DNA from: a virus
Virus record (IMG/VR): IMGVR_UViG_3300042540_001822
Location: 1-64,000 of that record
Reading direction: 5' to 3' (one strand)
DNA: 64,000 nucleotides
The notes under the pieces were generated by a model. That model did no database searches, was not told where the DNA came from, and saw nothing but the letters and a program-made list of their open reading frames with translations. Position 1 is the first letter of the stretch. The number at the start of each line of letters is the position of its first letter. Below, in pieces: positions 1 through 64,000 of the stretch. The position numbers and the translations under genes were made by a program.

Positions 1-2
1 CC

Positions 3-311
3 CCAGGAGGAGGAAACCCCCCACCTCCCCCACCACCTCCTCCTCCCAAACCTGGAAATGAAGAAATTTGGCCTCCGAAAGGTTCAGATCCTAAGAATCC
101 ACCTCCTCCAAATGAAGATCCAGAAGATCCAGAAGGTCCAGAAGGTCCAGAAGGTCCAGGAGGAGGTAAACCAGGCGATAAACCTAAAGATAAACCTAAT
201 CCAGCTATTATCGGAAAAAAAGCTAGAATTACTTCTGGACCTAATGTCGGACAGATTGGCAAAATTACCGGAATCACCCCGGAAGGTAAGGTAATAATTC
301 AGCCCGACTAA
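3..311 (+). CDS. Proline-rich protein with C-terminal KOW-like motif (3' end only)
   Basis: Open frame that enters from the left edge and stops at TAA 309-311, so the start lies outside the window. The visible 102 residues begin with a run of about ten prolines, continue with PEGPEG and GGGKPGDKPKD repeats, and end in a compact beta segment (GKKARITSGPNVGQIGKITG, then PEGKVIIQPD) that matches the KOW/SH3-like pattern of proteins that bind RNA, polymerase or other proteins. The Pro/Gly part is probably a flexible linker. It is 26 bp upstream of the VWA-like pair in the same direction and may be the partner of those proteins. The frame is clear; the family is inferred. Confidence 0.8.
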   Translation, partial: PGGGNPPPPPPPPPPKPGNEEIWPPKGSDPKNPPPPNEDPEDPEGPEGPEGPGGGKPGDKPKDKPNPAIIGKKARITSGPNVGQIGKITGITPEGKVIIQPD

Positions 312-337
312 GATTATTTCCAATTAAAAATTAAATT

Positions 338-1321
338 ATGATAGAAGTAAATTTAGATGAATTGGTTATTCTAAATCCAGACAAAATGGAAGGAAGTGAG
401 AATGGTCAAAGAGGAAAGGTAGGAAAGGAACAAATTGATATTCCATCAGAAAGAGAAAATCCAGGAGAAGTTCCAATCCCAGACTTTGACGATTCAGAAA
501 AAACAAGGACCGGTATAGCAAGGAGTATTTCTAAGGTTACTGACGATGGAAAACAACACACAACAAGATCAACTTTAGGTGATGCTGGAACAATTTTTGA
601 CGTTAGTAAAAAATGGGAAAAATTAGCCAATGCTGCTTTATCAAAAGCTGGTTCAGGATTAAGTTCTCAAGCTAAAATGCTTCTCACTGGTTTAATTTCT
701 ACCAAACCCAAGGTAAACTGGAAAAAAGAACTAAAAAAATTCTTCGATTGGGGATTTTCTGGTCAAGAAGATACCCTTCCAAACCGTCGTCTTCTTGGTA
801 GTGGAGACATATTGTATGGAACTAAACCTAAAGAAAAAGAAACCGTCAGAACCCTTGTTGTGGCAGTAGACACCTCTGGTTCTATCTCAACAAAACAAGG
901 AGCTGTTTTTTTGAATGAATGTAATCATCTTTGTAAAATGTTTGATTTTGATGAGATGATTGTTATCTATTGTTCTGATGATATAGGAATAAACGGTAAG
1001 GGAGGGATTGAAAGAGTAAAAAGAGGAAAAAAAATTGAATTCAATCCAGATGGGTCTCCAAAAAATTGGCTCAGTACCGGAGGGAATGATAAAGGATTTG
1101 CTCCTCCTTTTGCCTGGTGTGAAAAAAATAAAATTGTTCCCAGCGCTTTTATTTATTTAACTGATACTGGAGCAGAATATCCATCCGCCACGGCATTTGG
1201 AATTCCAAAATACAAGAACAAAGTTTTTTGGTTTATCTGTTCTTTGTGGGGTGAAGAAAATTTGCCCCCTTTTGGTCGGTATGCTATCATACCCATGGAT
1301 CAAGAAGGAAATTTCACGTAA
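338..1321 (+). CDS. VWA-like domain protein (DUF2201/metallopeptidase-like), copy 1
   Basis: 327 residues. The C-terminal two thirds fit the VWA-like domain found with predicted metallopeptidases and MoxR-type ATPases: VNWKKELKKFF, PNRRLLG, a MIDAS motif DTSGS near residue 178, FIYLTDTGAEYP and a PPFGRY end. The N-terminal 90 residues are acidic, low complexity and begin MIEVNLDELVILNP. The next gene is a paralog with the same start, so the pair is a tandem duplication. In this copy the second MIDAS loop reads GGNDKGFAPPF where copy 2 has GGGGTAFAPPF, so the conserved Thr is missing and metal binding may be altered. Role in phage biology unknown; a chaperone-like or proteolytic partner is a family-based guess. 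Confidence 0.9.
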   Translation: MIEVNLDELVILNPDKMEGSENGQRGKVGKEQIDIPSERENPGEVPIPDFDDSEKTRTGIARSISKVTDDGKQHTTRSTLGDAGTIFDVSKKWEKLANAALSKAGSGLSSQAKMLLTGLISTKPKVNWKKELKKFFDWGFSGQEDTLPNRRLLGSGDILYGTKPKEKETVRTLVVAVDTSGSISTKQGAVFLNECNHLCKMFDFDEMIVIYCSDDIGINGKGGIERVKRGKKIEFNPDGSPKNWLSTGGNDKGFAPPFAWCEKNKIVPSAFIYLTDTGAEYPSATAFGIPKYKNKVFWFICSLWGEENLPPFGRYAIIPMDQEGNFT

Positions 1322-1334
1322 AAAAATTTACAAA

Positions 1335-2276
1335 ATGATAGAAGTTAATGTTGAAGATATAGTAATCATAAATCCAGGAACGGTTCCTCAAACTCCAAAT
1401 GAAACAGAAGATGAAGGGGAGTTACAACCTGATGCCGAATTAGAAAATCCTCCAGAAAAACCTTCTGCTGGAAAAACTGCTGCAGGATCAGCTAGGATCC
1501 AAAGAAGTTTTGCTCCAGTAACAGGTGGGATTGGTAAACCTCAGATTAAAAAAGCAGAAAGTACCTTAGGTAAAGCTGGAACTATTTATGACGTAGCCCA
1601 AAAATGGGACAAACTAGCAAATGAAGCTGTTTCTAGGGGTATGTCTGGAATGAGTGATACAGCAAAAATGTTACTCAGAGATTTGATTTCTACCAAGGCA
1701 AAAGTCAATTGGAGAATTGTTCTGAAGAAATTTTTCGATAAGATTTTCAACAAGGAAGAGGATGTTTTACCCAATCGCAGGCTTTTGGGAACAGGAGACA
1801 TTCTATATGGTACCAAAAAATCAGATTCTGATGAGTTAAAAACTTTAGTTATAGCAATAGATACTTCTGGTTCTATTTCTAAAAAACAATGTTCTGTTTT
1901 TTTAAACGAAGTTTATAATCTGACTAAAACTTTCGAGTTTGATCAAACTGTAATTATCTATTGTGATGATAATATACCTAAAGGAGCCGTTGATCGTGTG
2001 AAGAAAAAAGGAAAATTAGATTTAGAAAAATGGCAAGGTGGTGGGGGCACTGCGTTTGCTCCTCCTTTTGCATGGTGTGAGGATAATAAGATTGTTCCAA
2101 CAGCTTTTATTTACTTTACGGATATGGAGGGTCCATTTCCCTCAGTTAATTCTTTTGGAATTAAAAAATACAAGGACAAAGTTTTATGGTTTGTTATTAC
2201 TCCAGGTGGATATAAAAAGCCTCCTTTTGGAAAACACATTCAAGTTCCCATCGACAACCAAGGAAATTTTGTATAA
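1335..2276 (+). CDS. VWA-like domain protein (DUF2201-like), copy 2
   Basis: 313 residues from the ATG at 1335; the frame is open further upstream but MIEVNVEDIVIINP aligns with the start of copy 1, which fixes the start 13 bp after that gene's stop. Domain order is the same: acidic N-terminus, VNWRIVLKKFF, PNRRLLG, DTSGS MIDAS, an intact GGGGTAFAPPF loop, YFTDMEGPFP and KPPFGK. Co-directional and almost abutting copy 1, so co-transcribed. The intact MIDAS suggests this copy keeps metal-dependent ligand binding while copy 1 has diverged. Confidence 0.9.
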   Translation: MIEVNVEDIVIINPGTVPQTPNETEDEGELQPDAELENPPEKPSAGKTAAGSARIQRSFAPVTGGIGKPQIKKAESTLGKAGTIYDVAQKWDKLANEAVSRGMSGMSDTAKMLLRDLISTKAKVNWRIVLKKFFDKIFNKEEDVLPNRRLLGTGDILYGTKKSDSDELKTLVIAIDTSGSISKKQCSVFLNEVYNLTKTFEFDQTVIIYCDDNIPKGAVDRVKKKGKLDLEKWQGGGGTAFAPPFAWCEDNKIVPTAFIYFTDMEGPFPSVNSFGIKKYKDKVLWFVITPGGYKKPPFGKHIQVPIDNQGNFV

Positions 2277-2282
2277 TCTTTT

Positions 2283-3431
2283 TTAATAAATCCCAAGATC
2301 CTCGAAGTCTGACATCATTTCTGTGTCACTTACCTCTTGATCAGTTAATTGAATTTTTTTCATCAATCTTTTGACAGCTGGATTTTGCATAATCGGATCT
2401 TTCCAAATTGGGGATAAGGCAAAAGATTTACCTTGAAGTGCCTGTGGTGAAATTGAATTTCTGATTGGATCTCTTTGTGCCTTACTCATCCTTTGAAATT
2501 TTTCAGTTGTAATAAGGTAAAAATATGCTGCCGTCCAAGAATTAAATTTTACTGCGTCATTATAAACCTCTTTTAAAACAGATTCTGGCATAAGACATCT
2601 CTTGGCTGAATTAACGGAGCATCTTTTGTCTAAAGGTAAACCTTCTAAAGAATACAATTGAAAATTATCTTCACAAGTAATGTAATATCCATCTCTACCC
2701 GCAGCAGGTGCTCCGATTAGTGTTTTTAGATTGTTATATCCACATTTGAAAATACCTGTGCTATTAAAAACTTTAGGACCTCCTTCTAAAGTTGATAAAT
2801 TACAATCTTGAACTTCAAAATTACGTTTTACATCACAATTTTCCGAACCTTGAAGAGAAACAAGACTTTGAGTATTTCCCAATTCGAAATCCCTACCTAC
2901 GAAATCTGGACATCCTTCTAAATTCTGGATTTTGCTTTCCCTAACGCGGAAATCCAGTCCTACTTTTCTGGGCGAACCAATTAAAGATTCAAGTTCATTA
3001 GAATTCACTTTGAAATTCCTTTTAACCTCCGTTGGAAAACCAGAAAAAGAAACTACAGGAAAACTAACTTCAAAATCATTTTCAATTGTACCGAATACAA
3101 CTTCAGGAACTAATTTTCCATTTTTAAACAAATGATTTCGGGTTTCTGGATTATTGTAAATATTTACCCCACCCTGTACGTTGATAATTCCGTCTTCTAA
3201 CTCCCAACTTCCTGAACAGATTGAATCTAGAACTTTTACCAGTTCCTCCGAAAATCCTGAAGAATCAGTAAGTGGTATATTTAAAGCTTTGCATGCTTCT
3301 TCGAAATCTACCCCTTGATTTTTACAGAATTCCCTAATTCTTTCTTTCCAATTTCTTAATTCTCTACTAGTATAAGACTCGTTTAGTTCTAAAAGTTTGG
3401 AGTAAAAATCAAAATCTTTGATTAAATGCAT
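2283..3431 (-). CDS. LRR-like phage protein with CTS-like leader and C-terminal DFEDLGIY
   Basis: 382 residues from ATG 3431; the longer reading begins at a TTG inside a GATATATA promoter, so I reject it. After the leader MHLIKDFDFYSKLLELNE the protein has irregular 20-25 residue repeats of the type SLEGxP (GSPRKV, LEGCPDFVGRDF, LEGGPKVFN, LIGAP, LEGLP), a leucine-rich-repeat-like solenoid common in large phages. The last residues, SDFEDLGIY, are a variant of the GFEELGI motif found on many proteins here. Two relatives lie at 11837-12517 and 19794-20984. Probably packaged or virion-associated (inference from the leader and late-type promoter). Confidence 0.85.
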   Translation of the reverse strand: MHLIKDFDFYSKLLELNESYTSRELRNWKERIREFCKNQGVDFEEACKALNIPLTDSSGFSEELVKVLDSICSGSWELEDGIINVQGGVNIYNNPETRNHLFKNGKLVPEVVFGTIENDFEVSFPVVSFSGFPTEVKRNFKVNSNELESLIGSPRKVGLDFRVRESKIQNLEGCPDFVGRDFELGNTQSLVSLQGSENCDVKRNFEVQDCNLSTLEGGPKVFNSTGIFKCGYNNLKTLIGAPAAGRDGYYITCEDNFQLYSLEGLPLDKRCSVNSAKRCLMPESVLKEVYNDAVKFNSWTAAYFYLITTEKFQRMSKAQRDPIRNSISPQALQGKSFALSPIWKDPIMQNPAVKRLMKKIQLTDQEVSDTEMMSDFEDLGIY

Positions 3432-3448
3432 TGGAGATATTTTTTTAA

Positions 3449-3460
3449 TTATATATCTCA
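3449..3460 (-). promoter_or_regulatory. Putative late promoter (GATATATA box)
   Basis: TGAGATATATAA on the minus strand, 18 nt upstream of ATG 3431. One of about fifteen similar boxes in front of leader-bearing genes; resembles the AT-only late promoter of T4-type phages. Confidence 0.5.
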
Positions 3461-3478
3461 AAAATTTTAAAATTCTAA

Positions 3479-3943
3479 TTAGAAGTCACCAGGTGCAACT
3501 TGAAAACAGGGAATTCCGTTTCTTCTCCACATAGCAACCACCTTATCTCGGTCGTCGTAAACACAAAGAAGATTTTGTTTATCTGGAAATTCCTGATTTA
3601 GCCATTCCTCTTTTAAAACATCATCCGCTGTGAACATTCTGGAACCAGTTGCGGGCCTCATGAGCAACTTATTGGGTCGAATACCGTACATATCCAGCCA
3701 TTTCTCGGTTTCTTCTCTTGTTGCCTCACTTCTTCCGGAAAAAATAACCATGTTGAATCCAGCCTTTTGGAGGGATTTAAAAGATTCGATCACCGGAATG
3801 TTTGGTTTGTCCAAAGAAATGTTATTTGGATCGAAAAATTTAGGCCAATCAATTTTACCGCTGTCTTTTGTGGCCAGGGTTCTTCTTTCTCTGATGTCGG
3901 CCAATGTGCCGTCCAGGTCAAAGATAATTGTTTTATTTGTCAT
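3479..3943 (-). CDS. HAD-family 3' phosphatase, like the C-terminal domain of T4 polynucleotide kinase
   Basis: 154 residues from ATG 3943 (MTNKTIIFDLDGTL). HAD motifs are clear: nucleophile motif FDLDGT near residues 6-11, motif II IFSGRS, and motif III/IV VYDDRDKVVAMWRRNG followed by C-FQVAPGDF, which is the pattern of the phosphatase half of T4 Pnkp. The kinase half is absent. Expected reaction: removal of 3'-phosphates or 2',3'-cyclic phosphates from nucleic acid ends during repair. The start overlaps the end of the upstream membrane-protein gene by 11 nt, indicating translational coupling. Confidence 0.88.
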   Translation of the reverse strand: MTNKTIIFDLDGTLADIRERRTLATKDSGKIDWPKFFDPNNISLDKPNIPVIESFKSLQKAGFNMVIFSGRSEATREETEKWLDMYGIRPNKLLMRPATGSRMFTADDVLKEEWLNQEFPDKQNLLCVYDDRDKVVAMWRRNGIPCFQVAPGDF

Positions 3944-4154
3944 TTGATTTTTGAGTTGGTACTCTAAGTATGATGAGAACAAGAATTGCTCCTAGGAAAG
4001 ATTTAAAGGTATAAACCACGTCAAAACCCATCCAATCCAAACCAAGCAAAAGTAGAAATGGAATGGCGAGGAAAATTGCTAGAACAAAGAAAATTACGAA
4101 ACTTGTGGCCCCTGCCGATGTTAATTTTCTGTTTAGTTTTTGAAGATCTGTCAT
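3933..4154 (-). CDS. Small membrane protein, two TM segments
   Basis: 73 residues. A basic N-terminus (QKLNRKL) is followed by two hydrophobic stretches, roughly residues 17-38 and 44-63, with a polar tail PTQKSNDK: a two-helix hairpin. No recognised family. Overlaps the start of the HAD gene by 11 nt, so probably the upstream member of a two-gene unit. Confidence 0.7.
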   Translation of the reverse strand: MTDLQKLNRKLTSAGATSFVIFFVLAIFLAIPFLLLLGLDWMGFDVVYTFKSFLGAILVLIILRVPTQKSNDK

Positions 4155-4173
4155 GTAGTTGAATTATTTTGAT

Positions 4174-4419
4174 TTAAAATTGTTCTTCCTCCCAGTATTT
4201 CACACCTGGTTCAGAACTGGCCCACACCTGTTTTCCATCTATGTCGATTCTGATGATGTTGTCCTTGAACTCAACCTTGGAAATGTAATTCTGTGGGCTC
4301 TTTATGTTGTCATAAACGTAAACCATTCCATCGTGACAGAAAAGTTTAACTACCGAACCTCCGGGTTGATGACTCAAAGGATTAGTTCTGTATTCATCTT
4401 GAACTTTGATTTCTTTCAT
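4174..4419 (-). CDS. Hypothetical protein, 81 aa
   Basis: Starts MKEIKVQDEYRTN and is predicted mostly beta (VVKLFCHDGMVYVYDN, VEFKDNIIRIDIDG), ending KYWEEEQF. I do not recognise it. It lies 19 bp upstream of the membrane-protein gene in the same direction. Confidence 0.65.
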   Translation of the reverse strand: MKEIKVQDEYRTNPLSHQPGGSVVKLFCHDGMVYVYDNIKSPQNYISKVEFKDNIIRIDIDGKQVWASSEPGVKYWEEEQF

Positions 4420-4481
4420 GTTTAAATTTTTCGCTAAAGTAAGGCAGAAATTAGGTATTTTCTAATTTTTTAAAAAAAAAT

Positions 4482-4742
4482 TTATCGGTATTTTTTGAAC
4501 ATTTTCTCTATTTCAACCCAAGAAATCATTTTTCCACTCAAAACCCTCATGGTTAATAAAAAGTCCTCCGGATGTAAATTAAATTCACCTAGGTTGTGCC
4601 CTATAGATAGGTCCTTAGACATATGAATTTTTCTGGTTTTGATCGACTGCTGTCTAGCTATTCTGGAATTTTTTCTACTCAAACTATCCCTTCGTTGGCG
4701 TTCCCTCCAAACTAGAAATTGTCTTTTCCATGACGTCATCAA
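4482..4742 (-). CDS. Hypothetical basic protein, 86 aa
   Basis: The first 40 residues are very rich in Arg/Lys (WRERQRRDSLSRKNSRIARQ), suggesting nucleic-acid contact; the rest is ordinary helical sequence. Last gene of the overlapping chain 5905 to 4482. Family unknown. Confidence 0.65.
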   Translation of the reverse strand: MMTSWKRQFLVWRERQRRDSLSRKNSRIARQQSIKTRKIHMSKDLSIGHNLGEFNLHPEDFLLTMRVLSGKMISWVEIEKMFKKYR

Positions 4743-4750
4743 TCTTTTAT

Positions 4751-4948
4751 TTAAATTTTTGTTTTTTCAGCTGCCACCATTCGTATCATGTGGATTCGGA
4801 TTGCATTTTTTTCTTCGTCTCTAATTTTTGATTCGTTTAAATCCCTTACACACTCTTGGAGTTTCAAGTACACATTTCTTGCTGTACTCAGAACTTCTTG
4901 GTTGTAATTTGCCTTTAAACTTTGGGATCTAGGATCTTCCATGGTCAT
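4751..4948 (-). CDS. Hypothetical helical protein, 65 aa
   Basis: Begins MTMEDPRSQSLKAN and is almost entirely helical (VYLKLQECVRDLNESKIRDE). Its ATG overlaps the TGA of the preceding zinc-ribbon gene by 2 nt, a translational-coupling arrangement. Not recognised. Confidence 0.65.
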   Translation of the reverse strand: MTMEDPRSQSLKANYNQEVLSTARNVYLKLQECVRDLNESKIRDEEKNAIRIHMIRMVAAEKTKI

Positions 4949-5172
4949 TTAATTTTAAGTAGTTGTGTCAATTCTTCCTGGTTGAGATCTGAGAGAATGA
5001 TTGCGTTTGGATTTGTAATTTTGCACACGCACTTCCAACATAAAACTGAAGCAACCTCGGAGTCAACATTTTTCACCACCGTCTGACACTGGCGGCATGG
5101 TAAACTTGAATTCTTGTTTGAAGAATTTGAACTGTAGCCTATTTTTTTAGCCATAAATTTCTCGATAGTCAA
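4945..5172 (-). CDS. Small zinc-ribbon protein, 75 aa
   Basis: Contains LPCRQCQTV and, about 18 residues later, LCWKCVC: two CxxC knuckles of a zinc ribbon. N-terminus is basic and Ser/Asn-rich (SSNSSNKNSS). Overlaps the upstream gene (5147-5473) by 26 nt and the downstream one by 4 nt. Possible nucleic-acid or protein adapter; no specific family. Confidence 0.7.
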   Translation of the reverse strand: MTIEKFMAKKIGYSSNSSNKNSSLPCRQCQTVVKNVDSEVASVLCWKCVCKITNPNAIILSDLNQEELTQLLKIK

Positions 5173-5473
5173 AAAGTGGGGTTGGATCAGAAAAGGATGT
5201 TTTGATTAATGCAGATTTCAGCAGTGAACACTTTTCAAATTCCTCTAAATCAGAATAAAGACCCATCATTCTACGAATTCCTAAAATTGTATCCTCATCA
5301 AAATTTAATCTTCTTCTTTTTTTCATGAAAGGCTCTAAAGCATGAATGGCCTCTTCACACACCAAATAGAAATTTTCGAATTTCGGATTTTCTGAAAATC
5401 GGGAAAAAAGTTCTGGGTTGGGCTTTGATTCCATCCCTCTATTTATTCTTTTGTCCATCAAATTATTCCTCAT
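5147..5473 (-). CDS. Hypothetical protein, 108 aa
   Basis: Helical protein with a basic KKRRRLNFDED patch in the middle and FSDPTPLFDYREIYG at the end. The first ATG (5473) overlaps the end of the preceding gene by 11 nt; an internal ATG at 5458 is also possible. No family recognised. Confidence 0.65.
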   Translation of the reverse strand: MRNNLMDKRINRGMESKPNPELFSRFSENPKFENFYLVCEEAIHALEPFMKKRRRLNFDEDTILGIRRMMGLYSDLEEFEKCSLLKSALIKTSFSDPTPLFDYREIYG

Positions 5474-5699
5474 CTGATTCTAATTTAGTTCGCAAAATCA
5501 AATTCTTACACAAATTGGACTGTTTTAAATCCCGATATAAAGTTCTTCCGTGAGAAAGTATTTCAAACTCAACGTAAAAATCGTTCTTCAGATCTCTTAC
5601 CCTTTCTCTAATAATTGTGGCTCTATTGAAATTAATTTTGGATTTAATTTCCCAATAGTCCTTCTTGTTATCCGTGTTACAAAAAAATTTAACCAACAT
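5463..5699 (-). CDS. Hypothetical protein, 78 aa
   Basis: ATG at 5699 gives MLVKFFCNTDNKKDYWEIK; an extension to 5705 would need TTG. Beta-rich first half, acidic tail ESDEE. Part of the overlapping chain of small minus-strand genes. Not recognised. Confidence 0.65.
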   Translation of the reverse strand: MLVKFFCNTDNKKDYWEIKSKINFNRATIIRERVRDLKNDFYVEFEILSHGRTLYRDLKQSNLCKNLILRTKLESDEE

Positions 5700-5701
5700 T
5701 T

Positions 5702-5905
5702 TCAATTTTTTTCAATTTCCATATCATACCCATTTTCGTGAACCAAAGGAGAATGTGATTTAACCCTGAGAGAATGAAGCCACCCTTTGAATAAAACCTT
5801 TTCTCTTGGTTTCATTTTTTGAAAAAAAGAAAGAAAAGAACCTTTGGATTTTTGAAAATCTTGGATAATTTGTGGTAAATCTCTGGGATCTGAAATTTCG
5901 TTCAT
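5702..5905 (-). CDS. Hypothetical protein, 67 aa
   Basis: Starts MNEISDPRDLPQIIQDFQKS; a KMKPREKVLFKGW segment follows and the C-terminus is acidic. Head of a run of six overlapping or nearly abutting genes (5905 to 4482) that are probably one transcript. Function unknown. Confidence 0.65.
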   Translation of the reverse strand: MNEISDPRDLPQIIQDFQKSKGSFLSFFQKMKPREKVLFKGWLHSLRVKSHSPLVHENGYDMEIEKN

Positions 5906-5952
5906 GTAAACTTTAATTTCAAATTATACAAGAATATCTTGCCTTTGTTTCT

Positions 5953-6696
5953 TTATCCTATTTTTTCCCCTTCCCTCGTGAATTTATAATCCATCGAATC
6001 CATCCATTCGATTACAGCCTTATCTGAATTGATTGAACCATACTCTGCTTCTAATTCAGAATACAGTTCTCTAGATTTTTGTCTGGCCCATTTGGTTATG
6101 GAATCAGCCAAACTACCCAACCAATTGTCAAATTCTTTCTGCTCACTGGCATTGAAATTCCGTCCTTCCATGGGTTCTTCTACATCTATCTCTGCACTAA
6201 TTGTAAATTCATGATAATAGCGTGAACTATTTCTTTCGATGTTAATCCAAAAATCGTCAGGTGTTAAAGGGATAATTTTAGAATTGATTCCTAGCTCTTC
6301 GAATCCAGAAATCATAGCATCAATTTCGTCTTCTTCTTCTTTTTCTTCTTTTTCTTCTCCATAAGCAAACCACTTTACAGGTTGCAATTTAAGAGCTTCT
6401 TTAAAAAACTTTCCAACGTCTCTAACTCTGGCAGTGAAAGATGCACCATCTCCTTGAGACCAAAAACCGGAAAAATTACATTCAATATTTTCTAAACCCA
6501 ATTCCTCTAATCCGGATTTAAAATTTTCAATCACATCTTCGTACCACCAGGAATCTATCTTATCCCGGTATTCTTCTTTATAATTGGATAAAACCTTTTC
6601 CTGAATTTCCGGGGATAATTCATCGAATGAAAATTCTTGATTCTCTTCGTCAGATTCGAATAAACTGAAGTTCGAAAAGGGAATAATAAACCTCAT
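5953..6696 (-). CDS. Leader-bearing protein with internal SGFEELGIN motif, 247 aa
   Basis: N-terminus MRFIIPFSNFSLFESDEENQ fits the CTS-like leader. An alpha/beta domain (residues 25-110, with W50-W51 and GFWSQGDGASFTAR) is followed by an acidic linker (EEKEEKEEEDE) and EIDAMISGFEELGIN at about residues 124-138. A second alpha/beta part with VDWxxxE-like Glu/Tyr-rich sequence completes the protein. The SQGDGASF segment is typical of an antitoxin/antirestriction-like phage fold, but I cannot name it. A GATATATA box lies directly upstream. Confidence 0.85.
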   Translation of the reverse strand: MRFIIPFSNFSLFESDEENQEFSFDELSPEIQEKVLSNYKEEYRDKIDSWWYEDVIENFKSGLEELGLENIECNFSGFWSQGDGASFTARVRDVGKFFKEALKLQPVKWFAYGEEKEEKEEEDEIDAMISGFEELGINSKIIPLTPDDFWINIERNSSRYYHEFTISAEIDVEEPMEGRNFNASEQKEFDNWLGSLADSITKWARQKSRELYSELEAEYGSINSDKAVIEWMDSMDYKFTREGEKIG

Positions 6697-6699
6697 CCC

Positions 6700-6711
6700 T
6701 TATATATCTTT
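6700..6711 (-). promoter_or_regulatory. Putative late promoter (GATATATA box)
   Basis: AAAGATATATAA on the minus strand, only 4 nt before ATG 6696 and squeezed into the 17-bp gap after the next gene. Confidence 0.45.
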
Positions 6712-6713
6712 GA

Positions 6714-7019
6714 TTATTCTTTTTTATCCCAAAATTTAACCCAGCCAAAAATCTTGGCCCGATAATTTTCAAATCTGGTCATTGCTATCCATTTGCCTAG
6801 AACACTTCCGGACACATAAAAAAGGATAATCCAAACATCTCCCTTCAATAGATTTCCTATAGAATAGTAAACAGAAATTAAACTTACTAAATTGATGAAA
6901 ATAGAATTTAACAATAAACCTGATGTTTTGTTTTCATAAGTCAATTTTATTTCTAGAACTTTACCAATATTAAATAATAACTGGGAGAAAAAAACAACTA
7001 AATAAATTTGAAAAGACAT
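6714..7019 (-). CDS. Small integral membrane protein, 101 aa
   Basis: Four hydrophobic stretches can be read (about residues 3-18, 33-53, 60-78 weaker, 64-80), with a charged C-terminus KFWDKKE. VSGSVLGKWIAM in the last membrane segment recalls small DUF5698-like phage membrane proteins, at low certainty. Abuts the next gene (7020). Confidence 0.7.
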   Translation of the reverse strand: MSFQIYLVVFFSQLLFNIGKVLEIKLTYENKTSGLLLNSIFINLVSLISVYYSIGNLLKGDVWIILFYVSGSVLGKWIAMTRFENYRAKIFGWVKFWDKKE

Positions 7020-7445
7020 CTATCTTGATTCTAATTTCGTAACAAAAGTTCTTTTGATGATAGCATCGGGGCCTCCATCTTTTTCTCTGATAATAAAGTA
7101 CAATTCGTCATGAGGGTTTTTGAATAAATCAAGCAAAATTTGTTTCATTATCCAAGATGAAAGTTCATCCAAACTCGCAATAGAATAAGATGTTGAATCG
7201 AAAACGGAACCTTTGTAATTAGGACTTAATTTGTACATGTCCCAAAGAATACCATTCGAAATTAAACAATTTAAAATCTTTTCCTCGTTTCTATCACAGG
7301 TAATTGTTTTAGAAAAATGAACAAAACTATTTTTCTCTATTATTCTGTTTTTCACCCCTAATTCTATTTCAAGAGTAATTAGGGATCCTTCTTCGGTAAA
7401 TCCAAAGTTTGAAAATTCTTCTACAGCATATTTTTGTGTATCCAT
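7020..7445 (-). CDS. Hypothetical protein, 141 aa
   Basis: Soluble, beta-rich N-terminal half (SLITLEIELGVKNRI, FVHFSKTITCD) and helical second half (LDELSSWIMKQILLDLF). No leader, no signal peptide. Adjacent to the DUF932 gene with 6 bp between them. Not recognised. Confidence 0.75.
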   Translation of the reverse strand: MDTQKYAVEEFSNFGFTEEGSLITLEIELGVKNRIIEKNSFVHFSKTITCDRNEEKILNCLISNGILWDMYKLSPNYKGSVFDSTSYSIASLDELSSWIMKQILLDLFKNPHDELYFIIREKDGGPDAIIKRTFVTKLESR

Positions 7446-7451
7446 TTGAAA

Positions 7452-8207
7452 TTAAAGCATATTTTCTGCCAATTCCCAAAGTTTGGTATTTATGGTATTG
7501 ACTCGTTGAAAGTTTTTTAAACCCGTAACCTTTCGGTTCTTACCTCCAGAGTTGACATGTTCGTTAGTTCCTCCAACAAATTTTTCTTGAACCAAATTGA
7601 ACGTGTTCCATAAAGTTGGCTCTGCATCTTCCTCCCGGCGGGGAATCAAGATTTGTTGATGGTTAATAATCGGGGTGTTTTCTTTGCCCCATCTAATAAT
7701 TTTGGCTGCCTCAACATAGGAGCATTGCTCCTTCCAGGTTAAATATTTTTCTGACATTCTTCTGACCTTTTCCGAAATAAACGGAAGTTTTTCTGCAAAA
7801 CTATCAGTGATTTCTCTAACCTGTTCAACACTAAAATTGACGTGTCTGAGTTTGAATGTGTGGGACAAAGCTGTGGGAACAGTTAAACCGTTTGAACAAA
7901 CCAAACGAAGTAAACCTGTACTTAAATTAAACGGAGTACTTCCATCGTGAGAATTTGATATCAGCAATTCTGGCAAACAGTCCCCCACCTGTGGGAGCGA
8001 GTCCAGCCTCATTCGCAAAAAGTGTTTACCGTGCAAATCCCTGCCCCTCTGGGTTGCGTGAGTTATTTGCCATCCCTCGGACAAGAATTTGTCCAAAATT
8101 TCGATGGTCGGAACAAAAGAATACCGATCGGTAACCTTTGGGGATCTGGATGTCGTAAAGACTGCTGGGGCAATACCAAGAACTTCTGTAGGGGATAATG
8201 TTGTCAT
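7452..8207 (-). CDS. DUF932-family protein
   Basis: 251 residues from ATG 8207 (MTTLSPTEVLGIAP); the earlier in-frame start would run through an upstream region. The motif SNSHDGSTPFNLSTGLLRLVCSNG is diagnostic of DUF932 (phage/plasmid-like protein), with the usual RHV, helical WKEQCSYVEAA region and C-terminal TLWNTFNLVQEKFVGG. The family is common in phages and conjugative plasmids and its biochemical role is not established. Slightly shorter than plasmid versions. Divergent from the small + strand gene at 8315. Confidence 0.9.
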   Translation of the reverse strand: MTTLSPTEVLGIAPAVFTTSRSPKVTDRYSFVPTIEILDKFLSEGWQITHATQRGRDLHGKHFLRMRLDSLPQVGDCLPELLISNSHDGSTPFNLSTGLLRLVCSNGLTVPTALSHTFKLRHVNFSVEQVREITDSFAEKLPFISEKVRRMSEKYLTWKEQCSYVEAAKIIRWGKENTPIINHQQILIPRREEDAEPTLWNTFNLVQEKFVGGTNEHVNSGGKNRKVTGLKNFQRVNTINTKLWELAENML

Positions 8208-8302
8208 GTTTGTTTTTTTACAAGGTAAAAATATGAAAGTTTCTCCAAATAAAAAAATATTATTCAACTTATTTTTGAATCAAATTTTGGAAGATTTTGA
8301 TT

Positions 8303-8310
8303 TATATTTG
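8303..8310 (+). promoter_or_regulatory. Bacteroidota-type -7 box TATATTTG
   Basis: TATATTTG matches TAnnTTTG and ends 4 nt before ATG 8315, so a transcript from it would be almost leaderless. No TTTG at the usual 19-21 bp upstream was found; weak call. Confidence 0.35.
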
Positions 8311-8314
8311 GGAC

Positions 8315-8524
8315 ATGAAATCTACAAGACCATTATCAGAGGTTCAAAAATTAACCAGAAGTGAACAAATTAGTTCCACGTTGTCATGTCTTTGTGATGC
8401 ACTAAAGTCCTTAGAAGAATCGTCTGTACCCAACACATTTGAACTAAAATTAAAAATGGTGGCTACCGTAGAAGCTCTGGTGGAAAAACTTCAAAGACTC
8501 CATGGTATAGATGATTCATTTTGA
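8315..8524 (+). CDS. Hypothetical helical protein, 69 aa
   Basis: ATG 8315 (MKSTRPLSEVQKL) is preferred over 8297. Predicted to be a helical bundle (TLSCLCDALKSLEES, VEALVEKLQRLHG). Lone plus-strand gene between two minus-strand genes, which supports an own promoter. Function unknown. Confidence 0.65.
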   Translation: MKSTRPLSEVQKLTRSEQISSTLSCLCDALKSLEESSVPNTFELKLKMVATVEALVEKLQRLHGIDDSF

Positions 8525-8542
8525 ATTTTTCCAAAGTGAAAT

Positions 8543-9352
8543 TTAATTCTTCCAAAAATTCAAAGTAACCTCTGCTCCACTTCCGTGGAAAAGGGTAAAA
8601 TGGGAAAATCCATTGGACGCTAGTCTCTCTGTAATCAATTCTCTAGTTTCATTTCCCAAAATATCTGCATGAAATTCCATGGCAATTTTTTTAATTTTAC
8701 ACAGATTGTCATCTGTTAAATCATCCAGAATTTGTTTTTCTGCACCTTCGCAATCTATTTTCATAAAATCTATATGAGGTGGTAAAATCCCAATTTCAAA
8801 TAATTTGTTAAGGGTCACACACATCACATTTTCAAAGCCAGATTCTGAATGGTTTATATCTTTAACTATGCTAGCCCCACCAATTCCAGTAGACATATCA
8901 TATTTAAGGGATATGCTTCCATTTGATCCACCAACTGCCATTTTGTGACACTCCACCAAATTTCTAGGAGTGTTATCAAGTAAGCAAGAAAAAATCCTAG
9001 AGGCAGGTTCGAATGCTATTACTTTACTTGCTCCTCTCTGTATAGCTCTCCTAGAAAACATTCCTATATTTCCCCCTATATCAACAACTACATCACCCTG
9101 ATTAATAAAACATCCCATTCTTTCATAATCACATCCATTAGACTCGTGGATATAACAATCAAAAATTTCCCAGTACATATAATTCATATCATCAAGGCCG
9201 AATTGTTTAGAACAATATTTGTCCCAATCAAATCCTATAGTTTTATTTTCAAGACCAGGATCTCTTAAAATTTTTTTACCTTGGGAATTAATTACCCAAA
9301 AAGAAGAGGAGGAATTCTCAAAAGAGAATGGTATTTTATTTAATTCTGTCAC
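8543..9352 (-). CDS. FkbM-family SAM-dependent methyltransferase
   Basis: 269 residues with a GTG start at 9352 (no ATG before residue 56). SAM-binding motif VVDIGGNIGMFSRRA at residues 88-102, acidic motif VIAFEPAS, and the FkbM signature FMKIDCEGAE followed by IKKIAMEFH. FkbM proteins O-methylate sugars or polyketides. Together with the glycosyltransferases at 21-24 kb and the GH16 enzyme next door it suggests glycan-related chemistry, on virion or host surface. Acceptor unknown. Confidence 0.9.
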   Translation of the reverse strand: MTELNKIPFSFENSSSSFWVINSQGKKILRDPGLENKTIGFDWDKYCSKQFGLDDMNYMYWEIFDCYIHESNGCDYERMGCFINQGDVVVDIGGNIGMFSRRAIQRGASKVIAFEPASRIFSCLLDNTPRNLVECHKMAVGGSNGSISLKYDMSTGIGGASIVKDINHSESGFENVMCVTLNKLFEIGILPPHIDFMKIDCEGAEKQILDDLTDDNLCKIKKIAMEFHADILGNETRELITERLASNGFSHFTLFHGSGAEVTLNFWKN

Positions 9353-9432
9353 CTGAAATAGTATTTGATTTTTTATTAATTATAACCAAATTTGTTCCAT
9401 TCAGGAATTTTAAATTCAAAATATAACTTAAT

Positions 9433-10140
9433 TTAAAGTGATTTCCAAGTAAATCTTTTCACCAAATAATGGGTCACTTCAGAAGTTTCCGGAATATATT
9501 CCCTTGTAACGTTTGTATTAATCAAAACCCTAATTCTTCCTCTTAGCTTTAAAAATTCTTTCATCAGTTCAGGATCTTTAATTGTCCTGACTTTTCTATT
9601 ATCCCAATAAATTACAAATTTGTCGGGGAACCAATCTACTCTGTAAGAAATAAAATTTTTAGTTGGATCCTTGAATAAAAATCCTCTTCGAGCTCCCAAC
9701 ATTCTGTAGGGTTTAGGGTTGGATAAAAAAGCGTTGGATTCAATTTTATACCACCTAAAAGGGTTGAACAAATCAAAATTACGGTAATTAGGATTTTTTT
9801 TAGAATATCCCTCAAAGACGTCTAACTCCGGTGGCCACTGATCCAAAGGAGAAAGCCAAAAAGCAGGCCAAAGATTTTTTCCATAGGGGAGCTGTGCCTC
9901 TATCTCAAAGGTTCCAAAGTCAAAACCTTCAATGGAACAAACCAATCCGCAACCAGTTGGTATTGTCAAATCTCCAAATTGCCTGGGATTATGACGTGTT
10001 TTTAAATCTAGAATTCCGTCAGATCTAATTTCTGTAGCTTCCGGATCGGTCCACTTGTAGGTGTGATCTGGATGATAAGAACCCCATTCTTCCTGAAGTC
10101 TCCAATCATATCCGGACCAATTTATTTGTTCAATTTCCAT
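9433..10140 (-). CDS. Glycoside hydrolase family 16-like enzyme
   Basis: 235 residues. GH16 jelly-roll features: GTFEIEAQLPYGKNLWPAFWL and the catalytic ExDxxE motif ELDVFE at residues 105-110 (E105 nucleophile, E110 acid/base), then the usual WYKIE, VDWFPDKFVIYWDNRKVR strand near the C-terminus. GH16 enzymes cut beta-1,3/1,4-glucans, agar or carrageenan. No signal peptide, so a virion-borne depolymerase or an enzyme released at lysis is likely. Sits 4 bp upstream of the lysozyme gene in the minus-strand order, consistent with a shared lysis/entry role. Confidence 0.9.
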   Translation of the reverse strand: MEIEQINWSGYDWRLQEEWGSYHPDHTYKWTDPEATEIRSDGILDLKTRHNPRQFGDLTIPTGCGLVCSIEGFDFGTFEIEAQLPYGKNLWPAFWLSPLDQWPPELDVFEGYSKKNPNYRNFDLFNPFRWYKIESNAFLSNPKPYRMLGARRGFLFKDPTKNFISYRVDWFPDKFVIYWDNRKVRTIKDPELMKEFLKLRGRIRVLINTNVTREYIPETSEVTHYLVKRFTWKSL

Positions 10141-10144
10141 TTTT

Positions 10145-10993
10145 CTATGTTCCTAATTTTTTTAAAATTTCAGCTAAATTTCTAGCTCTTTCGCCAACCT
10201 GCTTAGCCCATCTTGATCTTAACATTTCAGATGCTGCTCTTTTAAATTTTTTAATTTTGAAATATTTTAAAAATGAATCGAATTTTAAAACACCGGTTGT
10301 TCCTAAATTAAAAACCATTTCTGTAAGAACACCTAATGCCGGCTCTGACATGTTTGTAGCCGAAGGTCCTAATATTCTACGTGCTCCTGCCAAAGCATTT
10401 TCTAAATCTAAAATTAGAAGATTCTCAGCTTGTTGTGGGGTTAGCTTTTGTGAACCTTTTTTTACTTTTGCTGAGTTAAGACCGATTTTCTTTAATTTTT
10501 CATCGGCGTCTTTTCTATTTAGATTAAATCCTACACCTACGGTGGGGATTCCTCTAGAATCCAAATACCTTTGAAATTTAACACCCTCGTGTTTTTTTAC
10601 TCTTTCTAGAATGGAGGAAATTATAGGATCTATTTTTGGATTAGCTTCCGATTGTTTAAGTCTTCGAAGATGGTTTTGAGCTTCTTGTTTATCTTTAAGG
10701 TCAAAAAGTCCTAATTCTCCAGTAATCGCGGATTGTACATCACGATATGAAAATTTAGGTGAAGAGGACATAATTTTGTTTACCATCTCCAATGTCTTCA
10801 AATCACCTATGGATCTTATTGCCTCTAAAAATTTTTTCTCGTCTGTTCCCAATCCACCAACCGAATTTTGGATTGAATTAGCAATATCCAATGTGTTAAT
10901 AGGTTGCCCAGTAGATTCATTTATTACGGAACGAGCAGAAAAAGATTTAAAATCTCGGAATTTAAAAATTCTAGAAGTAAAATTGAATTTCAT
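10145..10993 (-). CDS. T4-type lysozyme (GH24) with N-terminal annexin-like domain and CTS-like leader
   Basis: 282 residues from ATG 10993; a start at 11002 would need TTG. Residues 1-20 (MKFNFTSRIFKFRDFKSFSA) fit the leader pattern. Residues 36-108 contain GLGTDEKKFLEAIRSI and GELGLFDL, the pattern of an annexin-like repeat. The C-terminal domain is T4-lysozyme-like: HEGVKFQRYLDSRGIPTVGVGF gives catalytic E136, D145 and T151 with the exact E-9-D-6-T spacing of T4 lysozyme. Cleaves peptidoglycan. The leader suggests packaging in the virion (entry enzyme) rather than a free endolysin; no holin gene is visible nearby. Confidence 0.92.
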   Translation of the reverse strand: MKFNFTSRIFKFRDFKSFSARSVINESTGQPINTLDIANSIQNSVGGLGTDEKKFLEAIRSIGDLKTLEMVNKIMSSSPKFSYRDVQSAITGELGLFDLKDKQEAQNHLRRLKQSEANPKIDPIISSILERVKKHEGVKFQRYLDSRGIPTVGVGFNLNRKDADEKLKKIGLNSAKVKKGSQKLTPQQAENLLILDLENALAGARRILGPSATNMSEPALGVLTEMVFNLGTTGVLKFDSFLKYFKIKKFKRAASEMLRSRWAKQVGERARNLAEILKKLGT

Positions 10994-11008
10994 CAAAAAC
11001 AATTCATC

Positions 11009-11257
11009 TTAATTTTTAGAATGATAAGTAGTCGTATTTCCCGTTTCTTTACGGGTTAAAATCTGTAGTTGTCTTTCAGTAGCGAATCCCCTTTGTCTTT
11101 TGAAAATAGAATCAACCACACCGTTTAGGTAAGCATCTCCACCCACTATGTTTCTCCAATAAGCCTCAGATTTAGGCATTCTTTGTGTTCTTTTTTTAGT
11201 TCCAGGAAGTTCTTCATTTGCCTCTTGGATAAATTGGGTAAATTTGATTAAAGCCAT
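11009..11257 (-). CDS. Leader-bearing small basic protein, 82 aa
   Basis: Begins MALIKFTQFIQEANEELPGT, close to the T4 capsid-targeting pattern MKTYQEFIAE; the rest is basic and glutamine-rich. Likely an internal head protein by analogy; no domain recognised. Confidence 0.75.
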   Translation of the reverse strand: MALIKFTQFIQEANEELPGTKKRTQRMPKSEAYWRNIVGGDAYLNGVVDSIFKRQRGFATERQLQILTRKETGNTTTYHSKN

Positions 11258-11260
11258 GTA

Positions 11261-11809
11261 TTAATTATTTTCTTCGTAGGATTTGATTGAATCTAGATTT
11301 TTGCCCACTAGAGTCATCAATTGTTGATTAACCTTTTTTAGGTTATCTATTATTTCATCCAATCTCATGTTATTTCTATAAACTTCGATGTGGTACATTT
11401 CCTGTTTTTTTGAAGATGAATTTCTACCCAATACATAAACCCCTTTAATATCAAATTGAGAAGAATCAGAGACTTCCCCAGAATCGTCTTGTTTGTTCAT
11501 AAGGTCAATTACTTCTTGAAAACTAAAGGTTCCATTTTTGATGGATTGAAAAATTTCTTCTCTCTCCTCTTCATCTATGTATTCATCAATTAAATCCTCG
11601 TCATAATAATTGAAAATTAAACCTGCTGCCTCTGATCTGGTGTGGGCTACACAAACAAATAAAAATCTGTCCAAGTCTCCTCCACAATTCGACTCCATGT
11701 CTAGCACCCAAGATTCTAAAGGTTGGTAAATTCCTAAATCTTCAAATCCAGAAATTAAATCTTCGATATCTTCGTTTTCAAATGTAATGAAATTTTTAAT
11801 GTTTTTCAT
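11261..11809 (-). CDS. Leader-bearing protein with N-terminal SGFEDLGIY motif, 182 aa
   Basis: MKNIKNFITFENE leader, then EDIEDLISGFEDLGIY at residues 15-30. The remaining 150 residues are acidic with DEYIDEEEREEIF and no recognisable domain. Directly upstream of the 11009 gene (3 bp apart). Confidence 0.8.
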   Translation of the reverse strand: MKNIKNFITFENEDIEDLISGFEDLGIYQPLESWVLDMESNCGGDLDRFLFVCVAHTRSEAAGLIFNYYDEDLIDEYIDEEEREEIFQSIKNGTFSFQEVIDLMNKQDDSGEVSDSSQFDIKGVYVLGRNSSSKKQEMYHIEVYRNNMRLDEIIDNLKKVNQQLMTLVGKNLDSIKSYEENN

Positions 11810-11836
11810 GTACGGCTGGTTTTTTAGTTGAATTTT

Positions 11837-12517
11837 CTAAAAAATTCCCAAATCAGAAAATCCAGAAAATAGTTCTAGTTCATCGTCAAAACCAGGTGGT
11901 ATATTTATTTTTGCTTTAATGGGAGCAAAATCAGGCCAGTTCAAAACGGGGGCAATGATATGTATTCCTTGCGCAGGAAAAAATTCAAATAATTTATTCC
12001 AACAATCTGGATTCAAAAAAGAAGAAGTTTCAAGAGCTTTCTTTACATTCCCACATGCTGTAGTCCCACATGCTGTCTTAGACTCCAAAAGAACGTCTTT
12101 GGCATTCCAATCCTTACCTTTTTTGTCTATGTCTTTAGACTTAAAAGACCACCCGACAGAAAATGGCGACCCTGAATAATTTTCAAGTGGATTATCATCA
12201 ACATTGAATTTCTTTTTTACAAAAAAAGGAAATCCAGTTAGGTCTTTGAAATCGTTACTATAGGCATGGAAACTGCCTGAGACCTTTCCAAATTTTAGAC
12301 CGTGGGGAATCGCTTTTAATCTTTGAAATGAACAATCAAAATCTCCTTCTACGTTAATTAATTTTGATTTCGGATCTTGAGACCAAGACCCCTTGGTGCA
12401 TTTATTTAACCAATCCTTGAATGGATTGGGCAGTTCGTAAAACTCTTCACCTGCATCATTCGTGGACCAATCGTAATCTGATTCTTTGAAGAGTTTGAAA
12501 TTTTGAAGGTACTTCAT
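11837..12517 (-). CDS. LRR-like protein with leader and C-terminal SGFSDLGIF
   Basis: 226 residues. Leader MKYLQNFKLFKESDYDW; then LINVEGDFDCSFQRLKAIP, KVSGSFHAYSNDFKDLTGFP and NPLENYSGSP repeats of the phage LRR-like type; C-terminal region with APVLNWPDFAPIKAKI and final ELFSGFSDLGIF. Same architecture as 2283-3431 and 19794-20984, shorter by one block of repeats. Confidence 0.85.
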   Translation of the reverse strand: MKYLQNFKLFKESDYDWSTNDAGEEFYELPNPFKDWLNKCTKGSWSQDPKSKLINVEGDFDCSFQRLKAIPHGLKFGKVSGSFHAYSNDFKDLTGFPFFVKKKFNVDDNPLENYSGSPFSVGWSFKSKDIDKKGKDWNAKDVLLESKTACGTTACGNVKKALETSSFLNPDCWNKLFEFFPAQGIHIIAPVLNWPDFAPIKAKINIPPGFDDELELFSGFSDLGIF

Positions 12518-12528
12518 GTATTTTGTGT

Positions 12529-13017
12529 TTATGTTTGTGGAAACTTGATTAAATCTGCCATTCCAAATCCAAATTCATTTTTAATTTTTCGATCTGCCTC
12601 GAGAAATTGTTCGATCGAATTTAAATTAAAACTGCTCTCAAATCCATCTGACCCTGGTTTGGGATGGTCAATGATCCAAAAATTATCGATGGTATACTCT
12701 TTGGCAAACCTATGACTAGTCATGAGATAACCCAAATTATAGGAATCAAACTTTTCTTCGGAAAATTCAGATAAAATTTCTTCTATCTCAGATTTTTCAA
12801 ACTCTGCGTTATATAAAAAACTTTCTACAATTTCAAATGAAGAATTCCCTTCGATAATAAGAAGTTCACCCGAATGATTATATTCCTCTTGCACATAATA
12901 TTCAATGAATGCCAATTTTTTAACCTTATTTATTCCAAGTTCTTCAAATCCGGCAATCATGGAATCAATGTCAGATTCAGAAATCAAAAAACTCTGGATA
13001 TTTTGGAGATGCTTCAT
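12529..13017 (-). CDS. Leader-bearing protein with IAGFEELGIN motif, 162 aa
   Basis: MKHLQNIQSFLISE leader followed at once by SDIDSMIAGFEELGIN (residues 15-30). The body ends with EFGFGMADLIKFPQT, a tail shared with the 24346 gene (NFGFGLADLNKMPKR), so these two are homologous over the whole length. Divergent from the adhesin operon; the shared palindromic GATATATATATC lies between them. Confidence 0.8.
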   Translation of the reverse strand: MKHLQNIQSFLISESDIDSMIAGFEELGINKVKKLAFIEYYVQEEYNHSGELLIIEGNSSFEIVESFLYNAEFEKSEIEEILSEFSEEKFDSYNLGYLMTSHRFAKEYTIDNFWIIDHPKPGSDGFESSFNLNSIEQFLEADRKIKNEFGFGMADLIKFPQT

Positions 13018-13034
13018 TCACGGAAGGAAATTTT

Positions 13035-13049
13035 CAGATATATATATCC
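13035..13049. promoter_or_regulatory. Palindromic, possibly bidirectional late promoter
   Basis: CAGATATATATATCC lies between the divergent starts 13017 (-) and 13068 (+). It is nearly self-complementary and gives the GATATATA box on both strands, 18 nt from each ATG. Confidence 0.55.
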
Positions 13050-13067
13050 AAAATTCAAATTCAAAAT

Positions 13068-13394
13068 ATGCGACATTTGGTTATTTATGAGTCTTGGTCC
13101 CAAGAGAAAACGATAGTTTTAGAATCTATCCGAAATCGTGCTAGAATTATTTTGAGCGTTCAGGCGGGCAGAATTCAAACAATAGATAATCCTAGGGGGA
13201 TTAGATTCCCTTGGTCTGAAGGCCAGACTTTAAACAGAAGTCTAGAAACTTGGGCTTGCAACAACGGGTTTACCATCAATGGAAAAGATCCATGTCCAGA
13301 AGAAAAAATATTTGGTATTAAAACCTCGGATATCCCAAAAGGTCACGAATGGAGAATGATGTTTCCGAATAAATTTAAAAAAACTAATTATTAA
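13068..13394 (+). CDS. Hypothetical protein upstream of the virion adhesin, 108 aa
   Basis: Begins MRHLVIYESWSQEK; soluble, with WSEGQTLNRSLETWACNNGF and EKIFGIKTSDIPKGHEWRMMF. Its TAA overlaps the next ATG (TAATG), so the two are translationally coupled. Possibly a small tail or fibre accessory protein, inferred from position only. Confidence 0.75.
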   Translation: MRHLVIYESWSQEKTIVLESIRNRARIILSVQAGRIQTIDNPRGIRFPWSEGQTLNRSLETWACNNGFTINGKDPCPEEKIFGIKTSDIPKGHEWRMMFPNKFKKTNY

Positions 13395-14920
13395 TGCCAA
13401 ATCCAGTTAAATATAATACTTCACCAGAATCCCTAGCTTTGAGAAGCGGGAATTTTTACCTTGGAACTGGTGATGTTCCAAAGGGAGGGACAACACTAGC
13501 ATATTGGGCTGGTGTAGATCCTCCAGGAGCAACAGCCTACACGATTTATCTTAATAAATCAGCAAATGGACCTTCTATCTACCAGGTCGGGGGAGGAGCA
13601 GATCTACAATCTTTGACAAATAGGATTGCAGGAACGATCCACACAACAGATGCACCTTGTATCGATTATTTCATGTCCCAATCGGATAAAATGATTGTTA
13701 ATAGGAATTTTGGACCCATCGTCACCAACGGTCTACAGTTTGCCGTGGATAAAAGATCTACTCTAAGCTGGAATGGAATTTCTGGGGTTATTGTTTATGA
13801 TATGCAAGGGGGAGGAACAAACTCTGTACCTTATCAGTGGGCTAATTCGTATGTTCAATCCTGGGCTGATTCTCCTTCTTCTCTAACAATCTGTTGTTTA
13901 ATAAGGAGAAGGGCAACACCTACAACATCCACACAATATCCCATTTCAAAATTAGGTACAATTGGTTCTAATTTTAACCTGGCTTCTTTTGGTTTAAGAG
14001 CTGTTTGGGATGGTTCTAATTCTTCCCTAACGTGGGTAGGTCCTGGTACTTCATCATATACTGCTTTGGGACAAGAAAATTTTGCAACTTTTGGAAGCGT
14101 AGTGGATCAAACCTCGTGGGTTGGTCTTCAGTATTCTTCTTCGACTGGTCAAGCTTGGTTCAATGGAAACAAAGTGGGAGGAACTGGTGGTACCACATTA
14201 GCAACTAACACTGGGAATTTAAGTTTATTAAGAATTCCCGGTACATCAACAACAGGAGCAGTCTCTTATGAAATTATTCAAGCTTTTTTTTACAACAGAG
14301 AATTGACAGATGCCGAAATGTACCAAAATTACCAAGCATCAATAGCTCCACCCGTTGGTTCTTTCTACGGAGGAGGTATAGTCTTTGCTACCGAACCCTT
14401 TGGAACCACGGGTGCTACCGGAACTGCATATATCGTGGCCAACGTGAATTCTGGTCCTCAGGAAAATCAAAATTCAAATTTTACTGTTACACCAACCCCT
14501 AATGCAACTAATGCTTTATATGCTGCGATTTCTGCATCGGAGTCAAATACAACGGCAATGCAAAATGCAGCTGCTTCTGCTGGTGTTACTGTCTCGGGAA
14601 TAGCCTGGGCCAGAAATTTATCAGAAGGGGGATTTGGGCCCGGATCTTGGTCATTGGCCTCTTTTGGGGCTGCAACAGCTATCCACAACAACATTTGGAA
14701 ACCATCGCCTGGAGCAAGCTCTGCAATAAATAGATTCGCATCGGGGATGACAATGTCAGCAGAATCTGTTTTGTGCTCCAATAAATCTGGTGCTTCTACC
14801 ACACAGGGAATGTCTTTTAATGATTCAGGAAGAACATCAATAATTAATCAAATAGCTCAGACTTCAAAAATTGCATGGGCTGTGAGATCTCAGACCTACT
14901 CGGTAACAGATGTAACCTAA
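13394..14920 (+). CDS. LamG/concanavalin-like virion structural protein (tail fibre or adhesin)
   Basis: 508 residues, rich in Thr/Ser/Ala/Gly. Residues about 115-315 form a LamG-like jelly roll ending in AFFYNRELTDAEMYQNYQAS, the usual end of phage and bacterial LamG domains. A second region starting YGGGIVFATEPFGTTG resembles the GGGIVFY modules of Bacteroidota phage tail proteins. The N-terminal part contains GDVPKGGTTLAYW and probably anchors the protein. Role: carbohydrate binding on the virion surface (family-based). In the codon stage it is co-expressed with 13068. Confidence 0.88.
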   Translation: MPNPVKYNTSPESLALRSGNFYLGTGDVPKGGTTLAYWAGVDPPGATAYTIYLNKSANGPSIYQVGGGADLQSLTNRIAGTIHTTDAPCIDYFMSQSDKMIVNRNFGPIVTNGLQFAVDKRSTLSWNGISGVIVYDMQGGGTNSVPYQWANSYVQSWADSPSSLTICCLIRRRATPTTSTQYPISKLGTIGSNFNLASFGLRAVWDGSNSSLTWVGPGTSSYTALGQENFATFGSVVDQTSWVGLQYSSSTGQAWFNGNKVGGTGGTTLATNTGNLSLLRIPGTSTTGAVSYEIIQAFFYNRELTDAEMYQNYQASIAPPVGSFYGGGIVFATEPFGTTGATGTAYIVANVNSGPQENQNSNFTVTPTPNATNALYAAISASESNTTAMQNAAASAGVTVSGIAWARNLSEGGFGPGSWSLASFGAATAIHNNIWKPSPGASSAINRFASGMTMSAESVLCSNKSGASTTQGMSFNDSGRTSIINQIAQTSKIAWAVRSQTYSVTDVT

Positions 14921-14995
14921 AATTATGGTTTTTAATTCAATGTCCGATAATTACCACGGAAAATAAAGCCATGAAATATTTTTAATTTTTTTTCC

Positions 14996-15008
14996 AAGAT
15001 ATATAATT
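14996..15008 (+). promoter_or_regulatory. Putative late promoter (GATATATA box)
   Basis: AAGATATATAATT, 18 nt upstream of ATG 15027; plus-strand member of the set. Confidence 0.5.
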
Positions 15009-15026
15009 AAAAATTAGAATTTTAAA

Positions 15027-15485
15027 ATGAAAAATGTGATCAGATACGAAGACTTTGATGCCAATTCAAAACAAAGTATCCAAGAGTCTTTTTTTGGTTC
15101 AAATAAACCAAAACTTGGTTCTCTCCAGCCATACAAAAGACCAGGTATGCTCCAACAAATGACACGCAAGGCAAAAAGCTTTGTTGGTATAGAAAACAAA
15201 CAGGATCGGGAGAACTTCGAAAAGTTGATCACTGCACTGATGAATCCCCCTTACCCAGATTTTATCAGGGGAATCAAGGATGAAACTGGTTCTGACGGGG
15301 TGACCGCCATGGTGGCCTACACAGATATGGGAAATTTATTGGTTAGATGTGACGATAAAGATCCTATGATTTCTTTCAAAGGAAGAAATTTAGATTTAGC
15401 TGATTTAGAGGAAGAGTGTGAACGACTAGTCAGTCTTCTGAAATTAGAGGCAGAAGACCACGGTCCATATCCTAATTTTCACTAA
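15027..15485 (+). CDS. Leader-bearing hypothetical protein, 152 aa
   Basis: N-terminus MKNVIRYEDFDANSKQSIQE matches the leader. C-terminal 80 residues are alpha/beta (GVTAMVAYTDMGNLLVRCD, DLEEECERLVSLLKLEAED). No family recognised. Convergent with the lipoprotein gene, overlapping by 4 nt. Confidence 0.75.
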   Translation: MKNVIRYEDFDANSKQSIQESFFGSNKPKLGSLQPYKRPGMLQQMTRKAKSFVGIENKQDRENFEKLITALMNPPYPDFIRGIKDETGSDGVTAMVAYTDMGNLLVRCDDKDPMISFKGRNLDLADLEEECERLVSLLKLEAEDHGPYPNFH

Positions 15486-15709
15486 AATTTAACCTCCTGA
15501 AGGTAGGTATATCTTCCGCACGAGTCTTTAATTTGTTTTCTATATGGAAGACCCTTTCCAGTAGATTGTTTTTGAATGAAATAAAATTCACAAAGTCCGT
15601 TTCCTAAATCTTTTTGATTTATCATTTGCCAGGAACTAGATTTATCTGGACCCAAGCAAGAAATGAAAATGCAAGAAAACAAAATAAATAGAAAAATCAA
15701 CTTTGACAT
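15482..15709 (-). CDS. Small lipoprotein, 75 aa
   Basis: ATG 15709: MSKLIFLFILFSCIFISCLG is a signal peptide with candidate lipobox cysteines (LFSC or FISC) followed by GPDKSSSW. The mature part of about 55 residues has one further cysteine (KDSCGRY). Typical of phage-encoded spanin or superinfection-exclusion lipoproteins, but no specific assignment is possible. Confidence 0.7.
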   Translation of the reverse strand: MSKLIFLFILFSCIFISCLGPDKSSSWQMINQKDLGNGLCEFYFIQKQSTGKGLPYRKQIKDSCGRYTYLQEVKF

Positions 15710-15769
15710 CTTGTTTAAATTTTTGGAATTATACAAGACAATTTGAGATTGTTCCGGTATAACTCCTTG

Positions 15770-16969
15770 CTACCTAGACCATCTTCTGGTGAAAAAATCA
15801 GATAAATTCCCACCAGGGCCAGCCTCATTTAAAGTCGCCCACCTAGATACAAGAATTGTGATTAGAGATGTAATAAGAGAGGTTACCCATATGGTCCACG
15901 TTGGTGGATCTACGCTCAAGTAAGAGAATTCTTTGAAGTCTTTTCTTACATAATGTTCAACCACCGAATTTTCAACTGCTTCAGATATTTCTAAAGGTTT
16001 GAATTTTCCAATTTTCATAATTTCTTCTCTTACCTCTGGAATAATTCTTCTGCTAGGCGACCACGTGAATGGACGGACCCATTCGATTTGGGCGTTCTTT
16101 GAATTCATACCAACGCAAACAACAAGTTCGTTGTCGTTGCCGCCATCCCAGTATGCTTCTTGCATGGATGCAGCCAAAGGTGGTTGATTCTTAAAAAACA
16201 AAAAGAAAATTCTAACCTTCTTTTTAGGTCCAAGTTTACCGTTTAAATGTGAAAACTTTTGTTTAAAAAATTTAACGTTGATTGGATTTAGTTGAACCAA
16301 AGAATCCAAACCCAAAACTGTTTCTTGTTTCCACTCATTTACTTTGGGGTATTCGAATAGTTTGTATGTTTTAACATCATCTGGAGTCACATTTGCAAAA
16401 TCAAAAGCAGAGTGTGCTGCCTGAACCCTATTTTCGTACCAGTGGCTGGTTGTTGTAGACTTAGAGTGTATTGGATTAAAATCCCAATCAATTTTGTACA
16501 TATCCCCGTCTTGTCCACATCCCCATCCTCCGTGGTTAATACTTCTGTCAAGTTCTACAAATTGAGGTGATGCTTTCCATAATTTGGTAAGGTACTGGTA
16601 GTAAGACTTAGATATAGAAAATTCTTCTCCCAAAGAATTTACAACAGTCCATCGGGGAGGATTCTTATCACAATACGAGCAATCGTAGGTTACCGTGTGA
16701 GATGTTTTTCCGTTAGAGATTGTTCTGGTACAAGTTTTGTGAACATATGTTTCCCAATATTCGTAATATCTAGCACCCGTAACCAACGCTCCATGGAATT
16801 CAGTGTCATTGACTTGAATTTTTTCAACAGAAAATTTGAAAATCAGAATGAAAAGAAAACAAACTATGGCTGGAACAATGACTTCCCACCAGGCCAAAGT
16901 GTGTTTATACCACCGAAGCAAAACAAATGAACCAATAAAGGGAATTACAAGACAAATCCAAATTGACAT
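15770..16969 (-). CDS. Membrane-anchored protein of unknown function, 399 aa
   Basis: Two N-terminal TM helices (residues about 3-20 and 26-45), a large extracytoplasmic-type domain with clustered Cys and Trp (TCTRTISNGKTSHTVTYDC, YCDKNPPRW, GGWGCGQDGDMYKIDW) and a C-terminal TM helix (WTIWVTSLITSLITILV). The LNPINVKFFKQKFSHLNGKLGPKKKVRIF part resembles a TPM-like phosphatase/enzymatic fold only vaguely. Near the LemA gene, with which such membrane proteins often co-occur. Function not known. Confidence 0.85.
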   Translation of the reverse strand: MSIWICLVIPFIGSFVLLRWYKHTLAWWEVIVPAIVCFLFILIFKFSVEKIQVNDTEFHGALVTGARYYEYWETYVHKTCTRTISNGKTSHTVTYDCSYCDKNPPRWTVVNSLGEEFSISKSYYQYLTKLWKASPQFVELDRSINHGGWGCGQDGDMYKIDWDFNPIHSKSTTTSHWYENRVQAAHSAFDFANVTPDDVKTYKLFEYPKVNEWKQETVLGLDSLVQLNPINVKFFKQKFSHLNGKLGPKKKVRIFFLFFKNQPPLAASMQEAYWDGGNDNELVVCVGMNSKNAQIEWVRPFTWSPSRRIIPEVREEIMKIGKFKPLEISEAVENSVVEHYVRKDFKEFSYLSVDPPTWTIWVTSLITSLITILVSRWATLNEAGPGGNLSDFFTRRWSR

Positions 16970-17108
16970 GGGAATTTATTTAAAAAAAGAAATAAGGGCT
17001 GATGTCGTTCTAACCGATTCTATCCTGTTAGACACGGCGAGTAATAAGAAACATCATTTTCTCTACACCCTTATTTTTCCGACACCTAGGTGTTGAGTTG
17101 AATTTGGT
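16970..17108. other. Intergenic, 139 bp
   Basis: Holds a short dyad (GACACCTAGGTGTT, 17079-17092) that could end the LemA transcript. Nothing else seen. Confidence 0.3.
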
Positions 17109-17666
17109 TTAGAAAATCTGAACGTCGTTGTCCTTGCCTTTTTGAATCACCTCGTCTGTACGATCTGAAGTGATAGGCTTATAAACCAACCTGGATCTTC
17201 CCATAAGATTCGATAAAATCCACCCAGAAGGAAACATGGTCATGATATTATCGTGTTCTAATACGATAGATTGAATCATCTTTTCTTCCATGAAAAATCC
17301 ATCTCTCTGTGCTTCAATTGCTCTACTGAGATCCCCATATAAGGAGGAAACAGCCTCAAAGTTGGAATTTGGATTTGACTCTTGAACCCACTTCATGAAT
17401 AAACCTTGGGCGTCTTTTCTACCTGCCATAATGGCGTCAACGTTTCGGGCAAAGGAGCTGTCGTTTCGAACAGCGACCTGTGATTTTTGGGACAAGGTCT
17501 TCCACATTTTATCGTAGAAGGCGGAGCGCTCGTCTATTTTTTGTTTAAATCTATTGGACAATGTTTTCTCTTGGTTTGAGATAGAAACTATGCTGATCAT
17601 CAGCAGTCCGAAAATAAGTCCACCAATACCTAGAATGGCGAACTTGACGATGTTTGAGTTTGTCAT
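17109..17666 (-). CDS. LemA-family membrane protein
   Basis: 185 residues. One N-terminal TM helix (FAILGIGGLIFGLLMISIV), then the LemA helical domain: NRFKQKIDERSAFYDKMWKTL, SQKSQVAVRNDSSF, MKWVQESNPNSN, DLSRAIEAQRDGFF, LEHDNIMTMFPSGW and the C-terminal DNDVQIF. LemA proteins of bacteria are N-out membrane proteins with a cytoplasmic helical domain of unclear role. A phage copy may reshape the host envelope (inference). Confidence 0.9.
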   Translation of the reverse strand: MTNSNIVKFAILGIGGLIFGLLMISIVSISNQEKTLSNRFKQKIDERSAFYDKMWKTLSQKSQVAVRNDSSFARNVDAIMAGRKDAQGLFMKWVQESNPNSNFEAVSSLYGDLSRAIEAQRDGFFMEEKMIQSIVLEHDNIMTMFPSGWILSNLMGRSRLVYKPITSDRTDEVIQKGKDNDVQIF

Positions 17667-17707
17667 GTGTTTTTATTTTAAGGAGTTAGATATGAAAAGT
17701 TTCGTAA

Positions 17708-17857
17708 TTATAAACAATTCCAACAAATACCATCTGTGTATGAAGTTCCTAATAATTCTGGCAAATGAACACGGGTTCTATATTTTTTCTCACTTCCACA
17801 AAGAACACAGATGTGAATTTCTGTTGAGTACCAATATTTTCTGTCTTCGGACTTCAT
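17708..17857 (-). CDS. Small zinc-ribbon-like protein, 49 aa
   Basis: ATG 17857 (MKSEDRKYWYSTEIHICVLCG). CVLCG and GICWNC are the two Cys pairs; the WYSTEIHICVLCG core is seen in many small phage proteins. A longer reading would begin with TTG at 17905. Confidence 0.65.
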   Translation of the reverse strand: MKSEDRKYWYSTEIHICVLCGSEKKYRTRVHLPELLGTSYTDGICWNCL

Positions 17858-17925
17858 TATTATTGAAAGTATGTTAGATTTTGGTTTTTTTTCTTCTGGT
17901 ATCAATTTGTAACCGTTTGAAATCC

Positions 17926-17933
17926 AAATATAC
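17926..17933 (-). promoter_or_regulatory. Bacteroidota-type -7 box TATATTTG
   Basis: TATATTTG on the minus strand about 70 nt upstream of ATG 17857; no clear -33 TTTG, so weak. Confidence 0.3.
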
Positions 17934-18093
17934 GATTTTTTCTGATAACTTTCTCTTTTTCCGGAACTTTTTTTTTGTTTTAACTAAAATTATTTGCACA
18001 GCCTTTCCCGGTGATGTCCAGAGTCTTCTGACTTTCGAGTGGTTTTACCGCCACAAATGGATTTCAACAAAAAAAAAACAAAGGTAAAGCAAC

Positions 18094-18885
18094 ATGATAA
18101 ACACATCACATCTGTCTGTGGATTCTAGGAATCCCCAGGCATGGATCGCCATCCAAAAGAACAGGCTAAAAGTCCATTCGGGTCAAAAGGTATTTTTGAA
18201 CGATGGCCAGGAGTTTCAAATCGAACTCCATAATCCAACCCAGTCTAGATTGCTGGTAAAATTCCAACTTAATGGTCGATATCCCTCCCACCGGGGGTTA
18301 ATTTTAAACCCCGGACAAAGGTACTTTCTGGATCGATTTTTGGACGTCCAACGTCGTCTAACCTTTTCGACCTACGAGGTCGAAGACAATTCAGAATCTA
18401 GAGAGGCAATATCCAAAAACGGCTTGCTCAGGATTGAATTTTACGCGGAGGAAACACCTCCACCAACGAATTGGCTTACTTTCAACAACACCGGGACATT
18501 CAACGCAAATACCTGGAACAATTGTCTGAATCTTAAAGGTCATTCAGTAACGACCACGGGGACTTCTATATCTTCTAATTCAACATTTACCGGGACTTCG
18601 TATTATTCCGGAGAAACATTCGGTTCGCTCTGTGAAAATCTTTCCTCCAGGATAAACTCGTTAGAAACAGGAAGAATTGAGGAGGGCAAGAATTCAAACC
18701 AGTCGTTTTCTGAAGGTCACGGGAAATTCAATTCTTGGACCAGCTTTGTCACGGAAATTAAACTTCTCCCTTCTTCTAGAATGGAAATGGAAACTTCCGA
18801 GATGAAAACCTACTGTACACAGTGTGGAACAAAGAAAAAAAAGTCGGCGTGGAAATTCTGTCCACAATGTGGAAATAAAATGTAA
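18094..18885 (+). CDS. Beta-rich protein with C-terminal zinc ribbon, 263 aa
   Basis: Residues 1-125 form a beta domain seen in large phages and giant viruses: GQEFQIELHNPTQSRLLVKF, GLILNPGQRYFLDRFLD, RLTFSTYEVEDN. A Ser/Thr/Asn-rich linker (residues 125-235) follows. The last 25 residues are a zinc ribbon, YCTQCG...FCPQCGNKM. Probably a virion or assembly protein; exact role unknown. Plus-strand, isolated between minus-strand genes. Confidence 0.8.
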   Translation: MINTSHLSVDSRNPQAWIAIQKNRLKVHSGQKVFLNDGQEFQIELHNPTQSRLLVKFQLNGRYPSHRGLILNPGQRYFLDRFLDVQRRLTFSTYEVEDNSESREAISKNGLLRIEFYAEETPPPTNWLTFNNTGTFNANTWNNCLNLKGHSVTTTGTSISSNSTFTGTSYYSGETFGSLCENLSSRINSLETGRIEEGKNSNQSFSEGHGKFNSWTSFVTEIKLLPSSRMEMETSEMKTYCTQCGTKKKKSAWKFCPQCGNKM

Positions 18886-18919
18886 ACCCAACGGGAAGGG
18901 TCAGTGTCAGTCCTCGGCT

Positions 18920-19432
18920 TTATCTCCGGGGACTTTTTGTGTCTCCCAGAATTTTTTTCACCATGCCATACACATCCCCATATTTGTCCATTGTTTGAAG
19001 TGTTTCTTCGTCCTTAATATCACAGTCTCGCAAATGAACTTTTTCCCCATTCAAGGGCTTAAAAAAAACTTTTAAAATACCTCTTCCCCTTTTGATATCT
19101 ACGTATGGTGAATATAAATATTCAACTTCTATAATGATATTACCCTTCAAATAAAATTCTAAAGAAAAATCACTTTCTCCTGCACGGCCTGTGACTCTAA
19201 TTACCTTTTCCCCCGTAGATTCTTCGATTTGTTTTTCAACATATCCCACCATTGAATTTTTATCATTCTCTGAGTTGAATTTATCCCAAATTTCAACTTC
19301 TGGATAAGGTGGGGGTTTTTGGTTTACCCCCAGATCCTCGAACCCTGAAATTAAATCATCAATTTCGTTTTGATTTGGAATTTCGTTTTCTTTAATTAAC
19401 CTTAAATCTTCGAATTTAAAAAGATGTTTCAT
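18920..19432 (-). CDS. Leader-bearing protein with SGFEDLGVN motif, 170 aa
   Basis: MKHLFKFEDLRLIKENE leader, IDDLISGFEDLGVNQKPPP at residues 25-43, then a beta-rich domain (VIRVTGRAGESDFSLEFYLKGNIIIEVEYLY). The leader MKHLFKFEDxxLxE is nearly the same as that of 19468. No catalytic signature. Confidence 0.8.
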   Translation of the reverse strand: MKHLFKFEDLRLIKENEIPNQNEIDDLISGFEDLGVNQKPPPYPEVEIWDKFNSENDKNSMVGYVEKQIEESTGEKVIRVTGRAGESDFSLEFYLKGNIIIEVEYLYSPYVDIKRGRGILKVFFKPLNGEKVHLRDCDIKDEETLQTMDKYGDVYGMVKKILGDTKSPRR

Positions 19433-19467
19433 GGATTCAATTCATTAAATTGTAAATTGGGCTAACC

Positions 19468-19779
19468 CTATTCATAGCGATCGTCAAAAACTTTTTGTGC
19501 GAATTTCTCATCAAATTCTTTTAACTCTGATGGTGTTAGATCCTCACCATTTAAATATTTAGCATTCGTAATCCAAAATTTAAAAAATCCGTCATAATCT
19601 AAGCCTTCGACCTCGAGTTCAATGGAATCATCACTCACCCATTTGCCCTTGAAATACAAATCTTTAGGACCCGGTTTGGGATTAATCCCTAGCACCTCGA
19701 ATCCTGTAAGCATACCATCTAGTTCATCCTCTATATTCTCTTTTAAATTGAAATCTTCAAATTTAAAAAGATGTTTCAT
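19468..19779 (-). CDS. Leader-bearing protein with TGFEVLGIN motif, 103 aa
   Basis: MKHLFKFEDFNLKENIEDE leader, DGMLTGFEVLGINPKPGPK at residues 20-38, and a 60-residue C-terminal part. First 38 residues match 18920-19432, so only the cargo differs: good evidence that leader plus motif is a portable module. Confidence 0.8.
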   Translation of the reverse strand: MKHLFKFEDFNLKENIEDELDGMLTGFEVLGINPKPGPKDLYFKGKWVSDDSIELEVEGLDYDGFFKFWITNAKYLNGEDLTPSELKEFDEKFAQKVFDDRYE

Positions 19780-19782
19780 GTG

Positions 19783-19796
19783 TTATATATTTTCTA
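19783..19796 (-). promoter_or_regulatory. Putative late promoter (AATATATAA box)
   Basis: TAGAAAATATATAA on the minus strand, within the 14-bp gap before ATG 19779 and overlapping the stop of the upstream gene. Confidence 0.4.
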
Positions 19797-20984
19797 AAAC
19801 AACCCTAGCTCGTCAAATCCCGAGAACAAATCAAATTGGTCTTCGTATTCTGGTGGAATCTTTATTCCGGCTTTCACCTTCGGATCTAGATACTTCCAGA
19901 TAGGAGCCAACATGTGAACCGTCTTGCCCGGGTCCCGTTGGAATTCCTTGTTAAACCAGAGACTAGAAAGATAGGGCAAAGTCCCCATCATTTTTTTTGC
20001 ATCTGGATTTCCCTCCTTTAAAACTTCTAACCAACCGTTCACATCCCACTTGGCATCAAACCAATAGCCGGGTTTCTGATTTTTCATAAAATCCAATGTT
20101 CCTTTGGTTGTCAACACAAAATCATCAGAAATAACATCGCCTTGAACATGAAAAGGAGCCCCTTCCAGGCTTTTTAAAAGGATATTTTCTTCAAAGCGAA
20201 AATCTCCACCTATTTCCGAAGGAGAACCTCTTAGATTTTCAATCTTATTCCATGAACAGTGAAAATTTTTATCTACTGTGCGGGGAAACCCCATTCCGTC
20301 CATGGTGGTGAGATTTAAACCCGAAGCATCAAAATTGCCTTTCACATGGCCAAATTTGATGCCATTTTTGGCAGGTAAAGATGAAATATTTCGGTACGAT
20401 GGATGATGAATCTTATTTGATAAATTCACATCCCCATCCACATCGACCTCGCCGGTTCTGGAATTATAAATCCAGGTTTGAGGTTTTCCATTCTTAGTTT
20501 TACAAACAGATTCTAAAAATTTTAATTGTTGCGTAGTCAGGTTAGGATGTGGAGTTGAAAAAAATAAAGAGTCTTCTTCATCCCTAATTTTTTTAATTTC
20601 TGCCAAAATCGCCTGGTCCTCTGGACTTGGTTTGCGGCCAATTTTTTTTAGCCATCTGGAAAAATAACGTTCAATAAGATAAAAAAACATGGTGTCTATG
20701 TCTTCTTGTCCAAAAGTAGCAGATATTCCTGATTTTGGGGTTCTAACATAGCCTGCCTTGGTCAGGTGAAATCTTTTGCCATCCGGGGCTTCTACAACAA
20801 AGGTATCTTTTTGAACGTAGGGCGATTTTGAAACCTCTGAGAATCCCATTTGAGACAGAATATTCCATCTCGGAGAGTCTTCCAGTCGCAAAGGCCACGT
20901 TTTTAATTTTGGGGTTCTGACCGAAATTTTCCCGAAATCCTCCTGAAGTAAATTAAAATTTTTGAAATTTTGAAGATATTTCAT
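19794..20984 (-). CDS. LRR-like protein with leader and C-terminal SGFDELGLF
   Basis: 396 residues. Leader MKYLQNFKNFNLLQEDFGK, an N-terminal globular part, then GDVNLSNKIHHPSYRNISSLP, GNFDASGLNLTTMDG, NKIENLRGSP, LKSLEGAP repeats and the terminal FDLFSGFDELGLF. The C-terminal HMLAPIWKYLDPKVKAGIKIPP segment matches the same position in 11837-12517 (IIAPVLNWPDFAPIKAKINIPP), showing common descent. Confidence 0.88.
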   Translation of the reverse strand: MKYLQNFKNFNLLQEDFGKISVRTPKLKTWPLRLEDSPRWNILSQMGFSEVSKSPYVQKDTFVVEAPDGKRFHLTKAGYVRTPKSGISATFGQEDIDTMFFYLIERYFSRWLKKIGRKPSPEDQAILAEIKKIRDEEDSLFFSTPHPNLTTQQLKFLESVCKTKNGKPQTWIYNSRTGEVDVDGDVNLSNKIHHPSYRNISSLPAKNGIKFGHVKGNFDASGLNLTTMDGMGFPRTVDKNFHCSWNKIENLRGSPSEIGGDFRFEENILLKSLEGAPFHVQGDVISDDFVLTTKGTLDFMKNQKPGYWFDAKWDVNGWLEVLKEGNPDAKKMMGTLPYLSSLWFNKEFQRDPGKTVHMLAPIWKYLDPKVKAGIKIPPEYEDQFDLFSGFDELGLF

Positions 20985-21002
20985 TCTTCGATTGAATTTC
21001 TT

Positions 21003-21018
21003 GTATATATCTTATTTA
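21003..21018 (-). promoter_or_regulatory. Putative late promoter (GATATATA box)
   Basis: TAAATAAGATATATAC on the minus strand, 18 nt upstream of ATG 20984. Confidence 0.5.
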
Positions 21019-21046
21019 GCCAATTAAAATGACTAAATTAAAAATT

Positions 21047-22534
21047 CTAATTTTTCCCTGTACCTAGAGATTCTTTATTCCCAATATGAAAAAATCTTGG
21101 CCATTTGGTATAGATCTGTTTGAAATTGTTTTGCTGTCTAAATTTCAATTCGAATTCAAGATCTCGTTGAAATTTACAATTTTTAAAAATTTGTGTTCTG
21201 TATAATGATGGATTCAGAGAGAAATTTTTAAATATACCATCTTTCCATGCTCTATCTGCCAATGGGAATATGAAATCATTTTGTCCTTCATAACCAAAGT
21301 AATAAAGAAAATGCCTCAAATAACTAGGGAATGGATTTCTAAAATAATTTATATCTACATCAATTTCATTTTTAATTTCATCTACTTGTAAATCGAAATA
21401 TTCTGAAAATGAAATCAAATCGAATTTTCCTTCCAAAAGAGTTTGAACGTGTGTTTCCAAATTTAAAGGAGATAGGCTTTCCCAGTCATCTTCCAAATAC
21501 AAAATAAATTCGGAATCAATTTTATGAAGCCAATTCAATTTTTCTACAAATGCAAATTCTTCATCGTTGTCAAATGTGACAAGTTGAACCCTATTCTTTC
21601 CAAAAATTTCGGAAATATCTGAAAACATTTGTTCTCTTTCTTTCCATGGAGAACGATCATCCAAGATGTAAATTGAATCAATTTCATTTGGCAAAGATGG
21701 ATTATGAAAAATTAAAGAATTCAAAGTTCTTTTGAAAAGATGAAATCTTCTGGCCGTGCTAAAAACTAAGCTTGTTAGTTTTTTTGTAGTGGGAACTGGA
21801 ATTCCCTTTTGAGAAAAAAAATCAGCATTAAAGTCAATGGTTCCATTTTCTTTGGTAACATATCCACAACCATCCGAATAGAAATGATTTTGATATAAAA
21901 TTTTATCCTGAGAGGACACACCAGAATTCAAAGAATTTGTCCAAGTGTAATGGAGTGGCTGTGCAACCGAAGTTGGTATAATTCCTCCAGGATAACTTCG
22001 ATAATCTGTTTCCCCAATCAAAAAGTGACAGTCAAAATAGAAACTGGATACACCACCATCTCTTTGGAACCAAGCCAAACGACCGACATTGAAATCTAAA
22101 TAGGAGGTACAATTTCCAACCAAATTCTTGAAAGACATCTCATACCAATTAAAATGGTCATTAGATAAAACCCATTTTAAAACTTCAAAGATATCATCTT
22201 TTGTGTAAAATTCATCACTGTCCACTACCCAAAGGAGATCAATGTTTTGTTCTTTAAACCACGTTAATGATTCACTTCTTGTACCTTGGTCTGATGTGTT
22301 TCCATCATTACCTGGTGTCCAAAGAAAATCAACAACATCAGAAAATTCATTTTCTATTTTTTCCAAAGTCTTCTGATTCCGGTCAGGGAATCCAAGATCT
22401 TTATAAAGTTTGAATTGACCGCTGCCAACCCAAATTTTGAGATCCAACAGTTTTTTGGCCTGTCTCCAGGGCTCTAATAAACGGTCAAGCCTGTCGTGAC
22501 AGTTGTATGCTAAAATTTGTATTCCGATTCTCAC
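21047..22534 (-). CDS. Two-domain glycosyltransferase
   Basis: 495 residues, GTG start at 22534. Domain 1 (1-240) begins IGIQILAYNCHDRLDRLL and has VVDSDEFY with a DxD-type metal site at D105/D107: GT-A fold. Domain 2 (about 250-495) begins LTSLVFSTARRFHLFKRTL and carries YLEDDWES. Both look like family-2-type nucleotide-sugar transferases, so the protein may build a two-sugar unit. Possible targets are phage DNA bases, virion proteins or host glycans. Followed by other sugar-linked genes (23322, FkbM at 8543). Confidence 0.85.
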   Translation of the reverse strand: MRIGIQILAYNCHDRLDRLLEPWRQAKKLLDLKIWVGSGQFKLYKDLGFPDRNQKTLEKIENEFSDVVDFLWTPGNDGNTSDQGTRSESLTWFKEQNIDLLWVVDSDEFYTKDDIFEVLKWVLSNDHFNWYEMSFKNLVGNCTSYLDFNVGRLAWFQRDGGVSSFYFDCHFLIGETDYRSYPGGIIPTSVAQPLHYTWTNSLNSGVSSQDKILYQNHFYSDGCGYVTKENGTIDFNADFFSQKGIPVPTTKKLTSLVFSTARRFHLFKRTLNSLIFHNPSLPNEIDSIYILDDRSPWKEREQMFSDISEIFGKNRVQLVTFDNDEEFAFVEKLNWLHKIDSEFILYLEDDWESLSPLNLETHVQTLLEGKFDLISFSEYFDLQVDEIKNEIDVDINYFRNPFPSYLRHFLYYFGYEGQNDFIFPLADRAWKDGIFKNFSLNPSLYRTQIFKNCKFQRDLEFELKFRQQNNFKQIYTKWPRFFHIGNKESLGTGKN

Positions 22535-22639
22535 GTTGAATTATACGTGGAAAAATTAGAAAAATTTCAAAAAATTTTGAAATTTGATTTTCTTGGTTTT
22601 TCATCAATCGAACTAGGATGATGAAGTTAATAATAAAAA

Positions 22640-23167
22640 TTATTTCAATGGAATTTTCAGTCCCATCTTTGCCATGGCGAGCAGGGCCTCTGCGTTTCCC
22701 TTGGCGTCATTGACCGGGTTGTGATCGTGTTTTGTGCGTCTAAATTTGGACTTCCATTCGGCATTCAATCCGGTATCCATTTTCATGCCGCAGTACAAAT
22801 CACCAATACGCCGACCTGAAAATCCAAATGGATTTCTTTCCAGATAAGAATGAAAGTAAAAATTGATCCACTGCCAGTCAAACGCGACGTTATCAGAGAT
22901 AAAGGTGGGCTTGCCAATAGAATTGGTTTTCAACCAATCTGCAAAGTTCGACATTACCACGGCGGGATCACCAAAATTTTCGTGCTCCTCCCTTGTGAAT
23001 CCGCTAACCGCCAGAGCATCAGACTTCCATTCATAGGATATGGGTTTGACCCTTCCAAGAAAAGTTTTTGAAAGGCTTGGCTCCAGCACCACGGCCCCAA
23101 AACAAACCATGGAGTACTTGCCTGGGATGGGCCCATCAGCCTCAACATCTACAATAATATATGACAT
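22640..23167 (-). CDS. DnaQ-like 3'-5' exonuclease (DEDDh)
   Basis: 175 residues. Exo I: IIVDVEADG (D7, E9); Exo II: SDNVAFDW (D97); Exo III: HDHNPVNDAKGNAEAL (H149, D154), the DEDDh arrangement of RNase T/DnaQ enzymes. Likely trims single-stranded DNA or RNA 3' ends; with a tRNA/tRNA-like block in the genome an RNase T-like role is plausible but unproven. Nearly the minimal domain length. Confidence 0.9.
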   Translation of the reverse strand: MSYIIVDVEADGPIPGKYSMVCFGAVVLEPSLSKTFLGRVKPISYEWKSDALAVSGFTREEHENFGDPAVVMSNFADWLKTNSIGKPTFISDNVAFDWQWINFYFHSYLERNPFGFSGRRIGDLYCGMKMDTGLNAEWKSKFRRTKHDHNPVNDAKGNAEALLAMAKMGLKIPLK

Positions 23168-23321
23168 GTTTTCTTTTTTAATTACCCCACAAATTTACAA
23201 AATAAAATTCAGATTGCCACGATTTTTCCTCATTTTTAAATCCCCCGTCTAAAATTGAAATTTCATGATGAAATTTAATTGCAAATTCAAATAAAATGAA
23301 TTTAAATTCATCACAAACCCC

Positions 23322-24248
23322 ATGTCTTCCATAGTCCTTATTTCTTCTTACTGTAACACCGATGAAAAATGTCAAGTACTACACGACAATCTTAAAATTA
23401 TGAAATCAGAGGGCTTGGAAATTGCACTCATTACTCCTCTTCAAATTTCTCCCGCAACCGCTTCCCTGTGTGATTATATTTTTTACACGAAAGAAAACCC
23501 AGTTTTGAAATATCCACAAAAGGCCATGATGTATTACCAGACATTTCCAGACGGAGACAAATTTTGGTGCGTCCAGAATGCTCTGCCTGATCCAGGATTT
23601 GCTTCTCTTAACCATATTAGGAGATTGGGGGAAATTTTCTCTTTACACGATTACAACCAATTTCATTTTGTGGTTTATGACATCCTTTTGGACGAATCCA
23701 CGATTCAATCTCTAAAGACGAACGGGATATCTATGTGTTATCCACATTACAGGGATGGAAAAATAAAATACGATTTGGGAGCAATTTTAATTTCTCTCAC
23801 TAGAAACCACCTCGCGGAGGTTCTACCTTTGCTTACCATTGAAAATTATCTTGCCGTCGCCAATAGGTCTATAGAAACATTTCTTTTCGACGTTCTCCAT
23901 CAAAAGATGGAAATCCCCATATCAGTTTTGCCAGTCTCTGATCTAATTTTCACCGAGCCCGATAATCCGACTAACCATTCCAATATCCCATCTCTTTTTT
24001 ACTCCATTATTTTGGAATACAACTCCATAGAAAACGTTCGTCTCTTTTTTCATGGAAGACATCAGGGCGAGGTTAGATGTGAAATTAACGGGAACACAAT
24101 TTTCTTTTTTTCTAACCAGCCTGGAGTTTTAGATTTAGGTATGGCAAAGTCACATATTAACTCGGCCATTATAATTTACAATGAAAAGTATTATGACATA
24201 ACAAATGACATTGTTAACCATGTACATTCAACTCTCGAAATCATCTGA
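23322..24248 (+). CDS. Glycosyltransferase-like protein of large phages, 308 aa
   Basis: Starts MSSIVLISSYCNTDEKCQVL, then EGLEIALITPLQISP, CDYIFYTKENPVLKYP and FHFVVYDILLDE. This order (Rossmann-like strand, NPVL..P, YDI/L) is typical of a GT-A-like family in jumbo phages and giant viruses, in which the DxD-like position is YDIxxD. The C-terminus (residues 225-308) is a separate beta domain ending IIYNEKYYDIT. Function in glycosylation is an inference. Confidence 0.75.
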   Translation: MSSIVLISSYCNTDEKCQVLHDNLKIMKSEGLEIALITPLQISPATASLCDYIFYTKENPVLKYPQKAMMYYQTFPDGDKFWCVQNALPDPGFASLNHIRRLGEIFSLHDYNQFHFVVYDILLDESTIQSLKTNGISMCYPHYRDGKIKYDLGAILISLTRNHLAEVLPLLTIENYLAVANRSIETFLFDVLHQKMEIPISVLPVSDLIFTEPDNPTNHSNIPSLFYSIILEYNSIENVRLFFHGRHQGEVRCEINGNTIFFFSNQPGVLDLGMAKSHINSAIIIYNEKYYDITNDIVNHVHSTLEII

Positions 24249-24345
24249 TTAATTCAATAAGAAATTTTCTTTAATGATATTTTTCTAAAATAGATTTAAA
24301 GATGTTCAACACATAATACAGCAAGAAAAGTTGTAAAGTAATAAA

Positions 24346-24894
24346 TTACACTTTCCTTTTGGGCATTTTGTTTAAATCTGCCAATCCAAATCCAAAATTG
24401 CTTTTCAGTTCTTCATCCGTATCGACGGCTCCGTTCACTCCAACAAGACTCGTGTACACATAGCAGTTAGGATTAAATTTTTTGGATGTGGGCCAATCGA
24501 TGACCCATTCGGCATCCACTTCAAATTCTCCTTCGTCTTCCAAGATTTGACATAATTGATACCACGTGAAATCTTTTTGGCCCTGAAAATTCTTTTCTAA
24601 TTTTTTAATTTGAGATTCCTGGTTTTTTTGGAATTGCTCGAAATCCACGTCATACCCTAAAATAAAACTAACAGCCTTAAAGACAACTGGAAAAATATCC
24701 GTCTCGTCCGTCGGGATGGCGAGCAAAAAGCAACTGTGATCATTGTGTTCATAGGAAGTATATGTGATTTCCCCCACATAAATTTGAGGTTTTTGATTGA
24801 TGCCCAAGTCTTCAAATCCTTGAACGAGAGAATCCAAATCAAATTCTCCAAATTCCGATTCAAAAATCGATTTTAAAAGGGTGAGTCTTGGCAT
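24346..24894 (-). CDS. Leader-bearing protein with QGFEDLGIN motif, 182 aa
   Basis: MPRLTLLKSIFESEFGE leader, FDLDSLVQGFEDLGINQKPQ at residues 18-37. C-terminal NFGFGLADLNKMPKR is shared with 12529-13017. The central part differs. Followed at the 5' side by an AATATATAA promoter box. Confidence 0.8.
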   Translation of the reverse strand: MPRLTLLKSIFESEFGEFDLDSLVQGFEDLGINQKPQIYVGEITYTSYEHNDHSCFLLAIPTDETDIFPVVFKAVSFILGYDVDFEQFQKNQESQIKKLEKNFQGQKDFTWYQLCQILEDEGEFEVDAEWVIDWPTSKKFNPNCYVYTSLVGVNGAVDTDEELKSNFGFGLADLNKMPKRKV

Positions 24895-24915
24895 AAAATT
24901 TAAAAAGTAATTTTA

Positions 24916-24930
24916 CATTATATATTCTTT
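24916..24930 (-). promoter_or_regulatory. Putative late promoter (AATATATAA box)
   Basis: AAAGAATATATAATG on the minus strand, 22 nt upstream of ATG 24894. Confidence 0.45.
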
Positions 24931-24979
24931 TTGCAAAATGAATTGATTGTTTATATCAAATTGGCTTTGCAATTTTCCG

Positions 24980-25462
24980 TCAATCCATTTCCCACATAGA
25001 CTCGTGAAAAGCCCTGATAAGGTCATCTACATTTCTTATTTTTACCAATTGATCTTCATCGTATTCGTCATCAAACATGTAGATTTGCCGATGTTCTTTT
25101 TCCTCTGGGGTAAGCTTGTAGGCAAAGGTCTGACCCCCGATATTGACAAAAGCAAGAACATGGATGGGCAAAACTTTTGAAAAATCCCCATCATAATCAT
25201 CTGCATAACCGCTATCGAGCCATCTATCATCGTCTTGTGGGTTTTGCCAAACCAGAAATGGAGTCTCTGGGTCTTTTCGATCTATGGTCAGAGAAAAGGG
25301 TTTTTTATTTATACCCAATTCTTCAAACCCAGTAATTAAATCATCAATTTCTGTGTTGTTTGTTGTTTGATCTTTTTGGTTCATCTGTTTCTCCATTTGT
25401 GCCACCATATGATCCAAGTTGTGAGAGAAATCAAATGATTCGAATAATTTAATGTGTCGCAT
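24980..25462 (-). CDS. Leader-bearing protein with TGFEELGIN motif, 160 aa
   Basis: MRHIKLFESFDFSHNLDHM leader (compare MKHIKLFENF at 61616), a Gln/Asn-rich linker, TEIDDLITGFEELGINKKP at residues 38-56, then an alpha/beta domain with FAYKLTPEEKEHRQIYMFDDEYDEDQL. Confidence 0.8.
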   Translation of the reverse strand: MRHIKLFESFDFSHNLDHMVAQMEKQMNQKDQTTNNTEIDDLITGFEELGINKKPFSLTIDRKDPETPFLVWQNPQDDDRWLDSGYADDYDGDFSKVLPIHVLAFVNIGGQTFAYKLTPEEKEHRQIYMFDDEYDEDQLVKIRNVDDLIRAFHESMWEMD

Positions 25463-25486
25463 TTTTTCTAATTTAATTTTTTTCTT

Positions 25487-25687
25487 CTAATGTGTGTTTA
25501 TACAGTATTTTTTCACTTTTTCATTTCTCTCAATAAAAAAATCTACTCTCTTTTCTAATTCATCAGGAGTTGCCATAGGTTTGAACACAATACCATGTGT
25601 ATCTACCCAAAGTTCAACATCACAAGCACCATAAGATTCTTCTTTTAGAAGTTCTACCAAAATTTCTTTAAGTTTATTTGTTTCCAT
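25487..25687 (-). CDS. Hypothetical protein, 66 aa
   Basis: METNKLKEILVELLKEE helix then CDVELWVDTHGIVFKPM strand; no family. Overlaps the upstream coiled-coil gene by 14 nt. Confidence 0.65.
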   Translation of the reverse strand: METNKLKEILVELLKEESYGACDVELWVDTHGIVFKPMATPDELEKRVDFFIERNEKVKKYCINTH

Positions 25688-25940
25688 TTATTCTTTCTTT
25701 AATTTTAGTTTCTAATTCACGAACAATCCTTTCCTTTTCTTCTAATTCTTTTTCGGATTTTTCAATTTCATCTTTTAATTCTTGATGATATTTTTTCATT
25801 TTTTTAAATTTAAGAACTGGATTTATTTCTGAATGAATATCATCAAACACCTCCTTGATAGTTTTTCCAAAGAGTATTTTACTCCAACTTACTTCTTCGT
25901 TTAGAAAATCCCCCAATTTCTTAATTTTTATATCTTTCAT
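25674..25940 (-). CDS. Leader-like, coiled-coil protein, 88 aa
   Basis: Starts MKDIKIKKLGDFLNEEVSWSK, a leader-like segment with the acidic FLNEE end; residues 40-85 are a strong coiled coil (KKYHQELKDEIEKSEKELEE). Preceded by a GATATATA box. Confidence 0.7.
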   Translation of the reverse strand: MKDIKIKKLGDFLNEEVSWSKILFGKTIKEVFDDIHSEINPVLKFKKMKKYHQELKDEIEKSEKELEEKERIVRELETKIKERINGNK

Positions 25941-25958
25941 AACATTGATTGATTTTTA

Positions 25959-25975
25959 GAATATATATCTAAATG
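25959..25975 (-). promoter_or_regulatory. Putative late promoter (GATATATA box)
   Basis: CATTTAGATATATATTC on the minus strand, 19 nt before ATG 25940; the CATTTAGATATATA core recurs at 62 kb. Confidence 0.5.
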
Positions 25976-25999
25976 AAACATTAATGTATCCCAGGAACG

Positions 26000-26248
26000 T
26001 TAGTCACAATTAATTTCTGCTATATTCACCCACATATATTCACATTTTGGGTCATTTTCATTTTCGGTTTTTCTGATTAACAAGTCATCTCCGTGTATCT
26101 CATCAACCCACCACCAACTCTTTCTATTATTTCTTTTTACTTTTTGATTGATGGACAAATCCCCGATTTTAAGAACAGATTGTTCCAATTGCAATTTATA
26201 AGCATCGACAATTTTTTGTGCTTCTAAATATTCTTTGTATTTTATCAT
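26000..26248 (-). CDS. Hypothetical protein, 82 aa
   Basis: ATG 26248 (MIKYKEYLEAQKIVDAYKLQ). The C-terminal half is an SH3-like beta segment: SWWWVDEIHGDDLLIRKTE. Common in small phage/cassette proteins; no function. Confidence 0.65.
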   Translation of the reverse strand: MIKYKEYLEAQKIVDAYKLQLEQSVLKIGDLSINQKVKRNNRKSWWWVDEIHGDDLLIRKTENENDPKCEYMWVNIAEINCD

Positions 26249-26329
26249 AGGTTTGTGGTTTGGTGGTTTAAAATTCACAAAAAATAAGTTTTCATATTTC
26301 TATATTTTCTGGACAAATATACCAGCTGA

Positions 26330-26424
26330 TAAATTGCACGCAAGACGGGATTCGAACCAAACCTTAGTATATCCAGTCGTATCTCCTGAGTTGGCCGCAT
26401 CAGGCGCATTACCAATTATGCTAC
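26330..26424 (-). tRNA. tRNA-like sequence (anticodon unclear)
   Basis: Acceptor arms ACGTAAG and CTTGCGT pair over seven positions, and the D-arm GCAT-AATTGGTA-ATGC is normal. The anticodon stem CCTGA/TCAGG encloses a 10-nt loop and the T-arm (TTCGAAT loop) has mismatched stem positions. So it is a degenerate or non-canonical tRNA rather than a standard one. It marks the left border of the small-gene array. Confidence 0.45.
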
Positions 26425-26526
26425 TTACGTATACTTATTTTAATCCATTGGAGATTAATCTACTTAATGAGAAATTACATTATATTCTTGGTGTATGGGT
26501 GAAGAAAAACTGGACAAATAAACGAG

Positions 26527-26736
26527 TTAGTGATAATTCATAGGTAAACAATCACAAGATGGTATATCATAAAATTTCTCACCAGTTTCTATATCTTCCA
26601 GTGTGTAATATTTTGTTCCTATTTTCCAAGGAGCATATGTTTTTAAAATTTTATGAACTTTTCCTCTATACTTAATCAATGAACTATCACTAACATCAGA
26701 TACATTCAATTCTGAGTTTTCGTTTTCTGATTTCAT
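26527..26736 (-). CDS. Hypothetical protein, 69 aa
   Basis: Asn/Ser-rich start, then KVHKILKTYAPWKIGTKYY and DIETGEKFYDIPSCDCLP; SH3-like. First unit of the minus-strand small-gene array, with its own host-type promoter upstream. Confidence 0.65.
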   Translation of the reverse strand: MKSENENSELNVSDVSDSSLIKYRGKVHKILKTYAPWKIGTKYYTLEDIETGEKFYDIPSCDCLPMNYH

Positions 26737-26773
26737 TTTATTCTATGGCTTTATGGTTTGGTGTTTGTTTTTA

Positions 26774-26805
26774 CAAATATACAAATAAGTTTCGGGATCT
26801 CCAAA
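26774..26805 (-). promoter_or_regulatory. Host-type promoter TTTG-N20-TATATTTG
   Basis: On the minus strand TTTG (26805-26802), exactly 20 nt, then TATATTTG (26781-26774), 38 nt before ATG 26736. This is the Bacteroidota primary-sigma pattern. Confidence 0.7.
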
Positions 26806-26829
26806 TCTTACTTACACAAATACATCATA

Positions 26830-26874
26830 TTCCTGGTGTATAAGTGAAAGAAAACTGGACAAATAAACGAGTTA
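26830..26874 (-). repeat. Cassette-boundary repeat (CTGGACAAATAAACGAGTTA)
   Basis: Plus-strand text TGGTGTATAAGTGAAAGAAAACTGG + ACAAATAAACGAGTTAT. It follows the stop of 26872 and precedes the promoter of 26736. Other copies: 26485-26530, 28594-28624, 31867-31921, 33321-33383, 34221-34281, 34938-35000, 36866-36898, 37689-37730, 38466-38524, 39015-39077. Confidence 0.85.
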
Positions 26875-27090
26875 TACAACATTTATAAAATCCTCTATCC
26901 GTTGATTAACTCGTTTTATTTTTTCGTGATTTTCGTCTTGATGGTAAATCAATTCTCTTCTACAATATTCTTCGTAATTATGACCACGTTCCGCAACCAT
27001 CCATTTTTCTTTCTTTTCAAGTCTTTCTGTGAGAATTGATTTGATTTGTTTTAAATCACTCAAACTCATTGTTTTAATATTAAGTTCCAT
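26872..27090 (-). CDS. Hypothetical helical protein, 72 aa
   Basis: ATG 27090 (MELNIKTMSLSDLKQIK); an extension to 27111 needs TTG inside the attC-like element. Coiled-coil-like, ends KIKRVNQRIEDFINVV. Unknown. Confidence 0.6.
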   Translation of the reverse strand: MELNIKTMSLSDLKQIKSILTERLEKKEKWMVAERGHNYEEYCRRELIYHQDENHEKIKRVNQRIEDFINVV

Positions 27091-27102
27091 AAAATAAACG
27101 TT

Positions 27103-27195
27103 GTATAACAAGGTATATACGAAATACCCTATTAAGGTTTATACTAAATTTTAAAGTTTGTTGTTAGGGTACTTCGTATATACCCAACCGTTATG
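27103..27195 (-). repeat. attC-like element A
   Basis: Ends read AAC (right, CATAAC) and GTT (left, GTTATAC) in minus orientation. Arms GGGTATATACGAAGTACCC and its partner pair over 17 bp with a few unpaired bases near the AAC end, and enclose a 36-nt variable loop. It starts right after the stop of 27198 and ends 12 nt before ATG 27090, the ORF-attC order of integron cassettes. Confidence 0.6.
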
Positions 27196-27197
27196 TT

Positions 27198-27425
27198 TCA
27201 TTTTAGACGAGCATACCATTTCAATCTATCATCATTACCAATTTCAACTAATTCAAATTTAACTTTACAGTTTTCTAATATTTTCCAAGGATGAAAATTA
27301 AAACTCAACGGGTCTATTGGTAATTCACCATTTCTATTACCTGTTAAATTTGAGTTATCGCATTTCACAACCCAATAAGGTGTTGTGTTGAAATTGGTTG
27401 ATTTAATTAATATTCCTATTTCCAT
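27198..27425 (-). CDS. Hypothetical protein, 75 aa
   Basis: MEIGILIKSTNFNTTPYWVVK and FNFHPWKILENCKVKFELVEIG: small beta-barrel-like protein. Single ORF of a cassette-like unit. Unknown. Confidence 0.65.
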   Translation of the reverse strand: MEIGILIKSTNFNTTPYWVVKCDNSNLTGNRNGELPIDPLSFNFHPWKILENCKVKFELVEIGNDDRLKWYARLK

Positions 27426-27468
27426 ATTTATTTAAGTTTAAAACGACATTTATCTGTAACCGTTATGT

Positions 27469-27690
27469 TCAAGTTTTTGAAACAGGACTAACCTCCACAA
27501 TTTCAATTTGGGAAGTTTTATTCAACAGTACCCTATTAGAATATTTAGAAATAATAAAATCTCTAATATCATCAACTGTTGAATTTTCGTCAATTCCATC
27601 TTTCTTCCAAAAAGTCATAGTGTAATTTTGATTATTTCTAAATCTATCACCACTTTTAACAGATACGTTTTTTAATTTAACTGATACCAT
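27469..27690 (-). CDS. Hypothetical protein, 73 aa
   Basis: MVSVKLKNVSVKSGDRFRNN, then FWKKDGIDENSTVDDIRDFI; beta-grasp-like size and pattern, but not recognised. Confidence 0.6.
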   Translation of the reverse strand: MVSVKLKNVSVKSGDRFRNNQNYTMTFWKKDGIDENSTVDDIRDFIISKYSNRVLLNKTSQIEIVEVSPVSKT

Positions 27691-27736
27691 ATTTTTTTAA
27701 TTTATAAAACAATAATTTAACTAAATAAAACAAAAA

Positions 27737-27970
27737 TTATGAGTTTTTCAGTTTTCCCCATCTTTTGTTAAATTCTTCATCTGTTTTAAGTTTTTCCAAA
27801 AATTCATCCTCTGAATAGTTTGAAGTTGTTGTTGTCTTAAATGGTAATTCAACCGGTAATTCTCTCACAACTTCCCATTTTCTTTGTTCTTCAGGATTCA
27901 TTTTTTCAAGTTCATCCATATATTGTCTCCATAATGGATTTTCATCTTCTGTATTTAATTTCCAACTCAT
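27737..27970 (-). CDS. Hypothetical acidic protein, 77 aa
   Basis: ENPLWRQYMDELEKMNPEEQ and EFLEKLKTDEEFNKRWGKLKNS. The C-terminal EFLxKLKTDxEFNKRWG pattern recurs in 35428-35619 and in many small Bacteroidota/phage proteins. Role unknown. Confidence 0.65.
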   Translation of the reverse strand: MSWKLNTEDENPLWRQYMDELEKMNPEEQRKWEVVRELPVELPFKTTTTSNYSEDEFLEKLKTDEEFNKRWGKLKNS

Positions 27971-28016
27971 AATTTTTTGTTTTTTATATTAATTTGTATA
28001 ATTTTTGTTTTACATA

Positions 28017-28072
28017 CTTATAACAAATGATAGACAACATTAAAACGATTGTTTATCATCGAACGTTATAAG
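28017..28072 (-). repeat. attC-like element B
   Basis: Perfectly mirrored ends CTTATAAC/GTTATAAG; stem ATGATAgACAAc with GTTTATCAT around ATTAAAAC. 56 bp. Related copies at 30316-30369 and 39384-39436. Confidence 0.6.
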
Positions 28073-28075
28073 AAA

Positions 28076-28246
28076 TTATTTTTTAATCACTATTCCATTA
28101 TCTTTACAAAATTTTTGATCAACAATCCATTTGTTTTTATCCCAATCCCAAACATACATTCCATATATTCTACCAGGATAAGTCATAGGTGGAATTTTTG
28201 TAAAAACCCCTTCTAATATTATTTTTTCTTCTTTCTTTTTCCCCAT
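28076..28246 (-). CDS. Hypothetical protein, 56 aa
   Basis: ATG 28246: MGKKKEEKIILEGVFTKIPP, then YGMYVWDWDKNKWIVDQKF. Follows element B immediately, as a cassette ORF. Unknown. Confidence 0.55.
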   Translation of the reverse strand: MGKKKEEKIILEGVFTKIPPMTYPGRIYGMYVWDWDKNKWIVDQKFCKDNGIVIKK

Positions 28247-28316
28247 TTGTGTATATTAAAAATAACTACTTATAACAAAGTGTAAATAAACACGCAAAAC
28301 ATTATGTGCAAGCCTA

Positions 28317-28490
28317 CTATTCCGCTTCGATATGATTATATATTAATTTCATTACCCAAGCATTTTCAAACTCATAGAACCCACAAGTCGAGCAAGCATC
28401 TTCTTCGGTATCATAGTAGATTATTTTACCTTCTTTATTTTTCATAAAGTCCATATTTCTAAGGTCTATGATTACATATTGGTCTTTCAT
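28317..28490 (-). CDS. Hypothetical protein, 57 aa
   Basis: ATG 28490: MKDQYVIIDLRNMDFMKNKE, then DACSTCGFYEFENAWV. One CxxC pair. Unknown; the ORF is supported by position and codon pattern. Confidence 0.55.
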   Translation of the reverse strand: MKDQYVIIDLRNMDFMKNKEGKIIYYDTEEDACSTCGFYEFENAWVMKLIYNHIEAE

Positions 28491-28637
28491 TTCGTTTTAA
28501 AATTAAATTTAATGATGATAAGCCGCCCAGCACATAAGAGCGGTTTGGCAAGGCTTGTTGGTTGGTTTTATGGGTTTAGGGTGTGGGGTCGGGGAAGGAA
28601 AACTGGACAAATAAACGATTTATGTGTAATAAAAAAA

Positions 28638-28922
28638 TTATTCAGCACTCACAAAATGACTTTTCTTCAATTCAGAAAAAGTTTCAAATCTTTTTTGTTT
28701 ATCGTCAATTGTTAAAAGATAGTAATACTGTTCACCATATTGAAAATGTGCCTTCTTTTCAATTTTAGCATTACCCTTAGTAAAGTTTCCTACTTTTTTA
28801 TGTTCATCTCCCGAAAATATAAAGTCCATATTAATTGTGTATTGATACTCGTCATTAAACCAGTAATACTTGTCAACATTTTTATCATCAAAAAAAGATT
28901 TGAATTTCTTAATTATACCCAT
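28638..28922 (-). CDS. Hypothetical protein, 94 aa
   Basis: MGIIKKFKSFFDDKNVDKYYW; beta-rich middle with aromatic residues (YQYTINMDFIFSGDE, YGEQYYYLLTIDDKQKRF). Unknown. Confidence 0.65.
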   Translation of the reverse strand: MGIIKKFKSFFDDKNVDKYYWFNDEYQYTINMDFIFSGDEHKKVGNFTKGNAKIEKKAHFQYGEQYYYLLTIDDKQKRFETFSELKKSHFVSAE

Positions 28923-28963
28923 TTTGTTGTTTTAATTTATTTTTTACATACACATAACAAGGT

Positions 28964-29164
28964 TTAGGTGTATATGTAAAATAAATCCAAGTTTCTATGT
29001 TTCACTCTACAAAACTTACCATCTTTAGTTTCAATTAAGAAACTAATATCACCTCTATCTAAGTTTATCTTTTCTCGAATGTATCCATCAACTAATGATG
29101 TTCCGAGATTGAAACTGATATGTGTCCCAACTTCTAATTCTTTGTTCATTTTACAATCAATCAT
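28964..29164 (-). CDS. SH3-like small protein, 66 aa
   Basis: ATG 29164 (MIDCKMNKELEVGTHIS) or 29149. GTHISFNLGTSLVDGYIREKI and FLIETKDGKFCRVKHRNLDLF look like a small beta barrel. Unknown. Confidence 0.6.
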   Translation of the reverse strand: MIDCKMNKELEVGTHISFNLGTSLVDGYIREKINLDRGDISFLIETKDGKFCRVKHRNLDLFYIYT

Positions 29165-29214
29165 GTGTATAAATTTTAAGTTACTAAATACAACAACAAA
29201 TATAAGAAATAAAA

Positions 29215-29559
29215 TTAAACGCCAAACCAAGAACCATTGTGTAGATAACACTGATTTATTACCTCACCAGTTTCAGTGTTTTTAATATCGTATCTTGGTT
29301 TATCCTCTGTCAGATAAATTTTCCTATCAAAATAACCTTTAGTGATTATTGAAATATTTTTAATAATATCATATCCCATGTTTTTGTATTCTGAAAAGGT
29401 AATATATCTTTCTTTGCCTATATTACCATCATAAACTAACATCAACGGTTCTTTTGAGTCAACCCATCCTGAAAATTTATCATGTTTGTTGATGATATTA
29501 AAAACATCCATTCCTTTTGTGGTTACTTTTTCACCTAAATTAAATTCTTTCATATTCAT
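29215..29559 (-). CDS. Hypothetical protein, 114 aa
   Basis: ATG 29559 (MNMKEFNLGEKVTTKGMDVF). KYITFSEYKNMGYDIIKNIS and C-terminal DIKNTETGEVINQCYLHNGSW. KOW/SH3-like N-terminus. Longer readings enter the attC-like element. Unknown. Confidence 0.6.
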   Translation of the reverse strand: MNMKEFNLGEKVTTKGMDVFNIINKHDKFSGWVDSKEPLMLVYDGNIGKERYITFSEYKNMGYDIIKNISIITKGYFDRKIYLTEDKPRYDIKNTETGEVINQCYLHNGSWFGV

Positions 29560-29582
29560 ATTTTTGTTTAATTTTACATTCA

Positions 29583-29637
29583 TACAACAAATGATAAAAA
29601 ACATTAAAACGAACACATATTCTTAACCGTTATAAGT
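29583..29637 (-). repeat. Hybrid attC-like element D
   Basis: In plus text the left part (ACAACAAATGATA...CATTAAAAC) equals elements B/E/K and the right part (GAACACATATTCT...GTTATAAG) equals element J. The arms no longer pair, so this is a recombinant of two element types, joined at ATTAAAACGA. Confidence 0.55.
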
Positions 29638-29641
29638 AATA

Positions 29642-29761
29642 TTATTTTTGTTCAAGTAATTTAATTAATTCATCATATTCTTGTTGATTTTCTTCTTTTA
29701 TTACTTTTAACATATAACCCATCGGTGTTAGGTATTCTTTCTTTTCTTTCTTCTTTTTCAT
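29642..29761 (-). CDS. Hypothetical protein, 39 aa
   Basis: ATG 29761: MKKKKEKKEYLTPMGYMLKV, ends YDELIKLLEQK. Lysine-rich helix. Short, but correctly placed between a boundary element and the next start. Confidence 0.4.
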   Translation of the reverse strand: MKKKKEKKEYLTPMGYMLKVIKEENQQEYDELIKLLEQK

Positions 29762-29794
29762 AATTTTAAATTTTTTAACTAAGTATAACAAAAA

Positions 29795-30277
29795 TTATTG
29801 TTCATCACTCTCAATAACTATATCTTCTGAATCTAAATTTTCAGAAACCAATTCATCAACAACTTGCTCTATTGTCTTTTTATATTCTTCCATCTGTTCT
29901 TTTTCATTAATGTAGTCAATAATCTCATTTAATTTATTTCTAAATTGCGAAAGTTTTTGACCAATTGTTTCTTCTTGAAAATTTGATTCTCTTGATGTTT
30001 TTAATCTTTCTATTTTTTTCATATTGTATAATTTTTGATACTCATCTACAATTAGTTTTATGTTGTATGTGTCTTTGCTAAACTCTGATTTATGAATATA
30101 CCAAGTCAAAAAATCAACTAACAATCCACTAACAACAGGTTCATTCAATTTAATAACCTCGCTTTCTAATATAATTTCAGCAATAGTTGTCATAGCAGCA
30201 TTTTCCTCTTTATTCCACATATCCATTCCATATCCTGTCTTTTCTATGTATTTCTCTATCAAGTAATCTGATGTCAT
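29795..30277 (-). CDS. Hypothetical helical protein, 160 aa
   Basis: MTSDYLIEKYIEKTGYGMDM, all-helical; C-terminus ELVSENLDSEDIVIESDEQ is acidic. Contains ETIGQKLSQFRNKLNEIIDY. No domain recognised. Confidence 0.7.
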   Translation of the reverse strand: MTSDYLIEKYIEKTGYGMDMWNKEENAAMTTIAEIILESEVIKLNEPVVSGLLVDFLTWYIHKSEFSKDTYNIKLIVDEYQKLYNMKKIERLKTSRESNFQEETIGQKLSQFRNKLNEIIDYINEKEQMEEYKKTIEQVVDELVSENLDSEDIVIESDEQ

Positions 30278-30315
30278 AATTCTTTTTTTAATTTGTAAAA
30301 CAATAATTTAACTAA

Positions 30316-30369
30316 ACCTAACAAATGATAAACAACATTAAAACGATTGTTTATCATCGGACGTTAGCG
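30316..30369 (-). repeat. attC-like element E
   Basis: CTAACAAATGATAAACAAC and GATTGTTTATCATCGGACGTTAG form a 12-bp stem around ATTAAAAC. Same type as element B. The GTTAG end overlaps the stop of 30364. Confidence 0.6.
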
Positions 30370-30648
30370 ACCATTAAAAGACCGCCACAATTCGACAAAC
30401 TTTTCACGTTTCATTTGCCTTAATTCTCTATTATGCGCATATTTTCTTTCGTGGTAAATTTCTATTTCACTACCACCTGTGAAGTAAACTGAATACGTTA
30501 ACCAGGAACTATCCCCGCCAACTTGACCTACTCTTTCAATTTTTCGTAAATCAATGGTGTCGCCCCCAATATCAACTAAAGGATTAACGGCTTCTAACAC
30601 ATTATTTGCATCAGTGGGGGTGTCGTTTTTCAAATTATCTTTCTGCAT
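30364..30648 (-). CDS. Hypothetical protein, 94 aa
   Basis: Asn/Asp-rich start, then DIGGDTIDLRKIERVGQVGG, LTYSVYFTGGSEIEIYHERKY and MKREKFVELWRSFN: PH-like small domain of the type IxLxxIxxVG...; common in Bacteroidota accessory DNA. Function unknown. Confidence 0.7.
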   Translation of the reverse strand: MQKDNLKNDTPTDANNVLEAVNPLVDIGGDTIDLRKIERVGQVGGDSSWLTYSVYFTGGSEIEIYHERKYAHNRELRQMKREKFVELWRSFNGR

Positions 30649-30721
30649 GTTATTAAAGTTTTGTGCTTCAATTTAAGAAAAAACTACATATATCTGTGAT
30701 CGTTAGCAGTAATACTACCAA

Positions 30722-31018
30722 TCAGTGCTGATTTTTCAAATAATTTGTTGTACATTCTATCCAACACTTTGCTTTATCCGTATTATCCATAAAATCAACT
30801 TTATGAACAAATAAACAAGTAAATTTTTCAGACCATCCCATTGGTAGCCAAAGAGTATTCATGTATCCTTCCAATAATTCCTTATTAGATTTTTCAAATT
30901 TAGTTTCATCTCTTTGTGATAGCCAATCCTCACACATTCTAACTATCGGTTGGAATTCTGGTATTCCAATCACATTTACTATTTTATTCAATATTTTTTC
31001 AGATTCAAATTGATTCAT
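30722..31018 (-). CDS. Hypothetical protein, 98 aa
   Basis: ATG 31018 (MNQFESEKILNKIVNVIGIP); the longer frame starts at TTG in a boundary element. Helical, with LWLPMGWSEKFTCLFVHKVDF. Unknown. Confidence 0.65.
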   Translation of the reverse strand: MNQFESEKILNKIVNVIGIPEFQPIVRMCEDWLSQRDETKFEKSNKELLEGYMNTLWLPMGWSEKFTCLFVHKVDFMDNTDKAKCWIECTTNYLKNQH

Positions 31019-31061
31019 ATTTTTAAGTTTTGTGGTAAGGTACTTCGCATATGCCCAGCCG

Positions 31062-31280
31062 TTATGCAAAAGGTAGCGGACAACCGTTCGGTATTGTATC
31101 AGCGTCTACAATTTCAACATCCAGTTTTTCACACCAGTGTTTACCCCATCTGTATTCATGATTACCATCATCGTGAATATGATGAGGACATTGCCAACAA
31201 CACTCAACAACCACTACCCTTCGCATAACATTATGTTGCTGCAATGTGGGCTGACCGTTTTCATTTTTACTGTTGTTCAT
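31062..31280 (-). CDS. Cys/His-rich small protein, 72 aa
   Basis: MRRVVVVECCWQCPHHIHDD, then EYRWGKHWCEKLDVEIVDADTIPNGCPLP: probable metal-binding knuckle of a small family with V.C..C...C.......IP..CPL. Role unknown. Confidence 0.7.
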   Translation of the reverse strand: MNNSKNENGQPTLQQHNVMRRVVVVECCWQCPHHIHDDGNHEYRWGKHWCEKLDVEIVDADTIPNGCPLPFA

Positions 31281-31321
31281 CTATGTTTCTTGTTTTGTTC
31301 TTTTTACTCAAATTCGTAAAA

Positions 31322-31504
31322 TTACTGTTTTGTGTTTTCTAATTTATTCTCTAATTCCTCCACTTTGTTTCTCCAATATCTCGTAACCGTATATTGTGCT
31401 GAACGAATATAATCGTATGGATGAACATATCCACCCCATCTTAATTTATATTCTTCTTCTTCTAGAGTTTTCTTAGCCTCTTTCAATTCTTCCTCTATGT
31501 TCAT
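31322..31504 (-). CDS. Hypothetical helical prot., 60 aa
   Basis: MNIEEELKEAKKTLEEEEYK and RYWRNKVEELENKLENTKQ: two helices, coiled-coil-like. 7 bp from the next gene. Unknown. Confidence 0.6.
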   Translation of the reverse strand: MNIEEELKEAKKTLEEEEYKLRWGGYVHPYDYIRSAQYTVTRYWRNKVEELENKLENTKQ

Positions 31505-31511
31505 ATATTCT

Positions 31512-31787
31512 TTAATTTGTATTTTTTAATTTATTCAAAGTAATCACGTTATTTAGTTGCACTTCTTTTAATGTGATTTTTCGTGTATCTTTAAAGTTTT
31601 CGATTACTTCATCCAAATTTTTACTCATGTGTTTATCAAAATCACTTTCAGTTGGGTGGTCTAGATTAGCCTCAAACTCTACCTCAAAACCGTGTTCACT
31701 TAAAAATTTCTTTAATAAGTAAGTTAAACGAGATTTACCAGATGCAACTTGCCCTGATACTGTAATAATTAAATCTTTCTTTTCCAT
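31512..31787 (-). CDS. Small P-loop protein, 91 aa
   Basis: LIITVSGQVASGKSRLTYLL carries a Walker A motif (GxxxSGKS) at residues 12-19, as in adenylylsulfate-kinase-like and other nucleotide kinases; the following FLSEHGFEVEFEANLDHPTE fits a kinase core but the protein is too short for a full enzyme. A truncated kinase or a small NTP-binding regulator. Confidence 0.75.
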   Translation of the reverse strand: MEKKDLIITVSGQVASGKSRLTYLLKKFLSEHGFEVEFEANLDHPTESDFDKHMSKNLDEVIENFKDTRKITLKEVQLNNVITLNKLKNTN

Positions 31788-31818
31788 TTTATTTTTTTAT
31801 AGTTTAGTGTTTGTTTTA

Positions 31819-31850
31819 CAAATATACGAATAAGTTTTCAGATTTCCAAA
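31819..31850 (-). promoter_or_regulatory. Host-type promoter TTTG-N20-TATATTTG
   Basis: Minus strand: TTTG (31850-31847), 20 nt, TATATTTG (31826-31819), 32 nt before ATG 31787. Part of a repeated ~110-bp block. Confidence 0.7.
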
Positions 31851-31928
31851 TTTTATCCACACAAATACATCATATTTCTGGTGTATAAGTGAAGAAAAAC
31901 TGGACAAATAAACGAGTTATAAACAATT

Positions 31929-32162
31929 TTAAGAAACATGTTCCCTTGTATTGAGTTCCGTTTTAATTAAACTCAAAAAATCTTTATGTTCATTGTATTT
32001 TTGCTCCATATCTGATTGTGTTGCTCGTGCTTCCCATATCATTTCACCACATCCACAACTGCACCAATACCCGACACCGTAAAATCTTCTACGTTCTGCT
32101 TTGTAAAATCGTAATAGATTTTTTGTATTTAATTTTCTTAATTCTTCGATTGACTTTCCCAT
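31929..32162 (-). CDS. Cys-containing small phage-type protein, 77 aa
   Basis: MGKSIEELRKLNTKNLLRFY, KAERRRFYGVGYWCSCGCGE, LSLIKTELNTREHVS. The order LKAERxxFY...C.C...KxELNxREH is a frequent small family in phages and Bacteroidota. Unknown function. Confidence 0.7.
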   Translation of the reverse strand: MGKSIEELRKLNTKNLLRFYKAERRRFYGVGYWCSCGCGEMIWEARATQSDMEQKYNEHKDFLSLIKTELNTREHVS

Positions 32163-32174
32163 AATAAAAACTGT

Positions 32175-32269
32175 TTATAACAAGGTGTATATGTAATTTT
32201 TTTTTACAAAGATATGAATAATTTTTGAAATTTCCAAATAAAAAACTACATATACACCCAACCGTTAGG
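32175..32269 (-). repeat. attC-like element F with embedded promoter
   Basis: Arms GGTGTATATGTA/TACATATACACC between TATAAC and GTTAGG ends. The variable loop holds, on the minus strand, TTTG-N20-TATCTTTG, so a promoter is built into the element. Confidence 0.6.
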
Positions 32270-32270
32270 T

Positions 32271-32456
32271 TCAATCATTAATTTGTTTTGATTTTTTTAA
32301 TTCTTCTTCTAACTCTTTTAATTGAATTTCCCAATGTTTCTTAAATTTAATCCAAAATTCATTTCCATTAGGTCCTTCCACCTCAATCTTTTCTCCACAA
32401 AATTTTATTGATGTTTTACAATGTTCAATTTTATCCTCTGTTGTTAAGTAATTCAT
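32271..32456 (-). CDS. Hypothetical protein, 61 aa
   Basis: MNYLTTEDKIEHCKTSIKFC, ends LKELEEELKKSKQIND. Helical. Single ORF of a unit closed by element F. Confidence 0.6.
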   Translation of the reverse strand: MNYLTTEDKIEHCKTSIKFCGEKIEVEGPNGNEFWIKFKKHWEIQLKELEEELKKSKQIND

Positions 32457-32516
32457 ATTTCTATTTTTTTTAATTTGTAAAACAATAATTTAACTAAACC
32501 TAACATATAAACGAAA

Positions 32517-32533
32517 ACTCGTTTATTTGTCCA
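32517..32533 (+). repeat. Inverted copy of the boundary repeat
   Basis: ACTCGTTTATTTGTCCA, the reverse of CTGGACAAATAAACGAGT, and paired with ATAAACGA just upstream. The only copy in this orientation. Confidence 0.6.
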
Positions 32534-32546
32534 CTCTTCTAATTAT

Positions 32547-32969
32547 TTAATAACCAAAATCTCCATACAAATCTTGAAAAGATAAATCATTCATAGCACC
32601 TAAATCATTCCAATGTTCAAGATTATTATTCTTTTTTGATTTGTGTTTTGGTGTTGCCCTTTCACTTCTCGATGGCGGTAATGAATTATAAGCATCATCC
32701 CAATATTTTTGCCAAAAATTCAAATCTTCTTTTGATAAGTCTCTTAATTTGATGGTACATTTACTCAAACTTGTTAGAGTTTCTTTTTCTTGTATAGTTG
32801 CTTCGTTTTCATGTAGTTTCCCAACTAAATTTTGAAGCCACCATCCTTTAATTTGATAGTAAGGATGTTTTAGTCCTCTGTTGTCTAATACAGATTTTGG
32901 TATCCAACCATTACCTTCTAGTTTATATGCTTTCTCTGTTTCTTGAATAATATTTAATTTTACTAACAT
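32547..32969 (-). CDS. Hypothetical protein, 140 aa
   Basis: MLVKLNIIQETEKAYKLEGN, GWIPKSVLDNRGLKHPYYQI; the first 45 residues form a domain seen in other small phage proteins that replace a Lys-rich strand with WIPKS. The rest is basic and Asn-rich. Unknown. Confidence 0.7.
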   Translation of the reverse strand: MLVKLNIIQETEKAYKLEGNGWIPKSVLDNRGLKHPYYQIKGWWLQNLVGKLHENEATIQEKETLTSLSKCTIKLRDLSKEDLNFWQKYWDDAYNSLPPSRSERATPKHKSKKNNNLEHWNDLGAMNDLSFQDLYGDFGY

Positions 32970-33069
32970 AGTTTAATGTTTAAATTTATTAATTGCCTCT
33001 CTAAAATTTTGTATTTCAATTTAAGTTTAGTTAAACACTACGTTTATACCCAACCGTTAGCGGTAATTG

Positions 33070-33261
33070 TTAAAGTTCTTCTTTTTCCATTTTACCACAC
33101 CTTACACAATATCGTGTTTGGATTGTGCCAACATAAGGATATTGTTGCCCTTGTTTAACTAATAACATATCTATATTTTCTTGTTTCCATTTAGTCCACT
33201 TGTGTCTCCAAAAACAACTACCGTTAACAACGGTTTGGCTAGATTCAGGGGTTGCTTCCAT
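33070..33261 (-). CDS. Zinc-ribbon-like small protein, 63 aa
   Basis: GSCFWRHKWTKWKQENIDML and TRYCVRCGKMEKEEL: C.W.HKW.KW...(x)30..C..CGK, a small zinc-binding family of Bacteroidota phages. Confidence 0.7.
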   Translation of the reverse strand: MEATPESSQTVVNGSCFWRHKWTKWKQENIDMLLVKQGQQYPYVGTIQTRYCVRCGKMEKEEL

Positions 33262-33281
33262 AGGTTTAAAGTTTGTTTTTA

Positions 33282-33313
33282 CAAATATACGAATAAGTTT
33301 TCAGATTTCCAAA
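33282..33313 (-). promoter_or_regulatory. Host-type promoter TTTG-N20-TATATTTG
   Basis: Same block as at 31819, 21 nt before ATG 33261. Confidence 0.7.
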
Positions 33314-33390
33314 TTTTATCCACACAAATACATCATATTTCTAGTGTATAAGTGAAGAAAAACTGGACAAATAAACGAGTTATCGGAAAT

Positions 33391-33693
33391 TCATTTTTCT
33401 TCCGACTCCTGCTCCGAAGAAGGTTGTTGCTTTTCAAATTCTTCTCTGATTTTAGTTAATCTTGAAAACTCTGCTACCCAAGCATCTAATGTCATTCCAT
33501 TTACTGAAATGTTTTCAAGCCTGTCCCTACCATCACCATCCCAATCAATTACCACTTCTCTACTACTACCCATTTGCCCAAGACTTCGTAGTTTTGAAAA
33601 AAATTCTAATAGTGGCTTTACTGCATCATCTGAGCAGGTAAATGAAATGACATTTTGAAAAGCAATGTTTGGTGTTTTAAATTTTTGTTCCAT
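33391..33693 (-). CDS. Hypothetical protein, 100 aa
   Basis: VIDWDGDGRDRLENISVNGM is reminiscent of the acidic DxDGDG loop of calcium-binding or nuclease-like small domains; C-terminal helix EFSRLTKIREEFEKQ and Glu-rich tail. Unknown. Confidence 0.65.
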   Translation of the reverse strand: MEQKFKTPNIAFQNVISFTCSDDAVKPLLEFFSKLRSLGQMGSSREVVIDWDGDGRDRLENISVNGMTLDAWVAEFSRLTKIREEFEKQQPSSEQESEEK

Positions 33694-33730
33694 TTTAAAT
33701 TAAGTTTATTACCCACGAAAAATGAACTAT

Positions 33731-33828
33731 CCGATAACACGGGTTTGGCAAAATGCCACCAAATAGTTTGTGCCAAGATTGAAAGTTCGTGCAAGGTGGC
33801 ACTTCGCCAAGCCCGAAGCCGTTATGTG
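33731..33828 (-). repeat. attC-like element G (longest stem)
   Basis: Arms GGGTTTGGCAAAATGCCACC (33741-33760) and GGTGGCACTTCGCCAAGCCC (33795-33814) pair over about 20 bp with internal mismatches; ends GATAAC and GTTATG. A truncated relative is at 46609-46634. Confidence 0.65.
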
Positions 33829-33834
33829 TAATTG

Positions 33835-34152
33835 CTACATTCCGTACATTTGAAGAACTATATTCTTTGAACGACATAATTCAGCCCAAGCTTCTTGACA
33901 GTAATTTCTACCGTGTAATGCGTTATTAAATTCGTGACACAATTCAGTTACCAATGATTCAATGTCTTGTGTTAAATCAATTTGTGTTTCGTATTGGTAT
34001 CTTCCACGCAATATTCCATCCTCGTATAAGTGCAATTCACTTTTCGCTCTTGTTTCTAAATCTACATAGAATTGGTCTTTTTCGCTATTGTAGTGCATTG
34101 ATGTAGAAATTCCTTTCTTTGCCAACGCTTTCATTATGTCTTGTATTTCCAT
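33835..34152 (-). CDS. Hypothetical protein, 105 aa
   Basis: MEIQDIMKALAKKGISTSMH, SEKDQFYVDLETRAKSELHL and HEFNNALHGRNYCQEAWAEL; alpha/beta, in length and pattern like small accessory proteins of Bacteroidota. An overlapping ORF (33695-33877) through element G is rejected. Confidence 0.65.
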   Translation of the reverse strand: MEIQDIMKALAKKGISTSMHYNSEKDQFYVDLETRAKSELHLYEDGILRGRYQYETQIDLTQDIESLVTELCHEFNNALHGRNYCQEAWAELCRSKNIVLQMYGM

Positions 34153-34178
34153 TTTATTTTTGTTTACTGTTTGTTTTA

Positions 34179-34210
34179 CAAATATACAAATAAATTTTTA
34201 GATTTACAAA
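34179..34210 (-). promoter_or_regulatory. Host-type promoter TTTG-N20-TATATTTG
   Basis: TTTG (34210-34207), 20 nt, TATATTTG (34186-34179); 27 nt before ATG 34152. Note TTTGTAAATC variation in the spacer. Confidence 0.7.
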
Positions 34211-34287
34211 TTTTACCCCCCACAAATACATCATATTCCTGGTGTATAAGTGAAGGGAAACTGGACAAATAAACGAGTTATGTGCCA

Positions 34288-34488
34288 TTAAGAACCATAA
34301 CCGTTTTTAACCATTTTTTGACGAATTTGTTCAGCTATTTCTAACTTTATCTTTTCGTCTTGGTCATATCTTCCAACAAGGAAATTAAATGATTTTAACA
34401 TTGCAGTCCTTAACTCAAGTTGGTCATCATTTGGATATATTTTCCACATATATTCAACAAATTCGGCTTCGGTTTTACATAATTTCAT
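34288..34488 (-). CDS. Hypothetical protein, 66 aa
   Basis: MKLCKTEAEFVEYMWKIYPN then helical; ends AEQIRQKMVKNGYGS. Unit closed by element H. Confidence 0.6.
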   Translation of the reverse strand: MKLCKTEAEFVEYMWKIYPNDDQLELRTAMLKSFNFLVGRYDQDEKIKLEIAEQIRQKMVKNGYGS

Positions 34489-34505
34489 GCTTCAAAAATT
34501 AACGG

Positions 34506-34596
34506 CACATAACAAGGTATATGTGAAATACCTTATAAAGTTTCTACTAATTTTTAAGTTCGTCTTTAGGTACTTCACATATACCCAACTGTTATA
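34506..34596 (-). repeat. attC-like element H
   Basis: Arms GGTATATGTGAAATACC (34516-34532) and GGTACTTCACATATACC (34569-34585), ends CATAAC and GTTATA. Close relative of element A. Confidence 0.6.
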
Positions 34597-34597
34597 T

Positions 34598-34921
34598 TCA
34601 ATTTTCAATTTGTTTTGGAATTTCTACCCATTTATTATCAACCAATTTATATCGTGTTTCATAATCAAATGAAGTCTCGGAAGCATCATTATTAAAATAT
34701 AAAATATTTTCCATATCCCAACTACTTCTATAAAAGGTGTGTTCGTTATTTTCACAATGAATTACAGTGTTTCCGTCCATAACTATCATCGCATTTATAT
34801 GTGTTGAAAATAACTTACCCCCACATATCGGACATTTATGTTCATATTCATTTATATCACACCAATAATCACCCATTCTTTTTTGTTGGTATCTAAACCA
34901 TTCTAATTTTTCTTTTCCCAT
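34598..34921 (-). CDS. Zinc-knuckle protein, 107 aa
   Basis: YEHKCPICGGKLFSTHINAM and HCENNEHTFYRSSW give CxxC plus C/H ligands of a zinc ribbon; C-terminal beta part. Typical of small phage proteins; unknown role. Confidence 0.7.
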   Translation of the reverse strand: MGKEKLEWFRYQQKRMGDYWCDINEYEHKCPICGGKLFSTHINAMIVMDGNTVIHCENNEHTFYRSSWDMENILYFNNDASETSFDYETRYKLVDNKWVEIPKQIEN

Positions 34922-35008
34922 AATTTTATATTTTACTTACACAAATATATCATATTCTTGGTGTATGTGTGAAGGAAACCTGGACAAATAAACGAGTTAG
35001 CAGAAATA

Positions 35009-35278
35009 CTACTGAGCGTTACTAACAGGAATTGCATCTGCATCTAAATTATGGTCGTGTCTTTGCAGTTCAGAAACTAAATAGTTATCTCTAACAGACT
35101 TGTGAAATGGCTCAACATAACCTTCTTTTGCAAAATACCATTCGCCTTGATAGTTAAACTCAAAGCCACTATCTCGCATACAAATTGACATAGTTTCACC
35201 ACTTGCAGTTTTTAAAGTTAAACCGCTAAAAACTTCTTCTAATTGGATACCTAAATCCTCTGTTACTGTTACTTTCAT
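35009..35278 (-). CDS. Hypothetical protein, 89 aa
   Basis: MKVTVTEDLGIQLEEVFSGL, GETMSICMRDSGFEFNYQGE, then a helical end HNLDADAIPVSNAQ. Unknown. Confidence 0.65.
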   Translation of the reverse strand: MKVTVTEDLGIQLEEVFSGLTLKTASGETMSICMRDSGFEFNYQGEWYFAKEGYVEPFHKSVRDNYLVSELQRHDHNLDADAIPVSNAQ

Positions 35279-35327
35279 TTTGTTATTTATTTAAGTTAAA
35301 AATTCGTTTTAATTACACCGTACTTCT

Positions 35328-35413
35328 GCTAACAGCACATAAGCAAAAGCCCAAATCCAACCGCATAATGCCACCGCTATTTGTGCCTTCGCTTATCTGC
35401 AAACCGTTATAAG
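35328..35413 (-). repeat. attC-like element I
   Basis: Arms GCACATAAGC and GCTTATCTGC, ends GCTAAC and GTTATAAG, 40-nt variable middle. Confidence 0.5.
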
Positions 35414-35427
35414 TAATGAAACAAAAA

Positions 35428-35619
35428 TTATGAGTTTTCATTTTTCTTACTCCCATCTTCATTCCACTTCCTAAGAAATTCTTGATTTTCAGGTTTTGAA
35501 AGTTCTTCTTTCATCGCATCATCAAATTTCTTTTGCATTTCAAGATTTTGTTCCTCTGTCAGTGTATTCAAATCCTGAAAATCTTCTTTTGTTAATTTAC
35601 TTTTCATATTGTAAATCAT
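35428..35619 (-). CDS. Hypothetical acidic helical protein, 63 aa
   Basis: KLTKEDFQDLNTLTEEQNLE, EELSKPENQEFLRKWNEDGS; related in style to 27737-27970 (EFL..KW). ATG 35619 or 35607. Confidence 0.6.
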   Translation of the reverse strand: MIYNMKSKLTKEDFQDLNTLTEEQNLEMQKKFDDAMKEELSKPENQEFLRKWNEDGSKKNENS

Positions 35620-35696
35620 ATTGTAAAATTTTTGTTTTAAGTTTTGTGGTAAGGTACTTCACATATACCCAACCGTTATATTCAATATCAAAAATT

Positions 35697-35993
35697 TTAT
35701 GAGTTTTTATATTTTTCAACCCACTCATCATAAGATAGTCTATTTTCTACCAAATATCTTTTAGCAACCTTAGCGTTCCATTCTTTCATTTCTTCAAAAG
35801 TAACTCCTTTTATATACTTACTACAATTCAAATCAAATTTGTAATCTAACCCACCTTCCCACATCACTTCATAAAACACACTATCTTTATCGTGTCCAAT
35901 CGTTCCATTTATCTTATCAGACTGCATATCAACAAAAGCATCAGTTACTCTTTTCATATATGCTTCGTATTCTTTTTGAAATTCTTTTTTCAT
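35697..35993 (-). CDS. Hypothetical protein, 98 aa
   Basis: MKKEFQKEYEAYMKRVTDAF helix, then DKDSVFYEVMWEGGLDYKFD. Ends SYDEWVEKYKNS. Unknown. Confidence 0.65.
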   Translation of the reverse strand: MKKEFQKEYEAYMKRVTDAFVDMQSDKINGTIGHDKDSVFYEVMWEGGLDYKFDLNCSKYIKGVTFEEMKEWNAKVAKRYLVENRLSYDEWVEKYKNS

Positions 35994-36035
35994 TTGTATA
36001 AAATTTTTGATACTAAATATAACAAAGAATATGTG

Positions 36036-36617
36036 TCATTGCCTTTCGTTCCAAACTGATTCTGCTTCATCAATAGTGTCAGACCACCAATCAAGTGAAT
36101 GTCCTTTTTGTTTACAATTCACCCTGTAATATTCTGTCATACTATCTCCAAAAGTCTTGTTTTCAATTTCCGTATCCGAACCACAAAAAGGACAAGGCAA
36201 CGCACACACAACAGCAGGTATATTCAATTGTGGGTTCTGTGGTTTATCCGAATTTTGTGTTTCTCTTGATGTGATTTCATTTAGTTCTTTGTATAATCCA
36301 TTATGCCAAGTTTTCATTTTATCTAAACAATCACTAATAACATCATCAATGTTTGTTTTATAAATTGAAACATCTTGTAATTCACCTTCTTTATATTCTT
36401 TTGTTGAAGGTAACATTTCAACAATATTATAAAACAAATCAATTGGTTTATTTTCCCAATTAAAAAAATTACCATCAAACTCACCATAACTTATTCTAAA
36501 TCCGCCACTAAGCAATCCGTGTGCGTATAATTTATAATTAACACCATCTACCATTAACATTTTTGGTAAATCTTTTTCACATCTTAACACGTGGTCTTTT
36601 TCTTCTTGTAATTCCAT
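36036..36617 (-). CDS. Lar-type zinc-ribbon protein fused to an N-terminal domain, 193 aa
   Basis: The last 60 residues, LPCPFCGSDTEIENKTF...RVNCKQKGHSLDWWSDTIDEAESVWNERQ, match the restriction-alleviation (Lar-like) zinc-ribbon family: CPFCG, second Cys/His pair, and EA...WN.R end. Residues 1-130 (LMVDGVNYKLYAHGLLSGGF, FFNWENKPIDLFYNIVEML) are a separate unknown domain. Lar of Rac prophage modulates type I restriction; family members in phages are mostly uncharacterised. Confidence 0.8.
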   Translation of the reverse strand: MELQEEKDHVLRCEKDLPKMLMVDGVNYKLYAHGLLSGGFRISYGEFDGNFFNWENKPIDLFYNIVEMLPSTKEYKEGELQDVSIYKTNIDDVISDCLDKMKTWHNGLYKELNEITSRETQNSDKPQNPQLNIPAVVCALPCPFCGSDTEIENKTFGDSMTEYYRVNCKQKGHSLDWWSDTIDEAESVWNERQ

Positions 36618-36618
36618 T

Positions 36619-36849
36619 TTATTTAGTTTTCAACATTTCTTTATAGGCATTACCTGTGCTAAATTGTTGTTCAAATGTTGGATTTGGATAATGTTCATTT
36701 TGAATCCAATTATCGTGATGTTCAAATGTTCTCCAACCATTATCACGTAATTCTTTTACCATATTCATTAACCCACTTCCAACTTTCATATCAGAAGGAA
36801 TTTCAATACCACCATCAGGTGTTACTTTTACAATAGTTTCTAATTTCAT
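36619..36849 (-). CDS. Hypothetical protein, 76 aa
   Basis: MKLETIVKVTPDGGIEIPSD and NGWRTFEHHDNWIQNEHYPN. 1 bp upstream of 36036 gene, the only two-gene cassette-like unit in this stretch. Unknown. Confidence 0.65.
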   Translation of the reverse strand: MKLETIVKVTPDGGIEIPSDMKVGSGLMNMVKELRDNGWRTFEHHDNWIQNEHYPNPTFEQQFSTGNAYKEMLKTK

Positions 36850-36910
36850 AATTTATTTTTTTATAAATGAAGGAAAACTGGACAAATAAACGAGTTATAT
36901 TCAATAAAAA

Positions 36911-37090
36911 TTAATTTATGAGTTTATCTACATAATAGTTATCACCACCATAACCGTATTTAATTCTTGCTTGTTCAGCTTCTTCTTTTGTGTTATATGG
37001 TGCTAATATCACACCATTTTTCTCGTTTTGATGTGCTGGTTCTTTTTCATAAACCGCATAATACTCTTTTTTAAGTGCTTCGTATTTCAT
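36911..37090 (-). CDS. Hypothetical protein, 59 aa
   Basis: ATG 37090: MKYEALKKEYYAVYEKEPAH, ILAPYNTKEEAEQARIKYGY. Small alpha/beta, too short for usual ORF cut-offs but well placed. Confidence 0.6.
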   Translation of the reverse strand: MKYEALKKEYYAVYEKEPAHQNEKNGVILAPYNTKEEAEQARIKYGYGGDNYYVDKLIN

Positions 37091-37112
37091 ATGTATAAAT
37101 TAATTTTTACTA

Positions 37113-37167
37113 AATATAACAAAGAATATGTGTCATTAAAACGAACACATATTCTCAATCGTTAGCG
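37113..37167 (-). repeat. attC-like element J
   Basis: TATAAC...AGAATATGTGT / ACACATATTCT...GTTAGCG; 11-bp stem around CATTAAAACGA. A left half only is at 36013-36037. Confidence 0.6.
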
Positions 37168-37395
37168 GTAATTTTTACGAACATATCGTTCTACATATTT
37201 CCCGTAATCTTCCATCATTTCCCACCAAGTATCATTACTAATTAAGTTATCGGACAAATAATCTAATTTTGAACGACCATAAACTTTTACCACCCAACCA
37301 ATCGGGTCTAAAAAACTACCGCTAACACCAGATAAAAGCATTTTATTACTGCTAATATCTAACTTCTCTGCTTGTTTTTTACTTTTGTTTTTCAT
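37162..37395 (-). CDS. Hypothetical protein, 77 aa
   Basis: Lys-rich start, KMLLSGVSGSFLDPIGWVVK and WWEMMEDYGKYVERYVRKNY. Stop lies in element J. Unknown. Confidence 0.65.
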   Translation of the reverse strand: MKNKSKKQAEKLDISSNKMLLSGVSGSFLDPIGWVVKVYGRSKLDYLSDNLISNDTWWEMMEDYGKYVERYVRKNYR

Positions 37396-37421
37396 ATTAA
37401 ATTATTGTTTATCATCAGTCG

Positions 37422-37667
37422 TTATAAAACATTTCCGAGAACGTTTCTTAGTTCGTCCTTATCTACGAATGAATTAAGAACAAAAATTTCTTTTCCTGTG
37501 TGATTTTTTTGAACAACATTATCGTTTATCCAAATATGTGCATTATAAATCTCAATTTCAGGTATTATTGTATATCTTGTAGGATATTTACCATCAGTCG
37601 TTTCGGTAATCAATATATTATGTTCACCAAAGAAATTTTTGTAAATCAGTTTTAATTTTGTTTTCAT
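37422..37667 (-). CDS. Hypothetical protein, 81 aa
   Basis: MKTKLKLIYKNFFGEHNILI, RYTIIPEIEIYNAHIWINDN: beta-rich. Unknown. Confidence 0.6.
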   Translation of the reverse strand: MKTKLKLIYKNFFGEHNILITETTDGKYPTRYTIIPEIEIYNAHIWINDNVVQKNHTGKEIFVLNSFVDKDELRNVLGNVL

Positions 37668-37736
37668 TTTATTTAGTTTTTAACATTTCGGTGTATGGAT
37701 GAAGAAAAACTGGACAAATAAACGAGTTAGCAACAA

Positions 37737-37946
37737 TTAGTGCTGACCATACCTCAAATGAATGTTATCATAATCAGTGTCATAATAAGCACCGTTTTCT
37801 TGCTTATGTTTCTTTATACATTGGTATAAATATATTTCGGTTAATCCAACCAAAGAACAATCACATTTATCCCAAACATTATACAGTTGTTTAATTTCGT
37901 CATCATTCAAATCTAATAAACTTTCTATTGTGTTCTTTTCATTCAT
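37737..37946 (-). CDS. Hypothetical protein, 69 aa
   Basis: ESLLDLNDDEIKQLYNVWDK, CDCSLVGLTEIYLYQCIKKH; helical. Unknown. Confidence 0.6.
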   Translation of the reverse strand: MNEKNTIESLLDLNDDEIKQLYNVWDKCDCSLVGLTEIYLYQCIKKHKQENGAYYDTDYDNIHLRYGQH

Positions 37947-37975
37947 AAATCAACGTTTTATATCAAGGTATAAAT

Positions 37976-38155
37976 TCAATTAAATATTTTTACTATCTCT
38001 CTAACCTTATCAATCAAAAAATTAGTTTCTTCAATATGATGTTGTTCCAATCTTTTATACCTTTCTTCCCAAGTCAATGTATCATCATCCTTGTATTTTT
38101 TGATTTTAATCCACTTGTATGTTTCAAGTATTTCTTTCTTTTCTAATTCTTCCAT
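37976..38155 (-). CDS. Hypothetical helical protein, 59 aa
   Basis: ATG 38155: MEELEKKEILETYKWIKIKK, LTWEERYKRLEQHHIEETNF. Coiled-coil-like. Unknown. Confidence 0.55.
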   Translation of the reverse strand: MEELEKKEILETYKWIKIKKYKDDDTLTWEERYKRLEQHHIEETNFLIDKVREIVKIFN

Positions 38156-38190
38156 AATAAAATATTTAATTAGATTTATACTAAGGAATA

Positions 38191-38409
38191 TTATTTTTGT
38201 TTTGAGAATGTTGATATAACACTATCAATAACTTCTTCTTTACTACCAATATCCCACCAATCTGGATTTTGTTTTAGTTTATACTCTGGATTATCGTTAT
38301 GATAAGTTTCTACCAACCCATCAACTAATCCATTCCACGAAATATTGTTCTGTTCTAAAACTGAAACAATCTCCGCATATTTAATCATTTTTTCTACTAT
38401 TTCTTCCAT
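38191..38409 (-). CDS. Hypothetical protein, 72 aa
   Basis: MEEIVEKMIKYAEIVSVLEQ, NNISWNGLVDGLVETYHNDN. Helical; unknown. Confidence 0.6.
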   Translation of the reverse strand: MEEIVEKMIKYAEIVSVLEQNNISWNGLVDGLVETYHNDNPEYKLKQNPDWWDIGSKEEVIDSVISTFSKQK

Positions 38410-38549
38410 AATTTATATTTTTTAATAAGTTTCATATAACAAGGTGTATGGGAAATTTTTTATCAAATATACATCATATTCCTGATGTATGGATGAAGGA
38501 AACCTGGACAAATAAACGAGTTATAGCCAATACTACCGAAGTACTTCGA

Positions 38550-38978
38550 TTAAGCATTTAGTGGCTCATCAAAGATTACATTCCAACTATCTAATGGTTG
38601 CCAACCGCCACCCATAGTCATTACTTCTAAATCTGATGATGGTATATTTTTGAACGTAATATATTCGTCACCTTTATTATTTACTATTCTTGGTGATAGT
38701 TGAAAATCATCAGTCAATTTTGTTCTCAAAACACACATTTTACTAATCCCACCTTTTGATTTAGCATAGTATTTAGCATAATCTAAATCGTTTGTAAAAC
38801 TAATTGATGGTTGTTCTTCACCAGTTCTATTTGGTTTCATATATCCATCGTACTGTATATTCATTGCTTGTCCTTTACCTGTTCCATGATAAATATAATC
38901 ATCTTGTTTTATATCTTCATTTACAAATTGATTGAATGATTTAACCTCATCAATCATATCTCGTATTTCTTTACTCAT
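38550..38978 (-). CDS. Predicted ADP-ribosyltransferase-like protein with CTS-like leader, 142 aa
   Basis: Residues 1-22 MSKEIRDMIDEVKSFNQFVNED form a leader. The body reads DYIYHGTGKGQAMNIQYDGYM (YHGT, NAD-binding first strand), SISFTNDLDYAKYYAKSKGG (Tyr-rich helix) and DEYITFKNIPSSDLEV (glutamate of the third motif), the H-Y-E order of small ADP-ribosyltransferases. T4 packages its ART Alt behind a capsid-targeting leader; this protein could be an injected host-modifying enzyme. Homology and activity are inferred from motifs only. Confidence 0.7.
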   Translation of the reverse strand: MSKEIRDMIDEVKSFNQFVNEDIKQDDYIYHGTGKGQAMNIQYDGYMKPNRTGEEQPSISFTNDLDYAKYYAKSKGGISKMCVLRTKLTDDFQLSPRIVNNKGDEYITFKNIPSSDLEVMTMGGGWQPLDSWNVIFDEPLNA

Positions 38979-39091
38979 TTTGTTTATGTTTATATAAAAA
39001 TATTTCTATGTTTCTACAAAAATACATCATATTCCTGGTGTATAAGTGAAAGAAAACTGGACAAATAAACGAGTTATAGATAATAAAATAT

Positions 39092-39340
39092 CTATTTAAT
39101 CTTAGTTCCTTTTGGAACAAATTTCTTCAAATCTTTTTTCAATTGTTTATCTACTGATTTAGAGTATTCTTCATCATTTTCAATCATCCAAGTATGAAGT
39201 TGAAGAAATTCTTTTTCTGATAGAGTTTCACCATCTAATTTACGTTGAATAAGTTTAGATATTTTACTATCTATAAAATCAGATATATTCAAGTTTTCTT
39301 GATGTTCGTTGAAACTTTGTATGTGTTTATTACCTTTCAT
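39092..39340 (-). CDS. Leader-like small protein, 82 aa
   Basis: MKGNKHIQSFNEHQENLNISDF resembles the leader; the rest is a helical SKLIQRKLDGETLSEKEFLQ core and lysine-rich end. Preceded by an AGTATATATTAA box. Confidence 0.65.
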   Translation of the reverse strand: MKGNKHIQSFNEHQENLNISDFIDSKISKLIQRKLDGETLSEKEFLQLHTWMIENDEEYSKSVDKQLKKDLKKFVPKGTKIK

Positions 39341-39357
39341 CTTCGTAAATTGTTTTT

Positions 39358-39370
39358 AGTATATATTAAA
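39358..39370 (-). promoter_or_regulatory. Putative late promoter (AATATATAC box)
   Basis: TTTAATATATACT on the minus strand, 18 nt before ATG 39340. Confidence 0.4.
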
Positions 39371-39383
39371 AAGAAAACCTAAA

Positions 39384-39436
39384 TACAACAAATGAGAAAC
39401 AACATTAAAACGATTGTTTATCACACGACGTTGGCA
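39384..39436 (-). repeat. attC-like element K
   Basis: ACAACAAATGAGAAACAAC / GATTGTTTATCACACGACGTTGG around ATTAAAAC. Same type as elements B and E; overlaps the end of 39421. Confidence 0.5.
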
Positions 39437-39696
39437 ACCACCTCTGTTGGAATTATTGTAAAATCCACCACTCTATACACACCATTTTCGTCTTCAAAAG
39501 AAATCTTACCAAATGTTTGTCCATTTTTAGTTTCCGAATCAGATACGTTAGTTTCAAACTTCAAATTTGAGTTTAATCGATCTTGTAAAATTTCTTTCAA
39601 ATCATCTACTGGTCCAAATAAGTTTTCTTCTATGAAAGACTTTACCTCGACTTCCACCAACATTCCTCTGTGACTTCTGTTTTCTATTTTCATCAT
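39421..39696 (-). CDS. Hypothetical protein, 91 aa
   Basis: ATG 39696 (MMKIENRSHRGMLVEVEVKS). KSFIEENLFGPVDDLKEILQ and FGKISFEDENGVYRVVDFTI. Unknown. Confidence 0.65.
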   Translation of the reverse strand: MMKIENRSHRGMLVEVEVKSFIEENLFGPVDDLKEILQDRLNSNLKFETNVSDSETKNGQTFGKISFEDENGVYRVVDFTIIPTEVVANVV

Positions 39697-39789
39697 GATT
39701 TTGGGTTTTAATTTGTGCACCTTAGTTTATGGTTTGTTTTACAAATATACAAATAGGTTTTTTATTTAGTCTATATAAATATTCAAAAA

Positions 39790-40284
39790 TTAAAATCCCC
39801 CGCCGCCCCCTTTAAAATTAGGAACTAAATTGTATTTGATCCTATTATCATTCAGCATTTTTTGGACATCATCAAACTTATGATCATTTTTAAGATGTTC
39901 TAAAATGTCAATTTGTATAATGTAATCAAATATTGGAAAAGTTTCTTTGTTGGTAAAAATTCGTTCTTCCGATTGTGATTTATTAAATTTAAAGTAGGTG
40001 ACTGGTTTTATAACAAAACGATTTGATATTTTATCCCCGTCTAACATTATCCTGATACCACCCCATGTAAGAGATTTGTTTCTTGTACAGGAAACACTAT
40101 AATCGTAATTATATTTAGGCAAGTCATTATATCTTGTCAGAAATGTTTTGCTTTCTAATATAAAATATAAATTCATAAGATGGGTGAAATGGTATATTAT
40201 TCCTTCATTTTTTGATTCCTCTAAATGATCCTTCATCAAGAAGTTTTTAAACTTGTCAATGTGTTGTCTCATTTCTTTACTCAT
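39790..40284 (-). CDS. Predicted ADP-ribosyltransferase/DarT-like protein with CTS-like leader, 164 aa
   Basis: Leader MSKEMRQHIDKFKNFLMKDH, homologous to that of 38550. IIYHFTHLMNLYFILESKTF resembles the start of DarT/ART-type domains; then SVSCTRNKSLTWGG and VIKPVTYFKFNKSQSEERIF, where the second glutamate could be catalytic. Ends in a Gly-rich NFKGGGGGF tail. Second ART-like protein in 2 kb; with 38550 it may form an injected toxin set. Activity is not proven. Confidence 0.65.
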   Translation of the reverse strand: MSKEMRQHIDKFKNFLMKDHLEESKNEGIIYHFTHLMNLYFILESKTFLTRYNDLPKYNYDYSVSCTRNKSLTWGGIRIMLDGDKISNRFVIKPVTYFKFNKSQSEERIFTNKETFPIFDYIIQIDILEHLKNDHKFDDVQKMLNDNRIKYNLVPNFKGGGGGF

Positions 40285-40292
40285 AGTTTTAT

Positions 40293-40309
40293 CTTTATAT
40301 ATTAAATCT
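40293..40309 (-). promoter_or_regulatory. Putative late promoter (AATATATAAAG box)
   Basis: GATTTAATATATAAAG on the minus strand, 9 nt before ATG 40284. Confidence 0.45.
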
Positions 40310-40434
40310 CAGAACTAAATGTTTTGAAGAAACTTTATGGGCAATGCTAATAATCAGATGTCTTAACAAAATTATACATTTAACATTCTACTTCATTTAA
40401 ATCCGATATAACTCGATTTACTCTGCCCTACTTG

Positions 40435-40670
40435 ACTTCATCTTAGACTTCACCATAGACTCTGCCCTAGACTTCACCATAGACTCTGCCCTAGACTTCA
40501 CCATAGACTCTGCCCTAGACTTCACCATAGACTTCACCATAGACTTCACCATAGACTCTGCCCTAGACTCTGCCCTAGACTTCACCATAGACTCTGCCCT
40601 AGACTTCACCATAGACTCTGCCCTAGACTTCACCATAGACTCTGCCCTAGACTTCACCATAGACTCTGCC
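40435..40670. repeat. Two-unit 12-bp minisatellite
   Basis: Tandem array of two 12-bp words, A = GACTTCACCATA and B = GACTCTGCCCTA, in the order A B A B A B A A A B B A B A B A B A B. A 243-nt frame on the minus strand (MVKS/RAES) stays open through it, but it has no other sign of being a gene. Nearby sequence loses the pattern abruptly on both sides. Confidence 0.85.
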
Positions 40671-41120
40671 CATTTTACATAACCCCTTTGTGCAAGCGCC
40701 CCCCGACCCAGTGCTTATTGTATATACGTGAGGGCCCCGGGTTTTTCCATGCTAAGGGTCCCCTAAATTGGTCCATTTAGACCCCTTCTAAGTCCGAGGG
40801 TCCCCCATTTATAACCGGGCCCTGTATAAGGGGCCTTTTACCCCCTAAAAAAGGACCCTGTTTTTACCCCCCTCCATGGACCGGAGGGGACCTATTTTAG
40901 GGTCCATTTGGGTGCTTCGGATTTCCCGGAATTTAAGGCTTATTTATAGAATAGGGTCCCCGGGATGGATTTGGATCCTTGGTCCCCAGCCCTCCCCCAG
41001 CCCATGGCCATTCTTGGGCCCCAAAAAAACCCCCAAAAACACCCGTTGTTTAATCTGTTCATTACCTGGTTTTCCGATGGATTCTTAACCCCGTTTAACC
41101 TCACGCCTAACCTCGGTCCA
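40671..41120. other. GC-rich non-coding island
   Basis: About 450 bp, far richer in G+C than the surrounding 30% sequence, with repeated GGGTCC/GGACCC, GGGGCC and GGGCCC words and short dyads. No ORF with gene character on either strand. Could be a replication origin, packaging site or a remnant of foreign DNA. Confidence 0.5.
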
Positions 41121-41121
41121 C

Positions 41122-41149
41122 AAAAAACCCCAGACCGTTAGGCCTGGGG
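41122..41149 (-). terminator. Rho-independent terminator
   Basis: CCCCAGGCC-TAAC-GGTCTGGGG then TTTTTT on the minus strand, downstream of 41197. Confidence 0.7.
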
Positions 41150-41196
41150 CTTGAAGGAGGTCCAACCACGAACCCCCTTCGGGAGGGGGTCCCTTC

Positions 41197-41556
41197 TTAG
41201 TCTTCCCCCTCCTGGTCCATTGATTTTTTACGGTCCAGCCCTTCCAGCCCCCCAAACAACTTTTCCATCATTTTCATGACTTGGTCGTGATCGGATTTTT
41301 TCGTTGCGTGGATTTTCCCGAGGAAATAACCGGCCAGAAGAAGTTTCTTTTCGTAGCGTGACAGGGGACCAGGAACGTCCAGTTCTTCGTCCCGGATTTT
41401 CCTGCCAGATACGAGAATGGCTTCGGACAACTTGCTTTGACTTCGGAAAGATTGAATACAATCCTCCGCAAGTTGGTCGAAGTATTGTTCGGTGAGACCG
41501 AGGCCTCCGGAGATGGTCGAATCGTCGACCGGTGCGTCATGTGGATGCTGTGACAT
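41197..41556 (-). CDS. Hypothetical protein, 119 aa (paralog of 51870-52220)
   Basis: MSQHPHDAPVDDSTISGGLG, YEKKLLLAGYFLGKIHATKK, ends KKSMDQEGED. About half its residues match the 51870 protein, and the 3' flank (CTTCGGGAGGGGG hairpin, terminator, EEGED end) is also conserved, so the whole gene plus its terminator was duplicated. Promoter element TATCTTTAC is 28 nt upstream. Function unknown. Confidence 0.8.
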   Translation of the reverse strand: MSQHPHDAPVDDSTISGGLGLTEQYFDQLAEDCIQSFRSQSKLSEAILVSGRKIRDEELDVPGPLSRYEKKLLLAGYFLGKIHATKKSDHDQVMKMMEKLFGGLEGLDRKKSMDQEGED

Positions 41557-41639
41557 AAAAGAAGGGTTTAAAAGGTTAGTGATGTAAAGATAAGAAAACG
41601 GGACGAAAGAAAAAAATGGAACCCCAAAAAAATCTGGGA

Positions 41640-41783
41640 TTAGTTATCTGAAATGAAGTTGTCCTTTCCCCGCTTATAGAGCTTGGCTGACGGCTTTGCT
41701 TTCGTGGTCATTTTCCTACGGACAATTTGGGCAATGTGCCTTAAGGATAGACCGTGTTGCCAGGTGGTGGTTTCTTTTTGCAT
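41640..41783 (-). CDS. Hypothetical basic protein, 47 aa
   Basis: ATG 41783: MQKETTTWQHGLSLRHIAQI, RRKMTTKAKPSAKLYKRGKD. GTGGTTGGTT (minus AACCAACCAC) sits just upstream, the same leader as at 44582, 48895 and 49521, which supports it as a real gene. Confidence 0.6.
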   Translation of the reverse strand: MQKETTTWQHGLSLRHIAQIVRRKMTTKAKPSAKLYKRGKDNFISDN

Positions 41784-41794
41784 GGTGTGGTTGG

Positions 41795-42079
41795 TTATTT
41801 CTTTTTAAATTGTTCAAACCATCTTTCACAATGTTCATTTTTCAAATCTAATTCTTGTACAGGACTTCCATATCCTATATTAAAACCAATTTTAAAAGCA
41901 CTTTTTAATTCTTTCTCACTATGCATTCTTTCAGCTTGCCATTTAGCACCTTCAATCCAAAAAAGGCGTTTAATGGTTATAATTCTATTTTCAGAATCAT
42001 CTTTTGTGAAAGGAAATAATCTTTCAGCTGCCTCTTCAATTGTTTCTTGTTTAGGTTCTTCTGCTGTTGGTATGTTCAT
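41795..42079 (-). CDS. Small phage-type protein, 94 aa
   Basis: EGAKWQAERMHSEKELKSAF, FNIGYGSP, ENHCERWFEQFKKK: the common EGAKWQAERMYSEEE...WFEQFK family of phages. First of a compact three-gene set (41795-42802). Confidence 0.75.
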   Translation of the reverse strand: MNIPTAEEPKQETIEEAAERLFPFTKDDSENRIITIKRLFWIEGAKWQAERMHSEKELKSAFKIGFNIGYGSPVQELDLKNEHCERWFEQFKKK

Positions 42080-42080
42080 A

Positions 42081-42449
42081 TTATTTATTTTTAACTATTT
42101 CTATCAATTTAATTAAACAAGCAAGTTCTGCTTCTTCTTCCTTTCCACCTCCAATAATATAATTAAACATTATTGTATGATGTGGAAATACACCATACTT
42201 ATCTTTTAGATTATACTTCTCTCTAAACCATCTAAATGCTTGTGAGAATGTTGGGGCGGATATACAATCCCCAATACTACCATAATAAGATTCTTGGTTA
42301 GTTTTTGGTGTGAGTTTACCCCAGTCACAGATACAAGGTATCAATTTGGGTGCATAAGTCCATTGCATAAAACAAGGTTCATTAAACCCAAGTTCTTTGA
42401 GTTCTAAGGCTTGTTCGTAAGGAACGAATTCTTTTTCTAAGGAGTTCAT
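42081..42449 (-). CDS. Conserved phage protein, 122 aa
   Basis: KEFVPYEQALELKELGFNEP, FSQAFRWFREKYNLKDKYGV, EEEAELACLIKLIEIVKNK: family frequent in Bacteroidota phages, function unknown. Overlaps 42446 by 4 nt. Confidence 0.8.
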   Translation of the reverse strand: MNSLEKEFVPYEQALELKELGFNEPCFMQWTYAPKLIPCICDWGKLTPKTNQESYYGSIGDCISAPTFSQAFRWFREKYNLKDKYGVFPHHTIMFNYIIGGGKEEEAELACLIKLIEIVKNK

Positions 42450-42802
42450 AACAAGTTTTTTAAAGTGTATTCGATAGCAGCTTCATAGGCTTCTGTTGGT
42501 GAGTTAGATTCCCCAATTTTTCCTGATAAAACTGCCATATCTCCAAACTTATGTTGAATACACGGATGCCATATCTTACCATTTGTATAGACATAGCACC
42601 AATATTCATGTTTCTCATACAACCACATTATCACTTCCACAATGGTTGGTATTGAAACAGATTGTTTGGTTAAGTTGTAGTTACCTAATGGCGCGTTATC
42701 AATTTGTGTATTACTAATTAGATCATAAAAAGAAGTGCATTTTTTTTTAAAATCTTTCTCTTTTAGCAACTTGCCTAATTCAAAACTTACTGAGGTGTTC
42801 AT
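42446..42802 (-). CDS. Conserved phage protein, 118 aa
   Basis: VSFELGKLLKEKDFKKKCTS, VEVIMWLYEKHEYWCYVYTN, SPTEAYEAAIEYTLKNLL: same style as 42081 and often its neighbour in phages. Unknown function. Confidence 0.8.
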   Translation of the reverse strand: MNTSVSFELGKLLKEKDFKKKCTSFYDLISNTQIDNAPLGNYNLTKQSVSIPTIVEVIMWLYEKHEYWCYVYTNGKIWHPCIQHKFGDMAVLSGKIGESNSPTEAYEAAIEYTLKNLL

Positions 42803-42814
42803 TTCTTTTATGTT

Positions 42815-42967
42815 TTAATCGTGTAGTTTTGTCCATTTAAAGAATCCTATTAGATACATTAGTAACATTCCAATACTTGGTGCTTCTCTAATAATTTCAT
42901 TACCATTTAAGAAAATACAAACTAAAACACCTAACCAAAATGGGTAATACTTTTTTATTTTTTCCAT
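42815..42967 (-). CDS. Small membrane protein, 50 aa
   Basis: ATG 42967: MEKIKKYYPFWLGVLVCIFL, ...GMLLMYLIGFFKWTKLHD; two TM helices. The long frame to 43156 overlaps the RadA gene in another frame and is rejected. Confidence 0.6.
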   Translation of the reverse strand: MEKIKKYYPFWLGVLVCIFLNGNEIIREAPSIGMLLMYLIGFFKWTKLHD

Positions 42968-43038
42968 TTTATAAATAATTTTTGGTAATGTAAATATAAG
43001 AAAAGACTTGGAAAGAAAAACCGAATCCCCGTTTTTTT

Positions 43039-44004
43039 CTATTCTGGATATAAACGAGCAAGGGCGCGCATCTCTAGAGAATCCCCGTCCAAAATCTGTT
43101 TTTGAACCCTTTCTTCTGTCGGGAGTTCCTGAGGTTCCACGGTTGGCTCTGCCCAAATAATTTCCCCGCCATTTCTGAGGTCAAAGTAAAGCCTTTTCCC
43201 GATGGATCCTCTTCTGTTTTTTGTGAACTCTAAGAAGGTGATGGATTTGTCCTCCTCGTCAAATCTCATTTCCAGCATGCCGGTCGTGGCGTGCTTTAAA
43301 CGATTGGATCCAAGAAAAACTCCGTCTTTGGTCACCTGTTGGATACACAGAAACGTGGTAAACTTGGACTGGGGGTTTCCTCCCATGTTGTGTTTCTTCA
43401 TAAGATTCACTAACCACTTCTGAGCAACAACAGATGAAATTTTGAGGGACTCCTGAACATATTCTTGAACCTCTACAAAAGAATCAATTAGGACAACATC
43501 GAACCCGAGGTCTAAGGCCTGTTCGAGTATGGTTTGAGGATTGTGGTCTATGAACTCCCCTAAAAACAGAGTTTGCAAAGTTGAGAGTCGAGGGAATCTT
43601 TGAACGTATTTGGCTAGATCTACCCTCGTCATTTCCGCAGAGACGAACAGACATTTGGCACCTTGCTCTGTCAGTGAAGCTAGGGTGTCCATGCCAACAG
43701 TGGATTTGCCAACACCCGGGTCTCCAACAAGAATCCAGTTGGTGGCTTTGGGTACTCCACCCTCCGGGGTGAAAAGGAAATCAAGGGCTGTCTGCGTGAG
43801 GTGATTTTCCCACAGAGAATCTGGAAATGACATAGAACCTAAAGAAAGGATCTCTAGCGCCTTGGCTGGTTTGGGAGATAGGGCAACGTGAGGGCCCTTT
43901 GTATTTACCCGGGCCGCAGCGGCCTTCTTCACAGCCGCAGCTATGCGGGCTTTGGCTTCTTCGGACATTGGTCTGCGTTGTCCTGTGGTGGTTTTTCTAG
44001 GCAT
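43039..44004 (-). CDS. RadA/DnaB-like RecA-fold ATPase
   Basis: 321 residues, GC-richer than neighbours. Basic N-terminus, Walker A GDPGVGKST at residues 94-102, LFVSAEM, Walker B-like DVVLIDS, then FLCIQQVTKDGVFLGSNRLKHA and FDEEDKSITFLEFTKNRRGS, the order of RadA/Sms without its zinc finger and Lon-like domain. Expected role: branch migration or recombination/replication-loading. C-terminal 45 residues (EEIIW...LYPE) are extra. Confidence 0.9.
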   Translation of the reverse strand: MPRKTTTGQRRPMSEEAKARIAAAVKKAAAARVNTKGPHVALSPKPAKALEILSLGSMSFPDSLWENHLTQTALDFLFTPEGGVPKATNWILVGDPGVGKSTVGMDTLASLTEQGAKCLFVSAEMTRVDLAKYVQRFPRLSTLQTLFLGEFIDHNPQTILEQALDLGFDVVLIDSFVEVQEYVQESLKISSVVAQKWLVNLMKKHNMGGNPQSKFTTFLCIQQVTKDGVFLGSNRLKHATTGMLEMRFDEEDKSITFLEFTKNRRGSIGKRLYFDLRNGGEIIWAEPTVEPQELPTEERVQKQILDGDSLEMRALARLYPE

Positions 44005-44026
44005 GGTTTGGAATTGAAATTTGAAG

Positions 44027-44075
44027 TAAAAAAAACCACGGGCCGAGAGGAGTGCTGTCTCCTCCCAAGCCCGTG
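44027..44075 (-). terminator. Terminator after 44082
   Basis: CCACGGGC...GCCCGTGG stem with an inner GAGG/CCTC pair, followed on the minus strand by TTTTTTTT. Confidence 0.65.
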
Positions 44076-44081
44076 GAGTTG

Positions 44082-44582
44082 TTAGGCTGGCTGAGAATCC
44101 AACCGATTGAGTTCGGTTGGAATTGCTGGGGTGGTTGGGTTGGTGTTGGCGAAGCAGTCATCCCCAAGGCCCCTTTCGATAGATTGGGGATTGGTGAGGG
44201 GAAGGCCACACCGGCAACACCGACCTTCGTGAAGAAGGGAAATTCCCTTGGTGCGAAGAAGGTGTGGATGAGCAACAGCGTTGAGGACGAAGTTGAACAC
44301 CTGGGCGAGTTGGGAGTTGGGGAGAAGATTTTTTGCGGGTTTGTAGGTCATGGTGTCCTGGAAGATGGTCCCCGCAAAAACCATGCCTTGTTCCTTGTCA
44401 CCCAGAAGGGAAATGTTGACAAAGAAAATGGGGAGACGGACCTTGCGGTCTTTTTTGTCCCGGGCCTGCTTCACATGCACTGTGATGTGCTTTTCGGTCG
44501 CAGGGTTGAAGAAGGTGAGGACTGCACGACCTGCAAAGAAGAGGCGTGGGAGGGAGAGGGGGTTGACGTTGGAACGTATCAT
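44082..44582 (-). CDS. DUF6011-containing protein, 166 aa
   Basis: ATG 44582 (MIRSNVNPLSLPRLFFAGRA). C-terminal HEGRCCRCGLPLTNPQSIERGLGDDC is the DUF6011 zinc-binding motif; the N-terminal half is beta-rich (VLTFFNPATEKHITVHVKQ). DUF6011 proteins are small phage and plasmid proteins of unknown role. Promoter TATCTTTAC (44601-44609) and leader AACCAACCAC are directly upstream. Confidence 0.85.
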   Translation of the reverse strand: MIRSNVNPLSLPRLFFAGRAVLTFFNPATEKHITVHVKQARDKKDRKVRLPIFFVNISLLGDKEQGMVFAGTIFQDTMTYKPAKNLLPNSQLAQVFNFVLNAVAHPHLLRTKGISLLHEGRCCRCGLPLTNPQSIERGLGDDCFANTNPTTPAIPTELNRLDSQPA

Positions 44583-44600
44583 AGGTGGTTGGTTTATAAT

Positions 44601-44609
44601 GTAAAGATA
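44601..44609 (-). promoter_or_regulatory. TATCTTTAC promoter element with AACCAACCAC leader
   Basis: TATCTTTAC 19 nt upstream of ATG 44582; copies at 41584-41592, 48920-48928, 49540-49548, 52247-52255 (variant) lie 19-28 nt before starts. Resembles the Bacteroidota -7 TAnnTTTG. Confidence 0.6.
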
Positions 44610-45070
44610 CGACATATCCCCGAGGATAAAAAATTAAACCCCGTTTTTTTCCAATTTATTTTTGGTCCAAAATTCCCCGGAGAAAACAAAGAATGCATAC
44701 GCATAAAACCCCGGGGTTTCCCATCCTGGCTTGGCCCAGCCTGGGCAGGCTGGGGCTCGGGCCTTGGCTGGGGATGGATAGGCCTTACCAGGCCAGGCTG
44801 GACCTGAGGTTAATAACCCGACGGTTTGATGTGTTTTATGGTTGGTTTCGTTCGGGGTTTTCGTGTGAAGTGGAAAGGGTATAAGAAGGTAGGATTAATT
44901 TAATGGAAAAAAACATACTCAAAACCTTTACTTTATGGAAAAAATGAATTGAAAATTGCCAATGATGATATTTTGGTGGAATAAAAAAGGCCCTCTTTTA
45001 TCGCGCGCTAAGAGTATGTTAGTGACATACTATGTTTTTGGGGGCCTTACCTATTTAAGCAAATAAGTTT
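44610..45070. other. Intergenic 460 bp with GC-rich palindromes
   Basis: Contains the perfect palindrome AAACCCCGGGGTTT (44706-44719), the hairpin CCAGCCTGGGCAGGCTGG (44736-44753), repeated GGCC/CTGG words, and one copy of the GTATGTTAGT..ACATAC element (45013-45035) within a GGCCCCC...GGCC stem (44990-45053). No gene seen; plus-strand ORFs here look like shadows. Confidence 0.5.
45013..45035. repeat. Repeated dyad GTATGTTAGTnACATAC
   Basis: AGTATGT-TAGTG-ACATACT then ATGTTTTT. Further copies at 49938-49961 and 57343-57365, each preceded by a GCGC-rich stretch. Confidence 0.6.
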
Positions 45071-45262
45071 TTACAAGGAATGATTATACCCATTAACCAA
45101 TCGTTCTGCAAATTCTTTATCCCTAGTTTTTAGGATAAGGTTTTTTGTTTGTTCTACATGCCCTCTGTGTATCTCATATTCTGTTGGAAATTTGCGTTCC
45201 AACAAAACAAGAGAATCTTTACCTTTAACAAATGCTTGACAGGAATCAGGGTTTGGTTTCAT
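45071..45262 (-). CDS. Hypothetical protein, 63 aa
   Basis: MKPNPDSCQAFVKGKDSLVL, ...DKEFAERLVNGYNHSL. Unknown. Bounded by boundary repeats on both sides. Confidence 0.6.
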   Translation of the reverse strand: MKPNPDSCQAFVKGKDSLVLLERKFPTEYEIHRGHVEQTKNLILKTRDKEFAERLVNGYNHSL

Positions 45263-45274
45263 GGGTTAGGTGTT

Positions 45275-45297
45275 ACACGAATATACAAGTTATCGGA
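45275..45297 (-). repeat. Boundary repeat, third type (AATATACAAGTTA)
   Basis: CGAATATACAAGTTATCGG; related copies at 45703-45725 and 46262-46287 (ACACTAATATACAAGTTAG). Same position relative to genes as the other boundary elements. Confidence 0.6.
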
Positions 45298-45300
45298 AAT

Positions 45301-45645
45301 TCATTTTTTTCCCGGATCAGTGTAAAAACAAAGTGTGTGGAATAAACCAAATGAAATTGATTTGAACTCTCTCGAAAAAATGTTGTAAGTGTTGAATAGT
45401 TCTTCAAACTCAAAATACATTTTATGTAGAATTTCATTTGCTTTTTCCCTTTCAATCTTACCTTTCTCTTGTTCAATTCTAACATCTAATGCGTTCCAAG
45501 CCAACGAATATACTCTTGCAATTAGTTTATCTGAAAATACCCCACACAACTGCATATTAGCCAGAAGTTTATTGTGTGCTTCGTAGTTTGGTTGAAGTTT
45601 TTTTAATTCTTTTGGTGGTTCACCAACTTGATAATCTAAGTTCAT
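45301..45645 (-). CDS. Hypothetical helical protein, 114 aa
   Basis: MNLDYQVGEPPKELKKLQPN, RIEQEKGKIEREKANEILHK, FEELFNTYNIFSREFKSISF. Helical; unknown. Confidence 0.7.
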   Translation of the reverse strand: MNLDYQVGEPPKELKKLQPNYEAHNKLLANMQLCGVFSDKLIARVYSLAWNALDVRIEQEKGKIEREKANEILHKMYFEFEELFNTYNIFSREFKSISFGLFHTLCFYTDPGKK

Positions 45646-45665
45646 ATGTTTAGTGTTTGTTTTTA

Positions 45666-45697
45666 CAAATATACAAATAAATTTCTAAATTTTCAAA
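45666..45697 (-). promoter_or_regulatory. Host-type promoter TTTG-N20-TATATTTG
   Basis: TTTG (45697-45694), 20 nt, TATATTTG (45673-45666), 21 nt before ATG 45645. Like the promoters of the 26-34 kb units. Confidence 0.65.
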
Positions 45698-45708
45698 TCT
45701 TATCTACA

Positions 45709-45948
45709 CTAATATACAAGTTGTAGGTAATGCCTTGAAAACCATTCCTCAAATTTCAATGCTTTGTCAGGAACATCTTTAATATCAGTATCCACACTTC
45801 TATTTTTGTATTGTTCCATATCAAACATTCTACCATTACTCCACGCCTTTCTAAGATGTTCCTTGAAAAAGGCACTACTCATAACAGCAGATATAAGCAA
45901 TTGCTCATCGCTGTTATTAAGTTTTTGTTGTTTATTATCATTCTTCAT
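45709..45948 (-). CDS. Hypothetical protein, 79 aa
   Basis: MKNDNKQQKLNNSDEQLLIS, FKEHLRKAWSNGRMFDMEQY, ALKFEEWFSRHYLQLVY: common small family in Bacteroidota accessory regions. Unknown. Confidence 0.65.
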   Translation of the reverse strand: MKNDNKQQKLNNSDEQLLISAVMSSAFFKEHLRKAWSNGRMFDMEQYKNRSVDTDIKDVPDKALKFEEWFSRHYLQLVY

Positions 45949-46021
45949 ATTATCAAATTTTGTCTGTTAATTAAAAGAGCAACTGCTCATATCTGCAAAC
46001 CGTTTTAGCTAATAAAATTTA

Positions 46022-46237
46022 CTACGCCTTTACCCATTTTTTACCATTGTGTTTTAATTCTACAACTTGTTTTAATTTCGTTTGTTCATCGTATGCTTCA
46101 ACATTACTACTGTCTAAAGGGTGTTCACCCCATCTGCTGTAAGTAAGTTGTTGTTCCCACAATTCTCTTGCCTGTTTTTCGTCCTTTGCCATTATTACAA
46201 CTTCTGCTTTAATAATGAATTTTTTAATTGTTTTCAT
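46022..46237 (-). CDS. Hypothetical protein, 71 aa
   Basis: MKTIKKFIIKAEVVIMAKDE, KQARELWEQQL, VELKHNGKKWVKA. Alpha/beta; unknown. Confidence 0.65.
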   Translation of the reverse strand: MKTIKKFIIKAEVVIMAKDEKQARELWEQQLTYSRWGEHPLDSSNVEAYDEQTKLKQVVELKHNGKKWVKA

Positions 46238-46278
46238 AATCCGTAAATTTTCAAATCTTACCTACACTAATATACAAG

Positions 46279-46656
46279 TTAGCGGTCAGCTTTAGACAGT
46301 TCACTTTTCAGCCACTCTTTACGCCAATTAAGACAGTAGTTAATGGCATCTTCAAGTTTCTTAAACTCTTTACTATGCGGTAATTCCATAAACATTGAAA
46401 TATCGTGAACATTACACACATCGTGTTTAGTTCTTGGACACACCCACCAATGAGTTTTTTTGTATTTAGTATAATCTTTGTTATCAGGTGGACAACCATC
46501 TAACCCACAAATAACATCAAAAGGCATAAAGATACCTTTCCAAACAACTTCCCAGCATCCACTACCTTCTGAATAGTTTTTGGGAGTTTTCAATGACCAA
46601 GCCGAACCGCTAACACGGGTTTGGCAAAATGGCTGTTCAGTAATTCTATTTGACAT
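46279..46656 (-). CDS. Hypothetical Cys/Trp-rich protein, 125 aa
   Basis: ATG 46656 (MSNRITEQPFCQTRVSGSAW). Several Cys pairs: YSEGSGCWEVVWKG, CGLDGCPPDN, WWVCPRTKHDVCNVHDISMF. A metal-binding fold is likely. A truncated relative of attC-like element G (46609-46634) overlaps its 5' end. Confidence 0.7.
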   Translation of the reverse strand: MSNRITEQPFCQTRVSGSAWSLKTPKNYSEGSGCWEVVWKGIFMPFDVICGLDGCPPDNKDYTKYKKTHWWVCPRTKHDVCNVHDISMFMELPHSKEFKKLEDAINYCLNWRKEWLKSELSKADR

Positions 46657-46682
46657 ACCTATAACATAACAAGTGATATATG

Positions 46683-47183
46683 TTATTTGACTTCGTACAA
46701 GTGAAAGCAAATTACATATTCAAAGTCATCACCAAAATCTTCATCATCTAAATATTCACATTTAGGTTCTAACTTACCAATGTATTCACCCCATTTGTGC
46801 CAACGCCATCCCCCACCTTTGCCTTTATTTTCTTTATCTTGAAATACGGGTGTAACTGCAATAAAGTATTTCCTGTTGGGGTCTTCAATTTCTTCCTTAA
46901 AATACTCTTTTATTTGTTCAATACTATCACCAACACCATATTGTGCTTTAAGATAACTTGGAGCAAAAACTTCAAAACTTTGGTCAAATGGGATACTACC
47001 CATATCATCAAATTCTAAAAACTCTTCGTGAGAAAAATTAAATTCAATGTTACATTGGTAAACACCAATACCGAACTGCATCCATAATTCATCACACTGC
47101 GGGATGTATTCAAAATTGTGCTCTTTTGATATGGCACTTCTTCTTTCTATTTCTTTCCAATTTGGAGTTAAGTTTACTAACAT
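46683..47183 (-). CDS. Hypothetical protein, 166 aa
   Basis: MLVNLTPNWKEIERRSAISK, FAPSYLKAQYGVGDSIEQIK, GGGWRWHKWGEYIGKLEPK. The last part (WRWHKWGxYIG...) is seen in small phage proteins. Unknown. Confidence 0.75.
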   Translation of the reverse strand: MLVNLTPNWKEIERRSAISKEHNFEYIPQCDELWMQFGIGVYQCNIEFNFSHEEFLEFDDMGSIPFDQSFEVFAPSYLKAQYGVGDSIEQIKEYFKEEIEDPNRKYFIAVTPVFQDKENKGKGGGWRWHKWGEYIGKLEPKCEYLDDEDFGDDFEYVICFHLYEVK

Positions 47184-47239
47184 TTGTGTTTCAAATTAAA
47201 TTGTCTTATTGTCTAGAAAAAAGTTTTAAGTCTGGTGAT

Positions 47240-47767
47240 TTATTTATTTAGAACTATCTTTGCAAATGACGAATCCACATTCATCTTTTGAATTAATTCA
47301 TCCGTGGTCATATTTTTAGCTTCATTTAATATCTTCTCCTTTTGGTTTGCGATATTCAAATCAACTTTAGCATCTGCCGCCATATTTTTTAATTCGGTTA
47401 CAACAAAGTTAGATAACTCATGTGGAATTTGTTTAGCACTAGAATCTGTTGTTAAAAAGTTCATTGTTTGACCACCCGCCACAATTAATAAAGCGTCTTT
47501 CTTAGATGGTGTGAACACCAAAAGTGCCCACCACAAAAACATAAAAGGATAACTCCACAATATCCATTTTCTAGATGATTTTGCTGTTTGTAAATAATCT
47601 TCCTTGTCACTTTCAGGGGTTTCAGAACTCAAATATTTACCACGACAAATAATATTAATAATAGTAGCTACAACAGCAATGGTCGTAAAAATAGCAACAC
47701 CCCAACCAAATAGTGTTCTTGCATTGTCAGCTACTGCGAGCCAATAAAATAATTTTGTGTAATTCAT
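47240..47767 (-). CDS. Membrane protein, 175 aa
   Basis: N-terminal TM (GWGVAIFTTIAVVATIINII) and second TM (WILWSYPFMFLWWALLVFTP), then a helical soluble part with ELSNFVVTELKNMAADAKVD. Hypothetical; phages of this type often carry it. Precedes the first repeat-protein gene. Confidence 0.75.
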   Translation of the reverse strand: MNYTKLFYWLAVADNARTLFGWGVAIFTTIAVVATIINIICRGKYLSSETPESDKEDYLQTAKSSRKWILWSYPFMFLWWALLVFTPSKKDALLIVAGGQTMNFLTTDSSAKQIPHELSNFVVTELKNMAADAKVDLNIANQKEKILNEAKNMTTDELIQKMNVDSSFAKIVLNK

Positions 47768-47791
47768 AATTTTTGTTTTGAAAAGTTTGAG

Positions 47792-48151
47792 TTATTGATT
47801 TTTTAATAAGGGATTTCCTAATGCAATACTTCTAAGTGCTAACATTGCGTTATTATACTGTTTTGCAGTCATTGTATTTTCATAGTCTCGAAATAAATAC
47901 TTCAAAACATATTTACATCTTTCTTCCAGTAAATCCTTTTCTTTGTCTAAATATTGTTTAGATCTGTTGTCTTCAATTACACCATTTGAATTCTCAAAGT
48001 AAATTTCCTCACCTTTAGAATCATATTCCCACTTTTCCCAATATCCACCTGAAATCTCAAAGTAAACTAGATTACCATTCGTGTCTTTAATTGCCAAGGA
48101 AGGATTGGCCTTAAAATCCCATTTGATTAGTTGTCCTACTGTTTGTTCCAT
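47792..48151 (-). CDS. WDF/YDSKG-repeat protein, 119 aa (outlying family member)
   Basis: MEQTVGQLIKWDFKANPSLA start and GNLVYFEISGGYWEKWEYDS, KGEEIYFENSNGVIEDN repeats match the 59.4-61 kb family, but the C-terminus (ERCKYVLKYLFRDYENTM) is unrelated to the GGEKFKLVKL tail there. So a family member with a different C-terminal domain. Confidence 0.8.
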   Translation of the reverse strand: MEQTVGQLIKWDFKANPSLAIKDTNGNLVYFEISGGYWEKWEYDSKGEEIYFENSNGVIEDNRSKQYLDKEKDLLEERCKYVLKYLFRDYENTMTAKQYNNAMLALRSIALGNPLLKNQ

Positions 48152-48155
48152 GGTT

Positions 48156-48365
48156 TCACTTTTCTAAAACATACCGCATCATTTCTTGCATCTTGAGAAT
48201 CAAAACTTTCATTTCATCCTCATTAAGATACAACCTACTGTTAGGTGTTTTATCATCTAATTCTTTGGTTTCTATGATGATTCCATCGAACTCTTCCATG
48301 GGGTAAATTCCAACATTCTGGGATTCTGTTGAAATAATAGTTTTGATCCAAACTTTGTTAGCCAT
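48156..48365 (-). CDS. Hypothetical protein, 69 aa
   Basis: MANKVWIKTIISTESQNVGI, ...NEDEMKVLILKMQEMMRYVL. 4 bp from the next gene. Unknown. Confidence 0.65.
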   Translation of the reverse strand: MANKVWIKTIISTESQNVGIYPMEEFDGIIIETKELDDKTPNSRLYLNEDEMKVLILKMQEMMRYVLEK

Positions 48366-48419
48366 TCCGTGAAAATTGATGTTTTAGTTTATGGTGTAAA
48401 TATAGGATAAAAATGGAAA

Positions 48420-48454
48420 TAAAAAAAATGGAACCCCGGAAATTCCGGGGCTCC
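48420..48454 (-). terminator. Terminator after 48461
   Basis: GGAGCCCCGGAATTTCCGGGGTTCC followed by T-run on the minus strand. Confidence 0.75.
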
Positions 48455-48460
48455 TTCAAT

Positions 48461-48895
48461 TTACTTCAAAATCAAAATTCTTTTTCCTGTTGAAATTTCT
48501 TGGGTCAAAATCATTTCAAAGTTTGGATTTTGAATCAAAAATTCCAAAACAAAATTCACTTTGTCATGAATTTGGGGTTGGGTTGGAATGGTTTGGACTT
48601 TTGGTTTTGGTTGAGAAATCTTTTTGAGACAAACTTGAACATAACCATGTTGAGCTCCAACAATTCTGGCAATGTCTTTGGATGAGAGTTCGGGGAATTT
48701 CTTTTTCAACCTCAAAATTTTCTGACTTTTTGTGGTTTTCTTTTCCTCCCTCAAACAAAAGTGAACATAACCAATGTGAACTCCCAATTTCTTGGAAATG
48801 TCCATGAATGACATTTTGGGATTTTCCTTTCGGATTTGCAGGATTTTTTCCTTTTTGAAAATTGGTTTGGGGGTTGGGATTTGGATGTTTTGCAT
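48461..48895 (-). CDS. Double helix-turn-helix DNA-binding protein, 144 aa
   Basis: Two tandem repeats: IRKENPKMSFMDISKKLGVH-IGYVHFCLRE and LKKKFPELSSKDIARIVGAQ-HGYVQVCLKK. Each is a winged/HTH unit of the type that binds DNA through the second helix. C-terminal region EFLIQNPNFEMILTQEIS may dimerise. Probably a transcriptional regulator of the region; its promoter has TATCTTTAC (48920) and the AACCAACCAC leader. Confidence 0.8.
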   Translation of the reverse strand: MQNIQIPTPKPIFKKEKILQIRKENPKMSFMDISKKLGVHIGYVHFCLREEKKTTKSQKILRLKKKFPELSSKDIARIVGAQHGYVQVCLKKISQPKPKVQTIPTQPQIHDKVNFVLEFLIQNPNFEMILTQEISTGKRILILK

Positions 48896-48953
48896 AAGTG
48901 GTTGGTTTTAGTTAATGATGTAAAGATAATCCAAAACTTAGAAAAATAAAAAT

Positions 48954-48977
48954 GGAACCCCGGAAAATTGGGGCTCC
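48954..48977 (-). terminator. Terminator after 48985
   Basis: GGAGCCCCAATTTTCCGGGGTTCC on the minus strand, then ATTTTTATTTTT. Confidence 0.7.
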
Positions 48978-48984
48978 ATTTCAA

Positions 48985-49521
48985 TTAAACAACTGGACCA
49001 ACAAGTTCGGTTTTGGATTTCCGAATTTTGAGGATGGATTCAAAGGAGTAGGTTCGAATGATAACCTTGTCAATCAAACCACCTTGTTCTCCCTCTGTTT
49101 TTGTGGGTAAACCTTGGACTTCTTCTTTGGAAATTTCCACCCCATCCAAGAGGTAGGTTGATTGACCGCCTCTCAGGAAAATACACTCAAGATATTCCTT
49201 TCCTTTGTGGGTGATGAAAGGGGAGTTTGGGATCCTTTCTCCCCATGCCCTAGGTCCTGGCTCCCAACATCCATTGGGGGAATCTGTTGCAAGGATTTCA
49301 AACACTCTGTTGGCTTCATGTTGCTTTGAAAGCCTCCGGTTGACCATGTTGAAGTAACCTTTGCCATTTTTGAAAATCATCACCCTTGAATTGGTGGTAA
49401 GTTTGGTGACCCTTCCTTGTTGAGGATTGGATTTTCCCCCAAGCAAATCTACTTTGACGAGGGTATCAAGGCTGACGATTTGGCAACCTTTGAAAGAATT
49501 GATTTGAGATTTTTGAAACAT
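48985..49521 (-). CDS. Hypothetical protein, 178 aa
   Basis: ATG 49521 (MFQKSQINSFKGCQIVSLD); an extension to 49575 would translate the conserved promoter. Beta-rich, with CQIVSLDTLVKVDLLGGKSN, VMIFKNGKGYFNMVN and LDGVEISKEEVQGLP. Unknown. TATCTTTAC and AACCAACCAC are directly upstream. Confidence 0.8.
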   Translation of the reverse strand: MFQKSQINSFKGCQIVSLDTLVKVDLLGGKSNPQQGRVTKLTTNSRVMIFKNGKGYFNMVNRRLSKQHEANRVFEILATDSPNGCWEPGPRAWGERIPNSPFITHKGKEYLECIFLRGGQSTYLLDGVEISKEEVQGLPTKTEGEQGGLIDKVIIRTYSFESILKIRKSKTELVGPVV

Positions 49522-49619
49522 ATGTGGTTGGTTTATGTCGTAAAGATACGACATTTTTACTAAGAATAAAACCAAAACCCCGAAAAGTTTTTCCCCAATT
49601 TATGGGGCTAAGTAAATTG

Positions 49620-49693
49620 TGATTCCACTAGGACTCGAACCTAGGACCTACAAATTATGAGTTTGCAGCTCTAACCAACTGAGCTATGGAATC
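49620..49693 (-). tRNA. tRNA-Met (CAT)
   Basis: Canonical: acceptor GATTCCA/TGGAATC, D-arm GCTC/GAGC, anticodon stem GCAAA/TTTGT with loop CTCATAA, T-arm CTAGG-TTCGAGT-CCTAG. Anticodon CAT; elongator Met or, if modified, Ile2. First RNA of the block. Confidence 0.93.
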
Positions 49694-49752
49694 TTTGGGT
49701 AAATTCTGTTTACGGTTTGTAGGGGTTTGTAAACAAAATTATGGTGGGTTGT

Positions 49753-49896
49753 TTAATTCATTTTTTTGATTTCCTCTATTAACTGAATAAACATGGATTT
49801 TGTTATATGTTCTTGTTTAACCCACATATAAATTATGCCCATCCTTTCATGGTAATCTTTTTTAGTTTGTAATTTTTCAATGAGTTCCTTTATCAT
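49753..49896 (-). CDS. Hypothetical helical protein, 47 aa
   Basis: ATG 49896: MIKELIEKLQTKKDYHERMG, MWVKQEHITKSMFIQLIEEI. Amphipathic helices. Short; supported by position between RNA genes and good codon pattern. Confidence 0.5.
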   Translation of the reverse strand: MIKELIEKLQTKKDYHERMGIIYMWVKQEHITKSMFIQLIEEIKKMN

Positions 49897-50000
49897 TTAA
49901 CTATTTGTTTTTTCTTCTTTTGACCCGCCCGCGTTCGACGTATGTTAGTAATATACTATGTTAAAAAGTAACACCTAGCCGTTGTCTGTTTCGGAACGTG

Positions 50001-50098
50001 TAGTCAGGACAGGATTCGAACCTGCACACCTCAGTGTTTTATAGTTCATCAACTATGCGTTTCCCAAATGATATGTCTACCAATTTCGCCACCTGACT
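50001..50098 (-). tRNA. tRNA-like RNA 2 (non-canonical interior)
   Basis: 98 nt. Acceptor AGTCAGG/CCTGACT and T-arm CAGG-TTCGAAT-CCTG are perfect. D-type stem GCG/CGC encloses 27 nt; then hairpin ATAGT/ACTAT and a variable-arm-like hairpin ACAC-TGAG-GTGT. No 7-nt anticodon loop can be drawn. Confidence 0.75.
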
Positions 50099-50104
50099 AT
50101 TTGT

Positions 50105-50179
50105 TTAACGATACGGTATTACATTATTTTCAATACACCATAAGTAATACTCTCTGTTGTCAATGTAATAATCTTTCAT
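50105..50179 (-). CDS. Possible micro-ORF, 24 aa
   Basis: MKDYYIDNREYYLWCIENNV. Between two tRNA-like genes; could be chance. Confidence 0.3.
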   Translation of the reverse strand: MKDYYIDNREYYLWCIENNVIPYR

Positions 50180-50201
50180 TGTTTCTATTTTTAATTGTTA
50201 G

Positions 50202-50333
50202 TAGTCAGGACAGGACTCGAACCTGTGCCTTGAGACTGACCCCTTGCTGACCTTTAGGTATCCACATCCTACCAGACTTGATGTGATATTTCTTTATCTG
50301 GGGAGCTGCTCTAACCAACTGAGCTACCTGACT
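50202..50333 (-). tRNA. tRNA-like RNA 3 with pseudoknotted insert
   Basis: 132 nt. Normal acceptor AGTCAGG, D-arm GCTC-AGTTGGTTA-GAGC and T-arm ACAGG-TTCGAGT-CCTGT. The interior has stems CCAGA/TCTGG and ATCACATC/GATGTGGAT that interleave as an H-type pseudoknot, plus ACC/GGT and CCCC/GGGG. Confidence 0.7.
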
Positions 50334-50338
50334 GTGTT

Positions 50339-50536
50339 TTATTCCTCAATATATGTCCACTTTTTAATATCTTTCTCATCACAATAATCATCATATGATG
50401 GAAGATACCACTCACCATTTTTATAATAACACACCTCAAACTTTGGTGTGTTTTTTAATGATGTCCGAATCAAAACCCAACTATTATCTTTGGGAGGTAT
50501 TTTGTCTTTTTTGAAATCTATCCAATTCATATCCAT
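50339..50536 (-). CDS. DUF551-like protein, 65 aa
   Basis: MDMNWIDFKKDKIPPKDNSW, VLIRTSLKNTPKFEVCYYKN, GEWYLPSYDDYC: small family with W..F......P......VL. A common phage protein of unknown role. Confidence 0.65.
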   Translation of the reverse strand: MDMNWIDFKKDKIPPKDNSWVLIRTSLKNTPKFEVCYYKNGEWYLPSYDDYCDEKDIKKWTYIEE

Positions 50537-50538
50537 AC

Positions 50539-50745
50539 TTAAGAATTAAACAATCTTTTATATTCACTTTCACAAGTATCTCGTTTGTTTAATGGGTGAA
50601 CGTCATTCCACTCACCTATATCAACACATTTGACATCTTTTACCTTGGGGTAAATGTAACTAGTGTTTTCAATTAATTGTGTAATTTCTTGTTCACCGAC
50701 ATTTTTTATATCAATAACCAGTAATTCTACTTTATATGCTTTCAT
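50539..50745 (-). CDS. Conserved small phage protein, 68 aa
   Basis: MKAYKVELLVIDIKNVGEQE, ITQLIENTSYIYPKVKDVKC, DIGEWNDVHPLNKRDTCESE: the MKAYKVELLVID...GEW.D.HPLNK family, common in phages. Function unknown. Confidence 0.75.
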   Translation of the reverse strand: MKAYKVELLVIDIKNVGEQEITQLIENTSYIYPKVKDVKCVDIGEWNDVHPLNKRDTCESEYKRLFNS

Positions 50746-50759
50746 ATTTTTATTTTTAG

Positions 50760-50892
50760 CAGTCAGGACAGGATTCGAACCTGTGGTGCAAGTTATTAGG
50801 TGAAGTAATACTCTTCATTCATCAGACTGAGCTGAACCTCTCATTACCTTGCCGACTTGTAGTAGTTGCGTCTGCCATTCCGCCACATGACT
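50760..50892 (-). tRNA. tRNA-like RNA 4
   Basis: 133 nt. Acceptor AGTCATG/CCTGACT has one mismatch; class-II D-arm GCG-GAATGGCAGA-CGC is good; T-arm ACAGG-TTCGAAT-CCTGT is perfect. About 80 nt between them, including hairpin TGAAG-AGTATTA-CTTCA and CAAGT/ACTTG; no normal anticodon arm. Confidence 0.7.
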
Positions 50893-50903
50893 ATTTTATT
50901 TTT

Positions 50904-51011
50904 TTATGCTGTCAACATTCTTATTACAACACCTAACAATACTGAGTAAATCATTGCGGTAATTGCAAAACCAATCATTATACCATCAAAATATGTTTTT
51001 TCCTTTTTCAT
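50904..51011 (-). CDS. Small single-TM protein, 35 aa
   Basis: ATG 51011: MKKEKTYFDGIMIGFAITAM, IYSVLLGVVIRMLTA. Lys-rich start then one hydrophobic helix; like phage membrane micro-proteins. Confidence 0.45.
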   Translation of the reverse strand: MKKEKTYFDGIMIGFAITAMIYSVLLGVVIRMLTA

Positions 51012-51022
51012 AACTTTAAATT

Positions 51023-51232
51023 TTAGGATTTCTGTCTTATCCAAACCTCACCACATTTTTCACACTCTTGTCGGTCTTTAAAATTTCGTACATCATGCTC
51101 GCAAACCGATTTCATAACAGCAGATTGGCGTAATACTTTGGCATACTCATCGGCAAAGTTAAGTGCCATTTCTAAAGTCCAGTGTCTCGTTTCAATCATT
51201 CGAGTTGATTTGTAATATTCTTTTGCTGTCAT
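51023..51232 (-). CDS. Zinc-ribbon-tailed protein, 69 aa
   Basis: MTAKEYYKSTRMIETRHWTL helix, then SVCEHDVRNFKDRQECEKCGEVW: C-x-H...C..C zinc ligands. Family of small phage proteins, unknown role. Confidence 0.7.
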   Translation of the reverse strand: MTAKEYYKSTRMIETRHWTLEMALNFADEYAKVLRQSAVMKSVCEHDVRNFKDRQECEKCGEVWIRQKS

Positions 51233-51241
51233 AACCTTTAT

Positions 51242-51400
51242 TTATGAACTGTGAGGTATTGACTTATCCTTTTGAATTACTTCTAGTGTATCTAGCTGTT
51301 CTTTCAAAGATTTAAGTTCTGTGTGACAAATTAATAACTGCCTTTCCTTTTCTTTAATATGCAATTTTACATCGTAAATTGCTTTCTCAATTTTATTCAT
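51242..51400 (-). CDS. Coiled-coil micro-protein, 52 aa
   Basis: ATG 51400: MNKIEKAIYDVKLHIKEKER, CHTELKSLKEQLDTLEVIQK. Heptad-like Leu/Ile pattern. 9 bp from the next gene. Confidence 0.5.
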   Translation of the reverse strand: MNKIEKAIYDVKLHIKEKERQLLICHTELKSLKEQLDTLEVIQKDKSIPHSS

Positions 51401-51421
51401 TGTGTTAATTAAAAATTTTAG

Positions 51422-51515
51422 TAGTCAGACAGGGTTCGAACCTGTATGTCAGCTTTACATTTCGTTGACTGACCGCACCTTGAAGCGAGCGTCTATCCAA
51501 TTCCGCCACTTGACT
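51422..51515 (-). tRNA. tRNA-Leu-like (CAA), 8-nt anticodon loop
   Basis: 94 nt, closest to canonical in the set. D-arm GCG-GAATTGGATAGA-CGC, anticodon stem CTCGC/GCG with loop TTCAAGGT (anticodon CAA), long variable arm GTCAG/CTGAC, T-arm ACAGG-TTCGAAC-CCTGT. The loop has one base too many and the 5' acceptor AGTCAAG has a bulge against CTGACT. Confidence 0.75.
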
Positions 51516-51521
51516 ATTTAT

Positions 51522-51737
51522 TTAAGTAAGCAAATCCCCACACTTTAGTATATCCCCAACCATTTTCTTGGTACCATTTTCATCAGTAATAGAATTTAGT
51601 TGATAGTGTTTTCCACTGTTGATTGCATCAGCAGTTAAAAGGAATAATGCTTGGATAAATCCATTACAATAAGCAGTCAATTCATATGTGTGTCCATTAC
51701 TGCTTTTAAATAAGCCTATGTACTTGTTATGTTTCAC
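51522..51737 (-). CDS. Hypothetical protein, 71 aa
   Basis: GTG start: MKHNKYIGLFKSSNGHTYEL, FIQALFLLTADAINSGKHYQ. Small phage family that starts with a beta hairpin. Unknown. Confidence 0.65.
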   Translation of the reverse strand: MKHNKYIGLFKSSNGHTYELTAYCNGFIQALFLLTADAINSGKHYQLNSITDENGTKKMVGDILKCGDLLT

Positions 51738-51782
51738 TGTATTTATTTTATTAAGACAAATATACTATTGAAATGAGATTAG

Positions 51783-51815
51783 AAAAAATGAAACCCCAGG
51801 CCAAAAGACCTGGGG
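51783..51815 (-). terminator. Terminator after 51870
   Basis: CCCCAGG-TCTTTTGG-CCTGGGG on the minus strand, then TTTCATTTTTTC. Same design as the terminator at 41122. Confidence 0.7.
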
Positions 51816-51869
51816 CTTGAAAGGGACCCAACCACAGATCCCTTTCGGGAGGGGGACTTTGGACTCCTA

Positions 51870-52220
51870 TTAGTCTTCCCCCTCCTGGTCCATTTCTTTT
51901 TTACGTTCAAGACCCCCAAACAAACCCCCCATCATTTTCTGAATTTCTTCTCGTTTGTTTTCGAATCCTGCGTGGATTTTTCCAACAAAATAACCTGCCA
52001 GAAGAAGTTTCTTTTCGTAACGTGTTAGGGAACCAGGAACATCCAGTTCCTCGGAACGAACAAAGTTACCACAGTCAAGAATGGTGTCAGAAACTGAATC
52101 ACATTTCTTAAAGGAATTCACACATTCCTTAGCCAATGAATCGAAACAGGAATCTGATAAACTGAGACCTCCGGAGATAGTTTTTGGGTAGAATGGTGCG
52201 TCATGCGGATGATTTGACAT
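51870..52220 (-). CDS. Hypothetical protein, 116 aa (paralog of 41197-41556)
   Basis: MSNHPHDAPFYPKTISGGLS, YEKKLLLAGYFVGKIHAGFE, GGLFGGLERKKEMDQEGED. Homologous to 41197 over its full length including the 3' flank. It is the only ordinary gene inside the tRNA-like block. Promoter variant TACCTTTAC at 52247. Confidence 0.8.
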   Translation of the reverse strand: MSNHPHDAPFYPKTISGGLSLSDSCFDSLAKECVNSFKKCDSVSDTILDCGNFVRSEELDVPGSLTRYEKKLLLAGYFVGKIHAGFENKREEIQKMMGGLFGGLERKKEMDQEGED

Positions 52221-52320
52221 AAAATAAGGGTTTAAAGGTTAATGATGTAAAGGTAAGATAAAATTTAGTGAAAAAAAAATGGAACCCCGATTTTATAAAA
52301 TAAATTTGAAATTGTTTTAG

Positions 52321-52407
52321 TAGTCAGGACAGGATTCGAACCTGTGTTCAGGGACTCAAAGTAAGTAACCCTCTGAGTTTGAATGGCAATCTTTTCGCCA
52401 CCTGACT
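52321..52407 (-). tRNA. tRNA-like RNA 6
   Basis: 87 nt. Acceptor/T-arm standard for the set. Short GGC/GCC stem, then an 8-bp hairpin ACTCAGAG/CTTTGAGT with a 9-nt loop GGTTACTTA, alternatively a pseudoknot ACTCA/TGAGT with GGG/CCC. No normal anticodon. Confidence 0.72.
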
Positions 52408-52471
52408 ATTTGTAATTTTGGCTTTTCATTTAGTATCCACAGAGCCCAAATTACTAAAATGAACTGTGCTG

Positions 52472-52593
52472 TAGTCAGGACAGGATTCGAACCTGTGACA
52501 TTGCAACCCTTATACTTCCCGCGTCCTAATGATTATGAACCGTGTTGTTTTCGGGATGTGATAAACCTCTTTCACATTACGCAATACCTGACT
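52472..52593 (-). tRNA. tRNA-like RNA 7
   Basis: 122 nt. Acceptor/T-arm as in the others, but no D-arm: the interior is an ATTGC/GCAAT stem holding ATGTGA-(10)-TCACAT and TCCCG/CGGGA stems. This is a structured RNA with a tRNA top half only. Confidence 0.7.
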
Positions 52594-52808
52594 ATGTTTC
52601 CCCACCCTGAGATTTGGGGTGAGTAGTCATTCTGGTTTTTTCCTATTGATAAAACCTACAGGGCATCCCCTATTAAAACAGTCACACTACGAAGGAGGGG
52701 CTGTGAGTGGCACCTTTAGCCCTAAGAACCGGCATTCCGCTGTCCGATTTAAGCGAGTCCATTGTTTAAGTCTTGAACCAAAGACTCTGAGTATCTCTTA
52801 CTCATTGC
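52594..52808. other. Structured, ORF-poor spacer
   Basis: Contains CCCCACCCTGAGATTTGGGG-type hairpins (52600-52621) and several CAGTCACACTACG..GTGAG words. Nothing coding. Confidence 0.35.
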
Positions 52809-52928
52809 AGTCAGGACAGGACTCGAACCCGTGGAGAACGGCTTGATAGTTTCTGCGCGAGGGCTACTTAATTCGCCACCCCTCAATCCTTGTTCTCAAT
52901 TACGCTGCGGAACCACCGCCACCTGACT
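52808..52928 (-). tRNA. tRNA-like RNA 8
   Basis: 121 nt. Interior hairpins GCGG/CCGC, GAGAAC/GTTCTC enclosing GAGGG/CCCTC; T-arm ACGGG-TTCGAGT-CCTGT with one GT pair. Acceptor AGTCAGG/CCTGACT. Not a cloverleaf. Confidence 0.7.
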
Positions 52929-53089
52929 ATATTTAAAGTAACCCAACTCAGAGGGGTATTTGTTACATTATCACAGCTTTTGCAAAGTACTCTGGTTAAT
53001 TACTCCGTCTGTACCCAACTGCTTTATGTTGGCTTATAGCTGGCTATTTTAATGCAACTCACAACTTTATTTGTTGGAATTACTTTTTG

Positions 53090-53170
53090 TAGTCAGGGCA
53101 GGACTCGAACCTGCGGGAACTGTTTTGCCACGTAGGACTTATGTAGGCTCCACCATTTTGCCACCTGACT
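53090..53170 (-). tRNA. tRNA-like RNA 9
   Basis: 81 nt, near normal size. Acceptor AGTCAGG/CCTGACT, D-type stem GGC-AAAATGGTGGA-GCC, T-arm GCAGG-TTCGAGT-CCTGC. The anticodon region TACATAAGTCCTACGT gives no good 5+7+5 arm. Confidence 0.72.
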
Positions 53171-53342
53171 GTGTGTACCGTTCCTATCTACTTTATGAAC
53201 ATACGGTACCAGATGCTTCATCATGACCTTCGGATAGGTAAGTTTTGAGGATGAGAAGACCTCTGTGTTGTAAGTTGCCTACCATAAATGGTATCCTTTA
53301 GCATCTACTCAAGCAATTCCTTTCTCAAGGGAACAACACTAG

Positions 53343-53463
53343 CAGTAAGGACAGGCTTCGAACCTGTAAGGTCTCCATGACAGAGCCTATGGTGTGATTA
53401 CGCTCACTCATCTTAGGGATGCGAACCCATTCCAATACCGTTTACCAATTTCGGCACCTAACT
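53343..53463 (-). tRNA. tRNA-like RNA 10
   Basis: 121 nt. Acceptor AGTTAGG/CCTTACT (one mismatch), class-II D-arm CCG-AAATTGGTAAA-CGG, hairpin GGG-TTCGCAT-CCC, further stems GTGA/TCAC and CCAT/ATGG, T-arm ACAGG-TTCGAAG-CCTGT. Confidence 0.68.
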
Positions 53464-53976
53464 AAAAAAGAAGGTTCTGGATCGTACCTGGACCAATCAG
53501 GAGAACCTTCAAATTGTATATAAAAGGTCATTTATAATCCTACCTATATTTCCAAGATCCTTTGGAATATAGTAACCATCCAAGGTAGGCCTATACTCTG
53601 GCACTCCGTCTGTACTTGTTGGCCTAATCAATGTGTCATAGGTTTTCAGATACAGCGTTCAGTGTTACCCTCAGGACTTCTTCATCCTGCCCCCAAAGTT
53701 ACGTGGGAACCTCACTTAGAAGTTTAAGTGTGTATCGTAGAATTGTCCAGTATTTCTACGACTTGTGGATTACAACACGACCAATTAAGGCCCCTTACCC
53801 TCTCAATCCATAATGAGGGACTCATTTATTCTCGTTCCCGACGTAACCTACTGAATACCTTCTGTGGTTATACGAATTTCACTTTTGTGTATCTTTCACC
53901 CATAGCCACGAAGACTTCCAGTCGTGGATCACACACCATAACGGATGAGTACTTCCGTTAATTGTGGGCTCTTTTG
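53464..53976. ncRNA. Structured non-coding region, about 500 nt
   Basis: Strong hairpins: GAAGGTTCT/AGAACCTTC (53470-53510, with a T-arm-like CCAGG-TACGATC inside), CTATATTTCCA/TGGAATATAG (53544-53572) within CCTACC/GGTAGG, CGTAGAA/TTCTACG (53736-53760), CCACGA/CGTGG (53906-53927), CGGA/TCCG (53942-53957). No ORF of gene quality. Could be one or several RNAs on the minus strand. Confidence 0.45.
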
Positions 53977-54072
53977 TTGATTAATAAGGATTCGAACCTT
54001 AATCCTCCAGCCCTGTAGCGTTTCGTGTTCCCGAACCTACCGGGGCCAGTGTGCCCATTACACTATAATCAA
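53977..54072 (-). tRNA. tRNA-like RNA 11 with hairpin in anticodon loop
   Basis: 96 nt. Its own acceptor TTGATTA/TAATCAA, D-arm GTGT-AATGGGC-ACAC, T-arm TAAGG-TTCGAAT-CCTTA, anticodon stem GGCCC/GGGCT. The anticodon 'loop' is 29 nt and contains hairpin GTAG/CTAC instead of a 7-nt loop. Confidence 0.75.
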
Positions 54073-54200
54073 TCGAGAGTTTCGAACCTCTCAGGTACCA
54101 AGGTAATTAATCTTGGACTTTGCAATCGGTGTGAGAATCGAACTCACTCAAAAGGACGGTTCCTTTATCAGTTACACAAAGTAATTACTCCTTGCTTTAC
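54073..54200 (-). other. Two orphan T-arm-like hairpins
   Basis: GAGAG...TTCGAA...CTCTC (54074-54091) and GTGAG-TTCGATT-CTCAC (54130-54146) without matching acceptors; likely remnants or further tRNA-like RNAs. Confidence 0.35.
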
Positions 54201-54340
54201 CTGCCGTGTAACGTTTTGTGGCCACTCCGCGTTACCAAATGTCAACCAAAGACATACCAATTCCGCTGTCTTCCCAGCTGTGTGGGTTTAGTATTGACTT
54301 ACCCGTCAATGACGAGCTCTTGCCCCAAACCAAGGCTAGG

Positions 54341-54436
54341 TAGTCAGGACAGGAATCGAACCTGTGAGTATAGGATTAGCGCTTAGCCTATACACATCTT
54401 ATTTCTAGAGTGCGTCTACCACTCCGCCACCTGACC
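54341..54436 (-). tRNA. tRNA-like RNA 13 (class-II shape, degenerate anticodon)
   Basis: 96 nt. Acceptor GGTCAGG/CCTGACT (one GT), D-arm GCG/CGC, variable arm GTATAGG/CCTATAC, T-arm ACAGG-TTCGATT-CCTGT. The anticodon segment CTCTAGAAATAAGATGT does not form a 5-bp stem and lacks U33. Confidence 0.72.
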
Positions 54437-54689
54437 AAATAAAGGGACTGGTTACCCCTTAAGTACCGTTTTCCCGGTTGACGATCTTTCTGTTCACACC
54501 ATGCCACTTTTTTTAGGCATTACAGTGACTGGTTGTTCCCTACTCCAACTACCAGAAAGATCTCGTTGAAAGCAAGGCCGGGTCTAAAAATGGAAAGCAA
54601 TAACTTTCCAAATGAACCATTTTCCATTTTCAGTCTCCCGACTGAAGATGATGATTTTTCCAAAATGTCAAAGAACAAAATCTTTAGTA
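54437..54689. other. Structured spacer
   Basis: Stems GATCTTTCTG/CAGAAAGATC, GGAAAG/CTTTCC and CAGTC/GACTG; no ORF. Confidence 0.35.
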
Positions 54690-54757
54690 GCGGGTGGGGG
54701 TAACGCTCCCCCTACACACCTTGGGTTATGAGCCCAGGCTGCTACTAAGCTACCCGC
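54690..54757 (-). tRNA. tRNA-Met (CAT), atypical T-loop
   Basis: Acceptor GCGGGT/ACCCGC, anticodon stem TGGG/CCCA with loop CTCATAA (CAT), T-stem GGGGG/CCCCC but loop AGCGTTA instead of TTCRANN. D-arm short. Last RNA of the block. Confidence 0.75.
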
Positions 54758-54770
54758 ATAAATATCTATC

Positions 54771-55178
54771 TTACCACCATGAATCGTACCAAATTGTGAA
54801 TCCTTCCTTTAATGCCTGTGATGCCTTTTCTAGAAATTCAATGTCTTTCTCCTTCATTTCATCAGACGACTTACCAAAATTAAAACCTTCAGTAATGGGA
54901 AGTTCATCATCAATAACCAAAGCACCAATCCTATCTAAATCTTCCTGGGTAAGTTTGACAGGAGTACAGTTGAAATGATTTTCTTTACCTCCCTTTTCCC
55001 TGTAAATTTTTTCCATCAAACCATGAAGATTTGGATGGTTTCTCCAGTGAAAAAATTTTTCTGGTTTATGAATGGTTCCATCATTTTCCACAAGGAAATC
55101 TATTTCTTCATGGAAATCGACAGTGTTAGAAGGTTTGAATTCCTTCATTTTATAAACATACATATCTAATCCACCCAT
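54771..55178 (-). CDS. MGLDMY-family phage protein, 135 aa
   Basis: MGGLDMYVYKMKEF, FFHWRNHPNLHGLMEKIY, LPITEGFNFGKSSDEMKEKD, WYDSWW end: family with MGLDMY start, W..HN.LH.W and GF.FG/SWW. Frequent in phages of many hosts; function unknown. Confidence 0.8.
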   Translation of the reverse strand: MGGLDMYVYKMKEFKPSNTVDFHEEIDFLVENDGTIHKPEKFFHWRNHPNLHGLMEKIYREKGGKENHFNCTPVKLTQEDLDRIGALVIDDELPITEGFNFGKSSDEMKEKDIEFLEKASQALKEGFTIWYDSWW

Positions 55179-55274
55179 ACTTTGTTTTTGTTTTGTGAAA
55201 GCAAATTTATGTAAAGAATCGAAATTAAAAAAATTAAACCTCTGTTTTTAAACCGGAAAATTTCAAAAATGTTT

Positions 55275-55475
55275 CTACTTTTTTTTCAGTAATCCAAATA
55301 AAACAATTACACCCAAAACAAAAAAAGCAAATTGTGAAAAGGAAATCCCAGACTCAATTCCTGCCAATTCTGTTAATAGCCAGTAGAAAAATCCAATTAC
55401 TAAAATATTCCACAATAAAATTAGTAGTCCTGCTAGAACTACTAATTTAATGAAACAGCCAATCAAATCACTCAT
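55275..55475 (-). CDS. Small membrane protein, 66 aa
   Basis: Two TM helices (LVVLAGLLILLWNILVIGFF, FFVLGVIVLFGLL) and KKK end. Its ATG overlaps the preceding stop by 4 nt. Confidence 0.7.
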   Translation of the reverse strand: MSDLIGCFIKLVVLAGLLILLWNILVIGFFYWLLTELAGIESGISFSQFAFFVLGVIVLFGLLKKK

Positions 55476-55918
55476 TTGATTTCTCCTTTTCTGAAGTAAA
55501 ATGGGTTTTCCATTCCAGGTGATTTTTTGATTTTGTCCAACATGTGATTGTTGAATTCAATTGCAGATTCAAATTCTGGAACATTCAATTTTTCTGATTC
55601 CACCCATTCGAAGGGTAGAACCATCATTCTGGTTGCCAGTTGGGTTTTTTCCCAGAATTTGGTGACAACATTTTCCTGCTTTGAAAAACCATCAGCTGGA
55701 GAATTGAGGTAGGCATGAAGCTGAGATGGATTGTTGGGTTTGATGATTGCAAACATTCCTTTCATAACTCCATACATAGATTCATGAACCAAACCAACCA
55801 AAACCTTGTCTCCATTCTTGGCAAGTTCTCCAAGAAGCAATTCGATAGGGGTTGGTTGATAGGTTTGACCTGAATTGTCGTTGACAATTACTGTTTGTGG
55901 TTTTTGGTTTTTGTTCAT
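55472..55918 (-). CDS. Hypothetical protein, 148 aa
   Basis: MNKNQKPQTVIVNDNSGQTY, PIELLLGELAKNGDKVLVGL, MNVPEFESAIEFNNHMLDKI-like helices. Leader variant ACAACCACTT before ATG. Unknown. Confidence 0.75.
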   Translation of the reverse strand: MNKNQKPQTVIVNDNSGQTYQPTPIELLLGELAKNGDKVLVGLVHESMYGVMKGMFAIIKPNNPSQLHAYLNSPADGFSKQENVVTKFWEKTQLATRMMVLPFEWVESEKLNVPEFESAIEFNNHMLDKIKKSPGMENPFYFRKGEIK

Positions 55919-55988
55919 AAGTGGTTGTTTTTAGTAAAAGCAAATGTACAATAATTCTTAGAAAAGTAAAAATGAAACCTCATTTTTT

Positions 55989-56765
55989 TCAAATCCCCAA
56001 TTCTGCAAAATCATGAATTGTTGTACCTACTTCCTCCCCAAATACTTCTTGAATAGTTTTTAGTTCCCCATATGGAATATCCATATTATAAACAGAGATG
56101 CTATAATAAAATTCCCGATCTTCTTTGAATCCCATCTCATAAGTGAATGAATTGATTTTTTTCTCGGGTTTACTTTGGTATCTCTTCCACAATTTAAATT
56201 TGGGGTTTAGAGGTTCAACCCTCACATATTTGGAACCAGCTGAAACAACTTTAAAAACATCTCCAAGTTCATATCTTGGTCTGTAAGAATCTTTGGAAAT
56301 TAAACACAATGACCCAACCTTAAATTTCTCTTTTGCTGATTGTATTTTAGTATTCAATACTTTGTCGATTGGTAAAAAAATAATACTGTTAGCAGAAATC
56401 GTAACATTTACATTTGGTTCATCCACCAAATAACCTTTAACACACAAATTCGATTTACTTCTCACACACATTTTATACCCGTGTTTGGAAAAAGAGGGAG
56501 AGTTAATTTGAATTATTTCACCTGGTTTTACTAATTTGTAATTGATAGCACCAATGATATTTTGATTAATTTCAGTTCTAGTAGCAACAAAATACTCTTG
56601 ATAACCATACACAATTTTAGGAATCTCTAATTTTACATCTTCCATCAGAATTTCCAAAATATGGGGCGCATAACCATAGATAGCAGGTAATTCTGCTTCA
56701 AATTTTTCCCTTGTAGGTTCAAACCTAACAATGTTACGTGCTAATGAAAGTCTAGTTCTAGGCAT
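55989..56765 (-). CDS. Hypothetical protein, 258 aa, C-terminal FAELGI
   Basis: MPRTRLSLARNIVRFEPTRE; beta-rich middle (FKVGSLCLISKDSYRPRYEL, VKVVSAGSKYVRVEPLNPKF, SH3-like). Ends GTTIHDFAELGI, a shortened form of the GFEELGI motif at the very C-terminus. Unknown. Confidence 0.75.
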   Translation of the reverse strand: MPRTRLSLARNIVRFEPTREKFEAELPAIYGYAPHILEILMEDVKLEIPKIVYGYQEYFVATRTEINQNIIGAINYKLVKPGEIIQINSPSFSKHGYKMCVRSKSNLCVKGYLVDEPNVNVTISANSIIFLPIDKVLNTKIQSAKEKFKVGSLCLISKDSYRPRYELGDVFKVVSAGSKYVRVEPLNPKFKLWKRYQSKPEKKINSFTYEMGFKEDREFYYSISVYNMDIPYGELKTIQEVFGEEVGTTIHDFAELGI

Positions 56766-56817
56766 AAGATTTAATACCGTAAGAATAAAAGAATCAAGTG
56801 AACAAAAAAAATGAAAC

Positions 56818-57051
56818 CTATCTTCTATTTCTAAATACTCCCACCAAAATTAAAAACACTACCATAAAGAAAATCACATATTCTCTATCCTCTGGTTTGT
56901 TTTCAATTGCCGCTTGTATCACAATCCAAACTGATTTTCCAATTAATTGGATAACATACCAAAAGAATTTAGCAATATCTCCAAATAGGGGAACATTGAT
57001 TATAACATACCCAAAGGCAAAAAAAACCAACAACCTAAATGCTTGATTCAT
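56818..57051 (-). CDS. Membrane protein, 77 aa
   Basis: Two or three TM segments: LLVFFAFGYVIINVPLF, YVIQLIGKSVWIVIQ, VIFFMVVFLILVGVF. Next to a secreted-protein gene (2 bp). Confidence 0.7.
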   Translation of the reverse strand: MNQAFRLLVFFAFGYVIINVPLFGDIAKFFWYVIQLIGKSVWIVIQAAIENKPEDREYVIFFMVVFLILVGVFRNRR

Positions 57052-57053
57052 TT

Positions 57054-57320
57054 TTATTTGGTTTGGGTTTTCTTTAACCTTTCCTTCTTGGCCTTCTCCC
57101 TTCTTGCTATCCAGGCGAATTCAGCATTAACCCTCTTCATTTCCCGATCTGCTGCCTTCTGAAAAACGGTGGAATTAAAGGTTGATTTTTGGGGTGTTGG
57201 TTTGGGTTGATTCCTTTCGTTTTCGATTTGGGTCCAACGTAAAACTGGATCTTGGGTAACCTGTTGGGCAAAGGTTTGGATACAACAGATAAGGCAGAGG
57301 AAAAAAAGAGATGCTTTCAT
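57054..57320 (-). CDS. Small exported protein, 88 aa
   Basis: Signal peptide MKASLFFLCLICCIQTFAQQ with AFA-Q cleavage; mature part basic, with REMKRVNAEFAWIARREKAK helix. Unknown; the Gln after cleavage is usual in Bacteroidota. Confidence 0.7.
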   Translation of the reverse strand: MKASLFFLCLICCIQTFAQQVTQDPVLRWTQIENERNQPKPTPQKSTFNSTVFQKAADREMKRVNAEFAWIARREKAKKERLKKTQTK

Positions 57321-57342
57321 AGGGTTGGGTTTCGCGAGCGCT

Positions 57343-57365
57343 GAGTATGTTAGTAATATAGTATG
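57343..57365. repeat. Repeated dyad GTATGTTAGTnATATAG
   Basis: Third copy of the 45013 element, 23 nt upstream of ATG 57320, preceded by GCGAGCGC. Confidence 0.6.
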
Positions 57366-57367
57366 TT

Positions 57368-57943
57368 TTAAAATGTGTTGTTGTCAATTTGGGATTTCTC
57401 TTCCGTGTTTATCTTCGTAACTTCCTCGTCTTCGTAAGAAATTCTAATTTCAGCTTCTCCGTATTTCACAGAGGTAATTTCAAGTAAAATAGAACCACCG
57501 GGTATATTCCAATTGTACAAACAAACTACCTTGTCAAGATTAAGAGCCAACATCTCGTGACCATCTCCTTCTTCATAAGGGTTTCTAAAATAGAAATATT
57601 GATCGGAATGTGCACCGTATTTTTTGGTGAAAATTTCGATGTATTTATTCAAGGAAGCCTTGGTGTCATACCAATCTGTATGAGTCTCGGCTACCACTAA
57701 AAATTTCCAAACCAATTTTGATTTGGGAGTTGAAACTGTGTAAATCTTACCGGTTTTTCCGCCGAAAGTACCTTCCCAGGTAATAACATTACCTTTGGAT
57801 GATTTTTGAACAAATCCCTTTGCAATAAAGTTTTTCTTTGTGATTTCCAAACTTTCTCCTACCCTCATGCCGTTAAACTCGACTTGAGAGTGTGAAAGAA
57901 ATGGAATTAGAAAAAGAAGAGGGATTAAAAGAAATTTTTTCAT
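57368..57943 (-). CDS. Exported protein, 191 aa
   Basis: Signal peptide MKKFLLIPLLFLIPFLSHSQ (SHS-Q), then GMRVGESLEITKKNFIAKGF, GKIYTVSTPKSKLVWKFLVV; resembles small Bacteroidota secreted proteins with a GxxxxxSxxxFxxKLxxKGF start. Unknown. Confidence 0.75.
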   Translation of the reverse strand: MKKFLLIPLLFLIPFLSHSQVEFNGMRVGESLEITKKNFIAKGFVQKSSKGNVITWEGTFGGKTGKIYTVSTPKSKLVWKFLVVAETHTDWYDTKASLNKYIEIFTKKYGAHSDQYFYFRNPYEEGDGHEMLALNLDKVVCLYNWNIPGGSILLEITSVKYGEAEIRISYEDEEVTKINTEEKSQIDNNTF

Positions 57944-57967
57944 GGGTTTGTGATTTGGAAATTAAAG

Positions 57968-58321
57968 TTAAAGTGAATATGACGATTCTTGGTTGGCAAA
58001 ATAACCAACCTCCTGTAATTCTGTGATTGCTGCCTGGTCCCATTTATCGGGAAGACCAGATTCGATTTTCAACATCCACTCAACGTGCTCCTCTTTGTCC
58101 TCATCATAAACAAGGGCCAGGTCAAGATAAGTGCCAAAGTCGTGGGGACAATGTAAGGTTTTGAATCGTGCTCCTTCGGGAGGAACACCATGAATTCGAA
58201 GTAACTGCCGGGTAAATGCCTGGACTTCTTGTCTTGCCCTGGTGGAATAATTTTCAGAGCCAATTTGGGCACATTCCTCTTCGTGAGGAACTGTGGTTGC
58301 TAATTCTAGAGTTTCTAACAT
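57968..58321 (-). CDS. Hypothetical protein, 117 aa
   Basis: ATG 58321 (MLETLELATTVPHEEE). Helical, with CPHDFGTYLDLALVYDEDKE and VEWMLKIESGLPDKWD: conserved phage small protein of the LPxxW type. Upstream -7-like TACATTTAC. Confidence 0.75.
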   Translation of the reverse strand: MLETLELATTVPHEEECAQIGSENYSTRARQEVQAFTRQLLRIHGVPPEGARFKTLHCPHDFGTYLDLALVYDEDKEEHVEWMLKIESGLPDKWDQAAITELQEVGYFANQESSYSL

Positions 58322-58418
58322 GTGTGTGTTTTTATGAAGGTAAATGTACAAATAAACTGGGAAACAAAAAAACGAAACCCTACAAAACTAGGGATTTTTA
58401 ATCAATATTTTAAGAACA

Positions 58419-59126
58419 TTAATTAATAATAAATTTACTGAAATTACTGAATGATGTTTCAAAGTATTCATCTTCAAAGTATTTATTTGAATATTCATTT
58501 TTTTCATATGGAACATAAAATCTAACATCTTCATTTTCCATTTTTCTTATAGGAAAAATATAAGTTGTATTATGTACATATTTTGGATAATTTAATTCAT
58601 TTTGTATTAGGTCCAAAAATAAGGTTTCTTCATATTCTTCATAATATGATCCTAATTCTACTGTTAGTTGTGTTTTTAAATCTAGATTAGTCTTTATATT
58701 TTTAAGTTTATTATATTCAGTTTCTTCAAAAATATAACCATACATAGTTTTAAATTCTCTCCAATTATACATTATTTCCTTATATTCATAATTACCATTC
58801 CATTTTTCAACTAATATAACATAATATCTAATATCTTTGTAAATTAAAACTTTAGTTTGGATTGATATAAAATTTTGTTCATTATTTTTAGACATCATAT
58901 AAGAACCTTGTAAATTACTCCAAGTTTCTTTCCATTTTTTATCTTCACAAATAACATTCTTATAATCAATCCATTCTCCAATTGTATGGTTATAAGACCA
59001 ACCAATTGATGATGTTAATTGAAAGGAAGAGTCAATAAATTTCAATTTTTGTCTATTAACCCTATCTTGAGCTAAAGTTAATAACGAAAGAAAAATAAAA
59101 AAAATTGTTAAAATTTTGTGTTTCAT
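58419..59126 (-). CDS. Exported protein, 235 aa
   Basis: Signal peptide MKHKILTIFFIFLSLLTLAQ then DRVNRQKLKFIDSSFQLTSS. Beta-rich; ends SFSNFSKFIIN. Very AT-rich. Unknown, typical secreted Bacteroidota-like protein. Confidence 0.75.
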   Translation of the reverse strand: MKHKILTIFFIFLSLLTLAQDRVNRQKLKFIDSSFQLTSSIGWSYNHTIGEWIDYKNVICEDKKWKETWSNLQGSYMMSKNNEQNFISIQTKVLIYKDIRYYVILVEKWNGNYEYKEIMYNWREFKTMYGYIFEETEYNKLKNIKTNLDLKTQLTVELGSYYEEYEETLFLDLIQNELNYPKYVHNTTYIFPIRKMENEDVRFYVPYEKNEYSNKYFEDEYFETSFSNFSKFIIN

Positions 59127-59155
59127 GAATTCTCGTTTTTTTAAAATCCCTTTTT

Positions 59156-59371
59156 TTACATGTCTCTTTCTTCTAGAAAAGCTTGAATTTCTTCCACCAA
59201 AGCTGGATCCTCAATGGAAAAACCATCTTTGTCTCTTAACTGAAAATCTATGACCTTTCCTTTTTCATTCAACCATTCCTTATAGATAAGCTTTCCTTTA
59301 GAATCTTGAAGGATGAAGGTTTCTTCAGTAATAGGACCTGAAGTGTCGTGATTCAAAATTTCAAATCTCAT
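59156..59371 (-). CDS. Hypothetical protein, 71 aa
   Basis: MRFEILNHDTSGPITEETFI, DGFSIEDPALVEEIQAFLEE. About 55 bp of its upstream sequence are nearly identical to those of 58321, so the two share a promoter copy. Unknown. Confidence 0.65.
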   Translation of the reverse strand: MRFEILNHDTSGPITEETFILQDSKGKLIYKEWLNEKGKVIDFQLRDKDGFSIEDPALVEEIQAFLEERDM

Positions 59372-59435
59372 GAGTGTGTGTTTTTATGAAGGTAAATGTA
59401 CAAATAAACTGGGAATCAAAAAAACGAAACCCCGT

Positions 59436-59747
59436 TTATAATTTTACAAGTTTAAATTTTTCACCACCAATTACGATTTCTTTATCTTCACAAGGTTTAG
59501 GCCGATTATCTATGATTTTACCTTTTGAATCCTCGTAGTAGATTCTATTACCTTGAGAATCCCACTCCTGCTTTGACCAATATCCATTTGAATTCTCAAA
59601 GTAGATTAATTTACCTTGAGAATTCCATTCCTTCTTTGCCCAAAATCCACCTGAACCCTCAAAGTAGATTTCTTTGCCATTCTTGTCTAGTATTGCCAAG
59701 TTTCCATTGGTCTTGAAGTCCCATTTGATTTGTTGTGCTATTGTCAT
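59436..59747 (-). CDS. WDF/YDSQG-repeat protein 1, 103 aa
   Basis: MTIAQQIKWDFKTNGNLAIL, then four repeats of about 22 residues with IYFExSxGxWxKxEWxSQGN, and tail GGEKFKLVKL. Tandem family of five genes that overlap by 4 nt each. The repeat resembles YD/MORN-like beta hairpins. Confidence 0.8.
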   Translation of the reverse strand: MTIAQQIKWDFKTNGNLAILDKNGKEIYFEGSGGFWAKKEWNSQGKLIYFENSNGYWSKQEWDSQGNRIYYEDSKGKIIDNRPKPCEDKEIVIGGEKFKLVKL

Positions 59748-59992
59748 ACTTTTACAAGTTTAAATTTTTCACCACCGATTACAATCTCTTTACCTTCACA
59801 GGGTTTGGGTCGTTTGTCTATGATGTAACCATCTGAATCCTCATAGTAAATTCTATTACCTTGAGAATTGTATTCACGCTTTGTCCAACCTCCATTTGAA
59901 TTCTCCCAGTAGATTACTTTACCATTCTTGTCTTTGACTACCAATTCACCATTGGTCTTAAAATCCCATTTGATTTGTTGTGCAATTGTCAT
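59744..59992 (-). CDS. WDF/YDSQG-repeat protein 2, 82 aa
   Basis: Three repeats. Same MTIAQQIKWDFKTNGELVVK start and GGEKFKLVKV tail. Ends overlapped with neighbours (4 nt). Confidence 0.8.
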   Translation of the reverse strand: MTIAQQIKWDFKTNGELVVKDKNGKVIYWENSNGGWTKREYNSQGNRIYYEDSDGYIIDKRPKPCEGKEIVIGGEKFKLVKV

Positions 59993-60252
59993 ACTTTCAC
60001 GAGTTTAAATTTTTCACCACCAAATTCTACAATCTTACCTTCACAGGTTTTAGGTCGGTTGTCTATGATTAGACCATCTGAATCCCCAAAGTAGATTTGA
60101 TTACCTTTAGAATCGTATTCACACTTTTCCCAATCCCCATGTGAATTCTCCCAGTAGATTAATCTACCTTGAGAATCGTATTCATACTTTACCCAAAGTC
60201 CAGTTGAATCCTCAGAGTAGATTACTCTACCATTCTTGTCTTGGATATCCAA
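59989..60252 (-). CDS. WDF/YDSKG-repeat protein 3, start codon apparently lost
   Basis: The reading frame continues upstream of 60252 as TIAQQIKWDFETNGSL, homologous to the family start, but the expected ATG is replaced (AAAACA, codon AAA at 60300-60298). Usable starts would be TTG 60252 or ATA 60303. Protein either truncated at the N-terminus or a decaying copy. Confidence 0.6.
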   Translation of the reverse strand: MDIQDKNGRVIYSEDSTGLWVKYEYDSQGRLIYWENSHGDWEKCEYDSKGNQIYFGDSDGLIIDNRPKTCEGKIVEFGGEKFKLVKV

Positions 60253-60299
60253 GGAACCATTGGTCTCAAAATCCCATTTGATTTGTTGTGCGATTGTTT

Positions 60300-60674
60300 T
60301 TATACTTTTACAAGTTTAAATTTTTCACCACCGATTAGGATTTCTTTACCTTCACAGGGTTTGGGTCGTTTGTCTATAATTCCACCATTTGAATTCTCGT
60401 AGTAGAGTTCATTGCCTTGAGAATCCCGTTCATACTTTGCCCAATCACCATTTGAATTCTCTATGTAGATTCTATTTCCTTTGGAATCCAGTTCCCTCTT
60501 TACCCAAAATCCACCTGAATTTTCATAGTAGATTTCATTTCCTTGGGAATCGTATTCTCGTTTTGCCCAATCCCCAAATGAATTCTCCCAGTAGATTCTA
60601 TTACCATTCTTGTCTTTGATTGTCAATTTACCATTGGTCTTGAAATCCCATTTGATTTGTTGTGCTATTGTCAT
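60300..60674 (-). CDS. WDF/YDSQG-repeat protein 4, 124 aa
   Basis: Four repeats, longest of the five genes here, same start and tail. Differs mainly in repeat number, suggesting expansion by unequal crossing over. Confidence 0.8.
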   Translation of the reverse strand: MTIAQQIKWDFKTNGKLTIKDKNGNRIYWENSFGDWAKREYDSQGNEIYYENSGGFWVKRELDSKGNRIYIENSNGDWAKYERDSQGNELYYENSNGGIIDKRPKPCEGKEILIGGEKFKLVKV

Positions 60675-60985
60675 ACTTTCACAAGTTTAAATTTTTCACC
60701 ACCAAATTCTACTATCTTACCTTCGCAAGACTTGGGTCGTTTGTCTTTAATTAGACCATCTGAATTCTCAAAGTAGATTTGATTGCCTCCAGAATCGTAT
60801 TCATACTTTGCCCAAAATCCATCTGAATTCTCAAAGTAGATTACTTTTCCTCGAGAATCGTATTCACGCTTTAACCAATACCCAGTTGAATCCTCAGAGT
60901 AGATTGGGTTACCATTCTTGTCTTTGATTTCCAAGGGGCCATTGGTGAAATCCCATTTGATTTGTTGTCCTATTGTTTGGTTCAT
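60671..60985 (-). CDS. WDF/YDSRG-repeat protein 5, 104 aa
   Basis: ATG 60985 (MNQTIGQQIKWDF); three repeats; tail FGGEKFKLVKV. First gene of the operon; promoter-like TACATTTAC at about 61000-61010. Confidence 0.8.
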   Translation of the reverse strand: MNQTIGQQIKWDFTNGPLEIKDKNGNPIYSEDSTGYWLKREYDSRGKVIYFENSDGFWAKYEYDSGGNQIYFENSDGLIKDKRPKSCEGKIVEFGGEKFKLVKV

Positions 60986-61088
60986 TTTCGGATTTTTACA
61001 AAGGTAAATGTAAGAATAAAAGGGGAAACAAAAAAACGAAACACACAAAAAGTCTTGAATTTAACTTCATCAAAAATTGGATTGTTTT

Positions 61089-61511
61089 TTACATATCAAT
61101 AGAGAAACAATGGTTCCAATCATCTTTTGATGGATTTTCAGAATAAAACCATGAACCATTACGGAAAAGAAAAATATTAATTGGTCTAAATAAGTCACAA
61201 TAAAACAAAAATTCATTCATGTTTTCGAAAACCTTGGCTTCTGTTCCAGTTTCTCCCTTATCTCTTTTATATGCAACTGTAATACCTACAGCGGGATTTT
61301 CAAAATCGTGTGATTGACCTTGTTCAGGAGACAATTTCTTCTCAAGATAAGATAAATCTCCTAACCCCAAAATTTGAGATGCTGCAAGTAATGAGTTGTA
61401 GTGGGTGTGAAGCATGTGACCCAATGCTTCTGTCTGACCAAATTTAGAACAGTATATCGCCTCAATAGTTCCATTTGGCATTTCAACACCTATAACTGAA
61501 TGGTTTTGCAT
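61089..61511 (-). CDS. Conserved phage protein, 140 aa
   Basis: VIGVEMPNGTIEAIYCSKFG, ALGHMLHTHYNSLLAASQIL, SYLEKKLSPEQ, VAYKRDKGETG and LFRNGSWFYSENPS: the YC.fG...G..L..HY family of large phages. Function unknown. Confidence 0.8.
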   Translation of the reverse strand: MQNHSVIGVEMPNGTIEAIYCSKFGQTEALGHMLHTHYNSLLAASQILGLGDLSYLEKKLSPEQGQSHDFENPAVGITVAYKRDKGETGTEAKVFENMNEFLFYCDLFRPINIFLFRNGSWFYSENPSKDDWNHCFSIDM

Positions 61512-61574
61512 AATTATATTTTATTAATGAGCCAAATGTAGAAAACAAAATTGGATCAAAAAAATTAAACCCCA

Positions 61575-61601
61575 CAAAAAACCCGGTTTGAAGACCGGGT
61601 T
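61575..61601 (-). terminator. Terminator after 61616
   Basis: ACCCGGT-CTTCAA-ACCGGGT then TTTTTTG on the minus strand; nearly the same as the terminator at 62617. Confidence 0.8.
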
Positions 61602-61615
61602 ATTTTGGATTGGAT

Positions 61616-62122
61616 TTAAACAACTTTGAAAATCAATGTTATTCTTGGATTCATAAACATTCCAGATCCAGATACAACTGCTTTACAGTGATTTAAGAAT
61701 TCTGGTGTGTATTTTCTCTTATCCGGGTCTTCTAAAACCTCTTCACATTGATCTTTTTCAATCTCTGGATTTTCATTAAAGTTATTTATAAAATCTTCCA
61801 ATTCCCTTTTGAAATCCTCTGGTGAGATTGAAGGATCTGCTGCAAATATTACCATTCCATTATCACGTTGACTAAGATTCATACCATTTTGGTCACCCCC
61901 AATTATTTCTTCAACACCTTGTTCAAGGTCTAATGTTTCGCCAGGGGTTGAACCTTCTAAATCACGCAGTTTTTGAGAGGGATTAGTGTGATAGGTTACC
62001 ATATAAGTGTTAGGTTGTGTCCAATCAATGGGGGAACCGTCTTTTGTGAGTTTTGAAAAATCACCAGTTGCTGTGATAATTGGATTGGTTCCAAAATTTT
62101 CGAATAATTTAATGTGTTTCAT
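61616..62122 (-). CDS. Leader-bearing protein, 168 aa
   Basis: MKHIKLFENFGTNPIITATG: leader close to MRHIKLFESF of 24980. Body with GDFSKLTKDGSPIDW, LEQGVEEIIGGDQNGMNLSQ and RITLIFKVV; beta-rich, unknown. No GFEELGI motif. Confidence 0.8.
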   Translation of the reverse strand: MKHIKLFENFGTNPIITATGDFSKLTKDGSPIDWTQPNTYMVTYHTNPSQKLRDLEGSTPGETLDLEQGVEEIIGGDQNGMNLSQRDNGMVIFAADPSISPEDFKRELEDFINNFNENPEIEKDQCEEVLEDPDKRKYTPEFLNHCKAVVSGSGMFMNPRITLIFKVV

Positions 62123-62136
62123 TTTTTTGTTTTTTT

Positions 62137-62153
62137 TTTATATATCTAAATGT
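62137..62153 (-). promoter_or_regulatory. Putative late promoter (ACATTTAGATATATAAA)
   Basis: 15 nt before ATG 62122, nearly the same as the box at 62566. Confidence 0.55.
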
Positions 62154-62176
62154 GAGGAAGAATTTTTGGTTGGTTT

Positions 62177-62551
62177 CTATTTCAGATTCTTGGCAATAAC
62201 TTCCCATTGATTTAAAATCTCTTCCATCATATTTGTGCCATTTTTCAAAATTGCGTAGTAGCATTCTTCATATCTCAGTTCCTCAAGATTCTCCTCCAAT
62301 TCACTCACAGATTTAACCAAACCATGTGAAAGATTTTCCAAAAAATTTTCCCAATTTCTTTCAATGGGTGCATTGTTGTAGGATTTCACTTGTTCTAGGG
62401 TTTTCTGCCATACAGATTCTTCTGCTTCTTGCAAAGTTAGAAAAGTTCCAACCGGATCTTTCTCACCCCTATATAAATTGTAGTACATAACAAGGAATGG
62501 TCCTGAATTAGATGAAGCCCCAAAATTTTCGAATAATTCTACGTGTTTCAT
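62177..62551 (-). CDS. Leader-bearing protein, 124 aa
   Basis: MKHVELFENFGASSNSGPFL leader; helical body with EEAEESVWQKTLEQVKSYNN. Unknown. Confidence 0.8.
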   Translation of the reverse strand: MKHVELFENFGASSNSGPFLVMYYNLYRGEKDPVGTFLTLQEAEESVWQKTLEQVKSYNNAPIERNWENFLENLSHGLVKSVSELEENLEELRYEECYYAILKNGTNMMEEILNQWEVIAKNLK

Positions 62552-62565
62552 TTTTTATTTTTTTT

Positions 62566-62581
62566 TTATATATCTAAATGT
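62566..62581 (-). promoter_or_regulatory. Putative late promoter (ACATTTAGATATATAA)
   Basis: 14 nt before ATG 62551. Confidence 0.55.
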
Positions 62582-62616
62582 AAGAAAAAATTTTGGAGCA
62601 AAAAAACCAAACCCCA

Positions 62617-62643
62617 CAAAAAACCCGGTTTGAAGACCGGGTT
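62617..62643 (-). terminator. Terminator after 62737
   Basis: AACCCGGT-CTTCAA-ACCGGGTT then TTTTTGT on the minus strand. Confidence 0.8.
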
Positions 62644-62688
62644 CTTAATTTTTGTATTTTAAAGTTTTGTTTTTTAATTTAAGTTCTC

Positions 62689-62721
62689 GTTAGCACTGCG
62701 TATATACGCAAAACGTTATAA
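62689..62721 (-). repeat. attC-like remnant
   Basis: GTTAGCACT GCGTATATACGC AAAACGTTATAAG: palindrome and GTTATAAG end as in the 26-39 kb elements, isolated here. Confidence 0.4.
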
Positions 62722-62736
62722 GTAATAAAACAAAAA

Positions 62737-63153
62737 TTATGAGTTTATTATATTAATTAACGATTTCTTACAATTTTCAATAACTTCATTTGAGACATAT
62801 TCATCTTTGTATGTTTTTAATTCGTCCAGGTAGAATTTTGATAATTCTTTTAACCCTTCATCCGAAGTTAGAAATCTATAACCGATCCTTCCAAGTTCAT
62901 AATCAAAATCATTATCACCCTGATTTATTTTAATAAACTTAATTAAGAAATCTTTATCAAAATTACCTTCATTTGGTTTTACTTTATATCGTTGAACTCC
63001 ACCATATAATCCTTCGTATATGGATTCAAATAAATCATGAATTCCCATCATACCTGTAAAAAAATCAATAATAATATTATTATAATTCATACTTTCTTGT
63101 TTTAGTTGTTCGTTAATAAACTGACTTAGAGTTCTTTTAATATTCTTTTTCAT
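62737..63153 (-). CDS. Leader-like protein, 138 aa
   Basis: MKKNIKRTLSQFINEQLKQE fits the leader (FINE). Helical body with HDLFESIYEGLYGG and NQGDNDFDYELGRIGYRF. Preceded by an ACTATACATATAA box (63165-63178). Confidence 0.75.
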   Translation of the reverse strand: MKKNIKRTLSQFINEQLKQESMNYNNIIIDFFTGMMGIHDLFESIYEGLYGGVQRYKVKPNEGNFDKDFLIKFIKINQGDNDFDYELGRIGYRFLTSDEGLKELSKFYLDELKTYKDEYVSNEVIENCKKSLINIINS

Positions 63154-63186
63154 ATTTATTATTTTTATATGTATAGTTTTAATTTT

Positions 63187-63534
63187 TTACCCACCCACTT
63201 TTGAAATAGATGTTTTAGTTGCCCCACATTTAAAACCATCATCAAAAATCAAATTTACCATAGCACTATCATTTTTACCTCGTTCTACCCAAGTTACAGT
63301 TGCTATATCACCAGATAATGCCTTATCATATAACCCATCATGTTGTCCAGCCATATGTATTTCTCTTTTAAAATGTTTGCCTAACGCTTTTTTCATCATT
63401 TTTTCGTAGCTTTCCATTTGATTTTTAATGATTTCAGGATTGACTAAAACCTTATCACCTTTTTTAAAATCAGTAGTTATTTCTTCATTCAAGAATTGTT
63501 GCCAGTTCTTTACTTTGTTTATTTGTTCTCCCAT
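63187..63534 (-). CDS. Leader-bearing SH3-like protein, 115 aa
   Basis: MGEQINKVKNWQQFLNEEIT leader ending FLNEE, then FKKGDKVLVNPEIIKNQMES and GDIATVTWVERGKNDSAMVN: SH3/KOW-like barrel. Unknown role. Confidence 0.75.
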   Translation of the reverse strand: MGEQINKVKNWQQFLNEEITTDFKKGDKVLVNPEIIKNQMESYEKMMKKALGKHFKREIHMAGQHDGLYDKALSGDIATVTWVERGKNDSAMVNLIFDDGFKCGATKTSISKVGG

Positions 63535-63556
63535 TTTTTGCTATTATTTTTATTTT

Positions 63557-63572
63557 TTATGTATCTAAATGT
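63557..63572 (-). promoter_or_regulatory. Putative late promoter (ACATTTAGATACATAA)
   Basis: 22 nt before ATG 63534; one-base variant of the box at 62566. Confidence 0.5.
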
Positions 63573-63617
63573 AATTAAGAATTTTTGACCAAAAAAATCA
63601 AACCCCATTTTTACAAT

Positions 63618-63935
63618 CTAGAAATCGGAATCCTTGGAAACTGTGTTACCTTCTTTGGTTCCAAAATAATAGGAAAAGATCATAAGAACCAAAGTTCTAA
63701 TTAAATCAAAAAGCTGGTCGCTTTGTTCTGGTGAAAGTAGGGATACTTTCCATGCAATTGTTTTATCCACAATAAACAAAGCAACCAAAGAGGTAAAAAT
63801 AACTAAAATGTATCTTACCAAAATTTCTTTGGTGCTTTTAGCAAACATCCTATAAACAAAAAAGGATGTGCCTAAGATAAATCCTAGAGCCATGAAAATC
63901 CCTAGCATCATAATGGTGGGAGAAGAGGAAAACAT
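63618..63935 (-). CDS. Membrane protein, 105 aa
   Basis: Three hydrophobic segments (IMMLGIFMALGFILGTSFFV, ILVRYILVIFTSLVALFIV, LIRTLVLMIFSYYFG). Ends KEGNTVSKDSDF. Unknown phage membrane protein. Confidence 0.75.
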   Translation of the reverse strand: MFSSSPTIMMLGIFMALGFILGTSFFVYRMFAKSTKEILVRYILVIFTSLVALFIVDKTIAWKVSLLSPEQSDQLFDLIRTLVLMIFSYYFGTKEGNTVSKDSDF

Positions 63936-63937
63936 GG

Positions 63938-63950
63938 ATTATATATCAAA
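63938..63950 (-). promoter_or_regulatory. Putative late promoter (TTTGATATATAAT)
   Basis: TTTGATATATAAT on the minus strand, 2 nt before ATG 63935; directly after the terminator hairpin. Confidence 0.45.
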
Positions 63951-63956
63951 AAAAAA

Positions 63957-63978
63957 GACCCAAACTTTCGTTTGGGTC
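63957..63978 (-). terminator. Terminator of an upstream (right-flank) gene
   Basis: GACCCAAAC-GAAA-GTTTGGGTC then TTTTTTTTT on the minus strand. Confidence 0.85.
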
Positions 63979-64000
63979 TGGCGTCAATTTTAATTCTTTT

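Follow-up and report, generated by a model that had tools for sequence, protein, structure and literature searches.

An array of attC-like hairpins and single small genes in a T4-like phage points to an integron-like system of large phages

In integron theory, recombination at a hairpin is tied to extrahelical bases in the stem and to the I2 helix of the integrase, which accommodates them. The two ends of an integron cassette pair together, commonly over 9–11 nt, and the known attCs commonly have extrahelical bases on their R''-L'' arm (PMC2727003), for which the integrase makes room (PMC4792948). Escudero et al. 2016 (PMC4792948) name CTXphi, which has no recombinase of its own, no I2-like domain and no extrahelical bases, as the only similar case, and they speculate on a viral origin of integrons. 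In phages, CALINs and IntI integrons found by canonical attC and IntI models are described in the sections of Qi et al. 2023 (PMC9892861) drawn on here. Finally, in reverse integrons (Treponema denticola and others; PMC6557892) the integrase gene and the cassette genes are transcribed one way.

The DNA analyzed here, hereafter the window, comprises 64,000 nucleotides, bases 1–64,000 of a virus record of 219,475 bp (record label G000). Other parts of the record contain large ORFs with matches to a type II topoisomerase, ribonucleotide reductase and a DNA-repair exonuclease, products typical of large T4-like phages, and the record is that of such a phage. Among sequenced phages, its nucleotide relatives were limited to fragments in three uncultured huge phages, and an Rfam search returned tRNAs only. 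The array stretch has a G+C content of 29%, against 36% for the remaining window. Across it we counted about 45 minus-strand ORFs, single for the most part, in line with the roughly forty of the first-pass annotation, which had read the stretch as attC-like elements around single small genes, a description that is confirmed here. We consider it highly probable that the array of cassettes in the window belongs to an integron-like system carried by large phages, the mechanism of which we infer below. The hosts of these phages are most likely Bacteroidota, judging from the promoter type and the relatives.

A simple scan for YAAC-stem-GTTR over 13.3 kb of the array found 10 elements, compared with 0–2 in each of five shuffles. 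A covariance search was performed with R1, a model built from 35 elements, all from other phages. It reported six array elements on the plus strand (E 6e-17 to 7e-6) and two outlying plus-strand elements, one in the window (Table 1) and one at genome positions 67084–67213 (E 4e-8); over the 219 kb, nothing beyond these eight was found at E<1e-3, save one array element rescored far lower on the minus strand. In a single-stranded DNA fold test, seven of eight tested elements gave z values of −3.4 to −5.8 against shuffles. Of nine sites singled out beforehand, those at 27103, 32175, 33731, 34506, 35328 and 37113 were recovered by R1 and the one at 30316 folds although R1 is silent there; those at 28017 and 39384 proved weak or degenerate.

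Table 1. Features of the array and its surroundings (window coordinates).
Feature	Coordinates	Strand	Details
Complete attC-like element	27103..27196	+	R'' AAC at 27107, R' GTT at 27190; R1 E 6e-17; ssDNA fold z −4.9
Cassette (TT...G) closing with the 27103 element; minus-strand ORF	26872..27190	-	Ends GTTATACAAC / GTTGTATAAC
Cassette	31917..32264	-	ORF 31929-32162 (77 aa); element 32175-32270; R1 E 3e-12; ends complementary over 10 nt
Cassette	33380..33821	-	ORF 33391-33693 (100 aa); element 33732-33827; R1 E 4e-10; end complementarity 9 nt
Cassette	34278..34591	-	ORF 34288-34488 (66 aa); element 34507-34597; R1 E 3e-12; end complementarity 10 nt
Cassette	34997..35406	-	ORF 35009-35278 (89 aa); element 35327-35412; R1 E 6e-6; end complementarity 10 nt
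Cassette	36895..37161	-	ORF 36911-37090 (59 aa); element 37114-37167; R1 E 7e-6
Short attC-like hairpin, 54 nt	30316..30369	+	ssDNA fold z −4.7; homologous hairpins in other viral loci; unreported by R1
Short attC-like hairpin, arm partly degraded	28016..28070	+	Fold z −1.4
Solitary attC-like element beyond the array; R' degraded	45879..46008	+	R1 E 5e-8
Chimeric element: left half attC, right half GGACAAATAAACGAGTTA	38434..38526	+	Sequence; R1 E 0.86
11 copies of right end GGACAAATAAACGA/GTTA	26514..39080	+	ACAAATAAACGA starts: 26514, 26859, 28607, 31904, 33367, 34265, 34984, 36882, 37714, 38508, 39061
Array ORF, Lar restriction alleviation-like (weak similarity)	36036..36617	-	PHROG 599 E 2.6e-6; Pfam PF14354 23 bits, under cut-off 28.6

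The elements carry the hallmarks of attC, namely AAC and GTT ends, imperfect inverted arms and a variable middle, and the cassettes those of integron cassettes: a G/TT boundary (the slash marks the presumed point of exchange), an attC carried by the cassette and self-complementary ends, in the layout TT-gene-AAC-hairpin-G. In the window, the bases 5′ of AAC were compared with the complement of those that follow the closest GTT before them; 73 of 105 positions matched, versus 46 by chance, a value reached in none of 20,000 draws (p<5e-5). In the cassette that closes with the element at 27103, R'' is complementary over 10 nt to the cassette's own front, GTTATACAAC at 26871 pairing with GTTGTATAAC ending at 27109; next to the degraded 28016 hairpin, the cassette front at 28065 and the R'' at 28274 agree at six of seven positions. 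Furthermore, one class of element, type A, is present in 111 viral stretches and in five bacterial-genome stretches, and 247 cassettes were collected from these viral stretches, the window and one further locus (L009). Their complementary runs averaged 4.95 bases, compared with 1.94±0.07 after shuffling, whereas pairing across one and the same element was at the chance level (1.95). Complementarity is thus a property of the cassette rather than of the element, which is what integron cassettes demand. A stem-free search by end complementarity recovered 419 elements (22 in shuffles), 378 of them with strong arms, and in the model alignment of other phages' elements compensatory changes were seen in 16 of 17 stem pairs. 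Transposable palindromes, REP/RAYT-like or other, dispersed among the genes would likewise give repeated imperfect palindromes in intergenic positions, but the stems here diverge widely with compensatory changes and occur once per gene, and the end complementarity falls on gene-flanking bases rather than on the palindrome; we give this explanation almost no credence.

Comparison of homologous phages located the breaks in identity. Among near-identical element pairs, the AAC-side flank was common and the GTT-side flank different in 89 and the converse in none, and a broader breakpoint test gave 65 versus 2 in the same direction, as predicted by the earlier suggestion that related phages should differ exactly at GTT; since the viral records are redundant, these pair counts, like the locus counts below, are not all independent. 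Identity between phages stops at CCGTT, exactly at the G/TT boundary, and the hairpin therefore moves with the cassette on its AAC side; the converse arrangement, in which attC moves with the downstream cassette, is ruled out by the 89:0 breaks. It follows that each gene starts beside its own attC and reads away from it. In the loci of recombinase-bearing phages, 180 cassette ORFs run against the usual direction and four with it, which overturns the initial view that the order of ORF and attC is that of integron cassettes. Several cassette stretches of the window recur at 91–92% identity in recombinase-bearing phages (36622–36868 in L165–L167, 36894–37129 in L189, 38527–38923 in L016/L191 and 37960–38181 in L170), and the cassette at 36895 has a 91.5% identical copy with the same GTT start in the recombinase-bearing record that holds L189. 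The shared cassette ORFs are under purifying selection, as their third-codon-position bias indicates. Among 548 cassettes in 416 families we found no clean pair differing by gain or loss of one cassette, and no circular cassettes were found.

In some cases cassettes have traded their attC bodies (L189), an outcome that simple exchange at G/TT would not yield. T4 PeSL cassettes place an early promoter and a stem-loop between small genes, and mobile promoter/stem-loop modules of this kind, or terminators, might serve as homology for ordinary recombination, the AAC and GTT ends being incidental. The phage is T4-like, the window array has six promoter-like sites of Bacteroidota type on the strand of its genes and none on the opposite strand, and the chimeric elements together with the swapped attC bodies suggest that homologous exchange occurs too. 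Promoter-like sites occur in some spacers between small genes, and the loop of the element at 32175–32270 contains one, TTTG-N20-TAnnTTTG, at 32238. Nevertheless, such modules leave unexplained the complementarity within cassettes yet not within elements, the one-sided GTT breaks, and the one-sided linkage to a recombinase with an attI-like motif described below, and we regard them as an unlikely explanation of the array.

The stems of the phage elements depart from those of canonical attCs. Left-arm bulges were absent from 303 of 378 phage elements, whereas 26 of 27 canonical elements in our sample have one to four. Among stem mismatches the commonest is A on the left against C on the right; read on the opposite strand, this pair becomes a T.G wobble. 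In 219 of 250 non-redundant elements the bottom strand folds more stably than the top strand (p 3e-36). In their spacers of 2–3 and 5–6 nt, and in cassette ends self-complementary over about 10 nt, the phage sites resemble canonical ones.

Neither the window nor any other part of the 219-kb record contains a recombinase or a remnant of one, which extends the earlier statement that the window lacks an integrase gene; an attI motif was likewise not found in the record. In relatives, a tyrosine recombinase match above the Pfam cut-off was present in 16 of 49 viral and phage records tested, and in the 15 records with an intact recombinase gene the elements lie directly upstream of the gene start. 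The family is encoded on at least 217 viral contigs, its catalytic residues are invariant, and several recombinase-bearing records also encode a terminase (G002, G013, G018 and G041). Across 79 loci, 243 elements were found in 335 kb 5′ of the recombinase and one in 432 kb 3′ of it, with at least one element in 59 of the 63 recombinase loci that had enough sequence. In about 30 loci the start of the first cassette, 51–73 bp away from that of the recombinase, falls at a TATATAATA/GTTA-like motif, a candidate attI analogue, and the elements 5′ of the recombinase lie behind it. As in canonical integrons (IntI, attI, attC; TIGR02249), a recombinase thus adjoins an attI-like site and an array, the sites have inverted arms between AAC and GTT with a G/TT boundary, and R''→R' points away from the recombinase.

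The enzyme itself differs from IntI. The first-pass annotation expected a recombinase with the integron patch; in the relatives, the region between two conserved motifs spans 49 residues versus 96 in IntI, so that the phage recombinase lacks the IntI insert of about 47 residues. The integron-integrase model TIGR02249 matched it in two pieces, at 157–163 bits in the four tested (cut-off 265). For the predicted fold, XerA (Z 19.4) and Vibrio IntI4 (Z 18.6) tied as nearest neighbors. In a tree of 94 sequences, IntI formed one clade (100/100) and Xer another; the phage enzymes formed a clade (82/94) nested in a patchless clade with Bacteroidota chromosomal and plasmid enzymes. The recombinase is a phage-encoded, Xer/IntI-like enzyme. 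Among isolated phages, its best relative was 43% identical (Cellulophaga phage Ingeline), with no elements within 3 kb of that gene. Since the insert is absent and bulges are rare, site and enzyme differ together from the canonical pair, a correlation and not proof of contact.

These properties also bear on an origin in the host. The genomes for chromosomal comparison were sampled as the phylum of a Crocinitomicaceae genome, and 84 of 296 encode a canonical IntI; moreover, IntI1 can use attC sites of virulent phages, according to the same sections of PMC9892861. The cassettes might accordingly be ordinary bacterial ones that phages took from the chromosomal integrons of their hosts and that the hosts' IntI moves, close to the initial interpretation as captured cassettes or use of host integron sites. 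That interpretation conflicts with the predominantly viral distribution of the type-A element, the lack of extrahelical bases, the inverted ORFs, the tiny cassettes and the phage-specific recombinase clade; the elements belong to a lineage of phages that has a recombinase of its own. In addition, R1 detects the arrays of patchless recombinases, whereas canonical IntI loci gave it a single weak site, and we hold a host-integron origin to be very improbable. The patchless Bacteroidota integrases with arrays, chromosomal or plasmid-borne (G067, G335, G308 and G110; Chryseobacterium plasmid NZ_CP041688), belong to the recombinase clade of the phages and share bulge-free attCs with the A.C mismatch and end complementarity. 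Unlike in the phages, their arrays lie 3′ of the recombinase, their cassettes measure about 0.5–1.9 kb and their ORFs run in the canonical direction 21:1.

The system is not a standard integron: its recombinase lacks the insert and belongs to a separate clade, most attCs lack extrahelical bases, the ORFs are inverted and the median cassette is about 300 bp. It shares attC arrays in phages with the CALINs of Qi et al. 2023 (PMC9892861), and R1 detected elements in Polaribacter phage P12002L (E 3e-4); the sections consulted mention neither a recombinase family specific to phages nor inverted ORFs or sites free of bulges. It also shares with the integration of CTXphi by XerCD (PMC4792948) a phage, a hairpin site without extrahelical bases and a recombinase without the I2 domain, although CTXphi encodes neither recombinase nor cassette array. 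With reverse integrons it has in common the single direction of transcription, but what is reversed in the phages is the ORF, with respect to attI as well as to the attC that belongs to it.

Collectively, the sequence comparisons lead us to infer that cassettes recombine at G/TT by means of the phage enzyme. A complete system comprises the patchless recombinase, the adjoining attI-like TATATAATA/GTTA site and the array. In the most probable mechanism, the bottom strand of a cassette's attC would form a hairpin by pairing of the two ends of that cassette, and strand exchange by the recombinase at G/TT, with attI or a second attC as partner, would insert or excise a single cassette. The choice of strand would arise from the G.T wobble on the bottom strand versus the A.C mismatch on the top strand, together with the 2-nt and 5-nt spacers, and not from extrahelical bases. 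The gene reads from the hairpin side to the GTT side, sometimes from its own Bacteroidota-type promoter-like site.

In the window, GGACAAATAAACGA/GTTA stands in place of the attC right half at 11 array sites. Six copies (26859, 31904, 33367, 34265, 34984 and 36882) lie directly 5′ of cassettes with complete elements, and these sites may be insertion sites of the window phage; none of 14 tested records with the GGACAAATAAACGAGTTA right end contained a recombinase. At six further array sites only the GTT half is retained. The remaining sites are either half-elements or chimeric, which marks the array as partly worn, and given the absent recombinase and the many half-elements it may be a relic. 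R1 calls six sites within about 10 kb, and the record has no recombinase; the array is thus a CALIN-like stock, probably mobilized in trans. The recombinase would probably be supplied during co-infection, or else the record is incomplete, since it lacks a recombinase while some of its cassettes are 91–92% like those of recombinase-bearing phages.

No description of a patchless integron was found in the open-access papers searched. We think it reasonably likely that Bacteroidota and their phages hold a second integron-like branch, with patchless recombinases, mostly bulge-free attCs and strand choice as A.C (top) versus G.T (bottom), which in phages forms a full platform for gene capture, encoded by the phage itself, whose micro-cassettes are inverted and bring their own promoters; this has implications for the viral origin that has been suggested for integrons. 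With a patchless system that phages encode and whose attCs are largely free of bulges, that question can be put to a direct test. The system also suggests a large cassette reservoir missed by tools that require canonical IntI and attC models, and it would account for the way in which long rows of tiny genes are built up and exchanged in large phages.

TnpF of plasmid pHH1107 (FJ012881), which adjoins tet(X3), was placed by the tree within the clade of patchless recombinases, those without the integron-specific insert; a search of a 6.7-kb stretch of this plasmid found no attC-like elements. On the Chryseobacterium plasmid NZ_CP041688, a patchless integrase is followed by two attC-like sites and by cassette-like genes. 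In a 464-kb phage (record G010), a recombinase gene lies in two pieces, between which we observed a GIY-YIG-like ORF beginning MKICGIYKIVSPSGRIYIGQSIDIKRR.

Polaribacter phage P12002L carries two bulge-free elements of the phage type, which flank DNA methyltransferase genes. Qi et al. (PMC9892861) tested attC sites of P12002L with IntI1, and the elements located here may or may not be the same sites.

Directly past the array, gacttcaccatagactctgccctag units are repeated in tandem, followed by an unusual stretch rich in C/G runs. Farther along the window, four sites match tRNA in Rfam over 87-132 bases; ARAGORN reported none of them, and they are tRNAs carrying insertions or long arms.

Coordinates of the features described
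Sequence	Positions	Feature
Window	36894-37129	cassette shared with L189
L189	4186-3951	same cassette
Window	40410-40670	gacttcaccatagactctgccctag tandem repeat
Window	to ~41170	C/G-run-rich stretch
Window	50001-54436 (minus)	tRNA matches
Whole record	68969, 69802, 70341	GGACAAATAAACGAGTTA right ends
NZ_CP041688 (L332)	7743-11000	integrase region
NZ_CP041688 (L332)	10144, 10860	attC-like sites
P12002L (L336)	38032-38093, 38876-38939	bulge-free elements
G010 (L143/L145)	12145-16202	split recombinase
pHH1107 (L335)		TnpF

The alternative right end GGACAAATAAACGAGTTA occurs in 14 copies in the 219-kb record, comprising those of the window array and three elsewhere in the genome, and is present in 25 viral stretches; the left halves joined to it differ among copies. 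The cassette common to the window and locus L189 has the same ends in both and different attC bodies after TAACAA: exchange of attC bodies can occur.

What the first reader, a model, noticed from the sequence alone, without database searches (positions are those of the whole stretch)
50001..54436. Array of about eleven tRNA-like RNAs that keep the acceptor/T half but not the cloverleaf
Seen: at 50001, 50202, 50760, 51422, 52321, 52472, 52808, 53090, 53343 and 54341 the minus strand repeats AGTCAGG...CAGG-TTCGAAT-CCTG-TCCTGACT, while the 50-105 nt between differ completely. Some have a normal D-arm, several a pseudoknot or nested hairpins, almost none a 5+7+5 anticodon arm (one has a 29-nt loop with its own hairpin, 53977). 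Two recognisable tRNA-Met genes bracket them. Inference: these are RNAs with tRNA ends, processed by RNase P/Z, possibly decoys for tRNA-acting enzymes, aminoacylation mimics, or tRNAs with small unknown introns. I know of no described phage set of this design.
Basis: partly seen in the sequence, partly recalled or inferred. Interest (0 to 1): 0.93.

Follow-up and report, generated by a model that had tools for sequence, protein, structure and literature searches.

The report
Phage tRNA-framed RNAs with swappable interiors
Viruses that probably infect Bacteroidetes carry a large, apparently undescribed class of small RNAs that keep the ends and elbow of a transfer RNA but replace its decoding arm with one of hundreds of different structured inserts, which points to a tRNA-shaped carrier for interchangeable RNA payloads of unknown target.

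Summary
Ten minus-strand elements share a 7-bp AGTCAGG/CCTGACT acceptor, the same T-arm, A or G at position 73, and C74; two more have other ends. ARAGORN calls none a tRNA. This is not local: about 320 IMG/VR stretches gave 464 distinct elements with 292 interior types, against 8 contigs in 84,980 GTDB genomes.

The elements keep the tRNA elbow (15-48 pair covaries, p=4e-10), the leader and trailer signature of true tRNAs (T-1; C74 in 99%) and a tRNA-Leu-type upper half. They lack an anticodon arm (28 of 228; 16 expected by chance). Interiors are conserved, structured domains that recur with unrelated flanks and swap at one site (9 types at a locus in 17 contigs). So they are neither decayed nor intron-bearing tRNAs.

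The spacers are new RNAs too: X2 (~490 nt, 31 compensated pairs), X5, and X3, a second conserved frame with hypervariable inserts.

Best reading: phage RNA cassettes matured like tRNAs, the frame giving ends and stability, the insert binding a target, perhaps for counter-defence. Processing is inferred and the target unknown. No RNA data could be examined; subscription literature could not be checked.

The parts
50001..50098 (-). tRNA-framed RNA E1 (acceptor AGTCAGG/CCTGACT, A73)
   Evidence: no payload relative found
50202..50333 (-). tRNA-framed RNA E2, class-I type D-arm
   Evidence: payload relative in L293 E=1.8e-14, one compensatory pair
50760..50892 (-). tRNA-framed RNA E3 (G73; one acceptor mismatch)
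   Evidence: relative in L019 E=2e-12; several compensatory pairs
51422..51515 (-). tRNA-framed RNA E4 (bulged acceptor)
   Evidence: relative in L019; GTCAG/CTGAC versus GTTAG/CTAAC
52321..52407 (-). tRNA-framed RNA E5
   Evidence: relatives in L314, L234; two compensatory pairs
52472..52593 (-). tRNA-framed RNA E6, payload family with long and short forms
   Evidence: 12-sequence alignment; 20 matches with model R2
52808..52928 (-). tRNA-framed RNA E7 (G73)
   Evidence: relative in L037 E=3.3e-16
53090..53170 (-). tRNA-framed RNA E8
   Evidence: no payload relative found
53343..53463 (-). tRNA-framed RNA E9 (G73, one acceptor mismatch)
   Evidence: relatives L153, L078; D-stem C-G to G-C change
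53977..54072 (-). tRNA-like RNA E10 with ~29-nt anticodon loop and other ends
   Evidence: read by eye; no relative found
54123..54262 (-). tRNA-like RNA E11 with other ends; payload also found in AGTCAGG-type frames elsewhere; 5' limit uncertain
   Evidence: relatives L072, L019, L187
54341..54436 (-). tRNA-framed RNA E12
   Evidence: relatives L174, L328, L315
53468..53957 (-). X2: large structured RNA ending in a terminator-like hairpin with T run
53244..53339 (-). X3: second conserved frame (GUGUUGU/ACAACAC stem, complementary loops GAGAA/UUCUC) with hypervariable insert
52598..52807 (-). X5: ~210-nt structured RNA family
52931..53089 (-). X4: conserved noncoding stretch
   Evidence: 2 relatives
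52408..52471 (-). X6: conserved short stretch between E5 and E6
   Evidence: 1 relative
54437..54640 (-). X1: conserved noncoding stretch
   Evidence: 1 relative, L019 E=1.6e-18
49619..49693 (-). ordinary tRNA-Met (CAT)
54689..54757 (-). tRNA-Met-like gene with abnormal T-loop
   Evidence: not called by ARAGORN or Rfam

Best explanation
A phage class of tRNA-framed RNA cassettes. Shown from sequence: a constant tRNA-Leu-type frame (acceptor stem, T-arm, usually D-arm with the elbow contacts, A73, C74) carries one of hundreds of conserved structured inserts where the anticodon and variable arms should be. The inserts recur in unrelated contexts and are exchanged at fixed loci. Inferred with good support: the RNAs are cut out and given CCA ends by the host's tRNA machinery, which makes them stable. 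Inferred weakly: the insert is the working part and binds a host or rival-phage protein or RNA. The exchange of inserts at one site resembles anti-defence loci, so counter-defence or host takeover is the most likely use.
For: Elbow: pair 15-48 covaries in one representative per insert type (A15:U48 207, G15:C48 9, A15:C48 11, G15:U48 1; p=4e-10), U8 with A14 in 254/292, GG in the D-loop in 271/292. Processing: leader and trailer match 554 ordinary tRNAs of the same phages (T-1 0.84 vs 0.69, A-2 0.73 vs 0.62, C74 0.99 vs 0.99, A76 0.76 vs 0.76); 842 neighbouring tRNAs on the same strand, 0 opposite. No anticodon stem: 28/228 vs 16 by shuffling. Insert selection: 40 insert families, mean structure z -1.74, 42% below -2; compensatory changes in window elements. 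Modularity: 803/1036 same-insert pairs share neither flank; one locus in 17 contigs holds 9 insert types. Independent sample: in loci fetched for X3 only, 53 of 77 uncalled elements have acceptor AGTCAGG vs 11 of 265 called tRNAs. Leu type: 177/292, with a classifier that names 67 of 72 true Leu and 8 of the other tRNAs.
Against: No transcript, end or CCA data were available. Single-sequence stability of inserts is only slightly above control (mean z -0.56 vs -0.23), so part may be pseudoknotted or weakly folded. Several insert families gave no structure signal, for example clusters 0 and 28. Three of the ten window elements have acceptor defects. No insert matches any Rfam family and no partner protein is consistently nearby, so nothing identifies the target.
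Confidence: 0.6

Rival explanations
1. The frame is the active part: decoys or mimics for enzymes that act on the acceptor half and elbow (LeuRS, EF-Tu, CCA enzyme, or host nucleases that cut tRNA), with inserts that merely prevent decoding or cleavage.
For: Frame far more constant than inserts; A73 in 89%; Leu-type upper half, and LeuRS does not read the anticodon. Defences that cut tRNAs, and phage tRNAs that evade them, are published (titles and abstracts).
Against: Does not explain why inserts are conserved, structured and shared between unrelated contexts.
Confidence: 0.17
2. Base-pairing regulators or guides: inserts are antisense to host, phage or rival transcripts.
For: Hypervariable inserts in two unrelated frames (tRNA frame and X3).
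Against: No long antisense match to the phage's own genome or to 16S and 23S rRNA of Bacteroidota; compensatory changes favour structure. The true host's genome was not available.
Confidence: 0.1
3. Punctuation: tRNA-like shapes mark cut sites in phage mRNAs, and the insert is irrelevant.
For: Single elements lie between genes on the same strand, for example next to one gene family in 17 contigs.
Against: Inserts are under selection; many elements stand in dense arrays with nothing coding between them.
Confidence: 0.06
4. tRNA genes with small introns.
For: Some have a stem at the anticodon position with a long loop (E10; L011, L022, L025).
Against: Anticodon stem near chance; insertions also in the D-loop; compensatory changes inside inserts.
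Confidence: 0.03
5. Decaying tRNA genes.
For: Acceptor mismatches in E3, E4 and E9.
Against: Conserved inserts, structural covariation, intact elbow contacts and processing signals.
Confidence: 0.03

Closest known systems
tmRNA (tRNA-like domain)
   Same: Acceptor stem, T-arm and D-loop kept, anticodon arm replaced by other RNA
   Different: tmRNA carries the alanine signal G3:U70 and a tag reading frame; here position 3-70 is U-A in all 292 representatives, ARAGORN finds no tmRNA in the window, and hundreds of insert types exist
Phage-encoded tRNA arrays and anti-defence phage tRNAs
   Same: Same islands, same strand, same processing flanks
   Different: Those keep the anticodon arm; these do not
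GOLLD and ROOL large phage RNAs
   Same: Large structured phage RNAs near tRNA islands, function unknown (PMC12286853); some of these loci carry GOLLD
   Different: X2 and X5 match neither in Rfam; the tRNA-framed elements are small and variable
Stable RNAs of unknown function in the T4 tRNA cluster (species 1 and 2; from memory, a lead only)
   Same: Small non-tRNA RNAs inside a phage tRNA cluster
   Different: Not compared by sequence here; a pair of RNAs, not an exchangeable class with a constant tRNA frame
YrlA (Y RNA-like, tRNA-like module)
   Same: Non-decoding RNA with tRNA-like parts
   Different: No YrlA match in the window; only sub-threshold matches over ordinary tRNAs in L293

Membership tests
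Decoding tRNA | Acceptor and T-arm with D/T elbow contacts | tested here: met
   window elements E3, E4, E9 have minor acceptor defects
Decoding tRNA | 5-bp anticodon stem with 7-nt loop | tested here: not met
   28 of 228 representatives have a stem, 16 expected by chance; ARAGORN calls none of the ten in the window
Decoding tRNA | Processed ends and CCA | tested here: inconclusive
   Flank signature equals that of ordinary tRNAs; no RNA data
Intron-bearing tRNA | A normal anticodon arm once the insert is removed | tested here: not met
tmRNA | Alanine identity pair G3:U70 | tested here: not met
   T at position 3 and A at position 70 in 292/292
tmRNA | Tag-coding frame | not tested
   -
tRNA-Leu mimic | Leu-type upper half (A73, A15:U48, GGYGRAA D-arm) | tested here: met
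   177 of 292 classify as Leu, the rest are scattered
tRNA-Leu mimic | Leucylation | not testable with these tools
   -
GOLLD / ROOL (for X2, X5) | Match to the Rfam covariance model | tested here: not met
YrlA | Match to RF02553 | tested here: not met
tRNA pseudogene | No constraint on structure or sequence of the interior | tested here: not met

The most novel reading that the evidence does not exclude
Phages, probably of Bacteroidota, carry an exchangeable arsenal of RNA effectors on constant carriers: a tRNA-Leu-type frame matured by the host's own tRNA enzymes, and a second loop-paired frame (X3). The inserts act like RNA counterparts of anti-defence proteins against host or rival-phage systems.
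Probability: 0.35. Interest if true: 0.97.

Novelty: categorically new. Interest (0 to 1): 0.9.

Why it matters
A widespread class of RNAs has probably been hidden because tRNA finders skip it and Rfam lacks it. It looks like a natural version of the engineered 'tRNA scaffold', with hundreds of insert types, and would give a large set of structured RNAs whose binding partners could be found. If the inserts are anti-defence agents, they would be a rich source of RNA inhibitors and would offer a testable reason why large phages keep RNA islands beside their tRNAs. The same islands hold several further unknown structured RNAs.

Tried and rejected
Protein partner: no family consistently near the elements, at most 23 of several hundred contigs within 3 kb. 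Antisense to own genome and to host rRNA: none. Known RNA domain inside inserts: none in Rfam at E up to 0.05 in ten dense loci. Shared sequence motif among inserts: none beyond chance, apart from 9 inserts with a second T-arm where 0.1 were expected. Insert shared between the tRNA frame and X3: only a 21-nt weak match. Presence in cellular Bacteroidota: payload model R2 and X2 absent from 297 genomes; X3 model absent from 4 MAGs; these searches carried no positive control. X2-X5 region in INPHARED: no match. Terminal-inverted-repeat mobile element: rejected because of elbow covariation and tRNA-type flanks. Structure signal for X2 also appears on the antisense strand, so strand rests on the terminator-like end and on synteny. 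Covariation within acceptor and T-stem was not used as evidence, because pairing there was part of the search. Relatives of a virus record could not be drawn.
Full report
WHAT IS THERE. The minus strand of 50001-54436 holds ten elements with acceptor AGTCAGG (or a close variant), T-arm ACAGG-TTCGAAT-CCTGT, 3' acceptor strand CCTGACT, A or G at 73 and C at 74. Two more, at 53977 and 54123, have different ends. ARAGORN calls none of them. Rfam's tRNA model gives five of them 30-46 bits against 71 for the real tRNA-Met at 49619. In the 219-kb virus record the motif occurs only here, and the record has just three ordinary tRNAs.

HOW COMMON. No record among 50,697 deposited phages gave a full-length match to the 3' end; the best of those listed are 86-96% over 25-31 bases. 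The 735-kb phage LR756501 has an element with slightly different ends. From the fetched loci I collected 464 distinct elements; 97 are called by ARAGORN, against 554 of 674 elements with other acceptors in the same loci. Median length is about 102 nt, against about 73 for the called tRNAs. The acceptor is not an artefact of fetching: in 101 loci fetched only for the unrelated motif X3, 53 of 77 uncalled tRNA-like elements have AGTCAGG, against 11 of 265 called ones.

THE FRAME IS A tRNA FRAME. One representative was taken for each of 292 insert types. U8-A14 is kept in 254 and GG of the D-loop in 271. The Levitt pair 15-48, which was not a search criterion, covaries (A:U 207, G:C 9, against 11 and 1 mispaired; p=4e-10). 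Leaders and trailers match those of 554 ordinary tRNAs in the same phages position by position: T at -1, A at -2 and -4, C at 74 in 99%, A at 76. All 842 ordinary tRNAs counted within 1.5 kb lie on the same strand. The upper half is of tRNA-Leu type: in these phages A15:U48 plus A73 plus a GGYGRAA D-arm is a Leu signature (71 and 72 of 72), and 177 of 292 elements classify as Leu. That bacterial LeuRS ignores the anticodon is established knowledge, not tested here.

THE ANTICODON ARM IS GONE. Only 28 of 228 have a stem where it should be, against 16 after shuffling. Some elements have extra hairpins inside the D-loop instead, and nine inserts contain a second T-arm.

THE INSERTS ARE SELECTED. 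Forty insert families with three or more members have a mean consensus-structure z of -1.74, and 42% lie below -2, with compensatory changes above shuffled columns in many. Nine of the twelve window elements have an insert relative elsewhere, and several show compensatory changes, for example GTCAG/CTGAC against GTTAG/CTAAC in E4. E6 belongs to a family with a long and a short form of the same core. Not every family gives a signal, and single-sequence stability is only slightly above control.

THE INSERTS ARE EXCHANGED. Of 1036 pairs with the same insert type in different loci, 803 share neither flank. 285 pairs share both flanks but differ in insert; this count may include cases where a neighbouring element, not a gene, is the similar flank. 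The cleanest case: downstream of one gene family in 17 contigs, mostly at exactly 189 nt, sit 9 different insert types, all on the same strand.

THE SPACERS. X2 (53468-53957) is a ~400-520-nt RNA with 99 predicted pairs, 31 of them with compensatory changes (5.8 in shuffles), and a terminator-like end; 28 IMG/VR stretches carry its core. X5 has 11 of 18 pairs compensated. X3 has a constant stem and two loops that could pair (GAGAA/UUCUC; two sequences have GATAA/TTATC), around inserts that fall into 90 clusters among about 130. It is thus a second constant-frame, variable-insert design. None of the three matches Rfam.

MECHANISM. Shown: constant tRNA frame, no decoding arm, conserved structured inserts, exchange. 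Well supported but not shown: processing and CCA addition by the tRNA pathway. Weakly supported: the insert binds a target, with counter-defence favoured because inserts turn over at fixed loci as anti-defence genes do (an argument by analogy). The phage also encodes an RNA ligase, compatible with RNA-level conflict but not specific. The rival that the frame itself is the decoy cannot be excluded.

NOVELTY. No matching description was found in Rfam 15, INPHARED or the open-access papers held. Subscription journals and most preprints could not be searched, so a published description may exist. tmRNA is the nearest in architecture, but the alanine pair G3:U70 is absent in all representatives.

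Noticed in passing
   Followed up: partly
G000:C1:144467-145003 (L346): RNA ligase (PF09414, 89.6 bits); by eye of the DRB0094/Rnl5 type.
   Followed up: no
L218:8832-9239, L165:11836-12243, L025:4124-4186, L165:3348-3409: GOLLD and freshwater-1 RNAs occur in the same phage RNA islands; L165 also has a tmRNA.
   Followed up: no
L074:1916, L307:458, L273:9456: tRNA-like elements with two successive T-arms, the inner one belonging to a nearly complete tRNA.
   Followed up: no
L035:484, L089:4838, L265:10406, L217:3684: Hairpins of about 20-45 nt inserted in the D-loop while the GG and the D-stem are kept.
   Followed up: partly
L344:2864-2980 and 5917-6026 (LR756501, 735 kb): A 735-kb phage genome also has tRNA-framed elements, one with a different acceptor.
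   Followed up: partly
window 52408-52471: X6 looks like several crossed stems (CACAG/CTGTG, CATTTTAGT/ACTAAATG, GTAATTT/AAATTAC); a possible pseudoknot, nearly identical in L314.
   Followed up: no
window 338-1321: VWA-like protein (PF09967, phrog_1314) at the window edge.
   Followed up: no
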